Assembly (NCBI GenBank): GCA_029204225.1
Contig: CM055113.1
Span: 29,536,805-29,600,804, forward strand
Reading direction: 5' to 3'
DNA from: Diphasiastrum complanatum
Lineage: Eukaryota; Streptophyta; Lycopodiopsida; Lycopodiales; Lycopodiaceae
Length of the DNA stretch: 64,000 bases
Within the stretch, counting starts at the first letter, position 1. The number at the start of each line of letters is the position of its first letter. Below the pieces are notes generated by a model, which was given only the letters and a program-made list of their open reading frames with translations, ran no database searches and had not been told where the DNA came from. The translations under genes were made by a program, and so were the position numbers. Shown piece after piece: positions 1-64,000 of the stretch.

Positions 1-662
1 AAAAACCATGTAGAATAGTGTTAATTGTGTACACAAGTGGGTCCCACACATGTGAGGCCATGATGCCACATGGGAAACCCATCCTAATGTAGGTTAGGTC
101 AAGTCAAGAGAGTTGGTCATGACTATTTGGTGGTCATCCCTACTTTATAGGACCTACACCTAAGTTTAAGGTGAAAATTTGACCAACTAGCTACCTACCA
201 AGCATAACTCTAGGAAATAGACTAGGGTTTCATTTTAGGTCAAGGAGAGTGAGTTAACTTCCTTATTACATGCTGGAAATCCACCTAACTTCAAGAAGGA
301 AGTCGAATTTGCTATGTATTCCCTCTCTCCATAGTGAGAAGATAGAAAATTTTTGGAGCTCATTGGCAATCTCAAGCTAGTTCACTATGTACATTGAGTT
401 TTTGTGATCCAAATGAGACCAAATCAATTTCTACTTGTTTCTCAGGTTGAAGGCCGTAATACAGCCTGTAGTACACACGTGTGGGCTCTGATTTCAATGT
501 TTATCAATGCTTTTGATTGTTAGTGCTTGTTGTTTGTCAAATTGCCAATCTAGATCAACTTTTTTGTGTCTAGTTTTTTGATAGATTGTTAAGCAAGCAT
601 TCAATCACTCTTGTGGATCTTTTGTAGGTCCATTTATGGTCCTAAAGTACAGTACTTTCACA
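1..662 (+). mobile_element. 5' LTR of copia element A (left edge outside window)
   Basis: This stretch is repeated almost exactly at 3,754-4,415, without indels. About seven substitutions are visible over 662 bases, so the pair is roughly 1 percent diverged. It ends in TTTCACA directly before a TGGTATCAGAGCC primer-binding site. About 39 bases of its left end lie outside the window, judged from the other LTR. It contains a CACACGTGTG palindrome near 473-484. It should drive transcription of the gag reading frame downstream. Confidence 0.9.
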
Positions 663-675
663 TGGTATCAGAGCC
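663..675 (+). promoter_or_regulatory. Primer-binding site of copia A (initiator Met tRNA type)
   Basis: TGGTATCAGAGCC follows the LTR end without a spacer. It matches the usual plant copia site complementary to the 3' end of initiator methionine tRNA, and it fixes the LTR boundary at 662. Confidence 0.9.
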
Positions 676-1099
676 AAGTACAAGAGCATAAGCCATTGAT
701 CTAATGCAAATCCATTTTTACCAAGTTTTGGTGCTAAAAGCTAGTATTGAGAGGGCAAGCTAGAATCTTGATTTTGGTGAGGAGATTTGATCCCAAACTT
801 GGTAGGGGTCCAAATACGTACTGTCCACATGTGTGGGCACCTCTGGACCTGCATTTAATGCATGGTATTCATTTGATCCAAAGAAATTCAATTTGTGAGC
901 TATTGGTGTAATTTTTGGTGGAGATCCTAGGATAATCTACCAAGATCATTTGCCATTGATTAGATTTGAATTTGTTTCATAGAATCTAATTAATCTAGGC
1001 TGAGTTCAAGTCCTATTAAGGTTAAAAACAGGTCTTGAAAGTACACCAAGAAGGAAGAAAGAGATTAAGTCATTTTTTTGTCCAAAAATAGCCAAAATT

Positions 1100-1443
1100 G
1101 GCAAGATTTGATTGTAAGTAGATTTCACATCATCTTATCTTCACTCCAACTTTGTGAGGGAGTGCTAGAACTGAGATTATAAGTCCATTTGTTGGATTAG
1201 AAATCTAATTTGAGTGAAAAAGTACAAGAGAGACCTTAGTGAGTTTCTAGAGACAATCAAATCCATTTCTTGGCAAGATTTGTTTGAAAGTAGTTTTCAC
1301 TTCATCTTATCTTCATTCCATCTTTGTGAGGGAGTGATAGAACTGTGATTATAAGTCCATTTGTTGGATTAGAAATCAAATTTGAGTGAAACACTGCAAG
1401 TGTGAGACCTTTGTGAGTTTCAAGTCAATCAAATCTATTTCTT
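1100..1443 (+). repeat. Direct tandem duplication of 172 bp in the copia A leader
   Basis: Copy 1 (1,100-1,271) and copy 2 (1,272-1,443) both start GGCAAGATTTG and end CTATTTCTT or CCATTTCTT. They abut exactly in the untranslated leader just ahead of the gag start. They share the block TTTGTGAGGGAGTG and a following TAAGTCCATTTGTTGG block. Copy divergence is clearly higher than LTR divergence, so the duplication predates this insertion. Confidence 0.85.
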
Positions 1444-1465
1444 GTTTGTAGAAGTCACTAGTAAG

Positions 1466-2626
1466 ATGGGATCTGCTGGAGCATACCTTCTAGAAGCTAG
1501 TGAGAGATTGAATTCTACAAATTATGCTATTTGGAAGGTTAGAATGGAGTCACTCTTGGTGCTCCAAGACCTTTATGAGTTCTTGATTGAAGATGAAGAT
1601 GAACCTCTAGGTGCACAAGAGTTAGCTAGATACAAGAAGAGATCTAGGCTTGCACTTCATTGTGTGAAGATGAATGTGAGCAATGATTTGTTGAGAGAAG
1701 TATCAGCTTGTACTAATGCTAAAGAGGCTTGGGAGTCTTTAAAATCAATCTATGAGTCTAGCAACACTTCTAGAGTTCTTATGGTTAGAAATCAAATTTT
1801 GCAAAGCATGAGGAGAAGTGAGGAGAGTGCACAAGATTATGTACTCAGAATCAAGTCTCTAAATAGGGAGTTGGCTTCCATTGGAGAGAAGATTCATGAT
1901 GGAGAGCTTGTACAAATTGTCCTTAATGGTCTAGGAGATGACTTTGCAAATTTGGTCCAAAGTTTTGCCATCCAAGACACTTTGCCAACTATAGAAAAAC
2001 TTCACAGTGTATTAGGGGCTGAAGAGTGTAGGATGCTCCATGCAAAATCTAGGATGAGTTCCTTGTCTTTGCAGGTTGGTGATGAGAAAGCCAATTTCTC
2101 ATTCAAGGGCAAAAAGAAGACCAATGGAAAGAAGAATCATCCAAAGGAGGCCAAAGAAGAGGATGATGCATCAAGTTCAAAGGACAAGTCAAAGCAAAAA
2201 TGCTTCTTTTGTGGAAAGAAGGGGCATTATGCATCTGAATGCTACAAGAGGCTAAGAGCACAAGTGGAGGAGGACAAACAAGGAAACCTTGCAAAGGAGG
2301 AGGAGGAGGATGAAGTAGATGTATTCTTGATGGCATCTACATCCTCACCAACAAGCAATAGCAATTCAAGAGACAATTGGTGGATCGACAGTGGGGCTAG
2401 CTCCCACATGTCTTGTGAAAAGGACTTTTTCTCAACCTTACACTCATTCAATGATGCTAAAAAGTTTGTCTTTACTGCAAATGATGAAGAGTGTAGGATA
2501 GATGGTGTTGGCACCATCTCTTTGTATCTAGAATCCTCAAAATGCATGGATCTAGAAAATGTCCTTTATGTACCATCAATGGAAGATTGTTTAAGTTGGA
2601 AGCTAGTGTTGCTTTTGAAAGAATGA
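1466..2626 (+). CDS. Copia A Gag with start of the protease domain
   Basis: Ty1/copia Gag, the nucleocapsid protein that packages element RNA in cytoplasmic virus-like particles. The ATG at 1,466 is chosen because the protein then begins MGSAGAYLL, parallel to MASINAYLL in element F. UBN2-type Gag core covers roughly residues 1-190 (SERLNSTNYAIWKVRMESLL, then AWESLKSIYESS). A CCHC zinc knuckle follows (CFFCGKKGHYASEC), then an acidic stretch, then the aspartic protease motif WWIDSGASSHMS. The frame stops at 2,626, soon after LENVLYVPSM, where homology to a full protease-integrase is lost. The Gag part is intact and probably translatable. The element lacks nearly all of pol, so it would depend on relatives for reverse transcription. 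Confidence 0.88.
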   Translation: MGSAGAYLLEASERLNSTNYAIWKVRMESLLVLQDLYEFLIEDEDEPLGAQELARYKKRSRLALHCVKMNVSNDLLREVSACTNAKEAWESLKSIYESSNTSRVLMVRNQILQSMRRSEESAQDYVLRIKSLNRELASIGEKIHDGELVQIVLNGLGDDFANLVQSFAIQDTLPTIEKLHSVLGAEECRMLHAKSRMSSLSLQVGDEKANFSFKGKKKTNGKKNHPKEAKEEDDASSSKDKSKQKCFFCGKKGHYASECYKRLRAQVEEDKQGNLAKEEEEDEVDVFLMASTSSPTSNSNSRDNWWIDSGASSHMSCEKDFFSTLHSFNDAKKFVFTANDEECRIDGVGTISLYLESSKCMDLENVLYVPSMEDCLSWKLVLLLKE

Positions 2627-3655
2627 GCTTGGCGAAGGAGGAGATCACTCAAGAGGAGATCTTGGCAAAGTGTGATCTTGCTTGCATTGAGGAGGAGCAT
2701 CAAAAGGAGGAAGATCTTGAGGATCAGCCTCAAAGCATGAGAGTTCCAAGGGAGTCCTCAATGACAATGGCCGAGTCATCAAATTGCATGCAAATTGTCC
2801 ATTCAAGTGTGCATCTTGCAAGGGTGGTGAGCATTGGAGGGTCTACTATCTTTGAATACTTTTTGGAAAGTATTAGTAGACATGAGGTGACTTGTTTCTT
2901 ACCTTTAAGATCCATGGTGTTTATTACTTTGTATGACAAGACAATGAAATGGGATGCTTTGAAATCTACATTTGTTGTTGATAAAGCAATTTCATTGGAT
3001 AACTATTTTTATAATAGTTTGAATAGAGTCATAAAAGATGAAACATCATTTGCTTTGGAAATCTTTGTGTCCACATGCTTTGTGCATGATCATTCCAATG
3101 TAAGGAACAGAGATTATCCTATTTCAATGATAGGAATAATGGTAGTGTTTTGCTCTTCAAGTAGAGATTGTAGAATCTACTTGTTTTCAACCAAAGAATT
3201 TGTCAATGGTGGAAATGTGATCTTTCAAGAGTGGAAGATTTGTAAACTTGAAGAAGCACCTTTGGATCAACACATTATTCAATTCATTGATGTTTTGGAG
3301 TCAAGTCAAGTGGAGGATCAAGCTCAAGACCCAAGGACTCCAAGAAGAACCTTGAGTATCAAGATGGAGCCATCTAGGCTCAATCATATGGATCAAGCAA
3401 GGCAAGTTGTCTTTGGCAACATTATGTATGCACTTAATATTTTAATTGATGTATCTTCAAGTGCACAAAATGCCTTGGAATCCATGTCTTGGCATGATGT
3501 TTAGTTTTGAACTGTGCTACATGTATATAGACACATTTATGGAACATCTTGTAAGGGATCCTCTAAGAGGTGGTGAAAGATCCTTCATGGACATCATTCT
3601 CTATTGGAGTCTCAAAAGTTCCTTGTTTGTAGCTGGATTTTTTAGACACTTCTAA
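2542..3655 (+). pseudogene. Degenerate pol remnant of copia A with a long open frame
   Basis: An open frame of about 320 codons (2,542-3,504) overlaps the end of gag. Its C-terminal third aligns with the integrase/RT hinge of element F: SSSRDCRIYLFSTKEF matches SSSKGYKVYLPSLNKF, and TPRRTLSIKMEPSRL matches TPRRSSRAKVEPSRL. At about 3,575-3,655 there is a trace of the region before RNase H (GERSFMDIILYWSL against ERSFMDITLFRQL). Integrase core, RT and RNase H are missing. Residues 10-190 resemble nothing I recognise and may be heavily diverged pol or captured sequence. I treat it as a deletion product rather than a host gene. Confidence 0.65.
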
Positions 3656-3714
3656 AACCTTTCATTCATCTATCAAGAGAGTTGCAAATAGATCAAGCTA
3701 AATTTGAGGCATCT

Positions 3715-4415
3715 TGTGAAGAATTGCCAAAAATTGGCAAATCTAGCTTGATCAAAAACCATGTAGAATAGTGTAAATTGTGTACACAAGTGGGTCCCAC
3801 ACATGTGAGGCCATGATGCCACATGGGAAACCCATCCTAATGTAGGTTAGGTCAAGTCAAGAGAGTTGGTCATGTCTATTTGGTGGTCATCCCTACTTTA
3901 TAGGACCTACACCTAAGTTTAAGGTGAAAATTTGACCAACTAGATACCTACCAAGCATAACTCTAGGAAATAGACTAGGGTTTCATTTTAGGTCAAGGAG
4001 AGTGAGTTAACTTCCTTATTACATGCTGGAAATCCACCTAACTTCAAGAAGGAAGTCGAATTTGCTATGTATTCCCTCTCTCCATAGTGAGAAGATAGAA
4101 AATTTTTGGAGCTCATTGGCAATCTCAAGCTAGTTCACTATGTACATTGAGTTTTTGTGATCCAAATGAGACCAAATCAATTTCTACTTGTTTCTCAGGT
4201 TGAAGGCCGTACTACAGCCTGTAGTACACACGTGTGGTCTCTGATTTCAATGTTTATCAATGCTTTTGATTGTTAGTGCTTGTTGTTTGTCAAATTGCCA
4301 ATCTAGATCAACTTTTTTGTGTCTAGTTTTTTGATAGATTGTTAAGCAAGCATCCAATCACTCTTGTGGATCTTTTGTAGATCCATTTATGGTCCTAAAG
4401 TACAGTACTTTCACA
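3715..4415 (+). mobile_element. 3' LTR of copia A
   Basis: Matches positions 1-662 without indels and extends about 39 bases further left. A start at TGTGAAG (3,715) and an end at TTTCACA (4,415) give TG...CA termini and about 701 bp. The candidate right target-site copy is CATCT (4,416-4,420). The left copy lies outside the window and cannot be checked. Confidence 0.85.
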
Positions 4416-4416
4416 C

Positions 4417-4910
4417 ATCTCAACAATTAGAGGAGGAGGAAACGAGAAAGAAATATCATAAGCATTGCAAACATCACAAACGAAGTGATGTGCCGAATTT
4501 CGATTCTTATATTGATTTTGAGTTGTCCATTTCTAGCGACTCAAGCTCCGACTCTTCATCTTTTGAAAACGTTAAAAAAAAACTAGGAAGCATAAAAATA
4601 AGGATGAAGATAGGGAAAAAAACACCTATTTGGAATGATGAAGGGGTCACTACAGAGTTTCAACAAGAGAAAATACAAATTTGCAAAAATTGTAATCAGG
4701 AAGGACATTATTTTAAATATGAATGTCCAAATGGCCACGATATTGTCATCTGTAATATGTATAATCACTAGACTAATGATTGTAGAATTTTACAGGATGC
4801 ACACACTGCAAGAGCATTCGCAATACAGATGCAGTAGCAACAGCAACCACAACCACAATTACAACAGTCACAACGACATGTATTTTGTGCTCCCAAATTC
4901 ATAAAATGGA
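4417..4910 (+). pseudogene. Retroelement Gag C-terminal fragment with zinc-knuckle-like motifs
   Basis: An open frame to 4,771 carries a basic segment (KKYHKHCKHHKRS), a serine/aspartate-rich stretch and a knuckle-like motif, CKNCNQEGHYFKYEC (C-x2-C-x4-H-x5-C, one residue longer than CCHC). A second weak motif with a stop inside it (NMYNH, stop, TNDC) and a glutamine-rich tail follow. It starts immediately after the LTR of element A, which evidently inserted into it. The retropepsin-like fragment at 12,060-12,860 could be the continuation of the same element, with the histone cassette in between. The family is not identified. Confidence 0.5.
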
Positions 4911-5103
4911 GCAGCATTTGATATATAAATGTATATTTTTCTATGAATTCTATACATGCATTTTTTTTCTATGCTATCTATATTTGTTCTGATCTTAATT
5001 TAGTATAACTACATCATCCTTTGCACCATCATCAATAAGGCTGAAGCCTTGCCGTAGCCAGTATACTTAGGATGATTTCTTGTCTAAATCTGTACACCTG
5101 GCT

Positions 5104-5631
5104 TTATGTGTACTTAGAAAGTGTAAACTGCAAAATAGAACATTCATGTATTAGTAATGGCTAAAAACATCAACAAAATAGAAAACTAATCATGATTTCA
5201 AAATAAGAATAAACAGAATTTATTACCTTAGAAATATCAACATCTTGTTGAAAGTTGAACCACTCAAAAAATAGCTTTGCATTGTATAATGTGTACCAAC
5301 CACAGCTGAATGAATCATTTTGCTGGGGGTGACTGCAAAATAATTCAACACACAAGAAATCAATTATGAAACAGAATGAATTAGAATGAAACAATTACAT
5401 TAGAATACTGATTTCAAAATGCTATTAAGAAAGACAGGATTTACCTCCAAACTGACGATCTGCCAATCCACGGAATGGGGAACATCTGTAGGAATATATT
5501 TACTTAGATATGGAAGATATATATCTACATCCTTATGTGTATTTCTCGTCAAATTCATCTTGATACAAAAGCCTTTAATACTATTATTTACAGATCTCTT
5601 AATAGATATCAGGTTTAAACTCCAGTGGCCA
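5104..5631 (-). CDS. Ulp1/C48-like cysteine protease, catalytic exons 2-4 of the H3 fusion gene
   Basis: Predicted exons are 5,631-5,445, 5,332-5,227 and 5,127-5,104. Exon 2 begins GHWSLNLISI, the catalytic His-Trp context of Ulp1 proteases. Exon 3 carries HPQQNDSFSCGWYTLYNA, matching the P-x-Q-x-N-x(2)-D/S-C-G motif with the oxyanion glutamine and nucleophile cysteine. The usual Asp-Cys-Gly is Ser-Cys-Gly here. All introns have GT and AG ends and pyrimidine-TTGCAG-like acceptors. The frame slips by one base at the exon 1/2 and 2/3 joins as I place them, so either small indels have damaged the gene or my boundaries are off. In plants such domains cleave SUMO, and they also ride in transposons. 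Confidence 0.65.
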
Positions 5632-5737
5632 CTGCAAAATAAGATTGAAAGTTCTTTAGCGGCAATTCTGAGAACTAATTAAATTGACAATGCCAATGTT
5701 AATGCATAAAACAGCAAGAAGCATTTAATATATCCTA

Positions 5738-6741
5738 CTTGGTATGATAAGGGATGAGTAGATACTTTGTTGCTGTCCACTTGTCAGACACTGTGACAAT
5801 GTGTCATTATTCTCCTTGAAGGCTTGAAGCAAAAAGTTACTCAGCACCAGCAACTCATTGGATGAACCTCTTGCAATGTCATATTGCAAGAGTGTCAGCC
5901 CAGACTCTATCACAGAATCATTGATAGAAGCTCGTCTGTCTTTGAGATCCAAGCAATCTAGAACTCTAAAATTAATACTAAAATCAAGTTCATCTAGTCT
6001 AAAACAAAAAGGAGTACCAATTGTATTTATGGCATCAGATATGTCTTTCTCAAATTTAAGATAATCATCCGAATCTATATATGTATAAAAATTTGGAGGA
6101 AGAGGAGGAGGTGGATGTGTAGTATCTACAATAATTAAAGGGGTATCCAAAACAAATGTAGCTATATTTACAACATTATCAACAACAACGTTATCTACAA
6201 TTGATTTTGGGTTAGGTTTCATAGAATCTGTGGTGTCTACCCTCTTTACTTTCTTTGGAGCTCTCTTGGGGGCTGTCTGCTTCCTAGGATGCTTCGTAGG
6301 AAGATCAGTCCTATCTAGAGGAGTTGGTCTGGGAGCAGCAGGCTGAGATACGTGTAACCTGCAAAACCTCTCCCTCATTCTCATCAAGAGCTGAAAATCC
6401 TTGGGAATTATGGTAACTCTCTTGGAATGGATGGCAAGCAAAAATGAATCTTCAAAAAAAAGACTAAGGTAATCTTCAGCAGCCCACTGAAGGCACTGAA
6501 GAGCACTGAATGTAAATCTGACCAACTTTTCGAGATCATTTCTTGTTATGTTTCGGACAGCATGGTAGAATGGAGCTCTTGGGATCAACAGAGCAGTTGA
6601 TCTCTGATACTTGCATATCTCAGAGAGCCACCTGTTGCAATTGCGCATTCTAGATCTAGCAGGAGGTGAAATGGCAACCGCAGGGGCTGAGGATGAGCCA
6701 GGAGAGAAGAAGTCCCTCCTTGTCTGCTTTCTCCTATCCAT
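5738..6741 (-). CDS. Histone H3-like fold fused to N-terminal half of a Ulp1-like protease (exon 1)
   Basis: The protein starts MDRRKQTRR, like an H3 tail. Residues about 33-126 form a full H3 fold: EICKYQRSTALLIP in the alpha-N/alpha-1 region, AAEDYLSLFFEDS in alpha-2, and AIHSKRVTIIPKDFQL in loop 2/alpha-3. LLIP, R-x-IT, AAEDYL and KDF are shared with plant centromeric H3 more than with canonical H3. A basic linker (residues 130-175, with HPRKQTAPKRAPKK) and a PPPPLPP stretch follow. Residues about 230-335 match the N-terminal part of Ulp1/C48 SUMO proteases (a DLKDRRASINDSVIESGLTL segment and SSLIIPS). The exon probably ends at CCAA just before GTAGG. Known H3 proteins are about 136 residues and carry no protease. 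The H3 call is strong; function and expression are inferred. Confidence 0.85.
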
Positions 6742-7568
6742 GGATGTGTACTATGCAATAGCGGACTTGTGCATGACGACGAGGATGAGCAGGGAAGGAT
6801 GATAAAGATCTCGCAGAGGACCGATATGTATGGACAGAATGTACGGTATGTCGGACCTGTGCGAGTTGAATATATGAAAGAGCGATTAGTTTTGAAGAAA
6901 GACGCACAAGTATGATACGGGGGGACACGTAGGCAGATGTATCGGACCTGTGCGCATGGAAGGCGGTAGGTGGAATTTCGATTGTGAAGGACGCGCACAA
7001 GTGCGATATGCGGAGCAAAAAAAAAAAAGTGAAAAAAATTCATCGAAGTTTGTGATTTTATATCGCGGTAGGAAAGAACGTCCTGTCACACGTGTGGGAG
7101 TTGTACGGACAAATGAGAGAGCAACATGTGTCACCCTATCACTTTACACATGTGGGATTTGTATGACCAAATGCGAGAGCGACACGTGTTGTCGAGCAAA
7201 TGAATGAACACATTACACATGTCCAGGTGTCATTTCACATGTGTCCAGATGTCACCTCACATGTACCAGTGCCTGTAGTCGAATCGAAAGTAGACACATG
7301 TCCATTGACCATTGACCACACATGCAAAAAGTTAGTATAAATGTCATAAAAACCAATTAATTTTTTTACCTTTTTCATTATCGAAATTTGCGGCATATCG
7401 CTCTTGTGCGCACGCATTGTTGTCCGTTTGCTTTCAACGACACCTATTTGCACACAAGTGCGATATTCGATATCTGCCTGCCATACATATCCCTCTTGTG
7501 CGCCATCTTGATAGTTAGTTTTGTTTCTGTGCTCCCTCGCGCACAAGTGCGATATTCACTTTACTTCC
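6742..7568. promoter_or_regulatory. Divergent promoter spacer with nine copies of a short motif
   Basis: This 827-bp spacer separates the ATG of the H3-like gene from the first ATG of the H2B-H2A-like gene. Variants of GCGCACAAGTGCGATAT occur at about 6,753, 6,847, 6,901, 6,941, 6,991, 7,393, 7,450, 7,485 and 7,538, in both orientations. The best copies are at 6,991-7,013, 7,393-7,415 and 7,538-7,557. Between the two clusters (7,080-7,330) there are many CACATGTG and CACGTG boxes. The layout suggests a shared bidirectional promoter or a protein-binding array, for example for the element's own transposase. Function is inferred only. Confidence 0.6.
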
Positions 7569-9139
7569 ATGGCCTCTTCCTCAAGATCCTCATGAGATTC
7601 AGGCTTGAGTTCATTTCTTAGTGAATTTGGGATTACTGAAAACCTAGACTACTTCCACAGCCTATTCAGGCCATATTCACATATTTTCAGGACTGCACGA
7701 CCAAATTCTGACGTTTTTTATGAACATTATGTTAGATTTAGAGATATACTTAGTAAGCATGTTTTCTCCATAGGTTCACTCCAGTACATGCATTATACTA
7801 ATCTTGTTCATTTCTTCCCAGCTTTCAGACATAGACTGGATAGAATGTTTACCAAATTGTTTGATCTTTTCAGAAGCAGTTCATTGTGTCCTTATTGCAA
7901 CAAGAAATGTCGATCGGTTGAATATCATAGTGGTTTCATACTTTTCATGTTAGTTCAGATCCCAGATGATGAGGAAGTTTCTGTTGGTGACTCTCCTTTT
8001 GCATCATCCTCTGTTCAGTCAGCTATTAAAGATATCAGTCACTTTTTTATCGACACTTTTGATAAGGAAAGTGACTTTATTGATGTAAATACTGATTCTC
8101 TATTGTATTCTTTTATTGGCCAAAATACATCTGCTGATGAATCCAACCCTATAGAGGAGTCTAAATGTCTATTCAATTTGCCTATATATTATATTAATGA
8201 CGATGTATATTTTACTATTGCTGATTTATGTAAAAATTTTTACTATTGTAAAGACGAGGTTCTATGTTTATTATCCGCCACAATTTCCAAATTCTCCGAC
8301 TTTGTAGATTTTGAAACAGATGACCTTGTTGCTGGTATTGATTTTGATGATGAGGAGGGACTTATGACCGGTGAAGAATGCCTGACTAAGACTTTATTAA
8401 ATATAGCTGAGGATGGGCGAGGCAGACCATCCGATGAAGAATTCATGGCATTTCAATCCCAGATGGGCTTCCCTCATCCATCATTATTGCATTTCACTGA
8501 TGATTCCACTTCAGTACATGGTCATTATATTGATCATCCTGATCCGGTTGCTGCTGATGGTGAAGAATGTGTAAGTGTTTAAACTTCCTTGCATTAGAAT
8601 GTTCTTAATCACTGAATGTATTAAAAATTTTTTAATCATTTAAAGTATTAGAATGTTTTTAATCACTGAATGTTTTATTGCTAACATATTTCCTATTGCA
8701 GGATGCTCTCATAATAGATGATTTTGCTGCGAGACCAGGTGGTTTCAGACAACATGCAGTGTCGTTCCAGAGGGATAGTGGACTTGGCCACTATCTTAGG
8801 CATCTCCTGAAGAATGAGATCTGCATTGCTCATTCCAAGCTAAGCCCAGTCGGGGAGAGTCTTATAATGGCAATTAAAGCTTTATCATTTTACCTAGGAG
8901 GACATAAATTTGTAAAGACAAATAAGATCATTTTTGTCAAAAGATCTTATGTTTTGAACATTTTAGGCTTTACTGATGGGAATGTTCCTTTAAGGAGCTC
9001 CCATTATTCATTGTATTCCACTTATATTGAGCTTAGTGGAAATAAGGATAATGCACATCTATTAGATGCATACGCTAGCAGAGAATTTCTTCATGACAAT
9101 ACTGCCATAGAATCTGACACAAGATCTGATGATGAATAG
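7569..9139 (+). CDS. H2B-like plus H2A-like histone-fold fusion (doublet), two exons
   Basis: The ATG at 7,569 reads eight codons into an in-frame TGA (7,593); the frame is then open from 7,596 to a donor at 8,570/8,571. The intron is 8,571-8,701 (GTAAGT...TTGCAG) and exon 2 is 8,702-9,139, both joins in phase 0. Residues about 37-120, numbered from codon 7,605, fit an H2B fold: FYEHYVRFRDILSKH (alpha-1), MHYTNLVHFFPAFRHRLDRM (alpha-2), YCNKKCRSVEYHSG, then LVQIPDDEE against H2B LVLPGEL. Residues 120-322 are an acidic linker. Exon 2 residues about 20-95 fit H2A: SGLGHYLRHLL, SPVGESLIMAIKALSFYLGG, TNKIIFVKRSYVLNIL against NKKTRIVPRHIQLAV. H2B-H2A order matches marseillevirus doublets. Similarity is low but collinear. 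The premature stop makes function uncertain. Confidence 0.6.
8571..8701 (+). other. Intron of the H2B-H2A-like gene
   Basis: It has a GTAAGT donor and a TATTGCAG acceptor, 131 bp, joining the acidic linker to the H2A-like fold in phase 0. Inside it, TTAGAATGTT(C/T)TTAATCACTGA occurs twice (about 8,595 and 8,648), a small internal duplication. The corresponding intron is recognisable in the second copy near 37,210-37,290. Confidence 0.75.
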
Positions 9140-9273
9140 TTGATACTTTGTGTTTTGGTATAATACAATCAATACATTTACATTGAGTATTTCTCCTTCC
9201 TTGTTCAATGAATTTGCAAAGAAATTCTGAACATGTCATGATTTGATGACAATGATGATCTTCTACTCAACAA

Positions 9274-11640
9274 TCATCTAACTTTCTCTTCCTGTATGAA
9301 CTTGCATGCTTTTCTAAACTTGTTGTATTGTGTGGACTTTGTTATATGTCGAATCTGAACTCTGCGGTAGAACCACTGAAACAATTGACAAATGTAGTTT
9401 CGTTTTTCATTGGTTCCTCCATGTTGTGTATTTCAATGAAATGTTGCTCGTGCTTGCCAATGTGACTTCTCCATCCCTTGTGATGACCATACACTCAAGC
9501 TTCCATATGTATTTGCAAAAAATGTTGTATGATCTCTTAGGATGTGCTGCATATGTCAAAATCATAATGTTAGCCTTATGTTTGGATCTAAATATATATG
9601 AAAATTTGAAAGCATTTTGAAAATTTTATACTAACCATGTAATGAGTGATGTGATCTTCTCCCCATGCTTTTGATACTGCATTAACAAACTCAACACAAG
9701 TCCTTTGGACAGCCTTCTTATCAATATCAGAGTATTTTTCTTTTCTTAAAATAGCAATCATACTATCAAGCTTTTTCCATACATCAACTTTTAGTACTTT
9801 GGTTTTGTCGTCTTTCTCGAAGTCTTGAGTGGCAGCAATAATATTTGTCTAGACTGAGTGTTGAATATTAGAAGCCTTACCAGTATGATTTGATAGGAAA
9901 CGACGTGCTTTTTCTCCTCCTATGCTTGGCTTAGTTGGCATGTTCCCATTCTTTCCTGAAAGCTTTTCATCTTTTTATATTTTGACATGTCCTTTATGGA
10001 GTCCTGCTTTTGATAAAACATCTTCTAATCGAGAGATAGCTTCCTTTGCTAATGATGCTGACTTAGTATTCCAAGCAAAAACTACATGAAGATAAATGAT
10101 CTTTTCTATTAATCTAACTTTTGCATGAAGAGTGCAAACATGCACATTTTTTAAGGGGATAGACAACACAGGCTTCCAGTTTGGATCTGCATATTCTCTA
10201 GTAATTCATATACTCCTAGTTACATCTTTTGCCATTTTCATGCAATACAAACAAGGGGGTTTTGATATAGCACCGTGAGAGACATTATACATACATTTCA
10301 ATGTTTTCAAATCACCTGCTAAGTGCCATTCAACATTGAAGTCTCCAACTCCTGGAACATTGAGAAGTCCTCCATCCATATGGTCTTGGATGATCCTAGG
10401 ATAAGATGTCCTTGAGAATATCCATGATAATATATCATGATCCTCTTTTAGCACCTGTCCAAAGAATTAATCAGACTTAGTTTACAATGTATTGATACTA
10501 TTCAATGAATGTAATGTAATAATGAGGCTAGTTACCTGAAACGCTGCCAACCACCATATATCATTTTCCAGCTGGACACTGAATCTGAAATCTTCTTGGT
10601 TCTCTGTTTGTGATAGAGCATCATTCATGAGAGTTATACTAACCCTCTCCATCTTCTGCCCTTTCAAAATTTCTGACTCATCTAACTTAAGTACTATGAT
10701 TATTTTGCCATTCACCTTTTCATAGGTTATATCATAGAATGTCACGATGTATCTCAGCAAGTAATTTAGATCAACAAATAAATTGTTTGATGCATTATAG
10801 AATGTCGATCTTCCATCATTTCCATACACCTCCTCAATATGAAATGGAGTTCCAGTGATCTTATGCATACCTATGTTTAATGTATCCCTCTCTTTCTTCA
10901 AGTGATATGTCCTAGGGATTGGGACTTCTCTAATTTGAACTTGCTTAAAAGCTTCTCTAATTAGTTTAAATATTGGTGCATATGCTTCCCTGCTAATACC
11001 TGCAAAATCATAAGCACCCTGAACTATAGTCTTATCTAAAATTTTTTGAATGTCCACCATCAAAGACTCTGCTATTTTACACTTTACATTTGAAATCCTA
11101 TTGTTCGTCATGATACGCTCAGTGGATTTGCAAGTCAATATTGTGCCCAATGACATTCCTAGTGAAGCATTGTCTTTAATATTCCGAGGAGCTACTAATG
11201 CAGATTTGCAAAAAAAACAGATAGTTAACAGAATATCACCATAGCTGAAATTAAATCCAAATGTCATTGAAAAACTTACAAAAATCAGAATATGCTTACT
11301 TGAATGCACGAATCCTTCTATTTTGATAACCTCTTTTTGAAAGCATTTGAATATCCTTGCAACTTTGTCACTTTCGCTTCATCCATGTAACTAAATGAGT
11401 TATTGAAGAGAATGTGGGATGTGTCAAAGTGCTTGGATCTTGTGGATATAATGTTCCATCTATCCACAAATCCAAGTTTTTTTTACCTTCTACCTTGTAA
11501 CGAGAACGATCCTTAGCAGATATTCGAATTCCTTTGCCTCCTCTTCTCTGCAAAGGTGCCAAATCAATAGGAATATCCACATGTAGATGATACAATGTCA
11601 TCATCAAAAAAATAGTAGAGTAATCAGTTGCATCGAAGTA
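9274..11640 (-). pseudogene. DDE-transposase-like gene, multi-exon, with stop codons
   Basis: Exons by eye: 11,640-11,300, about 11,200-10,536, 10,454-9,636 and 9,546-9,274, with GT-AG introns. Recognisable blocks in order are GGKGIRIS; SKRGYQNRRIRAF; LKLDESEILKGQKMERVSIT, with a candidate first catalytic Asp; EWHLAGDLKTLKCMYNVSHG, with a candidate second Asp; the zinc-like CLYCMK; NVHVCTLHAKVRLIEKI; and SQGMEKSHWQARATFH plus NTQHGG. This block order recalls large uncharacterised transposase-like proteins in animal and other eukaryote genomes, recalled from memory. I cannot assign a named superfamily. In-frame stops near 11,355, 10,207, 9,975, 9,850 and 9,433 mark decay. The gene is convergent with the H2B-H2A-like gene, with only 134 bp between stops. 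Confidence 0.6.
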
Positions 11641-11734
11641 CTGTGACTAGATTCTATGAAGCAAAGAAAAGTACTCATCTTTGATTATATTATATACTAT
11701 GTATGATCAATCCAATCTCCATGCTTTTATGCTT

Positions 11735-11870
11735 GATTCAAATTTGGAAATGCCGCTCATTTTTTCATTCCAATAGGTAGTTGGCGCTCATATTTCCATT
11801 CCAAAGTGATGATGGCGTTCATAATTGGAGATGGCACCCATATTTCCATTCTTGTGGAAGGAATGCATAT
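11735..11870. repeat. Degenerate short tandem repeat near the right side of the histone cassette
   Basis: The unit GGC(A/G)(C/T)(C/T)CATATTTCCATTC recurs about four times with spacings near 30-45 bp (about 11,752, 11,784, 11,813 and 11,834). It lies just upstream of the first transposase-like exon. It could be a subterminal repeat of the element, but no terminal inverted repeat was found. Confidence 0.5.
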
Positions 11871-12059
11871 GTAAACATTTTGCAATTTTTCCTGATTCGA
11901 ATTTGGGGATGGCAGTCATATTCTAGATCTAGTGAAAATATTGCTCTTTTCGTAACCAATGGAGGGAATATTTTTGAAATTAGTCAAGTTATATTGCAAG
12001 CTGTTAACAGTTCTTAATTGTGACTATAGACACTCGTCATAAGGATAAACAAAAAGCAG

Positions 12060-12860
12060 TAAGGTAGGATATGCTGAGTGAAGATTTAGGACCAAGCACG
12101 AGCCACATGTCCAACATTGATGTGGGTCGGTCATATGGCTACGATTACGTAGGAGGCACTGCACCAATTACAGTAGAATTAGGGGCCCAACTCTTCTCAT
12201 GAATTGGTTGATATTGTAGCTGATTAGATTGTTGATTTTATTAGCAATCATAAGTTACAGTTTACAGTGGGATAGTTGATCCAGATTGTGCCTTATTTGG
12301 TGGATTTAAAATGCTCTAAGTTACATGGATATCAACAACCTACAAGATTACCTTTAGTGCCGGTCAATACTATTGTACAATCAACAGAACATAATATTGT
12401 TCCGACATTAAAAATCAAAATCCAAGATCTTAACATTGTGGGTGTACAGATTTATGGTGGGGCAAGTGTGAAGATCATTTTTTGAGAAAACATATCGTAA
12501 ACTAAAAAGTATGCATTTGCAAAAAAAAAAAGTCTACTCGTCATACGAATGGCTAATCATACACATGATTCTCCAGTAGGAGAAATTTGTAAGGTTCTGA
12601 TGTACATTAAAGGATTAAAGTTTTTATTGACTTTTGTAGTTATGAGATATGACTGGAGCTGATGCGTATCTCATACTTTTGGAAAGACCCTAGTTGATAG
12701 CTGCATAAGTCGTGCATGATTGGGCGACGAGATTGTCATGTGCCAAATCCAAAAATAATAGCACTTACAATGAAGTAAAGCTAATAGCAAGAAAAGTACA
12801 AGACCATCATGATAGCAATATTATCCATAGAAAGCTAGAAACATGGAGAACTGTTAAAAT
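12060..12860 (+). pseudogene. Retropepsin-like fragment of a gypsy-type element
   Basis: LKIKIQDLNIVGVQIYGGAS followed by VKIIF matches plant gypsy retropepsins that read V-x-I-D-G-G-(A/S)-x-V-N-I-I. The catalytic Asp is Tyr here. After a frameshift, further pieces fit the region following the protease (PVGEICKVLMYIKGLKFLLTFVV, broken by stops, then a trace of the G-R-P-W-L block read as ERPWL). Several stops show it is dead. Position and strand are compatible with it continuing the Gag fragment at 4,417-4,910. Confidence 0.5.
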
Positions 12861-12929
12861 TTTGTTAGGATCTACTGTAGTATGAAGATCACATCAATCA
12901 ATCACCATAGACACTCCTAAAAAGCTCTC

Positions 12930-13172
12930 AAAGCATATGAGAACGGGGTGATGATCATATTGACACACTCAGATTTAACTCTTACCAGAGTTAACACTAT
13001 GTCGCTGCAGGAAGATAATCGAAGAAGTCACGATGCTTCGTCGACTTCATCATCTCAACCTCTATATGTCAACAAAGAAGCTCTAAGCAATCTGCCTCAA
13101 ATCAGAAACCGACTTAAAGTCAAGAACAATGATCAAATCCACAATTGAAAAAGAAGATGTTTAGTAAGTATT
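12930..13172 (+). pseudogene. Copia family C Gag fragment
   Basis: The frame LQEDNRRSHDASSTSSSQPL then YVNKEALSN parallels the family C Gag on the minus strand at 33,150-33,420 (LQEDNRRSQDTLSTSSSQAL). The fragment stops at KRRC, where the zinc knuckle would begin, and is cut by the LTR that starts at 13,177. Confidence 0.7.
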
Positions 13173-13176
13173 GCAA

Positions 13177-14020
13177 GTGCACTGTGAAATTTCACACATG
13201 TGGAAATCTCCTAATGTGTGTGAATGATCTCCTAAGTCTAAGCTTATGCACTTTAGATCAATACTAGAGTGAAATCTAAGATCTAGATCAAAATCTAAGG
13301 CAAAGAGGCAAAGATAGATGCATAGATTGATAACCAAAGTGTTTCTACATGTAAGAGAAGTACTCCATGAAAAAAAAAAACTAAGTAAAATTAAGTTCCT
13401 CTCCTCGGATAGAGAGAGAATCGAACAATTGTTCTCAAGTAGAGAGAGAAGGTAATACTCACAAAAACTTGATTACACTCAAATTTGCTCAAAATCTCAA
13501 TTGCATAATGATTGGTAGAGAGAGTACATATGAAACTCGTGGAGAGCTTTTCTAACTTCCTAGTGGACCCCTAATCCTAGCCTCTCTAATGCTATTGGAT
13601 GACTGATGCATCCATCTTGCAATTCTATTGGACCCTTTATGAAGATTCCTCAATTTCTATTGGACCCCTTGACCAAAGCCAATACTTTGACTTGATCACT
13701 CATCAAATTACATTAACACAAGTGTCACAAGCCTATTTACAGGCCTAACTAGCTCGAGATTGCATCATAAGCTACTTTTGGCTCAATAGAGGCATTACAT
13801 GTGGATTTGACCAATTTGCCATCTATTGCAATTTTTGACCCTATCACAACTCTACACCAAGATGCTTGACATAAAAACTTAGGAAACCCCTAAAGCTATG
13901 ATAGATAGCTTTTTATGATTTTCAAAATCCTCCTTAAAAGATATCTATTCTAAAAAAACATTGATCTTGGATTATTTGCAAGTGCTTGGGCCGAAATATT
14001 ATCACAATATAACAATGGTA
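13177..14020 (-). mobile_element. LTR of a copia E-like element with a trace of RNase H
   Basis: Positions 13,177-13,933 resemble the element E LTR at 61,345-61,958. They share a start near TTCACACATGTGG, a GATCTCCTAAGT block and AACTCGTGGAGAG, in the same orientation. At 13,950-14,010 the minus strand reads YCDNISAQALANNP, the RNase H sequence near the end of copia pol (compare CDNISAQALANNP in element E). So this is a 3' LTR with only about 80 bp of internal sequence left. Confidence 0.6.
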
Positions 14021-14039
14021 GAGTTAAAATAACAATGAT

Positions 14040-14281
14040 CAACTTATACAGTGCTTTCTAAATTTGATGGTACCACGTGTGCCCAGTTCTAGAATTATCA
14101 GGCCATCTTTCTTTTGTGAGCCCTTTGAGTGCTCTTAAACAACTTTATCTTTGTACTTGTAATGATTTGTGAATACACAATTTATGGGGAGCTATTTCGT
14201 CTTGTCTTGTCTTGATACGATGTGTTGTGGTGATTGATTCGGTCGGGTTTTAAATCGTATTCTCAACTTGGTATCAGAGCC
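14040..14281 (+). mobile_element. LTR end plus primer-binding site of an unassigned copia element
   Basis: TGGTATCAGAGCC at 14,269-14,281 is a typical copia primer-binding site. The LTR tail before it ends ...ATTCTCAACT. The left limit of the LTR is uncertain. Nothing that looks like Gag follows; 14,282-14,620 holds no recognised gene. Confidence 0.55.
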
Positions 14282-14623
14282 CTTGGTGGCTACAATCACT
14301 GGACAGGAACGAAGAGTCACGAATTCACGGACAATTTATTGGCTTGGAAGCACAAAGCCACTGTTGTGGAAATCCGTGAGATAGCTCAAAATTGTGAGAG
14401 AATTCGGAGACAAGTCTTGTCGGCTAAATCTAAAAATTAGAAAAATGGAATTTTGAAATTCCGTATAGAGGCTGCTTTGTGTTTACAGTTGGTGTATCAT
14501 CGGCATCCATCGTCTCCATTTCTGAATTACAGTCTCCACCCGCAGTAAAATGTGTTGCACTTGTTTTAGCAACATCTTCAAATATGTGTTCCATGGTACA
14601 GGTGACCGTTCAAGCTTGTCATA

Positions 14624-15204
14624 TGTTGTAAAACGGTTTTGTTTCGTTGTTGTAAACGATTTTGAATCTTTTGAAATTTTCTTTTGTGCGGAAGCTTCAC
14701 AAGAACCTAGACACGTGACTATACATCACAGAACAGATTTCATTCTAGCAATCAAGACAGCCTAAGACAAGGAAATGCACAAAAATAGAACAATTAATTA
14801 TCAATTTGATTTTTTAGAGCGAGATCGTTAGTGTCTCGCTAGTTTGTAGCTTGACGCTCTACTCTTTTGCTGTGTTCTGTTCATTGGCAGACTTTCATGC
14901 ACATCTATGTCATTTCTCTTCTTTTTCGTTTTCCACTCTACTCTCTATGTCTCACTGTATCTTACAGTATTACAGTCTATTTTTTTTTCTATCCAAAAAG
15001 GATAGTTTATATCTCCATTGTGTGGAGTTTACAAAATAGCTAAACAGATAATTACAAGAGTAGTTAACGCTAATCAACTAATCAGTTACTGTCCGTCGTT
15101 GCCACCCGTTTCAGTTGGGCGTGAAGTTTGAAAATCCAAGCCCATTGAGCTGCCAGCTGATTCGCGAATCGTTCAACCTTTGAGTGAAGGCTCGTTGACT
15201 TTCA
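14624..15204 (-). mobile_element. 3' LTR of copia B1
   Basis: Minus-strand LTR of family B with TG...CA ends, starting TGAAAGTCAACGAGCC at 15,204 and ending ACAACA at 14,624. It is about 580 bp and closely matches 17,570-18,096. The motif GTTAACTACTCTTGTAATTC (read on the element strand) recurs in all B-family LTRs in the window. Confidence 0.85.
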
Positions 15205-16183
15205 CGTTCCTCTTGAACCTTGCAGCTTTGCACATTTAATCCAATTGCCTTTCTTTGCTTGGAAAAGAGTGGCTTGTCGAGCGGCTTCGTGAGCAGATCT
15301 ACAATCATGTCTTCTGATTTTGTGTATTGGACTTGGAGCTCTCCTTTTGAAATTAAATTTCGAATGTGATGTTACTTCAGAGGTATGTGTTTTGTCTTTG
15401 AATGGAAGATAGGATCCTGGGATAGATAGATGGCACTCTGAGAGTCCATCATCATCGTGCATGGCCCTTCTTGTGGTATCCCGATTGCTTCCAGCATCAT
15501 CTGTAACCACACTACCTCTTTTTCCACCTTTGAAGCTGCGACGTATTCAACTTTGCAAGAGGACTGAGCTACCAAGGTTTCCTTTTTGCATATCCAGTTG
15601 ATTGCAGCTTCGCACGCTATGGTACATCCTCCAGTTATGGACTTGTTGTCATCTTTTGCAGCTCGCCCAGCTTGCATCACTGTAGTGGTGTAGCTCGAAT
15701 TTTTTTTTTTCGTTTTCCATTCTGTAGGTTAATCCCATATTTTGGGTACCCTTCAGATACTGTACGAATCGATTTGCTCTTTGCCAATGTGCCATGCCAG
15801 GATTGGAAGAGAATTGGCTTAAGGCGTAAACAGAGAAAGCTAGATCGGGTCTGGTACAAATTGTAAAGTACATCAGACTACCGATTAGGTTTTGGCAGGG
15901 TATACCTGCCATCCTCTGTTCTTCCTCTTTCGTTTTTGATCTTCCTCTTGAATTGGCAGCAGTGTGAAGATCTCATGGCCTCTTCCGTCTTTCAGTCCAG
16001 GGTCCTGTCCACATTTTGTATAGTGTTTTATCTTCCAACGTTGTCGTTGTGGATCTGTTCTGCAGGTGTACTGCTGCAGCTATTGCCTCAGCCCAGAATT
16101 GACTTGGCAATCGAACCTGTGCCTATGTCTTTCTTGCACATGTCATACTAGCTCCACATGTTCAGATGATACATTATCCTATG
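15205..16183 (-). pseudogene. Copia B1 pol remnant: RNase H and traces of integrase
   Basis: RNase H is clear: GIPCQNLIGSLMYFTICTRP with DLAFSVYALSQFSSNP, then YSDASWASC, SITGGCTIACEAAINWICKK, SSCKVEYVAASKVEKEVVWL and, at the end, IVDLLTKPLDKPLFSKQRK. Frames are interrupted near 15,660. Upstream (15,913-16,183) are short integrase traces joined directly to RNase H, so most of integrase and all of the RT palm are deleted. The element cannot move by itself. Confidence 0.85.
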
Positions 16184-17505
16184 CTAGAGCTGATCTTCAT
16201 TTTCTGATGCATTTAATATGCTACTAGAGTTGCTGATTATTTTGGCCTGGTAGAGGTTTCCTTCTCTGCATCCGACCGTCAGCAACTTGTTTGTATTTTT
16301 CTCGATCATGCGGCATGGGTTGCCATCGAACAAAACTCGCATACCAAGATCTGCCATCTTGGAGACTGATTGCAGATCTTTTCTAAGTGAAGGCACGTAG
16401 AGTGCTCCTGACAACTCTGCTTGACTTGACAGTGTTCGCAGCTGTAGAGTGTCGATGCCTTTGACATCGTGTCTGCTCCCATCACCTAGAATCACTTCTT
16501 TGTTGTTTTCGAATTCTCTGAAGTCGATCAAGATTTTCTTGTTGCAAGTGATGTGAGAGGTCGCTTCTGAATCAATGACTACATCATAGTCTTGTTTGGT
16601 GTAGCTCGTTGAAGCTTCATCGAGTATCGTGAATGCTTCATCACCTCTATTAACATCCTTGGATGACTCTGCAACATTTGCCTTTTCAGCTTTGTTTTTT
16701 CTTTTTGGCTTAAATCTGCAATCGTATGCAGAGTGCCTCTTCTTCTTGTAGTGCATGCAAGGTATTGCTAGGTTGAACCAGCATTTGTTGGCTGTAAGGC
16801 CTAGTTTGTGATAGTGATCAGAGAAAGAAGATTGTTGATTCGAGGACTTCGTCTTCTCGAATCTGGGTTTGTTCTTGTTTTTCTTCTTTCCTTTCGTGAA
16901 GAGAACCTTCTCTTGATCACTGCTTCCTTCTCCTTCATCCCTCATCAGTCTTTTATCAACGACAAGACTGATTGCTTTGTCGAATGTCATATCTGGTAGA
17001 CTTAGTATGAGCATTCTCAAAGGCTAATAGGACAATGGTAGAGACTTCATGAAGTACATCAACTGTTGTGGTGTTGAGAGCTCGTGCTCTATCTTGATGC
17101 AGCGAGTTGAGCGAAGATAGTTCTAATCTTCTCAACATGCTGATCTAATTGGTTGCCATCCCATCGTATGGATTGCGATTGATTGTGAAGGTGCATGACT
17201 GAAGCTGCAGTCCTCACTTCATACTTCTGTTTCAATATTTTCCATGCTACATGGCTGCTTTCGCAGTCTTCAATCTGCATGAGTAGATCTTTGTTTATGG
17301 ACGAAATAATGATCGCCATTGCATGCTCATCTTTTTTGATCCATTTAGCTCTCCTCGAGTCTCCCTCTAGATGCTGCACCTCTGAAAGTTTGGTCATCGA
17401 CCAGATGCCTTCGCCCTTCAGAAGTGTTTTGATTTTGAATTTCCAGATTCTCTAATTTGCGCCATCAAGACTAATTGCTACTCTTGTCTGGATTGTTGTA
17501 GCCAT
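16184..17505 (-). pseudogene. Copia B1 Gag-protease, frameshifted
   Basis: The Gag start at 17,505 (MATTIQTRVAISLDG) mirrors the starts in B2, B3 and B4. The frame is broken near 17,455 and 17,090. Gag segments include LSEVQHLEGDSRRAKWIKKD and QLDQHVEKIRTIFAQLAAS. A zinc-binding region with two knuckle-like motifs follows, one of them PCMHYKKKRHSAYDC, which lacks one Cys. The protease motif reads VVIDSEATSHIT, with the usual DSGAT Gly changed to Glu. The last part is GAG-pre-integrase-like. Confidence 0.85.
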
Positions 17506-17569
17506 ATTGTGTTGTCTAGAATATCACAGCTTAGATATCAGTAGTGATAATCTGTCAGCTCTGATACCA

Positions 17570-18096
17570 TGTCACAAAACGGTTTCGTTTCATTGTCGCG
17601 AACGATTTTGTTTCTCTTGAAATTTTCTTGTGTGGAAGCTTCACAGGAACCTAGACACGCGACTACACATCATAGAATAGATTTCATTCTAGCAATCAAG
17701 ACATCGTAAGACAAGGAGATGCACAAAAATAGAGCAATCAATTATTAGTTTGATTTTTTAGAGCGAGATCGTCAATGTCTCGTTCGTTGGCGGCCGACGC
17801 TCTGCTCTTTGGCTGTGTTTTACTCGTTGGCAGACTTTCATACACAGTTGTGTCGTTTCTCTTCTTTTTCATTTTCTGCTCTACTCTCTATGTCTCACTG
17901 TATCTTACAGTATTACAGTCTATTTTATTTTTATCCAAAAAGGATAGTTTATATCTCCACTGTGTGGAGTTTACAAGATAGCTAAATAGAGAATTACAAG
18001 AGTAGTTAATGCTAATCAACTAATCAGTTACTCTCCGTCGTTGCCACCCGTTTCAGTTGGGCATGAAGTTTGAGACTCCAAGCCCGTTGAGCTGCC
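17570..18096 (-). mobile_element. 5' LTR of copia B1 (outer end truncated)
   Basis: Matches 14,624-15,160 in the same orientation. The inner end TGACA at 17,570 abuts TGGTATCAGAGC (complement at 17,558-17,569), so this is the 5' LTR. Similarity stops at 18,096 (GCTGCC), and about 54 bp of the outer end are missing. Confidence 0.85.
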
Positions 18097-18127
18097 GAAA
18101 TTTGAAGCTGATATAGTGCCGTTTTCG

Positions 18128-18529
18128 TTAGTGCCAAATATAATGTCGCACATCCATTTGATGAACCCTATAATGGCAGGAGCCTTTTATTTTCTGGTAA
18201 ATAGAATCCCCACCTTCAGACAAGTCAAACCAGTTTTCTAGCAACGCCGAATCCATTATCTTTTTCGCTTTCTTGACAGAACCTACAGTTAGTAACCCAA
18301 AACATTCCGCAAAATCTTCGATGTTTAGCTCAACAACTTTGTGATGCACTGAAAAGTAGCACACATTTTCTCTGATCCTGACACTATCTGCCATTTCATT
18401 ACAAATTTCAGTAAGTAAGAGCGAATTGTCTTTGTATTTGATTGTATTCAATTTGAACAATTCTGCTCCAACTATCCATTCTTCATAAGGGATTTCGGCT
18501 CTAGCCTTCCATACTCTGGTGGATGCCAT
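18128..18529 (-). CDS. Hypothetical 133-residue protein fragment
   Basis: The frame starts MASTRVWKARAEIPYEEWIV and runs to RHYIWH. It contains ELNIEDFAECFGL, faintly like segments of plant mobile-domain or retroelement ORF1 proteins, but I do not recognise it. It lies between the decayed gypsy 1 integrase and the truncated copia B1 LTR, on the same strand as both. A retroelement origin is more likely than a host gene. The reading frame is clean, with an ATG. Confidence 0.35.
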   Translation of the reverse strand: MASTRVWKARAEIPYEEWIVGAELFKLNTIKYKDNSLLLTEICNEMADSVRIRENVCYFSVHHKVVELNIEDFAECFGLLTVGSVKKAKKIMDSALLENWFDLSEGGDSIYQKIKGSCHYRVHQMDVRHYIWH

Positions 18530-18859
18530 TTTGTTTGTGGAACGGAGATAGAAAATTTCACAACAGAATCAGAGAATGAAGGAGTCAGAAAATCGCTCGC
18601 GGAATACGCTATGGCAAAGTGAAAAATATGGCAAGTAAATGAGACATAAATCACTTCTAAATTGGATGACGTCAGCCAAGGATGGAGGATATTGTTGTTG
18701 TAATAACTGTTGGAAAAATTAATAGTAGGCGTACGCCAACCGTATAACTAGAAAATATGAAGGATCAATTTTTTTCAAAGGGTCGAAATATAGATTTGAA
18801 ATTGCTTACATAAAACCAAGAGTTTATTTGTAAATCAATTCTATGGTTGATTGTACTTC

Positions 18860-20629
18860 TTAAAACAAGAGCCATTTACTCTTGTATCAAAAAAATTTCC
18901 TTCAAGATCAGCTAGCTGGATCGAATTGTTGGAAAATACTTTAATTACTTTATAAGGCCCCATCCATTTTGTATGTAATTTTCCAAGAAAATTTTATATG
19001 TCTGTTGTCATATAAAAGTGCCAAATCACCAGCTTTAAGAGAAATTTTTTTCAAACTGTATCATAATATTCCTTCCTCTTCTTTTGTACCACTATTGTTT
19101 CCTCCAAAGCACAGAATCGATCTTCCTCCAATCGAGATATCTGATGTAGTCTTTTATCAATAATGTTATGTGATTCTTCACGATCTGCATGTTGAATTCG
19201 ATATGTTGGAATTTCGAATTCGATTGGGAGTATTGGGTACATTCCATAAACTAAATAATATGGAGTTTTTTTAGTTGTAATCTTTTCAGTATTCCAATAT
19301 GCCCAAAGAACTGTTGGTTTTTTTATATCCCAATCAGTGGAATGCTGATTTGTGATTTTATTCAATATTTTACATAAAATACCATTCGCTCATTCAGTCA
19401 ATCCGTTTGCTTTAGGATTATATAGAGTTGTCCTTCTATGAATTAATCATATAATGTTTCAATAATTCTGCAATAGTATTATTTGTGAAATGAGTTCCTC
19501 TGTCACTGACAAGTTCTAAAAGACAGCCATATTTTGTAATTATATTAGCATATAGAAAATTGGCAACAGTCTTTGCATCATTTTTTTTTGTAGGCTCAAC
19601 TTCGACCATTTTTGTACAATAGTTTGTTGCTATTAATATATATCGGTTTTTCATGTGTCTTGTAGCTGGCTTAATCGGTCCCACAAAATCGATACCCCAT
19701 TTTTCTAATGGTGCCAATGGTAAGATTGGTACCAATGGCCAATTAGTCGATCTTGCTATTTTATCCATTCTTTGACATGGATCACAGTTTATAATGAACT
19801 TATGCACATCTCTGTACATAGTGGGCCACCAATATTTGCCATTCATGATTTTTCAAACTATGTTCTTCAATGCATAGTGTTCTCCAGCTTTTTCTTCATG
19901 AAAAGACTTCATCATTATTTGAATTTCTGCTAGTTCTAGACATCTTCGGAATTCATCATCACCTCCCAATTTAAAAAGCACACTAGATATAATCATATAT
20001 GGTGCTACTTTTATTGAAAGACATTCTTCTCTTCCCGTGTCATTCCTTCCGGATATAACAATGTTTGCAAATATTGAATGATATCACCTTATATAGAATT
20101 TTCGATATTTATCAGCATTAATTCTTCGTCAGATAGATTATCCGATATTGGGTCATTGGGTTCAGTTGTTTCTAATCTCGACAAATAATCCACATTTGCA
20201 TGGTGTTTGCCGGGTAGGATTTCCACTGTATCATCAAATTCTGATAATAGAATAATCCACCTTGCTATTCGACCTGATAAATCCGGTTTCTTGACCAGAT
20301 ATTTTATTGCATAATGGTCTACATGAAATGTAAATGCATAACTCAATAAATAATGTAGAATTTTTTTTTATTGAATATATCATTCCCAAGGTCTCTCTCT
20401 CAGTAGCAGAGTAATTCTTTTTCGATACAGATAATTGCCTACCTGCATAATATACAGGATAATCTTTCTTCTCATCAGCTTTCTGACTTAGAATGCTTCC
20501 AATAGCAAAGGAAGAAGTGTCCACATAAACATGGAATTTCTTGGTCCAATCGGGGGGTCGTAATATCAAAACAGTCTTCAACTTAGATTTCAATCCTTCA
20601 AAAGACTTTTGACGGTCTCTCAAAAACTC
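18860..20629 (-). pseudogene. Gypsy 1: RNase H and integrase, 5' part cut by copia B2
   Basis: Ty3/gypsy order on the minus strand. RNase H: RPPDWTKKFHVYVDTSSFAI, then NYSATERETLGMIYSIKK and FHVDHYAIKYLVKKPDLSGR. The integrase zinc-binding segment is CDPCQRMDKIARSTNWP, and the catalytic core has EKWGIDFVGPIKPATRHMKN and ELVSDRGTHFTNNTI. The DDE Glu region falls after a frameshift (YNPKANGLTE). An integrase C-terminal region follows to about 18,860. Stops and frameshifts separate the blocks. RT is absent because copia B2 inserted at 20,630, inside the RT/RNase H junction. Confidence 0.85.
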
Positions 20630-21277
20630 TGAGACACGAAACGAAGCGAAACTCGAAGGTCGAATGATTCGCGAAAGTCAAACATGCCTCCAGGACCAAA
20701 AAGACACGACATGACATGAAACGAAAAGAAATGAAAGAAAATCTTTCTCGCTGTCAGTTGGCAGTTCAACGTGTGTGGAGTCTTAAAGTTCATGCTCAAC
20801 TGAAACAATTAGCAATAACGGAAAGTAACTGATTAGTTGATTAGCGTTAACTACTCTTGTAATTCTCTGTTTAGCTATCTTGTAAACTCCACACAATAGA
20901 GATATAAACTTTTTTTTGGATCAAAAGTAAATACGGAGAATGTGCGTGAGTAGAGCAGAAAAGAAAAGAAACAGAAACAAAATAGTTGTGCATGAAAGTC
21001 TTCCAACGAGCAGAACACGGCGGAAGAGCAGAGTGTCAGGCCGCCAATGAGTGAGACACTGATCATCTCATTCTAAACATTAATATGATAATACAGTTGC
21101 TCTATCTTGTGCATCTCCTTATCTTCCACTGTCTTGATTGCTAGAATGATATATGTTTTGTGATCTGTAGTCGCATGTCTAGGGTCCTGCAAGCTTCCGC
21201 ATAAAAAAATTCAAAAGAAACAAATTCATTCGCGACGAACCAAACTCGTTCGTGATGAACCAAACTCATTCGCAACA
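20630..21277 (+). mobile_element. 5' LTR of copia B2
   Basis: Family B LTR on the plus strand, starting TGAGACACGAA and ending CGCAACA, about 648 bp. TGGTATCAGAGCT (21,278-21,290) follows. It sits directly in the gypsy 1 RNase H region. No second LTR is present, so target duplication cannot be tested. Confidence 0.85.
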
Positions 21278-21290
21278 TGGTATCAGAGCT
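21278..21290 (+). promoter_or_regulatory. Primer-binding site of copia B2
   Basis: TGGTATCAGAGCT directly abuts the LTR end ACA. It is an initiator-Met type site, 50 bp upstream of the Gag ATG at 21,341. Confidence 0.85.
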
Positions 21291-21340
21291 ACAGGTTATC
21301 ACTATTGATATCTGAACAATGATTTTCTAGACAATACAAT

Positions 21341-23365
21341 ATGGCTACAACGATCCAAACAAGAGTAGCAATCAGTCTTGATGGTACAAACTACAAGATA
21401 TGGAATTTCAAAATCAAAACACTTCTGAAGGACGAAGGCATCTGGTCGGTGACCAAACTCTCAGAGGTGCAGTCTCCAGAGGGAGACCCGAGGAGAGCTG
21501 AATGAATCAGAAAGGATGAGCGTGCAATGGCGATCATTGTTTTGTCCATCAACGAATATCTACTCATCAGATTGAAGACTGCAAAAGCATCCATGCAGCA
21601 TGGGAAAGATTAAAACAGAAGTACGAAGTGAGGACTACAGCTTCAGTGATGCATCTTCACAATCAGCTACAATTCATACGATGGAATGACAACCAGTTAG
21701 ACCATCACATTGAGAGAATCAGTATGATCTTCACTCAACTCGCTGCATCAGGACAAGAGCACCAGGTCCCAGCACCACAACAGTTGATGTTCTTCATGAA
21801 GTCTCTACCTACATCCTATCAACTGTTGAGAATGCTCATACTGAGTCTATCATGTATGACATTCGACAATGCAATCAGTTTTGTTGCTGATGAGAGACTG
21901 ATGAGGGATGAAGGAGAAGGAAGCAGTGATTAAGAGAAATCTCTCTTCACGAAAGGAAGGAAGAAAAACAAGAACAAACCCAGATTCGACAAGACGAAGT
22001 CCTCGAATCAACAATCTTCTTCCTATAATCACTGTCACAAACTAGGCCATATAGCCAACAGATGTTGGTTCAATCCAACGATACCTTGCATGCACTGTAA
22101 GAAGAACGGGCACTCTGCATACGATTGCAGATTCAACCCAAAAAAAAAGAACAACAATGAGAAAGCAAATGTTGCAGAGTTATCCAAAGAGACAGATAGA
22201 GGTGATGAAGCCTTCACAATACCTGATGAAGCTTCAATGAGCTACAATGAACAAGACTACGATGTAGTCATTGATTCAGGAGCAACATCACACATCACCT
22301 GCAACAAGAAAATCTTGATAGACTTCAGAGAACTCAAAAATAACAGAGTGGTGATTCTAGGTGATGTGAGCAGACACGATGTCAAAGGCATCGGGACTCT
22401 ACAGTTGTGAACACTGTCAGGTCAAGCAGAGCTGCCAGGAGCACTCTACGTGCCTTCATTGAGAAAAGATCTGCTATTAGTCTCCAAGATGGCAGATCTT
22501 GGAATTCGAGTTTTGTTCGATGGCAATACATGTCGCATGATTAATAAAACTACAAACAAATTGTTGACGGTTGGATGCAGAGAAGGAAACCTCTATCGAG
22601 CCAAGATAATCAACAATTTTGATAGCATATTAAATGCATTAAAAAATGAAGATTAGTTCTAGCATAGGAGAATGTATCATCTGAACATGAGGAGCTTGTA
22701 TGACATGTGTAAGAAAGACATAGTCACAGGTCTAAAGATATCAAGACCCGATACTGAGTTCTGTGAAGCCTGTCAGAAATGCAAACAACATCGAAATCCA
22801 TTCACACATGAGGGAAGAAGAGCCAAAGAGGTTCTTGAGCTTGTCCACTCAGATGTCAGTGCACCGATGAAAATGGATTCGCTCTCAGAATTGAGGTATT
22901 TCCTGACATTCATAGATGATTACAACCGGATGACTACGATCTACTACCTAAAGAAGAAATCTGAGGTGTTTGATTCCTTCAAGAAGTTCGTGGCATTTGC
23001 AGAGCGACACACCTCAAAGAAGATTCAGATCATCAGATCTGACAATGGAGGTGAGTACAAGAGCAAAGAATTTTCAAAATTCTACCAAGAACAAGGGATT
23101 GAGCATCAGTTCACTCCTGTGTACACATCAGAATATAATAGTATCGCAGAAAGAAGAAACATGACGCTAGTCAAAGGAGCCAGATGCATGATGGCACAGG
23201 TTCGATTGCCAAGTCAATTCTGGACTGAGGCAATAGCTGTAGTTGTACACCTGCAGAATACATCAACAATGACAGCGCTGGAAAATAAGACACCGTACGA
23301 AATGTGGACAAGTAGAAAGCCTGATCTATCATACGTACATGTGTTTGGATGTGCAAACAGACTGT
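21341..23365 (+). pseudogene. Copia B2 Gag, protease and integrase, truncated
   Basis: Gag starts at 21,341 (MATTIQTRVAISLDG) and is broken by a stop at 21,504 and later frameshifts. The knuckle PCMHCKKNGHSAYDC is complete. The protease motif VVIDSGATSHIT is intact. Integrase shows LNMRSLYDMCKKD, the zinc Cys pair CEACQKCK, DDE blocks VLELVHSDVSAP, LTFIDDYNRM, IIRSDNGGEY and the Glu-region PVYTSEYNSIAERRN, then YEMWTSRKPDLSYVHVFGCA. It stops there at 23,365, where a fragment of another LTR begins. RT and RNase H are absent. Confidence 0.88.
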
Positions 23366-23520
23366 TTAGGACCAATTTTTACTGCGTATCAGCAATCAAT
23401 TTCTGAGAAGGAACTGGATGAATGCCAACGGACTCCGACCAACTGGCAGTCGAATTTGAAGACCTGATTACTTAGTATAAATCAGCAGTTCATATATCTC
23501 ATTATCAATGATCAAGATCT
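23362..23520 (+). mobile_element. Start of a family C LTR (fragment)
   Basis: TGCAAACAGA...GGAACTGGATG...CCAACTGGCAG matches, in reverse complement, 34,940-35,098, the outer end of the copia C LTR. It therefore gives the first about 150 bp of a C LTR in plus orientation, fused to the broken B2 integrase. Confidence 0.7.
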
Positions 23521-24258
23521 GAAATGTTATTGTGAATTGTGAAGGGGCTAAGTGTTATTCATTGCTTCATTTGTTTATGGTTTCTTACACTTCATATGGA
23601 TCTACATATAAATTTCAATCTCTATGGTCTCTGTTCATGACCTTAATGTCTCGAAATATTGGTTTATACTTTTTTATGCTATATTATCTTCTTTGGCCTC
23701 ACTTCTCAGATTTCTCAAGAAAAATGCTAATTTTTTGAATCTATTAAACCAGTAGCCCAACCATAAATTTCAAATTTTTTAACATATATGATGGTTTGAT
23801 GGTTTGATGGATCTACCATCAAAATAACAAATGGTTTTGGTAATTCTATATTTTTTTTTTCATAAGTAGATCAAAATTCTCATTTGCATCTTTTATTAGT
23901 TTGGTTTGTTGGTTATGATTTCTAGTTTACTAGTTTGATCATGGTCTACTATAAAAAACCAGTAGTTTCAGAATCTTTAATCTCAAATATCTTTGTTTCA
24001 ATATTTTTGAAACTAATCTTGTATAATAGCTATTATGGTAGTTTCCTCCTTTGTTTTCTTGCTAATGGAACTTGAGGATTTGTCTATTATATTCAGGGTA
24101 CCTGGGCACCCGGGCACTAGTGTCGATGCCCATGCCCGGGTGCCCGAGAAAAATAATCGAAAAAAAAAGTGTTTGTCTAACATTATCAAGCCTAGTGTCT
24201 TCAAGTGTGGCATTTGGAAAGCAGATGCATAATAAAACCACATTTGTAGTTTGATTTA
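23521..24258. other. No gene recognised; contains a GC-rich hairpin
   Basis: AT-rich sequence with many stops on both strands and no retroelement motif. The only salient item is the perfect 13-bp inverted repeat at 24,104-24,145. Confidence 0.5.
24104..24145. repeat. Perfect GC-rich inverted repeat (hairpin)
   Basis: GGGCACCCGGGCA (24,104-24,116) and its exact reverse complement (24,133-24,145) are separated by 16 bases. The stem is 85 percent G+C inside strongly AT-rich flanks. TGGGCA...TGCCCA inside it allows an alternative pairing. It may be a remnant of a transposon end. Confidence 0.85.
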
Positions 24259-24903
24259 TGTGAAGGATTTTAGATCATTCAAGATCCAATCCATGTCCCT
24301 GATCTTTGGTTACAATAAGGAGCAAACCAACAATCTTGCCAATGTAGAAAAATCAGCATCTACATACAAAATGAGATGCAAACTCTAAGAGATACCGATC
24401 AAACATGAACCAAAACATAAAATATGTTTTCTGTCTGTACAATTACAGTACCCTACTGTATCTCACATGTGTGGAACCAAAAATTGCAAAATATGAGCAT
24501 TCTACACACAAGATATCACCAAGATAGTGCACCAATGAGTAGTAGAACCCAAAGAGAACCATGTATAATGATGAAATGAGAGAGAAGAGAGAAGATATGT
24601 CTCTCCACGAGTTATATCCTTTTATAGAGTGTCCAAACCCTATTTGGACACTTGGCTTTCCCTCCAAAATGTAAACCCTACTATTTTTGGGTCTAGATTC
24701 AATGTACCCAAAGTTCAAATTTGAATCTCTCTCAAACTCGACTACCAACTTTCCCACAGTTTCAAAAAAGTGTTTATTGAATGTATTTTAAACTAATATA
24801 ACTTCAAAAAGTTTATCTCTAAGTCTAAAATGAGTTTTGGCCTCTTATTGACAATTTACCAAAATATGACTAAACTAGACTAAACTAGTTGAAATCTCTC
24901 ACA
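24259..24903 (-). mobile_element. 3' LTR of copia G1
   Basis: Minus-strand LTR of about 645 bp, TGTGAGAG (24,903) to CTTCACA (24,259). A purine run (GAAGAGGGAG) lies just upstream on the element strand, acting as polypurine tract. It matches 43,541-44,182 in inverted orientation. It contains CACATGTGTGG near 24,466. Confidence 0.85.
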
Positions 24904-26453
24904 CTCCCTCTTCAACTAGTTTTGGCATAGTTTTGACAATAGAACTTTGATCCAACTTTAGAATGATCTCCATCCTAAGTATAGATATCCTTTCTAAGGT
25001 CCTAAAGTGTCTTTCATAATTGATATAGAGAATAGTGTCCAAATTGGATGCTTCACTATTTCTTACATCAATTTTACACATCAAGATATAACTAGAACAT
25101 GAAGAACCAAATAGAATGTAAATGAAATAATTCCTCCATGCTTCAAACTTTGAACTCTCTGGAAAATTACATCAACCAAACAATAAATGTGAGTGATGAC
25201 CATTTGCTTGCTTGTCTCCTCCAACTTTGTCCTTTCTTGATATGTCTCCACCATAAAACTCCATGAATGAGCCTCCATCTCCATCTTGCCACAAGATATC
25301 ATCAACACTTGATGACTTGGCCATGAATGAGTGACATAATGAACCTCCATTAGCTTCATTTCCATCAACAAAACCAGCCAAGAATGCAGGTACAACTCCA
25401 ACAATAAGATATCGCAAGACAATATAGCTAGTTTGTCCTTATCTTGACAATTTGCACACATCCACATGAAATAGCTCAAACATGAGATAGAATAAGTAAA
25501 GTAAACTTGAACAGCACTTTCTTGCTGCTCCTTTGACCTTACTTGAGTCTTCATACACCTGCAAATATAGATCCATAACATCTTTGCCAAACTTAACCTT
25601 CCTTTGATGCTCTTGACTAGCTCCAAATTGCCACCTTTCCTTTTGTGTTGTTGAAGCCCTTTGAGACCAACATCTTGATCTTCAAATTGACCATCAAAGT
25701 AATTGAACAAAATTTGTTTTCCAGATCCATTACTTGATTTTCCAATATGAAAACCATGAGCGTCTCACCTTGATCTTGCCCTTTAGGCCATTTGCCTTTT
25801 CCTTTGCCCTTGAACTTGCCTTTGATGGACATAGTCTCCTCTTCATATTGAGATGTCGATGTAGATCCATCTCCTCTTGATTGAAGCCTATACTCCTCAT
25901 TCACCAAGATCTCTTGCAAATCCACAATACTTGGCAAAGTCTTTTGAATAGCAAAACTTTGAACAAGATTAGCATGATCATCCAACAAGCCATTAAGTAT
26001 AACTTGAACAAGTTCTACTTCCTTAATGCTTTCATCAATACATGCTAACTCATCATTGAATGCTTTAACCCTAAAAACAAAAGCATGAGTACTCTCTACC
26101 TTCTTTTGCAAACTTTGAAAGATTTGCCTCCTAAGAGTAAGCACTCTTCATATAGACTTGGATTCATAAAGCTTTTTCAAAGCTTTCCAAGCCTCCAAAG
26201 ATGATGTGCACTTACCAATCTCCTTGAGAAGTTCATTGGTAACATTCATCTTAATCATGTGTAGAGTCTTCTTTGCTCCCTTGTCATACCTCATTTGATC
26301 TTAAGGTGCTTGAGGCCTCTCCTCCACACCTGCAACAATCTCCATCAACTCATTCATCTCCAATAAGGACTCCATCCTCACCTTCCAACTAGAATAGTTG
26401 ATTGAGGTAAGCCTATCATTGCCTTCCAACATGAATTCACCACTTGTAGCCAT
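24904..26453 (-). pseudogene. Copia G1 Gag and decayed internal region
   Basis: Gag starts at 26,453 (MATSGEFMLEGNDRLTSINY). It continues with a stop at about 26,300 and a frameshift near 26,145 (SLEAWKALKKLYESK, HAFVFRVKAFNDELACIDES, VQVILNGLLDDHANLVQSFA). A lysine-rich tail follows (KGKFKGKGKGKWPKGQDQG). From about 25,700 to 24,904 the frame remains partly open but unrecognisable, then ends MPKLVEEGV before the LTR. No protease, integrase or RT is recognised, so the element is a short non-autonomous derivative. Its 5' LTR is missing. Confidence 0.8.
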
Positions 26454-26529
26454 GTTGCAATGACCTGATCTTCTTCTTTCAACCTGTTCCAATGCACAAA
26501 GCACTCTCTTGAATGTGAACAAATGAACT

Positions 26530-27336
26530 CAAGAAGAAATCACAAAGATATGGCTTGAAACAAGCTCCTTGTGCTTGGTATGGATACATTGATAAGTATT
26601 TCATAAGCCATAGTTTAATGCATACTTCATCATATTGTGATATATACACACTTGTTAGGGATGGCTCTGTACTCTTGATTGTACTTTATGTGGATGATGT
26701 AGTCATTGCTAGTAGTCATGATAATCTAGTGAAGGAAGTCAAATTAAATCTCTGTAGGAAATTTGATATGATAGATCTGGACATGATGCATTACTACTTA
26801 GTGTGTGGAACTCTAGCAAAATGGTCATGGATTTTAACTTACCTAGACAAAATATGTTGTCAAGAACTACTCAAGAGATTTCACATGGTAGATAGTAAGG
26901 TATCATCAACTCCCATCAAAGTTGGTGCAAAACTCTCAAAGTATGATGATAGTGATTCCTTTGATGCTATTGAATATCATTTGTTAGTGAAAATTCTTAT
27001 CTATTTCTCAACTACTAGAGCAGATATTTGCTATCTTGTGGGTTAATAAGTCAATTTATGCATACACCAAAGCAGTCACATTGGAAAGCCGCTAAGCTTA
27101 TTCTTAGGCATGTGAAAAATACAACAAAATTTGTCTTATTCTCGTAATGGTAATACTGTGAAACTATTTGAGGGCTATGTCGATGCATATTGGGATGGAA
27201 ACATGTATGACAAATGCTCTACTTCAAGTTATGTTTTTTATGTTGGCAATGATTGTTTTTCATGGTTCAACAAAAAGTAGAATATAGTGGCTCTATCTAC
27301 TACTAAAGATGAGTACAAAGCTTTAGGAAGTGTTTT
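26530..27336 (+). pseudogene. Copia RT C-terminus and RNase H fragment
   Basis: GLKQAPCAWYGYIDKY (after a stop), LLIVLYVDDVVIASS with the YVDD catalytic box, and MMHYYLVCGTL in place of the usual LHYFLGIE. Then VSSTPIKVGAKLSKYDDSD, TTRADICYLVG and the RNase H pieces SYVFYVGNDCFSWFNKK and ALSTTKDEYKALG. Several stops occur. It begins where the copia G1 leader stops (26,520) and belongs to a different copia family, possibly C. Confidence 0.85.
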
Positions 27337-29933
27337 CTAGTTTCTTTTTATTTTTTCTGTTGTTCTTACAAATCAAAGAAGCTGTGGGTCCGAAAAGTCC
27401 GATTTTTGTTGTGAATTCAAGTCAGCATCTGTGAAGCTGTGTTTGGGCATGAAATTGTACTCCATTCAAATCACATCCTTGATAGTGTCTTCCAGCTGTG
27501 CGTTTTCCTGTACCTTTCAATCTTTGGTATGGAGTTAATTGTACATAGTGGCAAATACATATTTTCTTTGCAGATGCAAACCGATTTCATATTTGCTTGC
27601 CTCTGCTTTAGGATTTGCCTTCACACAAACATTTGGATACTAAATTCTAGATCAAGTTACTTGTTGGATTGGCTTTTTAAAGGTAGTCGCTTTGCCAAAA
27701 ACATGGAAGAATGTGCTTTGAGAGAGTTGCGAGCCTAACGACAATTAAGAACTCTTCTAGTTTTTCTCCCCACCCATTCGATTCTTTGAACCTTTTCTTC
27801 GCCATTCATTCGATAATGACATCCCTGCTTTTCTCCCTTGCCAATTTGTTTAATAGTGCTTGCAACAATCTTTACTTTTGCATTGCAGTAACAGAAAACT
27901 AGAGCCTTTTCAAAGAGTGCGAAACTTCGGAGACTGACAATTTGAAGCTTCGTTATTGGTAAGATTAAACGATATCAGATTGTCAGATATCATTGCCATA
28001 CTACCTAGTAGTATTGATGTATAGGAACTATCATCGTAATGATTCGAGAAACTCTTTCTTGAATTCTTTGTACAAACTTTTTTATCAACAATTTATACTA
28101 CAATTGGTGATACCGTCTTTAGGAACACAAAATAGCTCAACACACCAATAATTTTGAATTTTGAAAAAAAAATTCATTTTGAATTTGGACATTCTTTCTG
28201 TATCAAAATGAATATAATTTTATATGCAATTGTTATCAGAATTATGTGTATTGCATTTAGAATACTTATCTATTACAAAATATTGAAAATCATTTTCTGT
28301 TTTTGATTCAAATGTTGTTTTTCTTATAAAATTGAATAAATGATACAATTTCAATGCTATGAATTTCAATTTGTTATTTTAGTACATATCTATTGTTTTT
28401 TATAGCATATAAAATTTTAGTTAAAAAAGAATGCCATACAAAATTCATTCTGTTTGTAAATGTTTTCCAGTTTGTTTATTTTTTACAATGACTAACACCG
28501 TTGATAATTGTTTCATCTCTCGCTATATATTTTGATAGTCGAAGTCTTATCAAGAAAAATTTTATGCTTTGGCATAAGGTGAATAATATCGATTCCTAGT
28601 CAATACTCAATAGAAACAATTTTTCAAAGAAAATAAAAGATTTGTTTGCTTAGAATTGAAAACACACGATCAATTGTCCCATAAAAAATGCAATTACGAA
28701 CGAAACGAACGTTAACTGAAAGACATAAAATCGTGAAAGAAAATGTTTTCAAGAAGAAAAGAAAACAATTTATTCCATATATCAATGGATGGCTTAAAAC
28801 GAAAGAATATCAAGTGTCTGGAAAATGTTGTGTATGCGTTGGCTTATTCTGACGAATCCCCAAAATACTCGGACAGAGCAACTCAAGAGCACCTTTCACC
28901 TTAGACCGAGGAGGTCCCTGAGAAGACGAGACTAATGAAGACTGAGAGCCAAGTATGAGAGCCGAGAAATACTAGCTAGGAAAGACATGCAAGAACTGTG
29001 TAAGCCTCATGGTGAATCCCGGAAGATGGAATGACCATGTAGGAACTAGTATTTCTAGGCAAATGTAATAAATGCAAGTAGACCCCTCTTAAAGAAAGTA
29101 GAGTGAGCCACCTTTTGATGGTGACCTCTAGTGGAGAGCATTATTCCACTTGTAATTTGTGAAATGTCGAAATTCTACTAGGATGCCACCTAAGGAGCTC
29201 TCTTGCTTATTTAAGAGACTCCCTCTTTGTGAAGAGGAGCTTTTTGTGTATTCTATCAACTCCATGCTGAAATGAGAAGAGCCTCCATGAGTTAGATGCA
29301 TCCATTGAGCTCCTTGATCCTGATGGTTTTCTTGAGTGATGCCCCTATGATCATGCCCTTCCATTCATATTGTGTGTGGTTGTGGATCTAGAGTGGATTA
29401 GTTTTCTTGCTTTCCTAGTTGTGGATTAGATTTCATGTTTTCTTGTGGATTAATGTAGGAGCCAACATTCAAGTAAACTAAATAGGCTAGAAATTTGGCA
29501 TAAATCTTGCATATTCTCTAACATTCTAGCTCTTGATGTTCTTGGGATGTCCAAGAATCAAAAGACTGGTTAGTTTCTTGATTCTTGGACTTCTAACATG
29601 CTGTGCATTAGTTCTTGTTTCTTGTTTTGTCAATTTATGCAAGTAAAGTAGTGTAGGATCTGATTTTAGTTCGTTTTGCAGCAAAGTAGAAGTAGGAATC
29701 CATCGTTGTTCAACTGAGCAGTAACGTAGATCATTTGTTGAACACATTGGCTTGCATTTTGGTTGATTATGCATGTGCATTCAGTTCAAGAGTGACCCAT
29801 CCGGATGTCCTCTGACAGGCAGGACAATACTACAATGATTATCAGTCCCTTCAGTCTAATCTGGGCCTTAAAACAAGAAAGAAACAAAGAAGACTAGTAA
29901 ACAGATTCTATAGGCTCTAAAGATGTCAACAGT
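27337..29933. other. 2.6 kb without a recognised gene
   Basis: Both strands are rich in stops. 28,850-29,520 has the look of an LTR (TATTTAAGAG near 29,208 followed by a short leader-like stretch), but no second copy or primer-binding site is visible. No RNA gene was recognised. Confidence 0.4.
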
Positions 29934-31690
29934 ATGGAAATTATCGGACAAATAAAATGTTGTTCTACATGTGGAAGTACAAATTTCTTCAAGAAAGAAC
30001 ATAATAAGAAGTTTCAAAATTCGAATGAAAATGTCCCACCTTATGCAATAGCTAATACTTTTTTATGGAAATATACATATACAAATGAGGAACAAAAACA
30101 GTGGTATACATGCGCTTTATGTAAAACTTATCCAGATCGAATAAAATACATAGTATTTTCTTCGCCTACGTATTTACGTTCTCTTTTTAAGATTGACATG
30201 TCACATTTACAATTGTTATCCATAATAGATATTTTAGTAGATGTGACTCGACACATAAACTCATTCGTGATAGGATAACTTGAAAAAAGATCGCTTTTCG
30301 ACAATCTGATTGCTTGCAATTTGAATAGATATACGAATGATAAAGAAGAATTAGAAAACGTGTTACGCCAGAATATTTTGCACAATTCGATATTAAGAAC
30401 TTTTTTGAGCATATATGAATATAATGCCGAAACTCAAGTGTTACCGTTTATACCTTAGCTTCGTGTCAAGAAATGTTAAAAACTGAAATACATGCATTCG
30501 AAAACATGGAAATCGATCCATTCGAACGACTATATATATTATTGCAAGACATAACGCCCTGCAGCAAAAGACAAAATATCCAAAAAGATGACATATATAC
30601 ATATTCAAATTTACGGATTAGAACAAGAACGCATGAACGAAAAGAAACATCGATGTTTAGAACAAAAGTTTCTGGATTGCCGTTAATGACTGAACAAAAA
30701 CAATTCATCACATTAAAAAATGCAATTTTCCCATTTATGTTTTCATTTGGTCACGGTTATTACGATGGGAAAATACGTTATATCGATTACATAAAACTGA
30801 GAGTTTCTTCATTGTTTTCTTCATTTACACTATATCCACCATGTTTACTTATAATGTATCAAATACGACAAGCAATCTTGATAACAACAAATGTGTCATC
30901 TTTTGCAAAAAGACATTATTGAATTCGTTAATAAACATCCAACTACAAATGAAGAACAGATTTTTAGAAATGTTTTGAAATTCACTTTCCCACGCGAAAT
31001 GCCATGGCATAGACGGAATTTTTAAAGATCCATCATGGCATAGACGGAATTTTAAAGTTTTGAAAATGATTAGCTCTAACGTGACAATAATATGCACTCA
31101 CAAAGAAAATGTCAAAAGATATAACAAATGTGCTTTACAGAAACTCTTCGAAGAGAAAAATATCATAAACGTACCAGTCAAAACAAATGCATCAGACAAT
31201 CCAAAATTTAAATCATGGCTTGAGGACTCGTCATTTTATCAACTAGACCAAATTGCAAAGAATGCAAAAACATGGTTCTTACGAATCTAGACATAACAAA
31301 CCGAATAGTTAATGGAGCGACCGGAACGATTTAAGACTATGCGCATTTGAATCAAATGAATGAAATCGATTCTATCACGATAACACTCGATGGATCTGAC
31401 AAAAAAATGAAAATTACGCCATCAACTATTAGGAAATTGAGATACGATTCTAAAATATATTAAAAATGCACTTTTTCTTTAACATTAGCATATGCTATTA
31501 CAGCTCATTAATCGCAAGGCATAACAATCAGCAACACTACAATAATTGATATTGAAAACAATTTCTATCCAGGATTAATTTACGTTATGTTATCTCGAGT
31601 GACAAGACGAGAACACATATTTCTCACACGCAAACTAACACCTGCAAATTTTGATCCAACACCAGCCACTATGAATCAAACAAGTACTTA
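29934..31690 (+). pseudogene. Helitron-type Rep/helicase protein with large internal deletion
   Basis: The N-terminal domain has CCSTCGSTNFF and YTCALCK cysteine pairs and YLRSLFKIDMSHLQLLSIID. A Helitron-like N block follows (FPFMFSFGHGYYDGKIRYID, YIKLRVSSLF, LLIMYQIRQAI). The text then jumps at about 31,010-31,060 to the C-terminus of a PIF1-type helicase: VTIICTHKENVKRYN, NLDITNRIVNGATGTI, LAYAITAH-SQGITI, DIENNFYPGLIYVMLSRVTR. Rep HUH motifs and the Walker boxes are lost. Several stops and frameshifts occur. A repeated CATGGCATAGACGGAATTTT marks the deletion junction. Confidence 0.75.
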
Positions 31691-31827
31691 ACATTCACAA
31701 TATGGTCTGATTCTACGACATCTAAATCTTTGTGACACAGTACTTGATTATTTATTGTTCTAGAAATATCATATCTAAAATATTTCATTTCTAATTTTCC
31801 AATTGTATTTGAAACCAGAGATCCGAT

Positions 31828-32603
31828 ATGGCATTACAAGAGCTTACAGAGGCTCAAAAGGTATATTGTTATGAATATCGTGAATCATTTTTTAAACTCG
31901 AATAAAATACCTAAAAAAAAGAACGCTTTTAACTATTCAAAATTCGTAATTTATTCTAATAATGACTTTTATGGTGAAAACTTTCACAAGCTTTTTCGAA
32001 AACTAAAAGAAGAAACTCAACAACCGCAAGCTTCGACATCTGAAGATCTTGAAGAATTGCGAATTTATCCTACGACGCGACAAATGTTTCTATTGAATGC
32101 TTGCGGGATCAATCCAGAACAATACAAAGACGGGTTTCAAAATAGTTACACTATGAGCACATATATCACAACACATAAACGTGCGAGAGAAACCTATGTG
32201 CATGAACATCACAAAGATCCTATAGAAGGTAACAAATCACCTCTATTTTTATTTATTTATTTTCCATTCTGTTCTTTTACTTTATTACATTAAACATATG
32301 AAAATCATATTATTTTTATAACATATTTCAAACTTGCAGGATTTTTGATAAACTATTTTCTATTCTAATCCCGGATTCGATCAAGACGAACAAGACGGTG
32401 ATACAACATTTCGAAGCGCACTCTGACAAACGTTATTATGCAATTTGTAACCTATATTTCGGTTACAACATTGCTTTTTCAGATTGGAAAACCATGTCTC
32501 GAATAGAATTAAATGCTATCAATACAGATTTAGGGAGACAACTTGGCCATCTCTCTGACACTGGAATTCGACTGACAGACGGTCCTATCACAATTGAAAA
32601 CGT
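31828..32603 (+). pseudogene. Unidentified spliced ORF downstream of the Helitron helicase
   Basis: It starts MALQELTEAQKVYCYEYRES at 31,828 and needs one frameshift near 31,905 to continue as FNYSKFVIYSNNDFYGENFH. It then reads TTRQMFLLNACGINPEQYKD to a GTAACA donor at 32,228. An acceptor at about 32,339 leads to DTTFRSALSDKRYYAICNLY and RQLGHLSDTGIRLTDGPITI. I do not recognise a domain. Its position right behind the helicase suggests cargo of the Helitron. It is cut at about 32,603 by the end of copia D pol. Confidence 0.4.
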
Positions 32604-32735
32604 TCTGAACACTAAGCCACTTGCTGGAAAAAAGTTTGATAAGTTTAGATCAAAGCTTTATGTACTTAAAGTTTGTTGACTTTAAAGCTATGTATATGAT
32701 TGTATAAAAAGTAGAATCTACTTTAAGGGAGAGAG
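32604..32735 (+). pseudogene. Copia D RNase H C-terminus and polypurine tract
   Basis: TKPLAGKKFDKFRSKLYVL is the usual C-terminal tail of copia RNase H. The frame ends shortly after, and AAGGGAGAGAG (32,725-32,735) is the polypurine tract immediately before the LTR. The junction with the Helitron-linked frame at about 32,603 is one proposed inversion breakpoint. Confidence 0.75.
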
Positions 32736-33004
32736 TTAGAATTAAAGTAGAATCACTGTGTTACTGTACTGTGGGTCCTATCAGTGGATAAGGATCAGTT
32801 GGCCTCGCCACGAGGCAAGTCGACGGGACACACATCCCGCCAACGACAACCTGGGTCATGCATGGGTTGCCTGAGTGAACAACTATATGTATAGTGTAAT
32901 TTCATTTTGAGAAATACAGTTGCTATGTAAGCTTGTTGTGGAGAGTGTTTTCTGTCTATGTTACTGTGTAGCATGATATGTGTTCCTATGCAAAGCAAAT
33001 TCTA
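32736..33004 (+). mobile_element. 3' LTR of copia D (269 bp)
   Basis: Runs from TTAGAATTAAAG to GCAAATTCTAA. The reverse complement matches 42,278-42,547. The ends form an 8-bp inverted repeat TTAGAATT/AATTCTAA rather than TG...CA. It is inserted in the protease region of a copia C element. Confidence 0.85.
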
Positions 33005-34206
33005 AGTGATTGGTCATATGTTGTGTAGCTCTAGAATCAAGAAACCATGAATCATCCAAAAATGCACTTTGATCTTTGACCATAAATGCGCCTTCATCCA
33101 CTTAATTCGACCTGGAGATGATGAAACTGTGTTTGCTTGTTGATCAGGTTGCTTGGCTGCATTCTTCGCTTGGAGAATTCGGCAGTCCTTGATCTCATGG
33201 TCATTGCACTTGCAATACCTGCAAAACATCTTCTTCTTCGATTGTGGATTCGATGATTGTTCTTGACCTTGAGTTTGTTTCTGATTCGTTGTAGCCTTCT
33301 TGGAGCTTCTGCTTCTGTCGCTTAGAGCCTTTGTTGACATATAGAGCTTGAGAGGAGGAAGTAGACAAAGTGTCTTGACTTCTTCTATTGTCTTCTTGAA
33401 GCAACATAGTGAAAAATCTAGTAAGAATTAAATTCTGAGTGTGTCGATATGATCATCACCTAGTTCTCATATATAGAGGGCAAGCTTGAAAGCAATGTCA
33501 TAATTGCATCTTGATCATCTATAACTGATCCAACAGAGGCCATCTGTTGCAAGAGATTCTTAAACTGGTTAATGTGACTCTGAAGAGAATCACTAGTAGA
33601 CATCTTGAAAGTGAAGAATTTCCTTCGTAGATGTAACTTAGTAGTTATGTCCCTCACGTCATATAGTAAGTTCAGGATGTCCCAAACATCTCTTGACGTT
33701 TTAGCTTCAACTATGTGTCCAATCTGTGTATATGATATATTGAGAATAATAAACGCAAAAGCTTTACCGTCCTTCGATTTTCACTTTGAGTCGTCGTCTT
33801 CAGGTTTTAGTTTTGTACCTGTAACAACATCCCATAATTTGTTGATGATTAGCAAGGTCTTCATCTTAAATTTCTACAAATGATAATTGGATCCATTCAG
33901 CTTGTCTGTGATAAGACCAACTTTACTTTGAGAATCCATCTGGAACTCAGTCTGCGATGACGCTAGGATGTAGTAATGCCAACAATAGGAAATTAATTCT
34001 CTGATACTGAAAGGTTGAAAAGAACTAAAGAGTATGATTATCAATTCATATCGCGAAAGATATCAAGTATTAGAGATTTTGCTCTAATATCGAAATAGTA
34101 TTAGGCCCTGATAGAGATCACAGATCTGATACCGTGGCGGTTCAGATAAAGGAAATAGTGATCTAACACTGATACTATGATAGAAGCTCTGATATAAGAA
34201 TGTAAT
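33005..34206 (-). pseudogene. Copia C Gag and start of protease
   Basis: On the minus strand: Gag blocks DVRDITTKLHLRRKFFTFKM, HINQFKNLLQQMASVGSVID and TLLSSLPSIYEN, a basic region, a knuckle-like CRYCKCNDHEIKDC (33,170-33,230) and the protease motif WFLDSRATQHMT at about 33,025 (normal DSGAT is DSRAT). Stops and frameshifts are common. The text breaks at 33,005, at the copia D LTR, and seems to continue on the other strand at 42,548. Confidence 0.8.
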
Positions 34207-34218
34207 CCTCTGATACCA

Positions 34219-35098
<880 letters not shown>

Positions 35099-35529
35099 TA
35101 AATGAACCAAACTGTCACTTCTATAGAAATGAACTAAAACAGCCACACGCGACAATGTCGGGATTTTGTGGAAAAGACCACAATGTCCTTAAATCTCATT
35201 TAGGGTTGTCCCACACTTTGCCAGAGTCATTTCTTTAACATTTAAGTCACCTTGAAAAAAGCGAAAAATGCGACTCTGCATATTTGCACAAGATTCTTGA
35301 TAGGCGAAAAATGTGAAAAAAGTGACACTGCATTTTTACACGAGATTCTTGATAGACAAAAAAGACGACACTATTGTCAAACTTCGTGTATTCTGCAGAT
35401 TGTGTAAAAGTAGTTGTAATTCTATAGACTATATAAAAACACGGGAAAATCCGCAGAACTAGATAAACAATGGATGAAGAATAAAACCGACTAGTCGATT
35501 AGTAAGAAGGAGAATAATCCAGCATACAT

Positions 35530-35968
35530 TTTTTTTGGATCTTGAGATCAAGGACCTTAATTCGGGTGGATCCAAGGTTGGATTTTAGGGTTAGGTTATG
35601 AAAAGTACAGAGATGCTATAAATATGTGATGAGATCTCCATCAACTTATGAGTAAAAAATTGGTTTTCAATCTACCAATGTTGTTGGTGATCTAGATGTT
35701 TGATATTTGCTATTTTTGTTAAGTAATTTGACTTTGTGAGATTGATTTGGAACTTCAGGTGCTGTACTCTTACCTATGGCAGTCTGTATTTTCACACGTG
35801 TGAAGGGATTTGCATGAATTTGAGCCTACAAGTGGAGTTCAAGCCAAGGGGAAGCTAGGAAACACTAAAATGGTTGGTGTTTTAGCTATAGGATCTCAAT
35901 TGGACCATTCAAGGTGCTTCCTCCATCATTTCAAAGGTTTATTAGAGTCTATTTGTTGTATTTTTAAC
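35530..35968 (+). mobile_element. Solo-like LTR related to copia F
   Basis: Its right half parallels the F LTR: TTCACACGTGTGAA at 35,791-35,804, then GGAGTTCAAG and CCTCCATCATTTCAAAGG against CCCTCATCATTTCAAGTG, ending TTTTTAACA against TTTTTACA. The left limit is vague. It abuts and cuts the transposase-like fragment that starts at 35,970. Confidence 0.6.
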
Positions 35969-35969
35969 A

Positions 35970-36235
35970 TATTCAATGTTTCTCATGGAGCTAATTCAAA
36001 GCACTTTTGTCTATATTGCATGAAGACAACAAAAGACATGACAAGGAGTACATCAACTTGCCTACTCAAAGCAGAAGTTTGGAAGAAGCTTGACAACATG
36101 GTAAAATATTTAATAAAATATAAGTTTTCAAATACTGATGTGCAAATGTTACTGAAAGCAACCAGCGAATTTGTTGATGCAGTTTAGAGTGCATGGGGAG
36201 CAGATCACATAACACATTATATGGTAAGATTTTGA
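35970..36235 (+). pseudogene. Second copy of the transposase-like gene (C-terminal fragment)
   Basis: NVSHGANSKHFCLYCMKTTK matches NVSHGAISKPPCLYCMKMAK of the copy at 9,274-11,640. The frame then skips part of the protein and continues as AEVWKKLDNM, KFSNTDVQMLLKATSEFVDA and AWGADHITHYM, ending at the same splice donor position (ATG before GTAAGA). One in-frame stop is present. This shows the gene is repeated in the genome. Confidence 0.8.
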
Positions 36236-36399
36236 AGCAGTACACAATTCCATGATACTATAGTATAAAATTGATATTTGTTGTTTTTTAGAACCAATGT
36301 TATACATTTTGAGAGAAATGTCTAGGTTTGAGACTAGCCATTTCTCCTTTGGAATTATTGATAATATTGACTATTTCACTTCTATCGTTTTTCCATTTC

Positions 36400-37410
36400 T
36401 TTTTGTTTTGCCGTTTGTCACCGAAGGGCCTAGACGTAGAGGCCTTTTCTAAGATTTATTTTAGATTCAAGTCTTCTCAGAATAAGGATATGATACACTA
36501 TCAGGACTTGATGAACATTGACATGAATAAATATAAAGCCAAGCTTGAGAGGATGTTTTACAAAGTTGCATGATGATTTGTCAACTTTTGTTTGTTATCT
36601 TTTGTTAAACATTGAGGATGATTCTAATAATGCTTCATCATCTACTTTCGAGGCCGGTTCATCAAGTAGTGTCAGAATTGAGAAGTCCAACCTGCTGATT
36701 TGGATTCATTTCTTCAAGATACAAATAAATAATGATGATTGTAAAAATTTTGACCCTATCGAAATAGGGCTTTATTTATAGGTCCTTAGTCTACTACATC
36801 TCTTCCCCCTCATTACAAAACTTTGATTACCCTCCCTACGTATAATGTCAATAATGATTCTTTTTTCACATTATCAAATATATAAGATCTTTTTTACTTC
36901 ACAGAGGCTGAAGCCCTTTGTATTTTGAGCACGGAATTAGATGATTTTCCTGATTTGAATGATTACGAGATTGATGATCTTCTCCCTGGAGTGGATGACC
37001 CAGTCAATGATCAATTTCTGTGAGGAAAAGATTGCTTGAAGATAGTCGTTGAGCAAGTGCATAGAAATGAAGCTGATCTTCCTAGTGAAGATGAGTTTCT
37101 TAGAATTCAAAATCAATTTGACTTTCCAGAGCCATCAATATATTCTCCAAGCTCTTCGACTTCGAGAGGAGGCCACAATGGACAGTCATAAATGAAGACA
37201 AAGGTGAATGCGTAAGTTCTTGTTTGAATTTTACTAGATAATATGTGATGCTAAAATTATGTATTTGAACTCACCTTTGTTTCGATTTCAGAAAACTCTT
37301 TATGTGGATGAGTTTGCAATTCGTCGAGGACACAGATCTTCCGGCCGGTTAATTTCTAAGAGATCATGCATTGGGTTATTATTTGAAGTCCTTCAAGAAT
37401 AATGAGATAA
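36400..37410 (+). pseudogene. Second copy of the H2B-H2A-like histone gene, degraded
   Basis: Collinear with 7,700-8,830. HYQDLMNIDMNKYKAKLERM in the H2B-like alpha-2 matches HYTNLVHFFPAFRHRLDRM. After a frameshift, FVCYLLLNIEDDSNN matches FILFMLVQIPDDEE. The acidic linker matches at EALCILSTELDDF and EDEFLRIQNQFDFPEPSI against DEEFMAFQSQMGFPHPSL. An intron follows (GTAAGTTC...TTTCAG, about 37,212-37,291), and YVDEFAIRRGHRSSGRLI begins the H2A-like exon. Stops and frameshifts are frequent and the H2A part is cut at about 37,410. The H2B loop cysteines of copy 1 are missing. Conservation of intron and linker supports a true gene family. Confidence 0.7.
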
Positions 37411-39465
37411 GTGGCATCACCTTCTCTACCTCTTTTGCATAAATCAAATTGGATCACCTAAAAACAAGAAACAAGTAAGCAACTACTACAATCCAAATTA
37501 CAAAGAAAACCAACTATAGAACATCTCTACACATAGTAGGTTTTCACATTTTTAGGCATTTTCCAAGGAAAAGGACCCATCCCAAGAATTATAAAGTGTG
37601 CCCTACAACTAATTTTGAATGTACAAATGGCCAACTAATGTGAGCATACCTTATGATTGGAAAACAAGATGTAACTACAAAAGTGAGCAATCTACGGGAC
37701 ATGAGGGCTTAGGTGAATGCATATTTTTTTTGGAAAGTAATGCTCAACTACCATGCCCCACGTCAAAAGCACCCAAAATCACCATAAAGTAATGAACACA
37801 TGGCAATTTTTCCCTATATTTCATATTACGTGAAGCCCACTAGAGTCCAATTGTTGAATTCAAGGAGAAAAATGGAATACTCAATGACATACCACTCATA
37901 GGAGGACCTGGAGGGCGACTTATTGATTGATATATGCAAGGACATGGGGCTCAAGCTATCCACACAATTTAAAGCAAAGTGCATACAACTCAGGTTTTTG
38001 AGGGCCATGGTATTGTTGTGGTTGGGGACGGGCGGCTTGCCCTCTCTTCTTATCCATGTGTATTGTACAATAGAAAGGGACTCGGACACCACATGTAGAT
38101 AATTTTATCACCCACTTTTTGTTGTTAACTAATAATTCAAGTTTAAGTTTGAACTTCGTTGCTGCACACTGCATGAACAGTGTTGAGTATTGACTCGAAT
38201 TATAAGATGTGGGTCAGCTGATTGAGGATTGGAAATCAAACAGCTTATGTAACAGTGATGATCCAGTTTAGTATCAATCAAAGCAAAGTCTTGGACACTA
38301 TGCTAATAATAGAGGATTGTCAAAGTTGATTCATACTTGGACATGTGCTTTCACCACACTTACAAGTCTCAAGACAAAGCACGTGGAACTGCTTCGACTG
38401 TGGGTGATTCACTGGTATACGAAAGGCGTCCTATATGCAGATCATCCAACGCTGATCACGAAGCAACGGAGACGTGGTGCTTTATATGGTATGATGGGGA
38501 AAGCTTTACCTTTCATGACCTAAAATATGAATTTCTTCAGTTTGAGAAAGAGACGCATCGGACCTGGCGAATGCCAGGAAAAAGCGAAACTTACAGATGA
38601 CAAACAGCAGGATAGGCCATGCAATCGCTTGGACGTGTGGTCAATCGATAACCCGCAAGTGCTAAAATGGAAATTACGCAGCTCTTCCTTGGGTCGGAAA
38701 AAACCGCACGCACGAAATACTTTCTGTATGACGCAAATCAGTCACCAGGAGTATACATTCATCACATAAACCTTAAAACACATGCAAATTGTAATTTGAT
38801 ATGTTTGATCAGCTGATTTTAATATTCCTTAGATCACTAATTTATGGTAGCAAAGTAGAGATTGATCATTGCAAATCCCACTTGTTAACAGGGGAGGTGA
38901 AAGACCACTTTGCTCACAGTTTAAAGAGCATTCAATGGGAAGAAAATGAAACTAGCTACTAGCTACGCAATTTTGTCCCGATTCGAGTCAAACAATCATT
39001 GTAAAAAGCGAAGCGCATGTCGTAATTATAATTGAATTTTGTATTCGATTTATCTGTGTTTCATATTCGATCTATGCATGTTTCATATCGTTATTTTGTA
39101 GTTAAAAAAACTTGCATTTTAGAAAGAGACATGAAATAACAAACTAGAAAAGCATGATTTATGTGTGATCAGATAGTTACTAATTACAAAAATGTGTTTT
39201 GCGATTTTTTTACAACATAAAAACATTTCAAATGGAAGCTGATAAAGAACAATGTCGGAATTGGAACAATTACTAACTGATTATATATTGTAAGTAATTT
39301 CCAGTGCTAATGGCAATGTTGTTCAATTGAGTTTGAAAGAAAAAATACGAAGTTATTCAAAATATCGTACAAGAATGCATAGGTAGCTGAACTAAAGATA
39401 TGAATTTATACTAAGATTGGAAATTGATAAAATGTGCCAAAAAATTTTAAATATAAGATCGACGT
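37411..39465. other. About 2 kb without a confident gene
   Basis: At 38,337-38,780 the plus strand has two overlapping open stretches, one with TWCFIWYDGESFTFHDLKYE and one with TARTKYFLYDANQSPGVYIH. They look like decayed coding sequence of unknown origin. The rest is AT-rich with stops on both strands. Confidence 0.35.
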
Positions 39466-39469
39466 TTCA

Positions 39470-40958
39470 AATACCAATATTTACGCGAGAGCGGTGGACG
39501 ATTGAACTTCTCTCGATGCTGCTTCCCATATACACAAGATTCGCACATCGATTCCAAGTGATCTTCTATGGTAGGCAATCATGTTACCATCTCCAATTTT
39601 CTCATCAAACTGAGGCTTCCCAAGTTCAAGTGACCAAGCCTCTTATGCCACAACTCAGTTTGCGATGGAATGGACGATACAAGTCCATGTTGCCCCTTGA
39701 TTGTAGCATTCAACCTGTACAATTTTGTATTGGGCTCCCTTACTCCATCTGCAATAACTTTGAACTTTTGGTTCACATCCTTCACAAAGCAATGATCATG
39801 GGCGAATTCTACTTTCAACTTTTGATCAGTAATGACTCCAATAGAAAGTAGATTTTTCTTCAAACCTGGTACATAAAGTACCTCCCTGATCATCCTGCTT
39901 TTTCCATCAGGTAATTGGATTGAAACGGTGCCTATCCCCTTGATCTTGCACACCTCACCATTTGCTTGTGAAACGGACGTTCCATTATCCAACACTTTCA
40001 AGCTACTGAACCAATTCTTTTTACCTGTCATGTGTCTTGTGGCTCCTGAGTCAATATACCACGCTTGATCATCTTGATTAGATGACAATGCAGATATGAA
40101 GATGCTAGAGTCTTCAATCTCACCCTCATCGACAAGGTTACCTGATTGTTTTGGTCTCCCCTTGCCTTGTTCCGCCAGGAATTTGTGACATTCACTCTTC
40201 CAATGGCCCTTTTTACCACAATGGAAGCACTTGCCTTTCTTCTTAGTCTTAATGGAAGATCCCTCGTCCTCCTGAGACTTGGCAAATTGTTGTTTAGACT
40301 TCTTGTTGCCCTTGTCCTTGCCTTGTTTTTGGCGTGTCGCAAGTGCATGATCATCAGTATTTTGATGTCTAGCTTTTACCATTTCTCGTCGTTGCTCTTC
40401 CTACATCAAGATTCTTGTGAGCTCGTCAAAGGTTGGCAATCTTTCTCTTGATGCTATTCCGCTCACAAACATCTTATAGGGTCCTGCAATGCCGCACAAT
40501 GCATTGTGCACCAGCTCCACATTGCGTATGTGCTCACCAATAGAATGTAGTTTATCCCTCATTGTCTTGATTTTGGTCATGTATGTTAGAATGTGCTCTC
40601 TTTGCTCCATTCAGGCACTATTCAGCTTTGACTTCAGAAACATGATTTTTGACGGATTTGACGTCTCAAACTGCTCCTTTAGCACATCCCATGCCTGTCT
40701 GGGTGTAACAGCATCACAAATGTGGGTAATGATGTGATCCTTCACTGACAAGTTAATGAAGGTCAAAGATTTCCTCATCTTTTTGTCGAACACTTTGATA
40801 TCCGCTTCATTTGGCGCCCTTCTCTCATCACCTGTGACGACTTCCCACACGTCTTTCTCCATCAGTATGTTTTTCATTTTGAATTTCCACACTGCATAGT
40901 TGGAAATCTCGTCCAATTTGCTACTTTCACTCAAAATGGACTCTCCCATGTTTGCCAT
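39470..40958 (-). pseudogene. Copia D Gag, protease and integrase zinc finger
   Basis: Gag starts at 40,958 (MANMGESILSESSKLDEISN). An in-frame stop at about 40,611 and another near 40,400 interrupt blocks VKDHIITHICDAVTPRQAWD and RLPTFDELTRIL. The zinc knuckle CFHCGKKGHWKSEC is intact, and the protease motif WYIDSGATRHMTG is intact. GAG-pre-integrase (ELWHKRLGHLNLGSLSLM) and, after a frameshift, the zinc finger CESCVYGKQHR follow. The sequence ends at about 39,470, the second proposed inversion breakpoint. Confidence 0.85.
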
Positions 40959-42277
40959 CGCAAAACTGCTTGAAACTTCTACCGTAGGCTAAAAACAGTA
41001 TGCCGAGGCCAACAGTGATGTCAAAAGTTGAAAATAATGACTTGCACTTTTTCCCTTACCAGGCCACTCGCCGCTTTTCCACCAATTTGAAAGCCAAATT
41101 GGCATCGCCTTCCGAAATGCACTCAGTCATCAACTCCCAACAACGTGCCCAGTGGAATGGTGAAATCACTTCTGGCGCACTCCGAACACTTTCTCCGCTG
41201 CAATCACTCTGTTTTGCTATACCGTACTTGCAGGTACAGTCCGGGTGTCCTTCGTTTGGAGGTTATAGCCTTTCGTTTGGGTCAAAACGGGCAAAGGACC
41301 CAAAAATAGGGATTTTCTTTGTTTTTGAAGTGTTTCTTCGCCTTGAAGAAACTTCGATCTTCACTTGTGAAGGGACCCAACTCAACTTTCACTTTGAAAA
41401 TTTTTAATGAAGTTGAAGGCCAGAATGCACTTCAATTCTTTAGGGCCCTCTTCAATGCTCTTTTAAAAACAATCCACTGGTTCTCTTGGATCCGATGGTC
41501 CAAATTCAATGCTAGAGGTTCGATCTCTATCGTTAATCATGATGGACACTGATCCGACGATTCAGCACTGTCTTCACTACTTGCAGCCATTGGACCACCT
41601 TAGAACGCTAAGAGGAGACTCCTCTTCCGCGCGCGAACAGTCCCGCGACCTCCTTGTCTACGGCCGTGCCTCCCCAAGCTACATGTTGCTTGATCAAACT
41701 CGCCTACGGATCAATTTGAGCACAATCTGAGGTCTGGAACAGAGTTGCCCTACTAATACCAAATCTGTAGAGTGTTTGATCATGAAATTCCGCGGAGAAA
41801 CGGTGATTTAAACTCAACTTGACAAAGGGCTTTTTTTTTTCCACCTTTTACCACAAATCTACTAGGTTAACTATCTGGAGACAAATCTCTGACACAAACC
41901 TCAAAATATCTCCATGGCTGGTTGACAATGTAGTTAGCTTCCTTCCTATCCTTACGGCATCCAAAATGGTGCACAAACAGCGAAGAAATCACCAGTTATG
42001 TGTAGAAAACCGTAACCCCAAACCCAGTTTCAATTTGCAACTGGCTTCAAAATTGTCAATTTTTCACTAGGTTTTACCCTGTCTGATGCTATGCACAAGC
42101 TATTAATCCCTCTACTGAGCTTGGCAAGCCTCTATAATCTAGAAACCGTGCACCAGTGCTTCTCTTTCCGTCTTCAACCCGTCGTAAACCCCAAACACTC
42201 AGAAGACAATTCTCTCGAAGCTCTCTTCAACGACGATGTTGTACTGTGTACACTCCCTGTACGGCTCTGATACCAAC
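40959..42277 (-). other. Long leader of copia D with primer-binding site
   Basis: 1.3 kb between the 5' LTR and Gag, more G+C-rich than its surroundings (for example GCGCGCGAACAG near 41,632). No coding region is supported. The primer-binding site is the complement of GGCTCTGATACCAA at 42,263-42,276. Confidence 0.6.
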
Positions 42278-42547
42278 TTAGAATTTGCTTTGCACAGAAA
42301 CACAAATCATGCTACACAGTAACACAGACAGAAAACAATCTCCACAACAAGCTCACATAGCAACTGTATTTCTCAAAATGAAATTACACTGTACATATAG
42401 TTGTTCACTCAGGCAACCCATGCATGACCCAAGTTGTCGTTGGCGGGACACGTGTCCCGTCGACTTGCCTCGTGGTGAGGCCAACTAATTCTTATCCAAT
42501 AATAGGACCCACAGTACAGTAACATAGTGATTCTACTTTAATTCTAA
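42278..42547 (-). mobile_element. 5' LTR of copia D (270 bp)
   Basis: Reverse complement of the LTR at 32,736-33,004, with the same TTAGAATT/AATTCTAA ends. Copia C integrase sequence begins immediately after it at 42,548. Confidence 0.85.
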
Positions 42548-43540
42548 ATCAATCAACGTGAGATCTTCAACTCCTACACACCTTACAACACAAAGAAATT
42601 TGTTCATCTTGGTGACAATAGTACTCACACTATTGAAGGTGAAGGTACTGTAAGATTGTGATTCCAACATGATCAATTCAAATTACTATCAAAGATCTTA
42701 AATGTTCTCACACTCTCTACAAATCTGTTATCAGTAAGTAGAATTACAAATTTAGGTCATAAGATAGAATTCGAATCTGGTCAATGCAAAATTGTTGATA
42801 GGAGTAATAAGATCCTTGCACCCGGCAAGAGGCATGGTTACTTATATAGATTGGCACGTTGCTATTTGGAGTCTAGTCAAGCCTTGAAAACTTCTATTTT
42901 AGTCAATAAAGCATTACTATGGCATCATCGCTTAGGAAACTTGAATTATGGATCTGTTTTGAACATGTCCAGACAATCCATGGTTCTTGATCTCGACTAT
43001 CCTTCTGGTAAGGTTGATCTCCCTGTCTGTCATAGCTGCATCTTTGAAAAGTAGACTAGGATTCCTTTTAGATCAAATCATAGGCATGCAGCAAAAGATT
43101 TGTTAGATGTTGTTCATACAGATATATGTGGACCTATGCAAACTCCTTCTTTGCTAGATGCAAAGTATTTCATTACCTTTATTGACAAATTCTCCAAAAG
43201 AACAGTTGTTTATTTCATTAAATAGAAATCAGAGGCTTTCATCAAATTCAGATAATTCAAAGAGCATGCTGAGAATCAAACTAACAAACAAATAAAAGCA
43301 CCGAGGTCAGATAACGGGAGAGAATAGATCTCCAATGAATTCAAGGAGTATTGCCTTAACAACGACATTGAGCAACAATACATTACCTCCTATTTGCCTC
43401 GGTCAAATGGTCTTGTTGACAGAAAGAACAAAACCTTAGTTGAATTGGCAAAGTGCATGTTATCACATGATACACTTATGAATTGCTTCTAGGTTGAAGC
43501 TGTTTCAATAAGAACCTATATTCAAACCTCTCAGACAAAA
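42548..43540 (+). pseudogene. Copia C protease C-terminus and integrase
   Basis: QREIFNSYTPYNTKKFVHLG opens the fragment, continuing the protease that stops at 33,005. Then come GAG-pre-integrase (LLWHHRLGNLNYGSVLNM), a zinc motif CHSCIFEK, and integrase core DVVHTDICGPMQTPS, FITFIDKFSKR, SDNGRE and LPRSNGLVDRKNKTL. Several stops occur. It is truncated at 43,540 by the LTR of copia G2. Confidence 0.82.
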
Positions 43541-44182
43541 TGTGAAAGATTCAACTAGTTTCATCACATTTTGCTATATTTCCATATTTGGCATATTGAG
43601 GCCAAAACTTGTTTTAGACTTAGAGGTTGACTTTTCAAAGTTCATTAGTCTAAATTTCATCTGAATAAACACTTTTTGAAAGTGTGGAAAAGTTAGAATG
43701 CGAGTTTGAGTAGATTCAAATTTGAATAGTTGGGTACATTGAATCTAGACCCAAAATTAGTAGGGTTAGCATTTTGGTGGGAAAGCCAAGTGGCCAAATA
43801 GGGTTTGGACCTGCTATAAAAAGATGTAACTCATGGAGAGAGCAATCTTCTCTCTTCTCTATCTCGTTATACATGGTTCTCTTGGGTTCTACTATCCATT
43901 GGTGCACTATCTTGGTGATTGCTTGCAATTCTATGTGTAGAATGATCTACATTTGCTATTTTTGGATCCACACGTGTGAAATATAGTAGCTTTCTGGTTT
44001 TGTATGGACAACAACTATACTTTTTTATTTCATTCAAGTTTTATCAAGTTCTATTGGTGTTTGCATCTCATTTTATCTATAGTTGCTGATTTTTCTACAT
44101 TGGTGAGATTAGTAGTGTATTTCTCTTTCTAACCAAAGATCATTCAAGTAGATTGGATCTTAAGGATCTGAAATCTTTCACA
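43541..44182 (+). mobile_element. 5' LTR of copia G2
   Basis: TGTGAAAG to TTTCACA, about 642 bp, matching 24,259-24,903 inverted. A primer-binding site TGGTATCAGAGCT follows at 44,183-44,195. It contains CCACACGTGTGAA at 43,968-43,980. Confidence 0.85.
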
Positions 44183-44760
44183 TGGTATCAGAGCTGGTTT
44201 TTCAGGTTATGAAGGAGGATCATATCTATCAATGATTTGGTGAAGATATCAAGTCTAGAGCATGCTAGAGAGGATTCTACACCAAAATCGAGTTTTTTGC
44301 TTTTGTAGATTGGATCTTTTGTAGATCAAATCACTATATAGGTCAATATACTTGATCAATTCTGATTTGTAATTCACATACTAGATTTGGCCGATTTTTG
44401 GACCATTGGTTCAGCCTAAGTGGTGGCTTATAGATTGCATATCAAATTTTTAGCATTTGCATGTAGATTTGGAATAGTCAATTTTTTTGTGATTTTGTCA
44501 AAGCCCTAATTTTGATTGGATCTCTAGATAGTGAGGTTGCCGGACTTCATTTGAGTGTGTTTCAAGCTTAGGAAGTGGCAAAAGTCATTAGATTGAGGAT
44601 AGATCATAGGTTGATCAAGATTCCATGATTCTATGTGTTGATTTGCTTGGATAAGTGCTAGAAGAGAATTTGTGAGATAGTTTCAAATCTTGGTGATTTC
44701 TTTTGAAAGCATTTGTTGTTGTTAAAAGGAGTGCTTTGTGCATTGAAACAGGTTGAAAGA
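44183..44760 (+). other. Copia G2 primer-binding site and leader, Gag missing
   Basis: The leader ends GTGCTTTGTGCATTG then AAACAGGTTGAAAG, matching the bases just upstream of the G1 Gag start, and is cut there at 44,760. No internal coding sequence remains. Confidence 0.75.
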
Positions 44761-45609
44761 AAAGGCTACTACCCGGTCAACGAGCTAAAACAAATCCCAG
44801 TGCCTCACCATTGTATTTTACGACAACGGAAATGAAAACATGACCAAGTCGGCGAAAAGACTTAGATCTATTTGTAATATAACGTCAGACACCTGTGGAA
44901 GGTGCATTGTACTCGTAAGCCTATGGCACAAGAAGTAGAAATATATCTATGTTCTAATGGACCTAAAATTAAAAAGGACCCAAGTAATCAAAATTGCAAT
45001 TTGGCTTACAACTTTTTAGAAAGTCAAGTTCTTATGGCACATGGTTTTGGGTGCACCAAAAATCCTAACCCTAGGTTTATCTATATAAGGGCATGTGACA
45101 GCATTTTGCAATCACTTTTCATTGTCAAGAATAGAGATTGAGAGAGAGAGAGAGAGAAGCCTCCTCCTACCATTCTTACTTTGTGAAGCCCTCTTTTTTA
45201 CTTGTGTATGCTTACTTGTGGATGAATGAATGTTTGACTATTGTTGTTTAATCATGCTATCACATTCTTGAAAGATCGTTAGTCATTCATCCACAAAATC
45301 ACACTCAAAACAAAATAGGTGCTAGAAAATTCCCTTGAAAGAGATCAATAGGACCTATTAGATAGGCTCTATTTTCAAAATCCTATTGGCTAATATTCAC
45401 ATTGATCCTATTCATTCATCTTGGACCCAACTTGATCTAAGGGTCCACAAAAAGTACAATAGAAATCACAAGATTCATGTGAGTCCAAAATTGGACCCAA
45501 CTCTAGAAAAGTGAACTCTAAGATTAAAATTGACTTTGGGCCTCAAGTTTTATTTTAATTACAAAGGGGCCCAAGTCTATTATTCTATTTACAGTTCAAC
45601 TTGCATGCT
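44761..45609. other. Unassigned, LTR-like sequence
   Basis: A TATA-like CTATATAAGGG at 45,079 is followed by a short GA run (45,139-45,158) and a leader-like stretch on the plus strand. A perfect 13-bp inverted repeat TGTGGATGAATGA (45,217-45,229 and 45,283-45,295) is present. No reading frame is recognised. Confidence 0.4.
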
Positions 45610-46418
45610 CATTGCACCATGGGCTTATACGCGTAGGATGCCATGCCCTTGCAACACATTTTACTGACCGATATTATTTATTTACAATTTCTCGGGAATA
45701 CCCCCAACACCTTCATAGCAGAACGTGTTGCTTGTGCATCTGCTACGACCTCGTCTCGTTCGGCAGTAAGTTGTGTGATAACAGTCTGATGGTGGGAGAT
45801 ATTCATTTGGATTTGGTTCTAGAGGTGGCTGAGCATTTGTTGTTGTTGTTGATTATAAGCAGTGAGGTTCCGGATCTGTTGCTGCTGTTGCTTGCTTTCC
45901 TCCTCCAACCTTACTTTTTCTTTCTAAAGATCTGCCATAATGCCATCGTCAAACTGCCTCATGGTATATTGGCCCCTAAGTTTCGAATAAGTTATATTAG
46001 GAGCTCATTTACCAACCAAACCGCTTTTTGGGCTGTGAGGGATAGTTGCTCCCAAGGGCCAATATTAAGAACTATGCGGGTATAGTTGGGATATGGCATG
46101 GGATTAAATGGGAGAAAATCTGGAATTGGCAGAGAGCTTGGATTTTGAGAAAAGATAGGAAGTGGTGATTGAGGGATGAGAGGGGATGTTGGTGGGGGTG
46201 ATTGTTGTATGAGAGGTGGTGAATGTGGTGGTGACAGAATGCGTGTGGGGGATGTGTGGATCGGAGGAGTTGTGATGGTGGGGATGTAGTCTATGTTAAT
46301 AATTGCAAAGCAAAATCATCTACATTGACTGCAGAGTCAAGTAGGGTGGAAGATTGTATAGGTGAGGACTTTGGTCGAATTGTGGAATCAAAGCCCATGT
46401 TGAGTGTGAATGACGGGG
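45610..46418 (-). pseudogene. Gypsy 2 tail downstream of integrase, Gln-rich coiled coil
   Basis: The minus strand encodes KVRLEEESKQQQQQIRNLTA, YNQQQQQMLSHL and QTVITQLTAERDEVVADAQA with stops between the blocks. These heptad-like, glutamine-rich segments suggest a coiled coil. The fragment is contiguous with 52,505-53,004 once copia F is removed, so it lies 3' of integrase in gypsy 2. Role unknown. Confidence 0.5.
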
Positions 46419-46423
46419 TGGAT

Positions 46424-47104
46424 TGTTAAAAATTCACAATTCTAGCTTGACTAGTTTTGGTCATATGACTTGTAAATAGTTAGATGGTCATGATGTGGCT
46501 TGTCACACGTGCCAAATAGCATAGGATTCCATTCATAAGGATGTTCTCAAGTAGACCTAAGTGTTATAACCTTTGGAATGAGTCCAAATTATGCTTAGAT
46601 ACAAGGGAGAAAAAATAGGAGCTATTTTTGGTAATTTTTGCATTGTTGAGGGATCTCCAAGATTCCAACCCTAACTTGGTAGGGATGAAAGATCCACCAA
46701 AATTAGCATTAGGGATAGGTTTAGGGCTACTCATACCTGCCCAAAACCGTGATGGATCATGTATATATAGGTGATGATATCTCACCAAAATCAATCAAGC
46801 AATTTCATGTTTTTTCTCTCATAATGGTGCAATTGCTCTCTATGTTCATAATTGTTTGAGTACTTGTGATTACTAATGATTATAGGATTGAATGTAGGTC
46901 TAGTGTACAGTACTCAGACTTTGGGAGGCCGTACTTTCACACGTGTGAAGCCTTCTTCAAGGATTTGGGCCATTTAGTGAGGTTCAAGCATAGATTTTTG
47001 ATGGATTTTGATGGTTCACTTGTGCTAATCTTATGAAATCATAATATATTGTTTCCCTCATCATTTCAAGTGTTTTAGGATCCTTATTTGCTGTAATTTT
47101 TACA
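46424..47104 (+). mobile_element. 5' LTR of copia F
   Basis: 681 bp, TGTTAAAAATTC to TTTTTACA, paired with 51,819-52,499 of the same length. By eye about eight to nine substitutions and two single-base indels separate them. It is flanked by TGGAT (46,419-46,423), which recurs at 52,500-52,504. It contains TTCACACGTGTGAA at 46,936-46,949 and a TATATATAG box near 46,760. Confidence 0.93.
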
Positions 47105-47117
47105 TCGTATCAGAGCC
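47105..47117 (+). promoter_or_regulatory. Primer-binding site of copia F
   Basis: TCGTATCAGAGCC, one mismatch from the usual TGGTATCAGAGCC. It follows the LTR end directly. Confidence 0.85.
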
Positions 47118-47915
47118 TAAAGGCTGAAATGAGCTAAATCCTTGGTTTTCATTCAATTCGATCACAATTTTTGATCTAAATCTTGTGTAGATTGGATCTT
47201 AGCATCTAGTATTGATTCTAGAACTCAAAGTGAGTCAAATACATTGGAGATTGGTGTTGTGTGACTTCATTTTCAGGTGTTTAGGTGTCTAAAACCAGAG
47301 GCAAAGTTGAATTCAATTCACATTACCAAGATAGCAAGTTTTGCTTGCTCCAAGCATTGATTTCTAAGCGAGTGTTGGAGGTAATTTCATAGAGGAGGCT
47401 TTCTAGCATTCAAGGAGAGGGAAGATCAGAGTTTTGGGGACTCTTCAAGGCTGTTCTAAGGTGTAGTAGGCACCTCCTAAAGTGATTTAGGTTCAGTCCA
47501 ACCATTGCTTGACTTATGCACCAAATTAGATCAATTTTTCATCAATTTTGATCATTTTTTGCTTGTGATTGGATAGTAGATTGTGTTGCATCCTCATTAA
47601 GTTCCATTTAGATCTTTTACAAGTGATTTTGGAAGTATATTAGGTTGCTAAAATTCACTCTTGATCAAATCATTTGGAAGCTTTAATGTTCTTTATAGAA
47701 AGAGGGGCAATTCTACTAGTATTGTCTACTTCAATCAAGCAAGTGCATTGTTTCTAGTATTCTATGATTTGATTTTGTTAGAGATCATTCTTAGATCTTT
47801 ATAGGAAGTCTATTACTGATATTTTCAGGTCCCTAAGAAGTGGGATAAGGTAGACCTTCAATCAAATCAATAGAAGTAACCTTCATTTGTGTCAAGTCCT
47901 TGATTAGGAGACTAG

Positions 47916-48872
47916 ATGGCATCTATAAATGCATATCTTTTGGATACTAATGAAAGGCTCAACAAAACTAACTATTCCATATGGAAAGTTAGAATGGAAT
48001 CCATCATGATCATGCAAGATCTGATGGAAATTGTAAATGGTAAGGAGGGTGAACCTATTCATCCTCAAGAAAAAGCCAAATACATCAAGAGGTGCAATGT
48101 TGCACTACATTGCATAAAAATGAATGTTGCAAATGAACTCTTAAGAGAGGTAGGAGATTGCACTTCAGCTCAAGATGCTTGGGAGACTTTGCAAAAGTTC
48201 TATGAATCCAAGAACCAAACTAGAATGTTAGCTTTGAAGAATCAAATCTATAGAAGCTATCAAAAGAAAGGAGAGAGTGCACATACGTTTTTCCTAACAG
48301 TAAAGGAATTGAACAAAGAGCTAGCCTTTATAGGTGACCCTATCAAGGATGAAGAGCTTGTTCAACTCATATTGAATGGACTAAGCTTTGAGTTTGACAA
48401 TTTGGTTCAGGGATATGCAATTATGGGTAAGCTACCCATACTTGAAGAACTTCAAGGCACACTCATGGCCGAGGAATCAAGAAGGAGCCAAATGCAAGAG
48501 AGGATGGATAGGCTTTCCATCAAAGGTGGAGATGACCAAGCTCTCTTCACCAAAGGCAAAGGCAAGTCCAAAGGCAAAGGATCAACATTCAAGAAGTCTA
48601 CAAAGCTTGAGGATCAAGAAGGACCCTCAAAGGCATCTCCATCAACCACCAAAGTCAATAAGGACAAATCAAAGGTGAAGTGCTACTATTGTAGCAAGAT
48701 GGGGCATTATGCCTCGGAATGCTTCAAGAGGAAGCAAGATCAAAGCCAAGCCAACATGAGCAAAGAGGAGGAGGAGGAGGAGAGTTCACATGAGGACTCT
48801 CTCATGATGTCCATTTCTTCAACAAGCTTCAAAGGAGAAGATCCTTGGTGGATTGACTCGGGTGCTAGTTGA
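47916..48872 (+). CDS. Copia F Gag
   Basis: 318 codons from ATG 47,916. UBN2-type Gag core (NERLNKTNYSIWKVRMESIM, then SAQDAWETLQKFYESK and LVQLILNGLSFEFDNLVQGY), a lysine-rich segment, the zinc knuckle CYYCSKMGHYASEC, an acidic stretch and the protease start PWWIDSGAS, then a stop at 48,872. The stop results from a deletion of about 80 nt relative to element A, which removes the sequence after DSGAS and shifts frame. Gag itself is intact. An 800-bp leader separates it from the LTR. Confidence 0.93.
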   Translation: MASINAYLLDTNERLNKTNYSIWKVRMESIMIMQDLMEIVNGKEGEPIHPQEKAKYIKRCNVALHCIKMNVANELLREVGDCTSAQDAWETLQKFYESKNQTRMLALKNQIYRSYQKKGESAHTFFLTVKELNKELAFIGDPIKDEELVQLILNGLSFEFDNLVQGYAIMGKLPILEELQGTLMAEESRRSQMQERMDRLSIKGGDDQALFTKGKGKSKGKGSTFKKSTKLEDQEGPSKASPSTTKVNKDKSKVKCYYCSKMGHYASECFKRKQDQSQANMSKEEEEEESSHEDSLMMSISSTSFKGEDPWWIDSGAS

Positions 48873-48873
48873 T

Positions 48874-51804
48874 GAAGCTTGTAAGATTGAAGGAGTTGGT
48901 AGAATTCCCCTTTGCTTAGGATCTTCCAAAAAGATCAACATAGAAGGTGTTTTGTACATTCCTACAATAACAAAGAATCTACTAAGTGTTGGCCAAATGG
49001 TAGACAATGGTTTCAATGTTGACTTTGCTTCAAATGAATGTTTCATCAAGAAGAAGGGTAAGATAGTGGCTAAGGGCACTAGACTTGGCAAACTTTATAA
49101 GTTGAATGCATTTGTGGATACTAATGTTGTCATGTTGGCCGAGAAAAGCAAGATATCTACCTTTACTTTATGGCACAAAAGACTTGGACATGTCAACTCG
49201 GGTTCCATGGAGGCTATGATCAAGAAGGAGTATGCTTTAGGCCTACCAAGGTCTATTGGGAAGGAAGACAAGGTTTGTGAAGCTTGTGCCTTATCCAAGG
49301 CACATAAGAAGGTGTTTCCTAACTCCATCACAAAGTCATCTCATCCTCTTGAACTCATACACTCAGATGTGCACATTGCTAGCACCAAATCTAATGGAGG
49401 TTCATCCATGTTTTTAACCTTCATTGATGACTACTCAAGATATTGTTGGGTGTTCTTACTTTCCTTCAAGTCTCAAGTATTTGATACTTTTGTGAAGTTC
49501 AAGTTGTTTGTGGAAAAGCATCATAATCATAGCATCAAGATTCTTAGAAGTGACAATGGTGGAGAATTCATCTCCAATGAGTTCAAGGCCTTTTGTGAGG
49601 AGGAAGGGATCAAGAAAGAGACTTCTTGTCCTTACAACCCTCAACAAAATGGAGTTGCTGAAAGAAGGAATAGAACATTATGTGATTGTTCTAAGGCTTT
49701 AAGATTAGATGCTTGTTTGTCCAGATCCTTTTGGGGTGAGTCTCTTGTATGTGCAAACTACTTGATGAATAGGGTGTCTTGCAAAGCAATTGAAGGCAAA
49801 ACTCCTTATGAGATGTTGTATGGAAAGAAACCCAATCTTAATCACTTGAAAGTTTTTGGGTGTATATGTTATGTGCATGTGCCATTGGAAACAAGAACCA
49901 AGGAGGATCCATCTTCCACAAGAGGGATCATGCTTGGATATGCAAGCTCAAGCAAGGGCTACAAAGTCTATCTCCCATCCTTGAACAAATTTGTTGTTTC
50001 AAGGGATGTCATCTTTGATGAACATCATATGCATATGCTTGAAGAAGGCTCAAGTGCTCCAACAATCAAGAAGAAGATGGCCGAGGAGCAAGATCTTGGT
50101 TTTGAGGAGGAGCTCATGGAGGAGCAAGCACCAAACCCACCTATCACACCAAGGAGATCTTCAAGGGCAAAAGTGGAGCCATCAAGGCTCACATATCAAG
50201 GCAAAGGACAGCAAGTTGAGGGTATCTCATCCACTTCTTATGCTTTATCTAGTTTTGAAGAACCGTCTAATGTTGAAGATGCATTCAACTCCAAAGAATG
50301 GTATAAAGCTATGTTGGATGAGTATGATGCCTTGATTGAGAATGAAACTTGGTTGCTTGTTGAGAGACCTCAAAGGAATGTAATAGGATGCAAGTGGGTC
50401 TTCAAGCTTAAGTTGAATGCAAATGGGAGTGTTAACAAACATAAAGCAAGATTAGTTGCAAAAGGTTATGCTCAAGAGAGAGGGATAGACTATGAGGAAA
50501 CTTTTGCACCCGTGGCCAAGATGGTCACAATAAGGCTAATCATTGCACTTGCATCACATTTTGGATGGATTCTATGTCAAATGGATGTCTCTAATGCTTT
50601 CTTGAATGGTTTTTTGGAAGAGGATATCTATATGGAGCAGCCACAAGGGTTCATCAAGCATGGAATGGAGAACAAAGTATGTCATCTCCAAAGAAGCATC
50701 TATGGCTTGAAGCAAGCCTCGAGATCTTGGAATTCAAGACTACATTGCTATCTTATTTCACTTTCTTTTGTTCAAAGTGAATATGATCCTACTCTTTACA
50801 TTAAGTTTGATGATGTTGGTATTGTACTTTTACTCATTTATGTAGATGACATCATCATTAGTGGAAATAGTGTTGATGGTATTGAAAAAATCAAGATAGA
50901 TCTATCCTTAGAGTTCAAGATGGTAGATCTAGGGTGTCTTCACTTCATCTTAGGCATCGAAGTACTTAGAGGGTCTGATTTTATCTTTATAAGTCAAGTA
51001 AACTATGCTCAAAGTCTTTTGAAGAAGTTTAAGATGGAAGTATGCAAAAGTGTTGACACACCAATGGAGCAAGATGTAAAAGTGCCAAATGAAGATGATG
51101 AAAGATCCTTCATGGACATCACTTTGTTTAGGCAACTTATAGGTTCCTTAATGTGGATCACTATAACTAGACCAGATCTTAGCTTTAGTGTATGTAGGTT
51201 GAGCCAATCCATGCAAAAGCCATTGAATATCCATTGGAAAAAGGCTAAGAGGATTCTAAGATACATCTCGGGTACATTGGATTTTGGGATTCTATATAGA
51301 GGAGATGTGATTAACCTTCATGCATTTAGTGATTCAGATTTTGCAAGGGACAAGAGGGATAGGAAATCAACAAGTGCCTATTCAACTTTCATAGGAGAAG
51401 GTGTGGTTTCATGGCTTTCAAAAAAGCAAGAAACTACATCTCTATCTTCAACCGAGGCCGAGTACAAAGCTTTGACAACCACTACAAAGGAGGTACTTTG
51501 GATCAAGAGATTATTGGTGGAACTAAAGATCATGGATTCAGAGGAGGCACCAATCATCTACAATGACAATATATCAGCCCAACACCTTGCATCTAACCCA
51601 ATCTTCCATGCAAGATCTAAGCACATTGAGATATGCCATCACTTTGTGAGAGAAATGGTGCAAGCCAAGGAGATTGCTTTGGAGCATGTTCCAAGCAATG
51701 AATGTGTAGCTGATATACTTACTAAACCACTTCAAAAGACACCTTTTATGAAGTTCAGATCATCACTTGGAGTGATTAGTAAAGCAATGATTGAACCAAG
51801 CTAG
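48874..51804 (+). CDS. Copia F Pol: integrase, reverse transcriptase, RNase H
   Basis: One open frame of more than 970 codons, offset from Gag by the protease deletion, with no natural start codon near its beginning. Domains in order: protease C-terminus (KNLLSVGQM); GAG-pre-integrase (LWHKRLGHVNSGSMEAM); zinc finger ending CEACALSKAH; integrase core with HSDVH, FIDDYSR, LRSDNGGEF and YNPQQNGVAERRN; RT with WKWVFK-like CKWVFKLKLN, DVSNAFLNG and the catalytic YVDD; and RNase H with SDSDFARDKRDRKSTSAYST, SSTEAEYKAL and DILTKPLQKTPFMKFRSSL. The frame ends 14 bp before the 3' LTR. All catalytic boxes look intact. Only the protease is broken, so this is a nearly complete recent element. Confidence 0.95.
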   Translation, partial: EACKIEGVGRIPLCLGSSKKINIEGVLYIPTITKNLLSVGQMVDNGFNVDFASNECFIKKKGKIVAKGTRLGKLYKLNAFVDTNVVMLAEKSKISTFTLWHKRLGHVNSGSMEAMIKKEYALGLPRSIGKEDKVCEACALSKAHKKVFPNSITKSSHPLELIHSDVHIASTKSNGGSSMFLTFIDDYSRYCWVFLLSFKSQVFDTFVKFKLFVEKHHNHSIKILRSDNGGEFISNEFKAFCEEEGIKKETSCPYNPQQNGVAERRNRTLCDCSKALRLDACLSRSFWGESLVCANYLMNRVSCKAIEGKTPYEMLYGKKPNLNHLKVFGCICYVHVPLETRTKEDPSSTRGIMLGYASSSKGYKVYLPSLNKFVVSRDVIFDEHHMHMLEEGSSAPTIKKKMAEEQDLGFEEELMEEQAPNPPITPRRSSRAKVEPSRLTYQGKGQQVEGISSTSYALSSFEEPSNVEDAFNSKEWYKAMLDEYDALIENETWLLVERPQRNVIGCKWVFKLKLNANGSVNKHKARLVAKGYAQERGIDYEETFAPVAKMVTIRLIIALASHFGWILCQMDVSNAFLNGFLEEDIYMEQPQGFIKHGMENKVCHLQRSIYGLKQASRSWNSRLHCYLISLSFVQSEYDPTLYIKFDDVGIVLLLIYVDDIIISGNSVDGIEKIKIDLSLEFKMVDLGCLHFILGIEVLRGSDFIFISQVNYAQSLLKKFKMEVCKSVDTPMEQDVKVPNEDDERSFMDITLFRQLIGSLMWITITRPDLSFSVCRLSQSMQKPLNIHWKKAKRILRYISGTLDFGILYRGDVINLHAFSDSDFARDKRDRKSTSAYSTFIGEGVVSWLSKKQETTSLSSTEAEYKALTTTTKEVLWIKRLLVELKIMDSEEAPIIYNDNISAQHLASNPIFHARSKHIEICHHFVREMVQAKEIALEHVPSNECVADILTKPLQKTPFMKFRSSLGVISKAMIEPS

Positions 51805-51805
51805 A

Positions 51806-51818
51806 TAGTGAGGAGGAG
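51806..51818 (+). promoter_or_regulatory. Polypurine tract of copia F
   Basis: The purine-rich GTGAGGAGGAG lies immediately before the 3' LTR start TGTTAAAA, where plus-strand DNA synthesis is primed. Confidence 0.8.
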
Positions 51819-52499
51819 TGTTAAAAATTCACAATTCTAGCTTGACTAGTTTTGGTCATATGACTTGTAAATAGTTAGATGGTCATGATGTGGCTTGTCA
51901 CACATGCCAAATAGCATAGGATTCCATTCATAAGGATGTTCTCAAGTAGACCTAAGTGTTAGAACCTTTGGAATGAGTCCAAATTATGCTTAGATACAAG
52001 GGAGAAAAAATAGGAGCTATTTTTGGTAATTTTGCATTGTTGAGGGATCTCCAAGATTCCAACCCTAACTTGGTAGGGATGAAAGATCCACCAAAATTAG
52101 AATTAGGGATAGGTTTAGGGCTACTCATACCTGCCCAAAACCGTGATGGATCATGTATATATAGGTGATGATGTCTCACCAAAATCAATCAAGCAATTTC
52201 ATGTTTTTTCTCTCATAATGGTGCAATTGCTCTCTATGTTCATAATTGTTTGAGTACTTGTGATTACTAATGATTATAGGATTGAATGTAGGTCTGGTGT
52301 ACAGTACTCAGACTGTGGGAGGCCGTACTTTCACACGTGTGAAGCCTTCTTCAAGGATTTGGGCCATTTAGTGAGGTTCAAGCATAGATTTTTGATGGAT
52401 TTTGATGGTTCAACTTGTGCTAATCTTATGAGATCATAATCTATTGTTTCCCTCATCATTTCAAGTGTTTTAGGATCCTTATTTGCTGTAATTTTTACA
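51819..52499 (+). mobile_element. 3' LTR of copia F
   Basis: 681 bp, same ends as the 5' LTR, followed by the target-site duplication TGGAT (52,500-52,504). TTCACACGTGTGAA is at 52,330-52,343. Low LTR divergence marks a recent insertion into gypsy 2. Confidence 0.93.
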
Positions 52500-52504
52500 T
52501 GGAT

Positions 52505-53004
52505 GTGGTAGTAAATGGTGGTGGTAGTGGTGGAAGAGAAGTTGTGGTAGTAGGTAAGGAAACTGGAACTGTGGAAGTTGGCTGAGTGGACAAAATCACG
52601 TTTATTGAACCCGAACTTGAAGCTCCGACATCCAATGAACTGTCTGCTCCGGCTACGGCTTGTCTACGTTGTTGGGCCTGTTGGAGTAAGGCCTCCTGCT
52701 ACGCTAGAACCTCCTTTGGGACTTGAGGTTTGGAGTTGGACATATCCGGAGGCAAATATCTTTTGAATGACATAAGGTCCTTGGCCAGAAAATTTCAGTT
52801 TTCCTTTGAATGCTTTGGCTTGGTATAACATGACTTTATCTCCCACCTGGAACCCTCTAAGTTTTAAGGATCGATCATACCATGCCTTTTGTCGACGTTT
52901 GTGGACTTGTTGAGCATGGATGCTGATGTGATGTGTTTCACACAGTTGTTCCAGATGAAATAATCTATTTGCTAGGATCTGTCGATTATCCAGCTCAAGA
53001 TTAT
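52505..53004 (-). pseudogene. Gypsy 2 integrase C-terminus
   Basis: AQQVHKRRQKAWYDRSLKL, GDKVMLYQAKAFKGKLKFSG and QGPYVIQKIFASGYVQLQ are the usual region after the DDE core, leading to the chromodomain-like end. Sequence continues into 45,610-46,418 across copia F. The upstream junction at 53,004 is with copia B3. Confidence 0.8.
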
Positions 53005-53930
53005 AGGCTACTCAAAGAGATGGAACATGAGAAGCCTGTATGACATCTACAAGAAAGACAGTCACAGGTCTGAAGATATCCATACTCGATATTGAGTTCT
53101 GCAAAGCCTGTCAAAAAGGCAAACAACATCGGAATCCATTCACACATGAGGGAAGAAGAGCCAAATAAGTTCTTGAGCTCGTCCACTCAGATGTCTATGG
53201 ACCAATGAAAGTGGATTCGCTCTCAAGATCGAGGTATTTCCTGACGCTCATTGATGATTACAACCGGATGACAACGATCTACTACTTTAAGAAAAAATCT
53301 GAAGTGTTTGACTCTTTCAAGAAGTTTGTGGCATTTGAAGAGAGACACACCTCAAAGAAGATTCAGATAATTAGATTTGATAATGGAGGTGAATACAAGA
53401 GCACAATTTTTTTTAAATTCTGCCAAGAACAGGGGATAGAGCATCAATTCACTCCTGCATACACCCCCGAATATAATGGTGTCGCAGAACGAAGAAACAG
53501 GATGCTAGTCGAAGGAGCCAGATGCATGATGGCACAGGCTCGATTGACAAGTCAATTTTGGGCTGAGGCAATAGTTGCAGTAGTACGCCTGTAGAACAGA
53601 TCAACAACTACAGCCTTGGAAAACAAGACACTGTACGAAATGTGGACAAGTAATCTGTCATACGTGCATGTATTTGGATGTGCAGCATACAAGCACATTC
53701 CAAAAGGAAAAAAAACAAACTCGATAAAAAATCAGAACAAACAATCATGGTCGGATACTCGAACGGATCACAAGTGTACAGGCTCTACAATCCAACCATG
53801 AAGAAGGTCGTTTTGAGTAGAGATGTGAAGTTCGATGAGTCCACATTCCCTGGACTGAAGGATGAAAAAGGCCATGAGATCTTCACACTGATGCCAATTC
53901 AAGAGGGAGATCGAGAAAGTCTAGCTGATT
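53005..53930 (+). pseudogene. Copia B3 integrase fragment
   Basis: NMRSLYDIYKKD and the zinc segment CKACQKGKQHR, stops, then from 53,205 a longer open frame: RYFLTLIDDYNRMTTIYYF, IIRFDNGGEY (Ser of SDNGGEY changed to Phe), PAYTPEYNGVAERRNRML. After a stop comes YVHVFGCAAYKHIPKGKK and, with a frameshift, SRDVKFDESTFPG. The frame ends at ESLAD, where LTR sequence starts. Confidence 0.85.
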
Positions 53931-54340
53931 AGCGTTAACTACTCTTGTAATTCTCTGTTTAGCTATCTTGTAAACTCCACACAGTGGAGATATAAACACA
54001 ATTTTGGATCAACACAAAAATTAGAGCTAAAAAGAAGAAAAAGAGTAGAATAGAAACACACAAAGAGACGAAAATAGTTGTGCATAAAAGTCCGCCAACG
54101 AGTAGAACACAACGATAGAGCTGAGTGTCAGGCCGCCAACGAACGAGACATTGACCATCTCGCTCCAGACTCAAAAATCGATAATACAGTTGCTCTCTCT
54201 TTCCCATCTCTTTGATTTTTGTTGTCTTGATTGCTAGAATGATTTATGTTCTGTGATCTATGGTCACATGCCTAGGATCTTGAAAGCTTCCGCAAAAGAA
54301 AACTAATAAAAAAAAAATATGTTTGTGAAACCATTTGCAA
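53931..54340 (+). mobile_element. Family B LTR, right part
   Basis: Starts within the LTR at TAGCGTTAACTACTC and ends TTTGCAACA at 54,340, next to TGGTATCAAAGC. Integrase lies to its left and a primer-binding site to its right, which is not the order of a normal element. Confidence 0.8.
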
Positions 54341-54466
54341 CATGGTATCAAAGCACTGAGGTTATCACTGCATGATATCTGAACAATGATTCTCTAGGCA
54401 ACACAATATGGCTACAACAATCCACACGAGAATAGAAATCAGTCTTGATGGCGGAAACTACGATAT
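54341..54466 (+). pseudogene. Copia B leader and first codons of Gag
   Basis: A primer-binding site variant TGGTATCAAAGC, then a leader and MATTIHTRIEISLDGGNYDI at 54,409-54,468. It is cut and followed by gypsy 2 integrase sequence in the opposite orientation. Confidence 0.75.
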
Positions 54467-56655
54467 AGCGAGATTGAGTGTGTGTAGCAGCGGGACTAAT
54501 GGGTCCAACATAATCAATTTCCCATTTCTGAGTGACAAGATGTAAAGGCATATCCTTGAAGAGAGTTGTCCACCAAAATTTGGCCAAGAGGATTTTTAAA
54601 GTAGTGATTTCGGAAGAAAAATGACCTGCTCCAACACCTTCATGAGTGAGGGAGATGATAGAGGGTATTTCACCTTCAGTAAGACAACATCGGATAATTC
54701 CATCTAACCCTTGTTTGTAAAGTTGGCCTACAATTAACGTATAAGATTTGGTTTTGAGGATCAACACATGTTGTTTGGGTTTAGATAAGGATGGATTCCT
54801 TTTTCCTAAAGTTAAATATTCTATGATTTCCTTGGCCCAAATGGGTGTAGAGTCAACCTAAAATAAGATGGCATCGGGTAAATCATCGTTGACGCCTTGA
54901 TCTGGGGTAGGTAGGTTAGGAATTCGAGATAGATGGTCTGCTAAAAAATGTTGAACTCCCTTTTGAACCACGATCCTAAACTCAAATTCTCACAGTAAGA
55001 GGATCCATCGAGTGATACGACCAGTGGTGCAAGTCTTGTTGATGAGATATAGGAGTGCTTGATGATTAGTGAAGAAGGCAAAAAATTTTCCTAGAAGATA
55101 ATGGCGAAACTTCTAAACCGCATATACCATTTCCAAAGCTTCCCGTTCGGCAGTGGTATAATTGACTTCAGCAGGTATCAATTGTCTACTGAAAAATCGG
55201 ATTGGATAATCCTTTTTGAATTCTCCCGGTTGGATGAGCACTACTCCAATGGCATACTTGGATGCATCGGTATGCACATGGAACTCTTTGGAGTAATCAG
55301 GAGCCCGGAGGATAGGTGCATTGGTAAGGGCTTCTTTGAGTTGATTGAATGCGATGCATTGTTCATCAGTCCAATTGGGGACAACAACTACTTTGTAGAT
55401 TAATCATGCTTTATTAGCGAAGTTAAAAATAAAGCACCGATAGTAGTTGGCGTGGCCAAGGAAAGAATACACTTGGCGGATGGTACGTGGTTCCGGTAGA
55501 TTTTGAATGATGAGGATCTTTTCTGGGTCAATTGTGATGCCATCTTTTGAAATGATATGGCCTAACACAATACCATGTGTTACCCAGATCTGGCATTTTT
55601 CAAGGTTCATGGAGATGTCGAATCGTTGACATTGGATAAAAAAGATAGATGTCGTGATTCTTCTGAATGTGCACCTAAATCATCCAAGTAAACTTCTAGG
55701 GTGTCGCCCATCTGTTGAGAAAAGACAGTTTGCATAGCACGTTGGAAGGTGCAAGAGGCATTACAGAGACCAAAGGGCATGACTTTCCAACAGAATGTTC
55801 TCCATTCTATGGCAAAAGCAATTTTATGTTGATTTTCATCAGCAATTTGGATCATATTATATCCGCTAAAGCCATCTAAGAAGGAGTAGGCCTCATCTCC
55901 TGCTCGATTATCTAGGATGGATTCTCCGAAAGGTAATGGAAAATGATCACGTTTTCTAATGGCATTAAGTTTTTGAAATCGACACAGATCCGGAGTTTTC
56001 CATTTTTCTTAGGAACGATGACAATTGGGGAGACCCACTCAATATGTTCGATTTCAAAGATGAATCTTTCATCTAACAAGAGTTGGAGTTCTTCTTTGAT
56101 TTTGGCCTTGTATATTGGATTGCATAAGTAGGGACAACTAGCAGTTGGCCTCGCACCTAGTTAAGGGTAATATAATGCACAGCTACTTGGGGGGAGACTC
56201 ATTTCATGTCTTTATAGGACCAAGCAAAGACATGTCTATATCTACACAGGAGCTTTTCAAGTCATTTGCGTTGTTCGCGATTGAGATGAGCCCCGATGTG
56301 GACAATGTATTCGTTACTTTCATTTGGCTCACTCAAGGAAAGAATGATGGTTTGGGCAGGGCCTTCATAGGGCGAATTACCATTTGGCTCACGTTGAGCT
56401 TGGGGTAATTGGATTGTGACATCCTCGATCGTATAGTCGTTAAACTATTCAAGCACATTATGTGTTGGAGATTTGAGGGGGGCCTTGTCTTTCAACTGTC
56501 TGCATGGTGATTTTGGAGGTTCGGAGTTTGGTGTAGGAACATATGCAATCTCAGAAACTTCCCTAGCAGTGGTAAGGTCATCAGGCGGCTGAATCTAAAG
56601 AGGTTTCTTCATCTTTTCCTTCATGGTATTGTCAGAAATGGTGAACTCCTGCAAC
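54467..56655 (-). pseudogene. Gypsy 2 reverse transcriptase, RNase H and start of integrase
   Basis: Pre-RT motif YRHVFAWSYKDMKRVSPQV, then RT blocks WVSPIVIVPKKNGKLRICVD, WRTFCWKVMPFGLCNASCTF and the catalytic box VYLDDLG (YLDD). Next GLVLGHIISKDGI-like (IVLGHIISKDGI) and FLGHANYYRCFI. RNase H: HVHTDASKYAIGVVL, TTAEREALEMVYAV and FFTNHQALLYLINK. Integrase: LTHEGVGAGHFSSEITTLKI and WEIDYVGPISPAATHT. Frameshifts and stops are present. The integrase DDE core between here and 53,004 is missing. Confidence 0.88.
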
Positions 56656-56667
56656 TTTGCCGCAAAG

Positions 56668-57400
56668 CAAAAGTCAACGAGCCTTGACTCGAAGGTCAAA
56701 CGATTCGCGAAAGTCAGCGTTCTTCCGGGACAAACGAAGAACGAACGATTTGTGAATCATTCGTGAATTGTAAACATACCTCTAGGACCGCAAGAACCGC
56801 AAAGGGACGCAAAATGAAAAGACATGAAAGAAACGAAAGGAAACGAAAGAAATGAAGGGGAATCCTTCGTGCTGCAGCTGACAGCTCAACAGGCTTGGAG
56901 TCCTAGACTTCACGCCCAGCTGAAATGGGTAGCAACTGATTAGTTGATTAGTGTTAACTACTCTTGTAATTCTCTATTTAGCTATCTTGTAAACTCCACA
57001 CAGTGGAGATAAAAACTATATGTATGGATCATAACGAAGACTGTAACATAGAGAATGTGCGTGAGTAGAGCAGAAAAGAAAAACATCAGAAACGAAAGAG
57101 CTGTGCATAAAAGTCTGCCAAGGAGTAGAACACAGCGAAAGAGCAGAGCGTCAGGCCGCCAACAAGCGTGACACTGATGATCTCGCTCTTAAAATCAAAC
57201 TGATAATTGATTGTTCTATTTTTGTGCATCTCCTTGTCTTCCGCTATCTTGATTGCTAGAATGAAATCTATTCTGTTGTTAGAATGGAATCCGTTCTATG
57301 ATGTGTAGTCGCATGTCTAGGTTCCTGTGAAGCTTCCGCACAAAAGAAAATTTCAAAGAAACAAAATTGTTCGCGACAACGAAATGAAACCAGTTTCGCG
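56668..57400 (+). mobile_element. 5' LTR of copia B4
   Basis: Family B LTR of about 733 bp, beginning CAAAAGTCAACGAGCC (TG changed to CA) and ending CAGTTTCGCG. The last bases and the start of the primer-binding site (TATCAGAGC remains at 57,401) are lost. It is inserted into or against gypsy 2. Confidence 0.8.
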
Positions 57401-57461
57401 TATCAGAGCACACAGGTTGTCAAAACTGATATCTAAGCAGTGATTCTCTAGACAACACAAT

Positions 57462-57739
57462 ATGGCTACAACAATCCAAACAAGATTAGCAATCAGTCTG
57501 GATGGTGCAAATTACAGTGATTCAAGATCAAAACACTTCTGAAGGGCAAAGGCATCTGGTCGGTGACCGAACTCTCAGAGGTGCAGCCTCTAGAAGGAGA
57601 CCCGAGGAGAGCTAAATGGATCAGAAAAGATGAGCGTGCAATGGCGATCATCGTTTCATCCATCAATGAAGATCTACTCATGCAGATTGAAGACTGTGAA
57701 AGCAGCCATGCAGCGTGGGAAAGATTAAAACAAAAGTAT
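57462..57739 (+). pseudogene. Copia B4 Gag N-terminus
   Basis: MATTIQTRLAISLDGANY, a frameshift, then KLSEVQ-type TELSEVQPLEGDPRRAKWIR and SINEDLLMQIEDCESSHAAW. It stops at KQKY, where family B RNase H begins in the opposite orientation. Confidence 0.85.
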
Positions 57740-58987
57740 GTTGAGCGGCTTCATGAGCAGATCTGCAATCATGTCTTCTGATTTTATGTATTGGACCTGG
57801 AGCTCTCCTTTCAAGATTAAATCTCAAATGCGATGGTACTTTAGAGGTATGTGTTTTGTCTTTGAATGGAAGACAAGAACCTGGGACAGATAAATGGCAC
57901 TCAGAGAGTCCATCATCATCGTGCATGGCCCTTCTTGTGGTATCCCGATTGCTTCCAACATCATCTACAGCCACACTACCTCGTTCGCCACCTTTAAAGC
58001 TGCGACGTATTCAGATTTGCAAGAGGATTGAGCTACCAAGGTTTGCTTTTTGCATATCCAGCTGATTGCAACTCTGCACACTATGGTACATCCTCCAGTT
58101 ATGGACTTGTTGTTATCTTTGCAGCTCGCCCAGCTAGCATCACTGTAGTGATGCAACTCAAATCCCTTTCTTTCGTTCTTAGCTCTGTAGGCTAATCCCA
58201 TATTTTGGGTACCCTTCAGATACTATAGGATTCGTTTTGCCATTTGCCAATGTGCCATGCTAGGATTGGAAGAGAATTGGCTTAAAGCATAAACAGAGAA
58301 AGCTAGATCGGTTCTAGTACAAATTGTAAGGTACATCATACTACCGATCAAGTTTTGGTAGGGTATACCTGCCATCTTTTGTTCTTCCTCTTCTATTTTT
58401 GGTCAATCCTGCTTCGTCAGCTTGGCTCCAACTATCATTGGTGTGGCATTTTCTTTGGAGTCCAACATGTGATACTGCTTAAGCTCTTTTCTGGCATATT
58501 CAAAATGACTCAAGTGCATTTCGCCCTTTGTTCGATCTCCTTTGATCTCCAGCTAGAGGTATTTTATTGCTTCTCCAAAATTTGTGATTTAATAACTTTC
58601 AAAAATGTGACTCTTCATGTCTTTGATCAGCATCAAGGAATTTCCTATCATTAGGGAATCATCCATGAAGATAGTCAGTATTACAAAATCTTTTCCTACT
58701 CTTTTTATGTAGACATTACAGTCTGGTTCTGTAGGATTGAAGTCTAGAGACTTCAGAAGACTATCGAGCTTCTTATACCAATCTCGTGATGCTTGTTTAA
58801 GACCATAGATGCATCTCTGCAACCGACAGACATATTGTCAATTGTCGAGGTCTTCAAATCTTTCAGGCTGCTTCATGAAGATTTTCTCCTCTAGATCTCC
58901 ATGGAGAAAGGTTGTTTTCACATCAATCTGGTGCATTTTCAGATTGTGCTGTGTGACTTATGCAAGGAGTAGTGTTTTGTAAGTCCA
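57740..58987 (-). pseudogene. Copia B5 reverse transcriptase and RNase H
   Basis: RT pieces HQIDVKTTFLHGDLEEKIFM, LQRCIYGLKQASRDWYKKLD and a catalytic region reading ILTIFMDDSLMIG (FMDD instead of YVDD). Then LIGSMMYLTICTRTDLAFSV, YSDASWASCKDNNKSITGGC and WICKKQTLVAQSSCKSEYVA, ending LLMKPLN. Stops are scattered through the frame. No LTR lies at its 3' end; instead it meets B4 Gag head to head at 57,739/57,740. Confidence 0.85.
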
Positions 58988-59658
58988 TGGGTAGAAGCTT
59001 AAAATAATAAAATAACTTAAACTTAGGATTAGAACTTAGACTTAAGAAACTTAAGTTTAGAAATATTTGTCTTAAGTTATCTTAAGTTTCAAAGTTAGAA
59101 ACTTTTAAAGTTCTAAATCCTAAGTTAGGAGTTCTAGAAGGGCTAGTTTTAAATTAATCCCATAAGTTAGTGAATACTTATGGAAGACCCTCCTTGCTAT
59201 AAAAGTTTGCCATGTACACAACACTTTTGAGATTAAGCTATCTTGCTCTCTATTTTGAGACTATCTCTCTATTTCATTTGTGTTCCCTTTGGAAAGGTGC
59301 ATAGGTTGAGGGAAGGTGCTCGAGCCTCCTCTTGTCTCCTTCTCATTGGTTTATTTGTGGCATGCTTTATTTGTTGATTATTGGTTAGCCGCAATTTATT
59401 TCCATTCCCCCTTTTGGGTGTTAATTTAGGATCTAGTTTAGTAACCTTGCTAGTTGGGTAAGCCTTAGTAAGGATTTATTGTTTGTTGTTTTAGTTAGTT
59501 TCATTGCAGTTCTAGTGGGTAAGCCTTAGTGCTTCCATCCTTGTTATCTATTTTCGTTTGAAGCTTTTGGTAGAATCTTAAAGGGTGGACGATCCTCTCT
59601 ATACGCACCACATCATGAGTAGATCTAGCCATCGCGTAAACAAAATTTACTTCCAACA
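58988..59658 (+). mobile_element. LTR of gypsy H
   Basis: About 671 bp from TGGGTAGAAGC to TTCCAACA, just before the primer-binding site. The start is inferred. It holds a cluster of CTTAAGTTT-type repeats (59,000-59,135), a TATAAAAG box at 59,200 and a TCCTCTTGTCTCC block. Confidence 0.7.
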
Positions 59659-59659
59659 T

Positions 59660-59674
59660 TGGTGCCGTTGCCGC
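59660..59674 (+). promoter_or_regulatory. Gypsy-type primer-binding site
   Basis: TGGTGCCGTTGCCGC resembles the TGGCGCCGTTGCCGG site common in plant gypsy elements, with two mismatches. It sits two bases after the LTR end. Confidence 0.75.
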
Positions 59675-60515
59675 TTTTTAAGATTTTTCTACCTAGCTTC
59701 CTTTTCCCTTTTGTTTTTGCTTTTGTGTTTGTGTGTATGTTTGCTTGTTTTTTACCTTCACACCACAACATGAGACTTCTCTCCAGGTCCTCAACGAGCT
59801 GCAGAGCAACCTATCAAGCCGGGATGAAGCAACAAAAGTGTCAACTTGGGCATTTTCTCTAAAAGAAGTGACCCAAGTGATATTTTTTTCGACCAAACAG
59901 GTATATCAGAATTCGCCAGTCTATCTGCAGTCATAACAGACACTGATCTTCCATTCTATCACCTCTATGAATTTTGACCATGTTCAGATTCTCTAAAATC
60001 AACTTGATATATTGTCAAAATCCATTGTTTTCAACCCAAATCTTGGTCTTAGAATTTGCCAGATTCACTGAGGCTAGATCTATCAAAGGTGAGTCCTCCA
60101 ACAGCTCCGCGAATTCTATCTCTAAGATTTTGCTTGCTTTCTGTCAGAAAATCACCTTTTCACTATTTCCTTTGTTTGTCAGAAGAACCTCAATATCAGA
60201 AATCGCTAGTCATACCACAAAATCGCCCTCAATGAGCACGATTTCTCTATACCCTCTGCGAATTCTATCCCTAAAAAAATATAAAAATCAGTATTTGATA
60301 GAAATCACCCCCTATTAGAATTCACGAGTATTGCAGTTAGATTTATCTGACTGTCCATGATATCTAGGCCTATTTGTGATTTCTATTTTTGCACAAACGT
60401 ACAATTTTTACTCAAACTGCTCCATTCTGCAAGAAAACTACCTCTTTTTGATTTTTTGGTCAAGTACAGTACTGCCCTGATCATCTGTACTTTTACCCTA
60501 CTCGCATACTACATC

Positions 60516-61198
60516 ATGTCTCGAGATTGTGCTGAATCGTCCAATCTGGCTCCTCCACGACTAGAATGCAAAATCCCACATATAGATGCGCCAAAGTACG
60601 ATGGAGAATCTGACCCAGTCCGATTTCTCCAAGACTTTGATAATGCATGCCATTTCTATGGAGATACCTTTCAAATTGAAAAGATCCACCTATTCCCCAT
60701 GGTACTCTATGGAATAGCCAAACAGTGGTATCTCAACCTTGAAGCTCCTGATCTTGCTTCTTGGACTACTCTCAAGGACGCTCTCATCAAGCGTTTCAAA
60801 CCATCCAAACTCAGAGCCCATTCACCCATATCAATATGCATCGTAAAGGGTCAGTTCAAAACTACGTTGAGTGTTTTAACCATCTCAAACTAGAATGTGT
60901 TGATGAAAATATCACTGAACGTATGGCCATCAAATTATTCTTGGTTGGACTAGCTAAAAACATCCACCATGAACTAAAACCAGTTGACCTTTATGGTCAA
61001 CTTAAAGGCGTAATGATTGATGCTATCTGTGAAGAAGACAAAGGTACTGATGACAACTTTGACCATCGTGAAAAGAAATTTAAGAATCTTGAACGTATGA
61101 CCCACCATCTATCGAGCATACTGCCCCTACCCTCCACAACAACTTATACCACACCCAAGGGTATACCAACCATGACCACCTACACCAAATCAGTACCA
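60516..61198 (+). pseudogene. Gypsy H Gag
   Basis: The ATG at 60,516 (MSRDCAESSNLAPPRLECKI) follows a leader of about 840 bp. The retrotransposon Gag domain shows FLQDFDNACHFYGDTFQIEK, MVLYGIAKQWYLNLEAPDLA and TTLKDALIKRFKPSKLR. A frameshift at about 60,830 leads to QNYVECFNHLKLECVDENIT and ERMAIKLFLVGLAKNIHHEL. The protein then ends in a Thr/Pro-rich stretch that fuses in frame to copia B Gag at about 61,199. Confidence 0.8.
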
Positions 61199-61344
61199 AC
61201 CACCACAACTGTAGCTTCAGTCATGCACCTTCCCAATCAGCTGCAATCCATACGATGGGATGGCAACCAGTTGGACCAGCATGTTGAGAAGATCAGAACA
61301 ATCTTCGCTCAACTCGCTGCATCAGGATAGGAGCACTAGGTCCC
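61199..61344 (+). pseudogene. Copia B Gag fragment
   Basis: VASVMHLPNQLQSIRWDGNQ and LDQHVEKIRTIFAQLAASG match Gag of B1 and B2 nearly residue for residue. It stops at 61,330 and is cut at 61,344 by the element E LTR. Confidence 0.85.
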
Positions 61345-61958
61345 TGCTGAATTCACATGTGTGAGACGCCCTACACATGTATTTTTGATCTCCTAAGTAC
61401 AATAACACCATAAAGATTAGACTAGCATTGGTTGTCAATAGGAAAGCTGATCATACAAGCAATATTATTGTGTTACAAGCAAGATCTGTCAACAAAACAT
61501 AAGACAAAGCATCATAAATGCCTATACTCGGCTAGAGAGAGAAAATAGCAAGTACAAAACTCGTGGAGAGAGAGAGGGCACAAAGAGCTTATCTCCAAAT
61601 TTGCATTACACACAAACTTCATCATTTTCTCAATGAGAGTACATCACATATATATAGATCCATGGACTCTTCTCCTACTTTGAGTTGAATTGGAGTTGTG
61701 GATCCACCTCTCAAGCTATCTAGACTTATCCAAGCCACCCTCACTATGTCTAATTGTGCCACATAGTCTTTTCATGCATTAAATGTGGCATGTAAAGTAC
61801 AAATGGCAATTCCTATGGTAGTTCGAGTTTCTATTTCTACCTACCTTGAATATTTTATTCTAAGATGTGTCTATACTAAGCCAAAAGAGCTCAATTCATC
61901 TTTGGCATTTTTAGGACCCATACTCACAACATTAGATAGATTTTTCAATATTTTGACA
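61345..61958 (-). mobile_element. 3' LTR of copia E
   Basis: Minus-strand LTR of about 614 bp, TGTCAAAATATTG (61,958) to GTGAATTCAGCA (61,345), preceded on the element strand by the purine-rich TTTTTAGGAG. Its inner end GTGAATTCAGCA is repeated at 63,979-64,000. Confidence 0.8.
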
Positions 61959-63180
61959 CTCCTAAAAATGTATCTAATGTGAATCAAGCATTGATCTTGA
62001 GATAAGACCAAGATTAGACCTATGCTTTGAGAAGGCACTTTTTCAAAGTGGCTTTGTGAGAAGATCAACAATACACGAAGATGTGTCGACATGTTCTAAG
62101 TTGATTTCACTTCCAATGAGCTTTTCCCTTACAAAATGGTGTGCCACTTATATATGCTTGCTTCTTGCATGAAAAATAGGATTGTTTGCAAGAGCTTGTG
62201 CCGATATGTTGTCACATTTGATCAAGGGAAGATCATCCTCTTTGATGCACTTTAGCTCCATGACTAACCTCTTGATCCAAAGCACCTCTTTAGTTGTTGT
62301 AGTGAGTGCTTTATACTCGGCCTCACAAGATGATAGAGATATGGTATCTTGCTCTTTTGAAAGCCAAGACACAAGATTGCCTCCAAGAAAGATAGTATAT
62401 GCATTAATGGACTTCTGATCCACTTTAATCACTTGCAAAATCGGAATCTGAATAGCCAACAATGGTTAGATCTTCATTCTTGTATAATAAACCATAATCT
62501 TGAGTACAAGATACATATCTTAGACCTCTCTTGGCCATCTTCCAATGTTGGATCTTGGGATCTTGCATAAAATTGACTCAATTTGTGCACACAATAGCTC
62601 AAGCCAAATTAAAGAGCCTATAAGACTCCTATAAAGTGTGATGTCCTCAAAGGATCTTTCATCACCTTTAATAGGATTCTTTTACATGTTGCTCCATGGG
62701 AGTATCTATGCCCTTTACAACTTTGCATATTGAATTTTCTCAACATAGAAAAGACATATCTAGATTGACAAATAAAAGCATACTCTTCATGAAAATCAAT
62801 CTCAAGGCCCAAAATGTAATGGATCTCTCCTATATCTTGCATTTTAAATTCTTTTCCTAATGCATCTTGGTTTCTTGAACTAGCATCAAACAACTTCCAC
62901 TAAGAATAATGTCATCTACATAGATTAGGAGAATGACAATATTACTACCATCAAATTTTAAGTACATAGAAGGATCATAGTCACTAAGCACAAATCCTAA
63001 TGAAAGTAGAAAGTTGTTGAGTTCTTGAATACCATGATCTAGGTGCTTGCTTTAAGCCATAAAGACTTCTATAATAGCAAACACACCTAGATTTATCCTT
63101 GATAAATCCTTGAGGCTGTTCCCACGTATATCTCTTCCTCAATGATAGCCATTCAAAAGCGTTGGAGGACATTCAAGTTG
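61959..63180 (-). pseudogene. Copia E reverse transcriptase end and RNase H
   Basis: RT pieces SSNAFEWLSLRKRYTWEQPQ then GFIKDKS and SLYGLKQAPRSWYSR. A frameshift leads to MQDIGEIHYILGLEIDFHEE and ICQSRYVFSMLRKFNM. RNase H has GNLVSWLSKEQDTISLSSCE, AEYKALTTTTKEVLWIKRLV and SAQALANNPIFHARSKHI, and the tail VDLLTKPL. Gag, protease, integrase and the first half of RT are gone. The leader joins RT at about 63,180, so this is a deletion derivative. Confidence 0.85.
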
Positions 63181-63965
63181 AAACAGCTTCCACATAAAAA
63201 ATAAGGCAAGAGAGATTAGAATTAAATAAAAAAAGGGATGGATGAAAGAATTGCTTATCTACTCACTATAGGAACCAATCAAGGGCTTACAGAACCCAAA
63301 TCCTAGTAAGACTTAGCAAAAAAAACTATGAGATAGATCTCACTAGACTTGACAATCTCTCTAACCAAGATTTTAAATCATCAAAAAAGAGAAGTATGGC
63401 AAAAGTTATAGTTCTTCTCTGAATTTCAACACGTGTGAAATATTCCTAAGAATGTCAAATTGACTCAAATACAATCTATTTTGTATGAAACAATTTGCCT
63501 AGAACCTATAAGTTTTTGGTCTAAATCACATATAGATGAGATTATATAGCTTCTGGATGATTTTTGTGATCATTCAAGCAATAAATGACATGTACACATG
63601 ATTTGCCACAGGTCAGGCACCTACCTACGACTCTTCAAAAGCTTATAACTTTTGATTGGCTTATCCAACTGTCATGATTCAAATTGCATCAAATTCTACA
63701 ATTTATAGCTTTCTAGTAGGCTAATTTGCTTGAAATTTGGATCTGAGGAGAGAGAGAACCATCAATCTGAAAATGGGCGGATTTCACACATGCCAACACT
63801 TGAAATTCCGTACAGTATCTGATCTGGCCCATTCAATGTGGTTTATAGCTCAGAATCACAAGAAAACTGCAAACTAGCTAGAAGGTAGAATCTAGACAAT
63901 TCCTAGCTTGAAATCTGATCAGATCTGCACACTTTTTGATTAGATTTGCTTGTAAAACTTAGGTA
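63181..63965 (-). other. Leader of copia E
   Basis: Noncoding stretch between the primer-binding site and the truncated RT. It carries CACGTGTGAAA near 63,431 and TTTCACACATG near 63,781, echoes of the LTR palindrome, which may indicate LTR-derived sequence in the leader. No gene is recognised. Confidence 0.45.
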
Positions 63966-64000
63966 GGCTCTGATACCATGCTGAATTCACACGTGTGGGA
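63966..64000 (-). mobile_element. Primer-binding site and inner end of the 5' LTR of copia E
   Basis: GGCTCTGATACCA (63,966-63,978) is the complement of the primer-binding site. TGCTGAATTCACACGTGTGG then begins the LTR on this strand, matching 61,345 onward. The rest lies outside the window. Confidence 0.8.

Follow-up and report, generated by a model that had tools for sequence, protein, structure and literature searches.

The locus at positions 4876 to 12034 of the window (the whole 64,000-nt stretch of Diphasiastrum complanatum DNA that was analysed) is a defective relic of a high-copy DNA transposon. This transposon forms two diverged families, each of which carries a transposase, a histone H3, and two further genes, here named gene A and gene D. 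The altered H3 of an abundant transposon family, joined to a Ulp1 domain in one branch, suggests that the element may bring chromatin parts of its own against silencing. The family is very abundant. A sequence-only reading of this DNA had proposed a DNA transposon with its own H3 and a SUMO protease domain, and inverted repeats, gene linkage and copy number bear out this core idea.

Structure of the Window Copy

The following features were assigned:

4876..12034, no strand: remnant of a family-1 element, edges from blastn against copies L014, L017, L024 and L026
5227..5332, minus strand: third Ulp1 exon, with the Gln and Cys residues in QQNDSFSCG, out of frame with exon 2 in the window copy
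5445..5631, minus strand: second Ulp1 exon, carrying the catalytic-type His (HW), limits by eye, homologous exon in the C48 match
5725..6741, minus strand: exon 1 of the H3-Ulp1 gene, a 338-aa ORF with the tail DRRKQTRRD, H3 fold, linker and start of the protease domain (Pfam, PDB, genome copies)
6373..6687, minus strand: histone H3 fold, protein residues 19-123 (PDB H3 chains)
6742..7568, no strand: divergent promoter region between H3 and gene A, with CACAAGTGCGATAT three times, at 6996, 7453 and 7542
7569..8570, plus strand: first exon of gene A, limits by eye, with a TGA in frame at 7593
8702..9139, plus strand: second exon of gene A, conserved between the two families at 32-36% aa identity
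9274..11586, minus strand: DDE-type transposase pseudogene with stop codons, matches at about 11380-11586, 9612-11153 and 9328-9546
35849..36226, plus strand: diverged transposase relic (36% identity, E 4e-15)
36817..37125, plus strand: relic of a diverged gene A, interrupted by two stops (34% identity, E 2e-16)

The H3 gene and gene A are divergent, and gene A and the transposase converge with 134 bp separating their stops (counted by hand on the window), which agrees with the compact layout that had been described for this locus. The gene that had been called a DDE-like transposase is indeed one, in decayed form, running on the minus strand from 11586 to 9274. Comparison with other copies by blastn showed that the window copy is devoid of the gene D part and the left inverted repeat, and that about the last 146 bp, including the right inverted repeat, are absent as well; no terminal repeat was found within window positions 3201-13200. 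An Rfam search of the window gave no match.

Two of the three genes had also been reported to recur together at 35,970-37,410, and the relics of transposase and gene A listed above were found there. They share one strand, and at 4876-12034 the two genes lie on opposite strands.

Element Ends, Insertion and Copy Number

The 1.74 Gb assembly that holds the window (at C22:29536805-29600804) was searched. The ends of family 1 are CATTAGAGGAGTTCTCAATATCAAAAAGACCC, inverted at both termini, and those of family 2 are CATTAGGGCCCTTTTTGGACTCAAAAAGGGCC; the elements thus run from CATTAG to CTAATG, i.e., CA..TG. Both ends are present in the family-1 copies L017 (8,681 bp) and L026 (9,305 bp), and in two more at C1:60101101-60110116 and C18:40047685-40056957, for which only the ends were read. 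The latter two were the copies with both ends among 10 that were probed at the estimated end distance; four others had one end and four had none. For family 2, L010 has both ends (the left one with one mismatch) and a length of 6,404 bp, and has lost most of the transposase, while the end pattern together with a transposase match points to a presumably complete element at C2:7606063-7614199. With up to two mismatches, the ends occur 2,024 times (990 + 1,034) for family 1 and 1,694 times (858 + 836) for family 2, and the control patterns, read backwards, had no occurrence in the genome for either family.

Five copies with both ends were compared to paralogous empty sites among the sequences at hand, and such sites were found for four (L010, L026, C1, C18), each with a target-site duplication of 0 bp; no empty site was found for L017 among these sequences. 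In the best alignment for each site the flanks join with no base duplicated or lost, the relative used for C18 being only 69% identical, and a second one (64%) having a one-base gap near the junction. Alignment of copies had been recommended as a way to find terminal repeats and target duplications; it yielded the former and, at all four empty sites, none of the latter.

Giant viruses encode histones, and the locus could on this ground be viewed as an integrated giant-virus fragment instead of a transposon. The inverted repeats and the precise empty sites speak against such an origin, neither the transposase alignment nor the H3 protein had a relative in pattern scans of IMG/VR, and no viral gene appeared among the element pieces scanned with Pfam, so that we consider it extremely improbable.

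A histone search of the genome turned up 6,325 candidates at first look, and 150 of them were scored. Thirteen of these, at 164-165 bits, are canonical H3 (L001 was read out), and the divergent H3 among the matches listed scored 83-110 bits, many of them with open frames near 330 aa. When the window H3 ORF was used as query (9,350 candidates), all 119 scored sequences matched with 78-100% aa identity, and many of these copies carry at least one stop.

Linkage of the Genes in Two Families

We sampled 20 divergent H3 loci, a biased set picked for long stop-free frames, of which 7 belong to family 1 (that of the window) and 13 to family 2. Gene A was located beside H3 in 5 of 7 family-1 and in all 13 family-2 loci. 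For gene D the counts were 6 of 7 family-1 and 10 of 13 family-2 loci, for the transposase 5 of 7 and 7 of 13, respectively, family-2 stretches often ending too early to reach the transposase. The block of H3 and gene A is inverted between the families, with gene D and the transposase staying at the two ends. None of the element's other genes was found at eight canonical H3 loci, each read over 3.4 kb.

Linkage was also approached from the transposase. With the related transposase P0002 as query, 19,995 candidates were obtained and 51 scored; for 9 of these 51 an H3 match lay within 5 kb, with one further ambiguous case, the H3 list used for this comparison comprising the best-scoring copies only. 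In a separate sample of eight stretches, located 1.6-3.8 kb downstream of the top-ranked matches 1, 4, 6 and 9-13, both H3 and gene A were found in seven (E < 1e-4). Matches 3 and 5, with an H3 neighbour already listed, and 2, 7 and 8, likely duplicates or ambiguous, had been left out. L063 contained just a short gene A piece at its edge, and L059 neither H3 nor gene A.

The check for co-occurrence that had been called for shows high-copy genes that lie together between terminal inverted repeats, and the core idea withstands the refutation that had been set for it, namely genes that do not co-occur or histones that are single-copy host loci. One amendment concerns the number of genes: a cassette of three had been described, and the other copies hold a fourth, gene D.

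The linkage to the transposase would fit an H3 that acts in transposition itself, by packing the excised DNA or by shaping the synaptic complex. Transposases are not known to require histones of their own, and we regard such a role as very unlikely.

The Transposase

No Pfam match above the cut-off, hAT and MULE domains included, was obtained for the transposase of either family or for seven relatives. DUF7794 was the sole Pfam match among these relatives, and it lies in the other half of P0061. Comparison to PDB gave nothing significant, the best hit being a coiled coil at E 0.08. A two-sequence profile retrieved 60 related proteins from the best 7,999 candidates scored, one of them from the fern Adiantum nelumboides, and a two-pattern scan of prokaryote genomes found no relatives. 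The transposases of the two families are 43% identical in the alignment.

The residues D, D and E are seen in the alignment. The second D is followed by a CxxC, and an H(4)H stands 20 residues ahead of the E, which is reached by only two of the 21 rows of alignment A2 (P0002 and P0003); alignment A1 was also used. These features recall the CMCT clade, which comprises EnSpm/CACTA, Mirage, Chapaev, Transib, Plavaka, ESTA and Lanisha, and whose marks, as given in excerpts of PMC12730594, are a C(2)C and an H(3-4)H in the interval from the second D to the last E, CA..TG termini, and target duplications of 2-5 bp. The element shares both motifs (alignments A1 and A2) and the CA..TG termini, but differs from the clade as excerpted there in that neither Pfam nor PDB gave a significant match and in target duplications of 0 bp instead of 2-5 bp. 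By its motifs and termini the transposase looks like the CMCT clade, but the 0-bp insertion does not agree with it, and we do not file it there. Membership in hAT was also considered and rejected, since there is neither an 8-bp target duplication nor a hAT domain. We found no name for this transposase lineage in the open-access papers searched.

The Transposon H3

The H3 label that had been given to the ORF at 5725-6741 (minus strand) held up, with a match to Pfam PF00125 at E 5.7e-22 and to H3 chains in PDB (best E 3e-20). HHalign gave 99.8% for the transposon H3 against H3. Judged from its sequence, this ORF is a real H3 fold with H3-type sequence. Local identity to the canonical H3 of the genome is 49-56% for family 2 and 44% for family 1, and the counterparts of canonical H113, K115, R116 and D123 (in what we take to be the H3 numbering) are retained. 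No H4 gene was recognised within the element.

In the tail the H3K4 end is kept, as ARTKQTAR in family 2 and DRRKQTRR in family 1, and K9, K27 and both ARKS motifs are lost. In the window copy, the tail has a single lysine, at position 4, and no ARKS motif. Family-2 H3 starts like canonical H3 up to ARTKQTAR, D then replaces K9, and a low-complexity insert of about 300 residues lies between the tail end and the fold; after K4 the next lysine does not occur before position 94, and ARKS is absent. The tail pattern was matched by 8 of 13 family-2 copies (exact ARTKQTAR in 7) and by 7 of 8 family-1 copies, window included (6 with DRRKQTRRD and 1 with DKRKQTRRD).

A protein database search with the 338-aa ORF returned a single match, an H3-like protein of the alga Closterium, in a search where ordinary-length H3 fell outside the length limits and the genome of the window was possibly absent. 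A scan of a phage collection with the H3 protein gave no match.

The Ulp1 Domain in Family 1

The Ulp1 pieces of the window copy gave no match to Pfam C48, and the frame is broken there. In L017 and L026 the H3-Ulp1 exons, spliced in silico by eye at GT/AG sites, matched Peptidase_C48 at E 5e-10 and 9e-10 (39.9 and 39.1 bits, with a curated cut-off of 20.7). Among solved structures the best matches were two Ulp1 proteases (E 0.003 and 0.004). With splicing as predicted, the H3 ORF of family 1 runs into a Ulp1 protease domain. The proposed H3-Ulp1 fusion stands for the H3 fold and, in L017 and L026, for the protease, and it is broken in the window copy. In the alignments with these structures the His, Gln and Cys correspond, the His and Cys to those of yeast Ulp1, and the place of the catalytic Asp seems to be taken by Asn, which makes Ulp1 activity uncertain. 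No Ulp1 was detected by Pfam in the family-2 pieces scanned.

H3 could serve as a delivery handle, tethering to chromatin the Ulp1 protease in family 1 and the tail insert in family 2, with nucleosome formation being incidental. In L017 and L026 a single frame can be made of the H3 and Ulp1 exons, which is in line with this, as is the presence of Ulp1-containing anti-silencing proteins in VANDAL elements, described in excerpts of PMC13317346. However, family 2 retains H3 with no Ulp1 detected, and the tail end, needless for a mere anchor, is preserved. We consider a pure handle unlikely.

Genes A and D

Gene A at 7569-9139 had been read as H2B-H2A, and neither Pfam, PDB nor HHalign supports this assignment. 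HHalign gave 0.1-0.3% for gene A against H2A, H2B, H4, H3 and archaeal histone; in the control, the transposon H3 itself scored only 0.3-24% against H2A, H2B, H4 and archaeal histone, so that a strongly diverged H2A could escape this method. HHalign is thus a weak test for distant histones, and gene A may still be a strongly diverged one. An AlphaFold model of exon 2 had a mean pLDDT of 34.5, too low to judge the fold, and gene A gave no match in the protein database searched with the H3 ORF, from which the genome of the window was possibly absent. Gene D is found in other copies of both families and is missing from the window copy. Its first exon had been guessed by eye to be a BAH domain, a candidate that Pfam and PDB did not support and that we rejected.

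Selection on the Genes of the Element

Within-family pN/pS was calculated for matches of at least 70% identity and pairs of 50 codons or more, after removal of four near-identical pairs. Values were 0.37 and 0.47 for the H3 core, which are biased towards constraint since copies were chosen by histone score and open H3 frames. Gene A gave 0.36 and 0.43 for exon 2, and 0.55 and 0.69 for exon 1. The choice of loci by H3 does not act directly on the gene A values. The linker and Ulp1 start of family 1 had 0.61, the family-2 insert 0.44, gene D (family 2) 0.60, and the transposase 0.62 and 1.21.

These values bear on the view that H3 was transduplicated by chance and hitch-hikes as a passenger without function, as in fungal hAT elements. 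For the latter there is a precedent: according to excerpts of PMC6710886, hAT transposons of Dothideomycetes carry and amplify H3, the H3-like sequences numbering 784 in one case. As described there, this H3 is a captured transcript of ordinary H3, the target duplications are 8 bp, and the elements are RIP-inactivated in Pseudocercospora and relatives, with 23 of 26 Pyrenophora copies appearing functional. The stops in many of the copies listed also fit a passenger, the fetched set being biased to open frames. On the other hand, H3 is kept in both families despite 43% transposase identity and the inverted H3-gene A block. Furthermore, family 2 retains the extreme N-terminus with a core only about 49-56% identical to canonical H3 (44% in family 1), and the pN/pS values, with their selection bias, argue in the same direction. 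Passenger capture is improbable in our view.

Compared to the fungal hAT elements as excerpted in PMC6710886, the present element is likewise a DNA transposon with inverted repeats that carries H3, but it has another transposase, no target duplication, two further genes, and two diverged families. Unlike the ordinary H3 reported there, its H3 is strongly diverged and Ulp1-fused or provided with a long insert.

A Possible Role against Silencing

With moderate confidence, we interpret the H3/Ulp1 cassette as a putative anti-silencing device. The transposon H3 would pair with host H4 and be built into nucleosomes at the element or close to it. These would be unable to carry the usual silencing marks, because the tail is without K9, K27 and other lysines and keeps the H3K4 end, which would still be readable. 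The tethered Ulp1 may strip nearby SUMO, a support of silencing, and the net effect of the cassette would be to keep the transposon expressed. This anti-silencing reading is supported by the H3 fold, the Ulp1 domain, the element ends, the same gene set in two families, the linkage, the pN/pS values, the tail and the retained counterparts of H113, K115, R116 and D123; it is weakened by the weaker pN/pS elsewhere, the Asn at the Asp place, the lack of Ulp1 in family 2, and the fact that no H4 was recognised. A broader version, which we put forward tentatively and hold less probable, is that the lineage builds silencing-resistant nucleosomes from a K4-end H3 unmodifiable at K9 and K27, with a SUMO protease in one branch and genes A and D as chromatin partners; the element would thereby wrap its DNA in chromatin beyond the reach of host silencing.

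Comparable cargo has been described in other transposons. VANDAL elements (MULE) carry VANC and KIU proteins, with a Ulp1 domain in an accessory protein, and an anti-silencing role is reported for them (excerpts of PMC13317346). Both these plant elements and the present one are DNA transposons with a Ulp1 domain, and the cassettes are comparable in inferred purpose; unlike VANDAL as excerpted there, no MULE transposase domain was found here and the partner of Ulp1 is histone H3. Chromatin- or DNA-modifying cargo is also known from TET/JBP-carrying transposons and SET-carrying HarbingerS (excerpts of PMC12730594), where the cargo described is an enzyme, in contrast to the histone found here. 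In the open-access literature the only histones in transposons that we found were the fungal hAT cases, and the searches of open-access papers gave no transposon lineage with its own diverged, conserved histone.

Enzymes and factors that undo silencing are already known as transposon cargo. If a lineage of transposons maintains a histone of its own, with a K4-end-only tail, this would be a new route of anti-silencing, and a transposase lineage that has inverted repeats and inserts seamlessly would be of interest in itself. With very many variants in the genome, such an H3 would allow a natural test of the histone residues that silencing requires.

Further copies and relatives of the element genes

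Another copy of the H3 ORF, whose protein is 99% identical to that of the window copy, lies about 108 kb away from it on the same contig (G000:C22:29434555-29435568); the two perhaps represent a segmental duplication. L014, a genomic H3 locus that was aligned with the window copy, contains a rearranged segment with an extra gene A exon 2 on the opposite strand. P0061, a predicted protein of the fern Adiantum nelumboides that was found with the two-sequence transposase profile, combines part of the transposase core and a DUF7794 domain in one chain, reflecting either a gene fusion or an error of annotation.

Other features of the window

A long (GA)n microsatellite is present at 34778-34912, and internal stretches resembling it were seen in two family-2 copies, L021 and L010. 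Several plus-strand open frames at 29901-32676 possibly belong to another mobile element. The Copia-like long reading frame at 47916-51801 is broken into two overlapping frames of 318 and 998 aa.

A repeated motif between H3 and gene A

The divergent promoter separating the H3 gene from gene A (6742-7568) harbors three copies of CACAAGTGCGATAT, at positions 6996, 7453 and 7542, and the motif is absent from the rest of the 64-kb window. At two of these three sites the full palindrome GCACAAGTGC is present. CACAAGTGCGATAT is possibly a target bound by some protein of the transposon.
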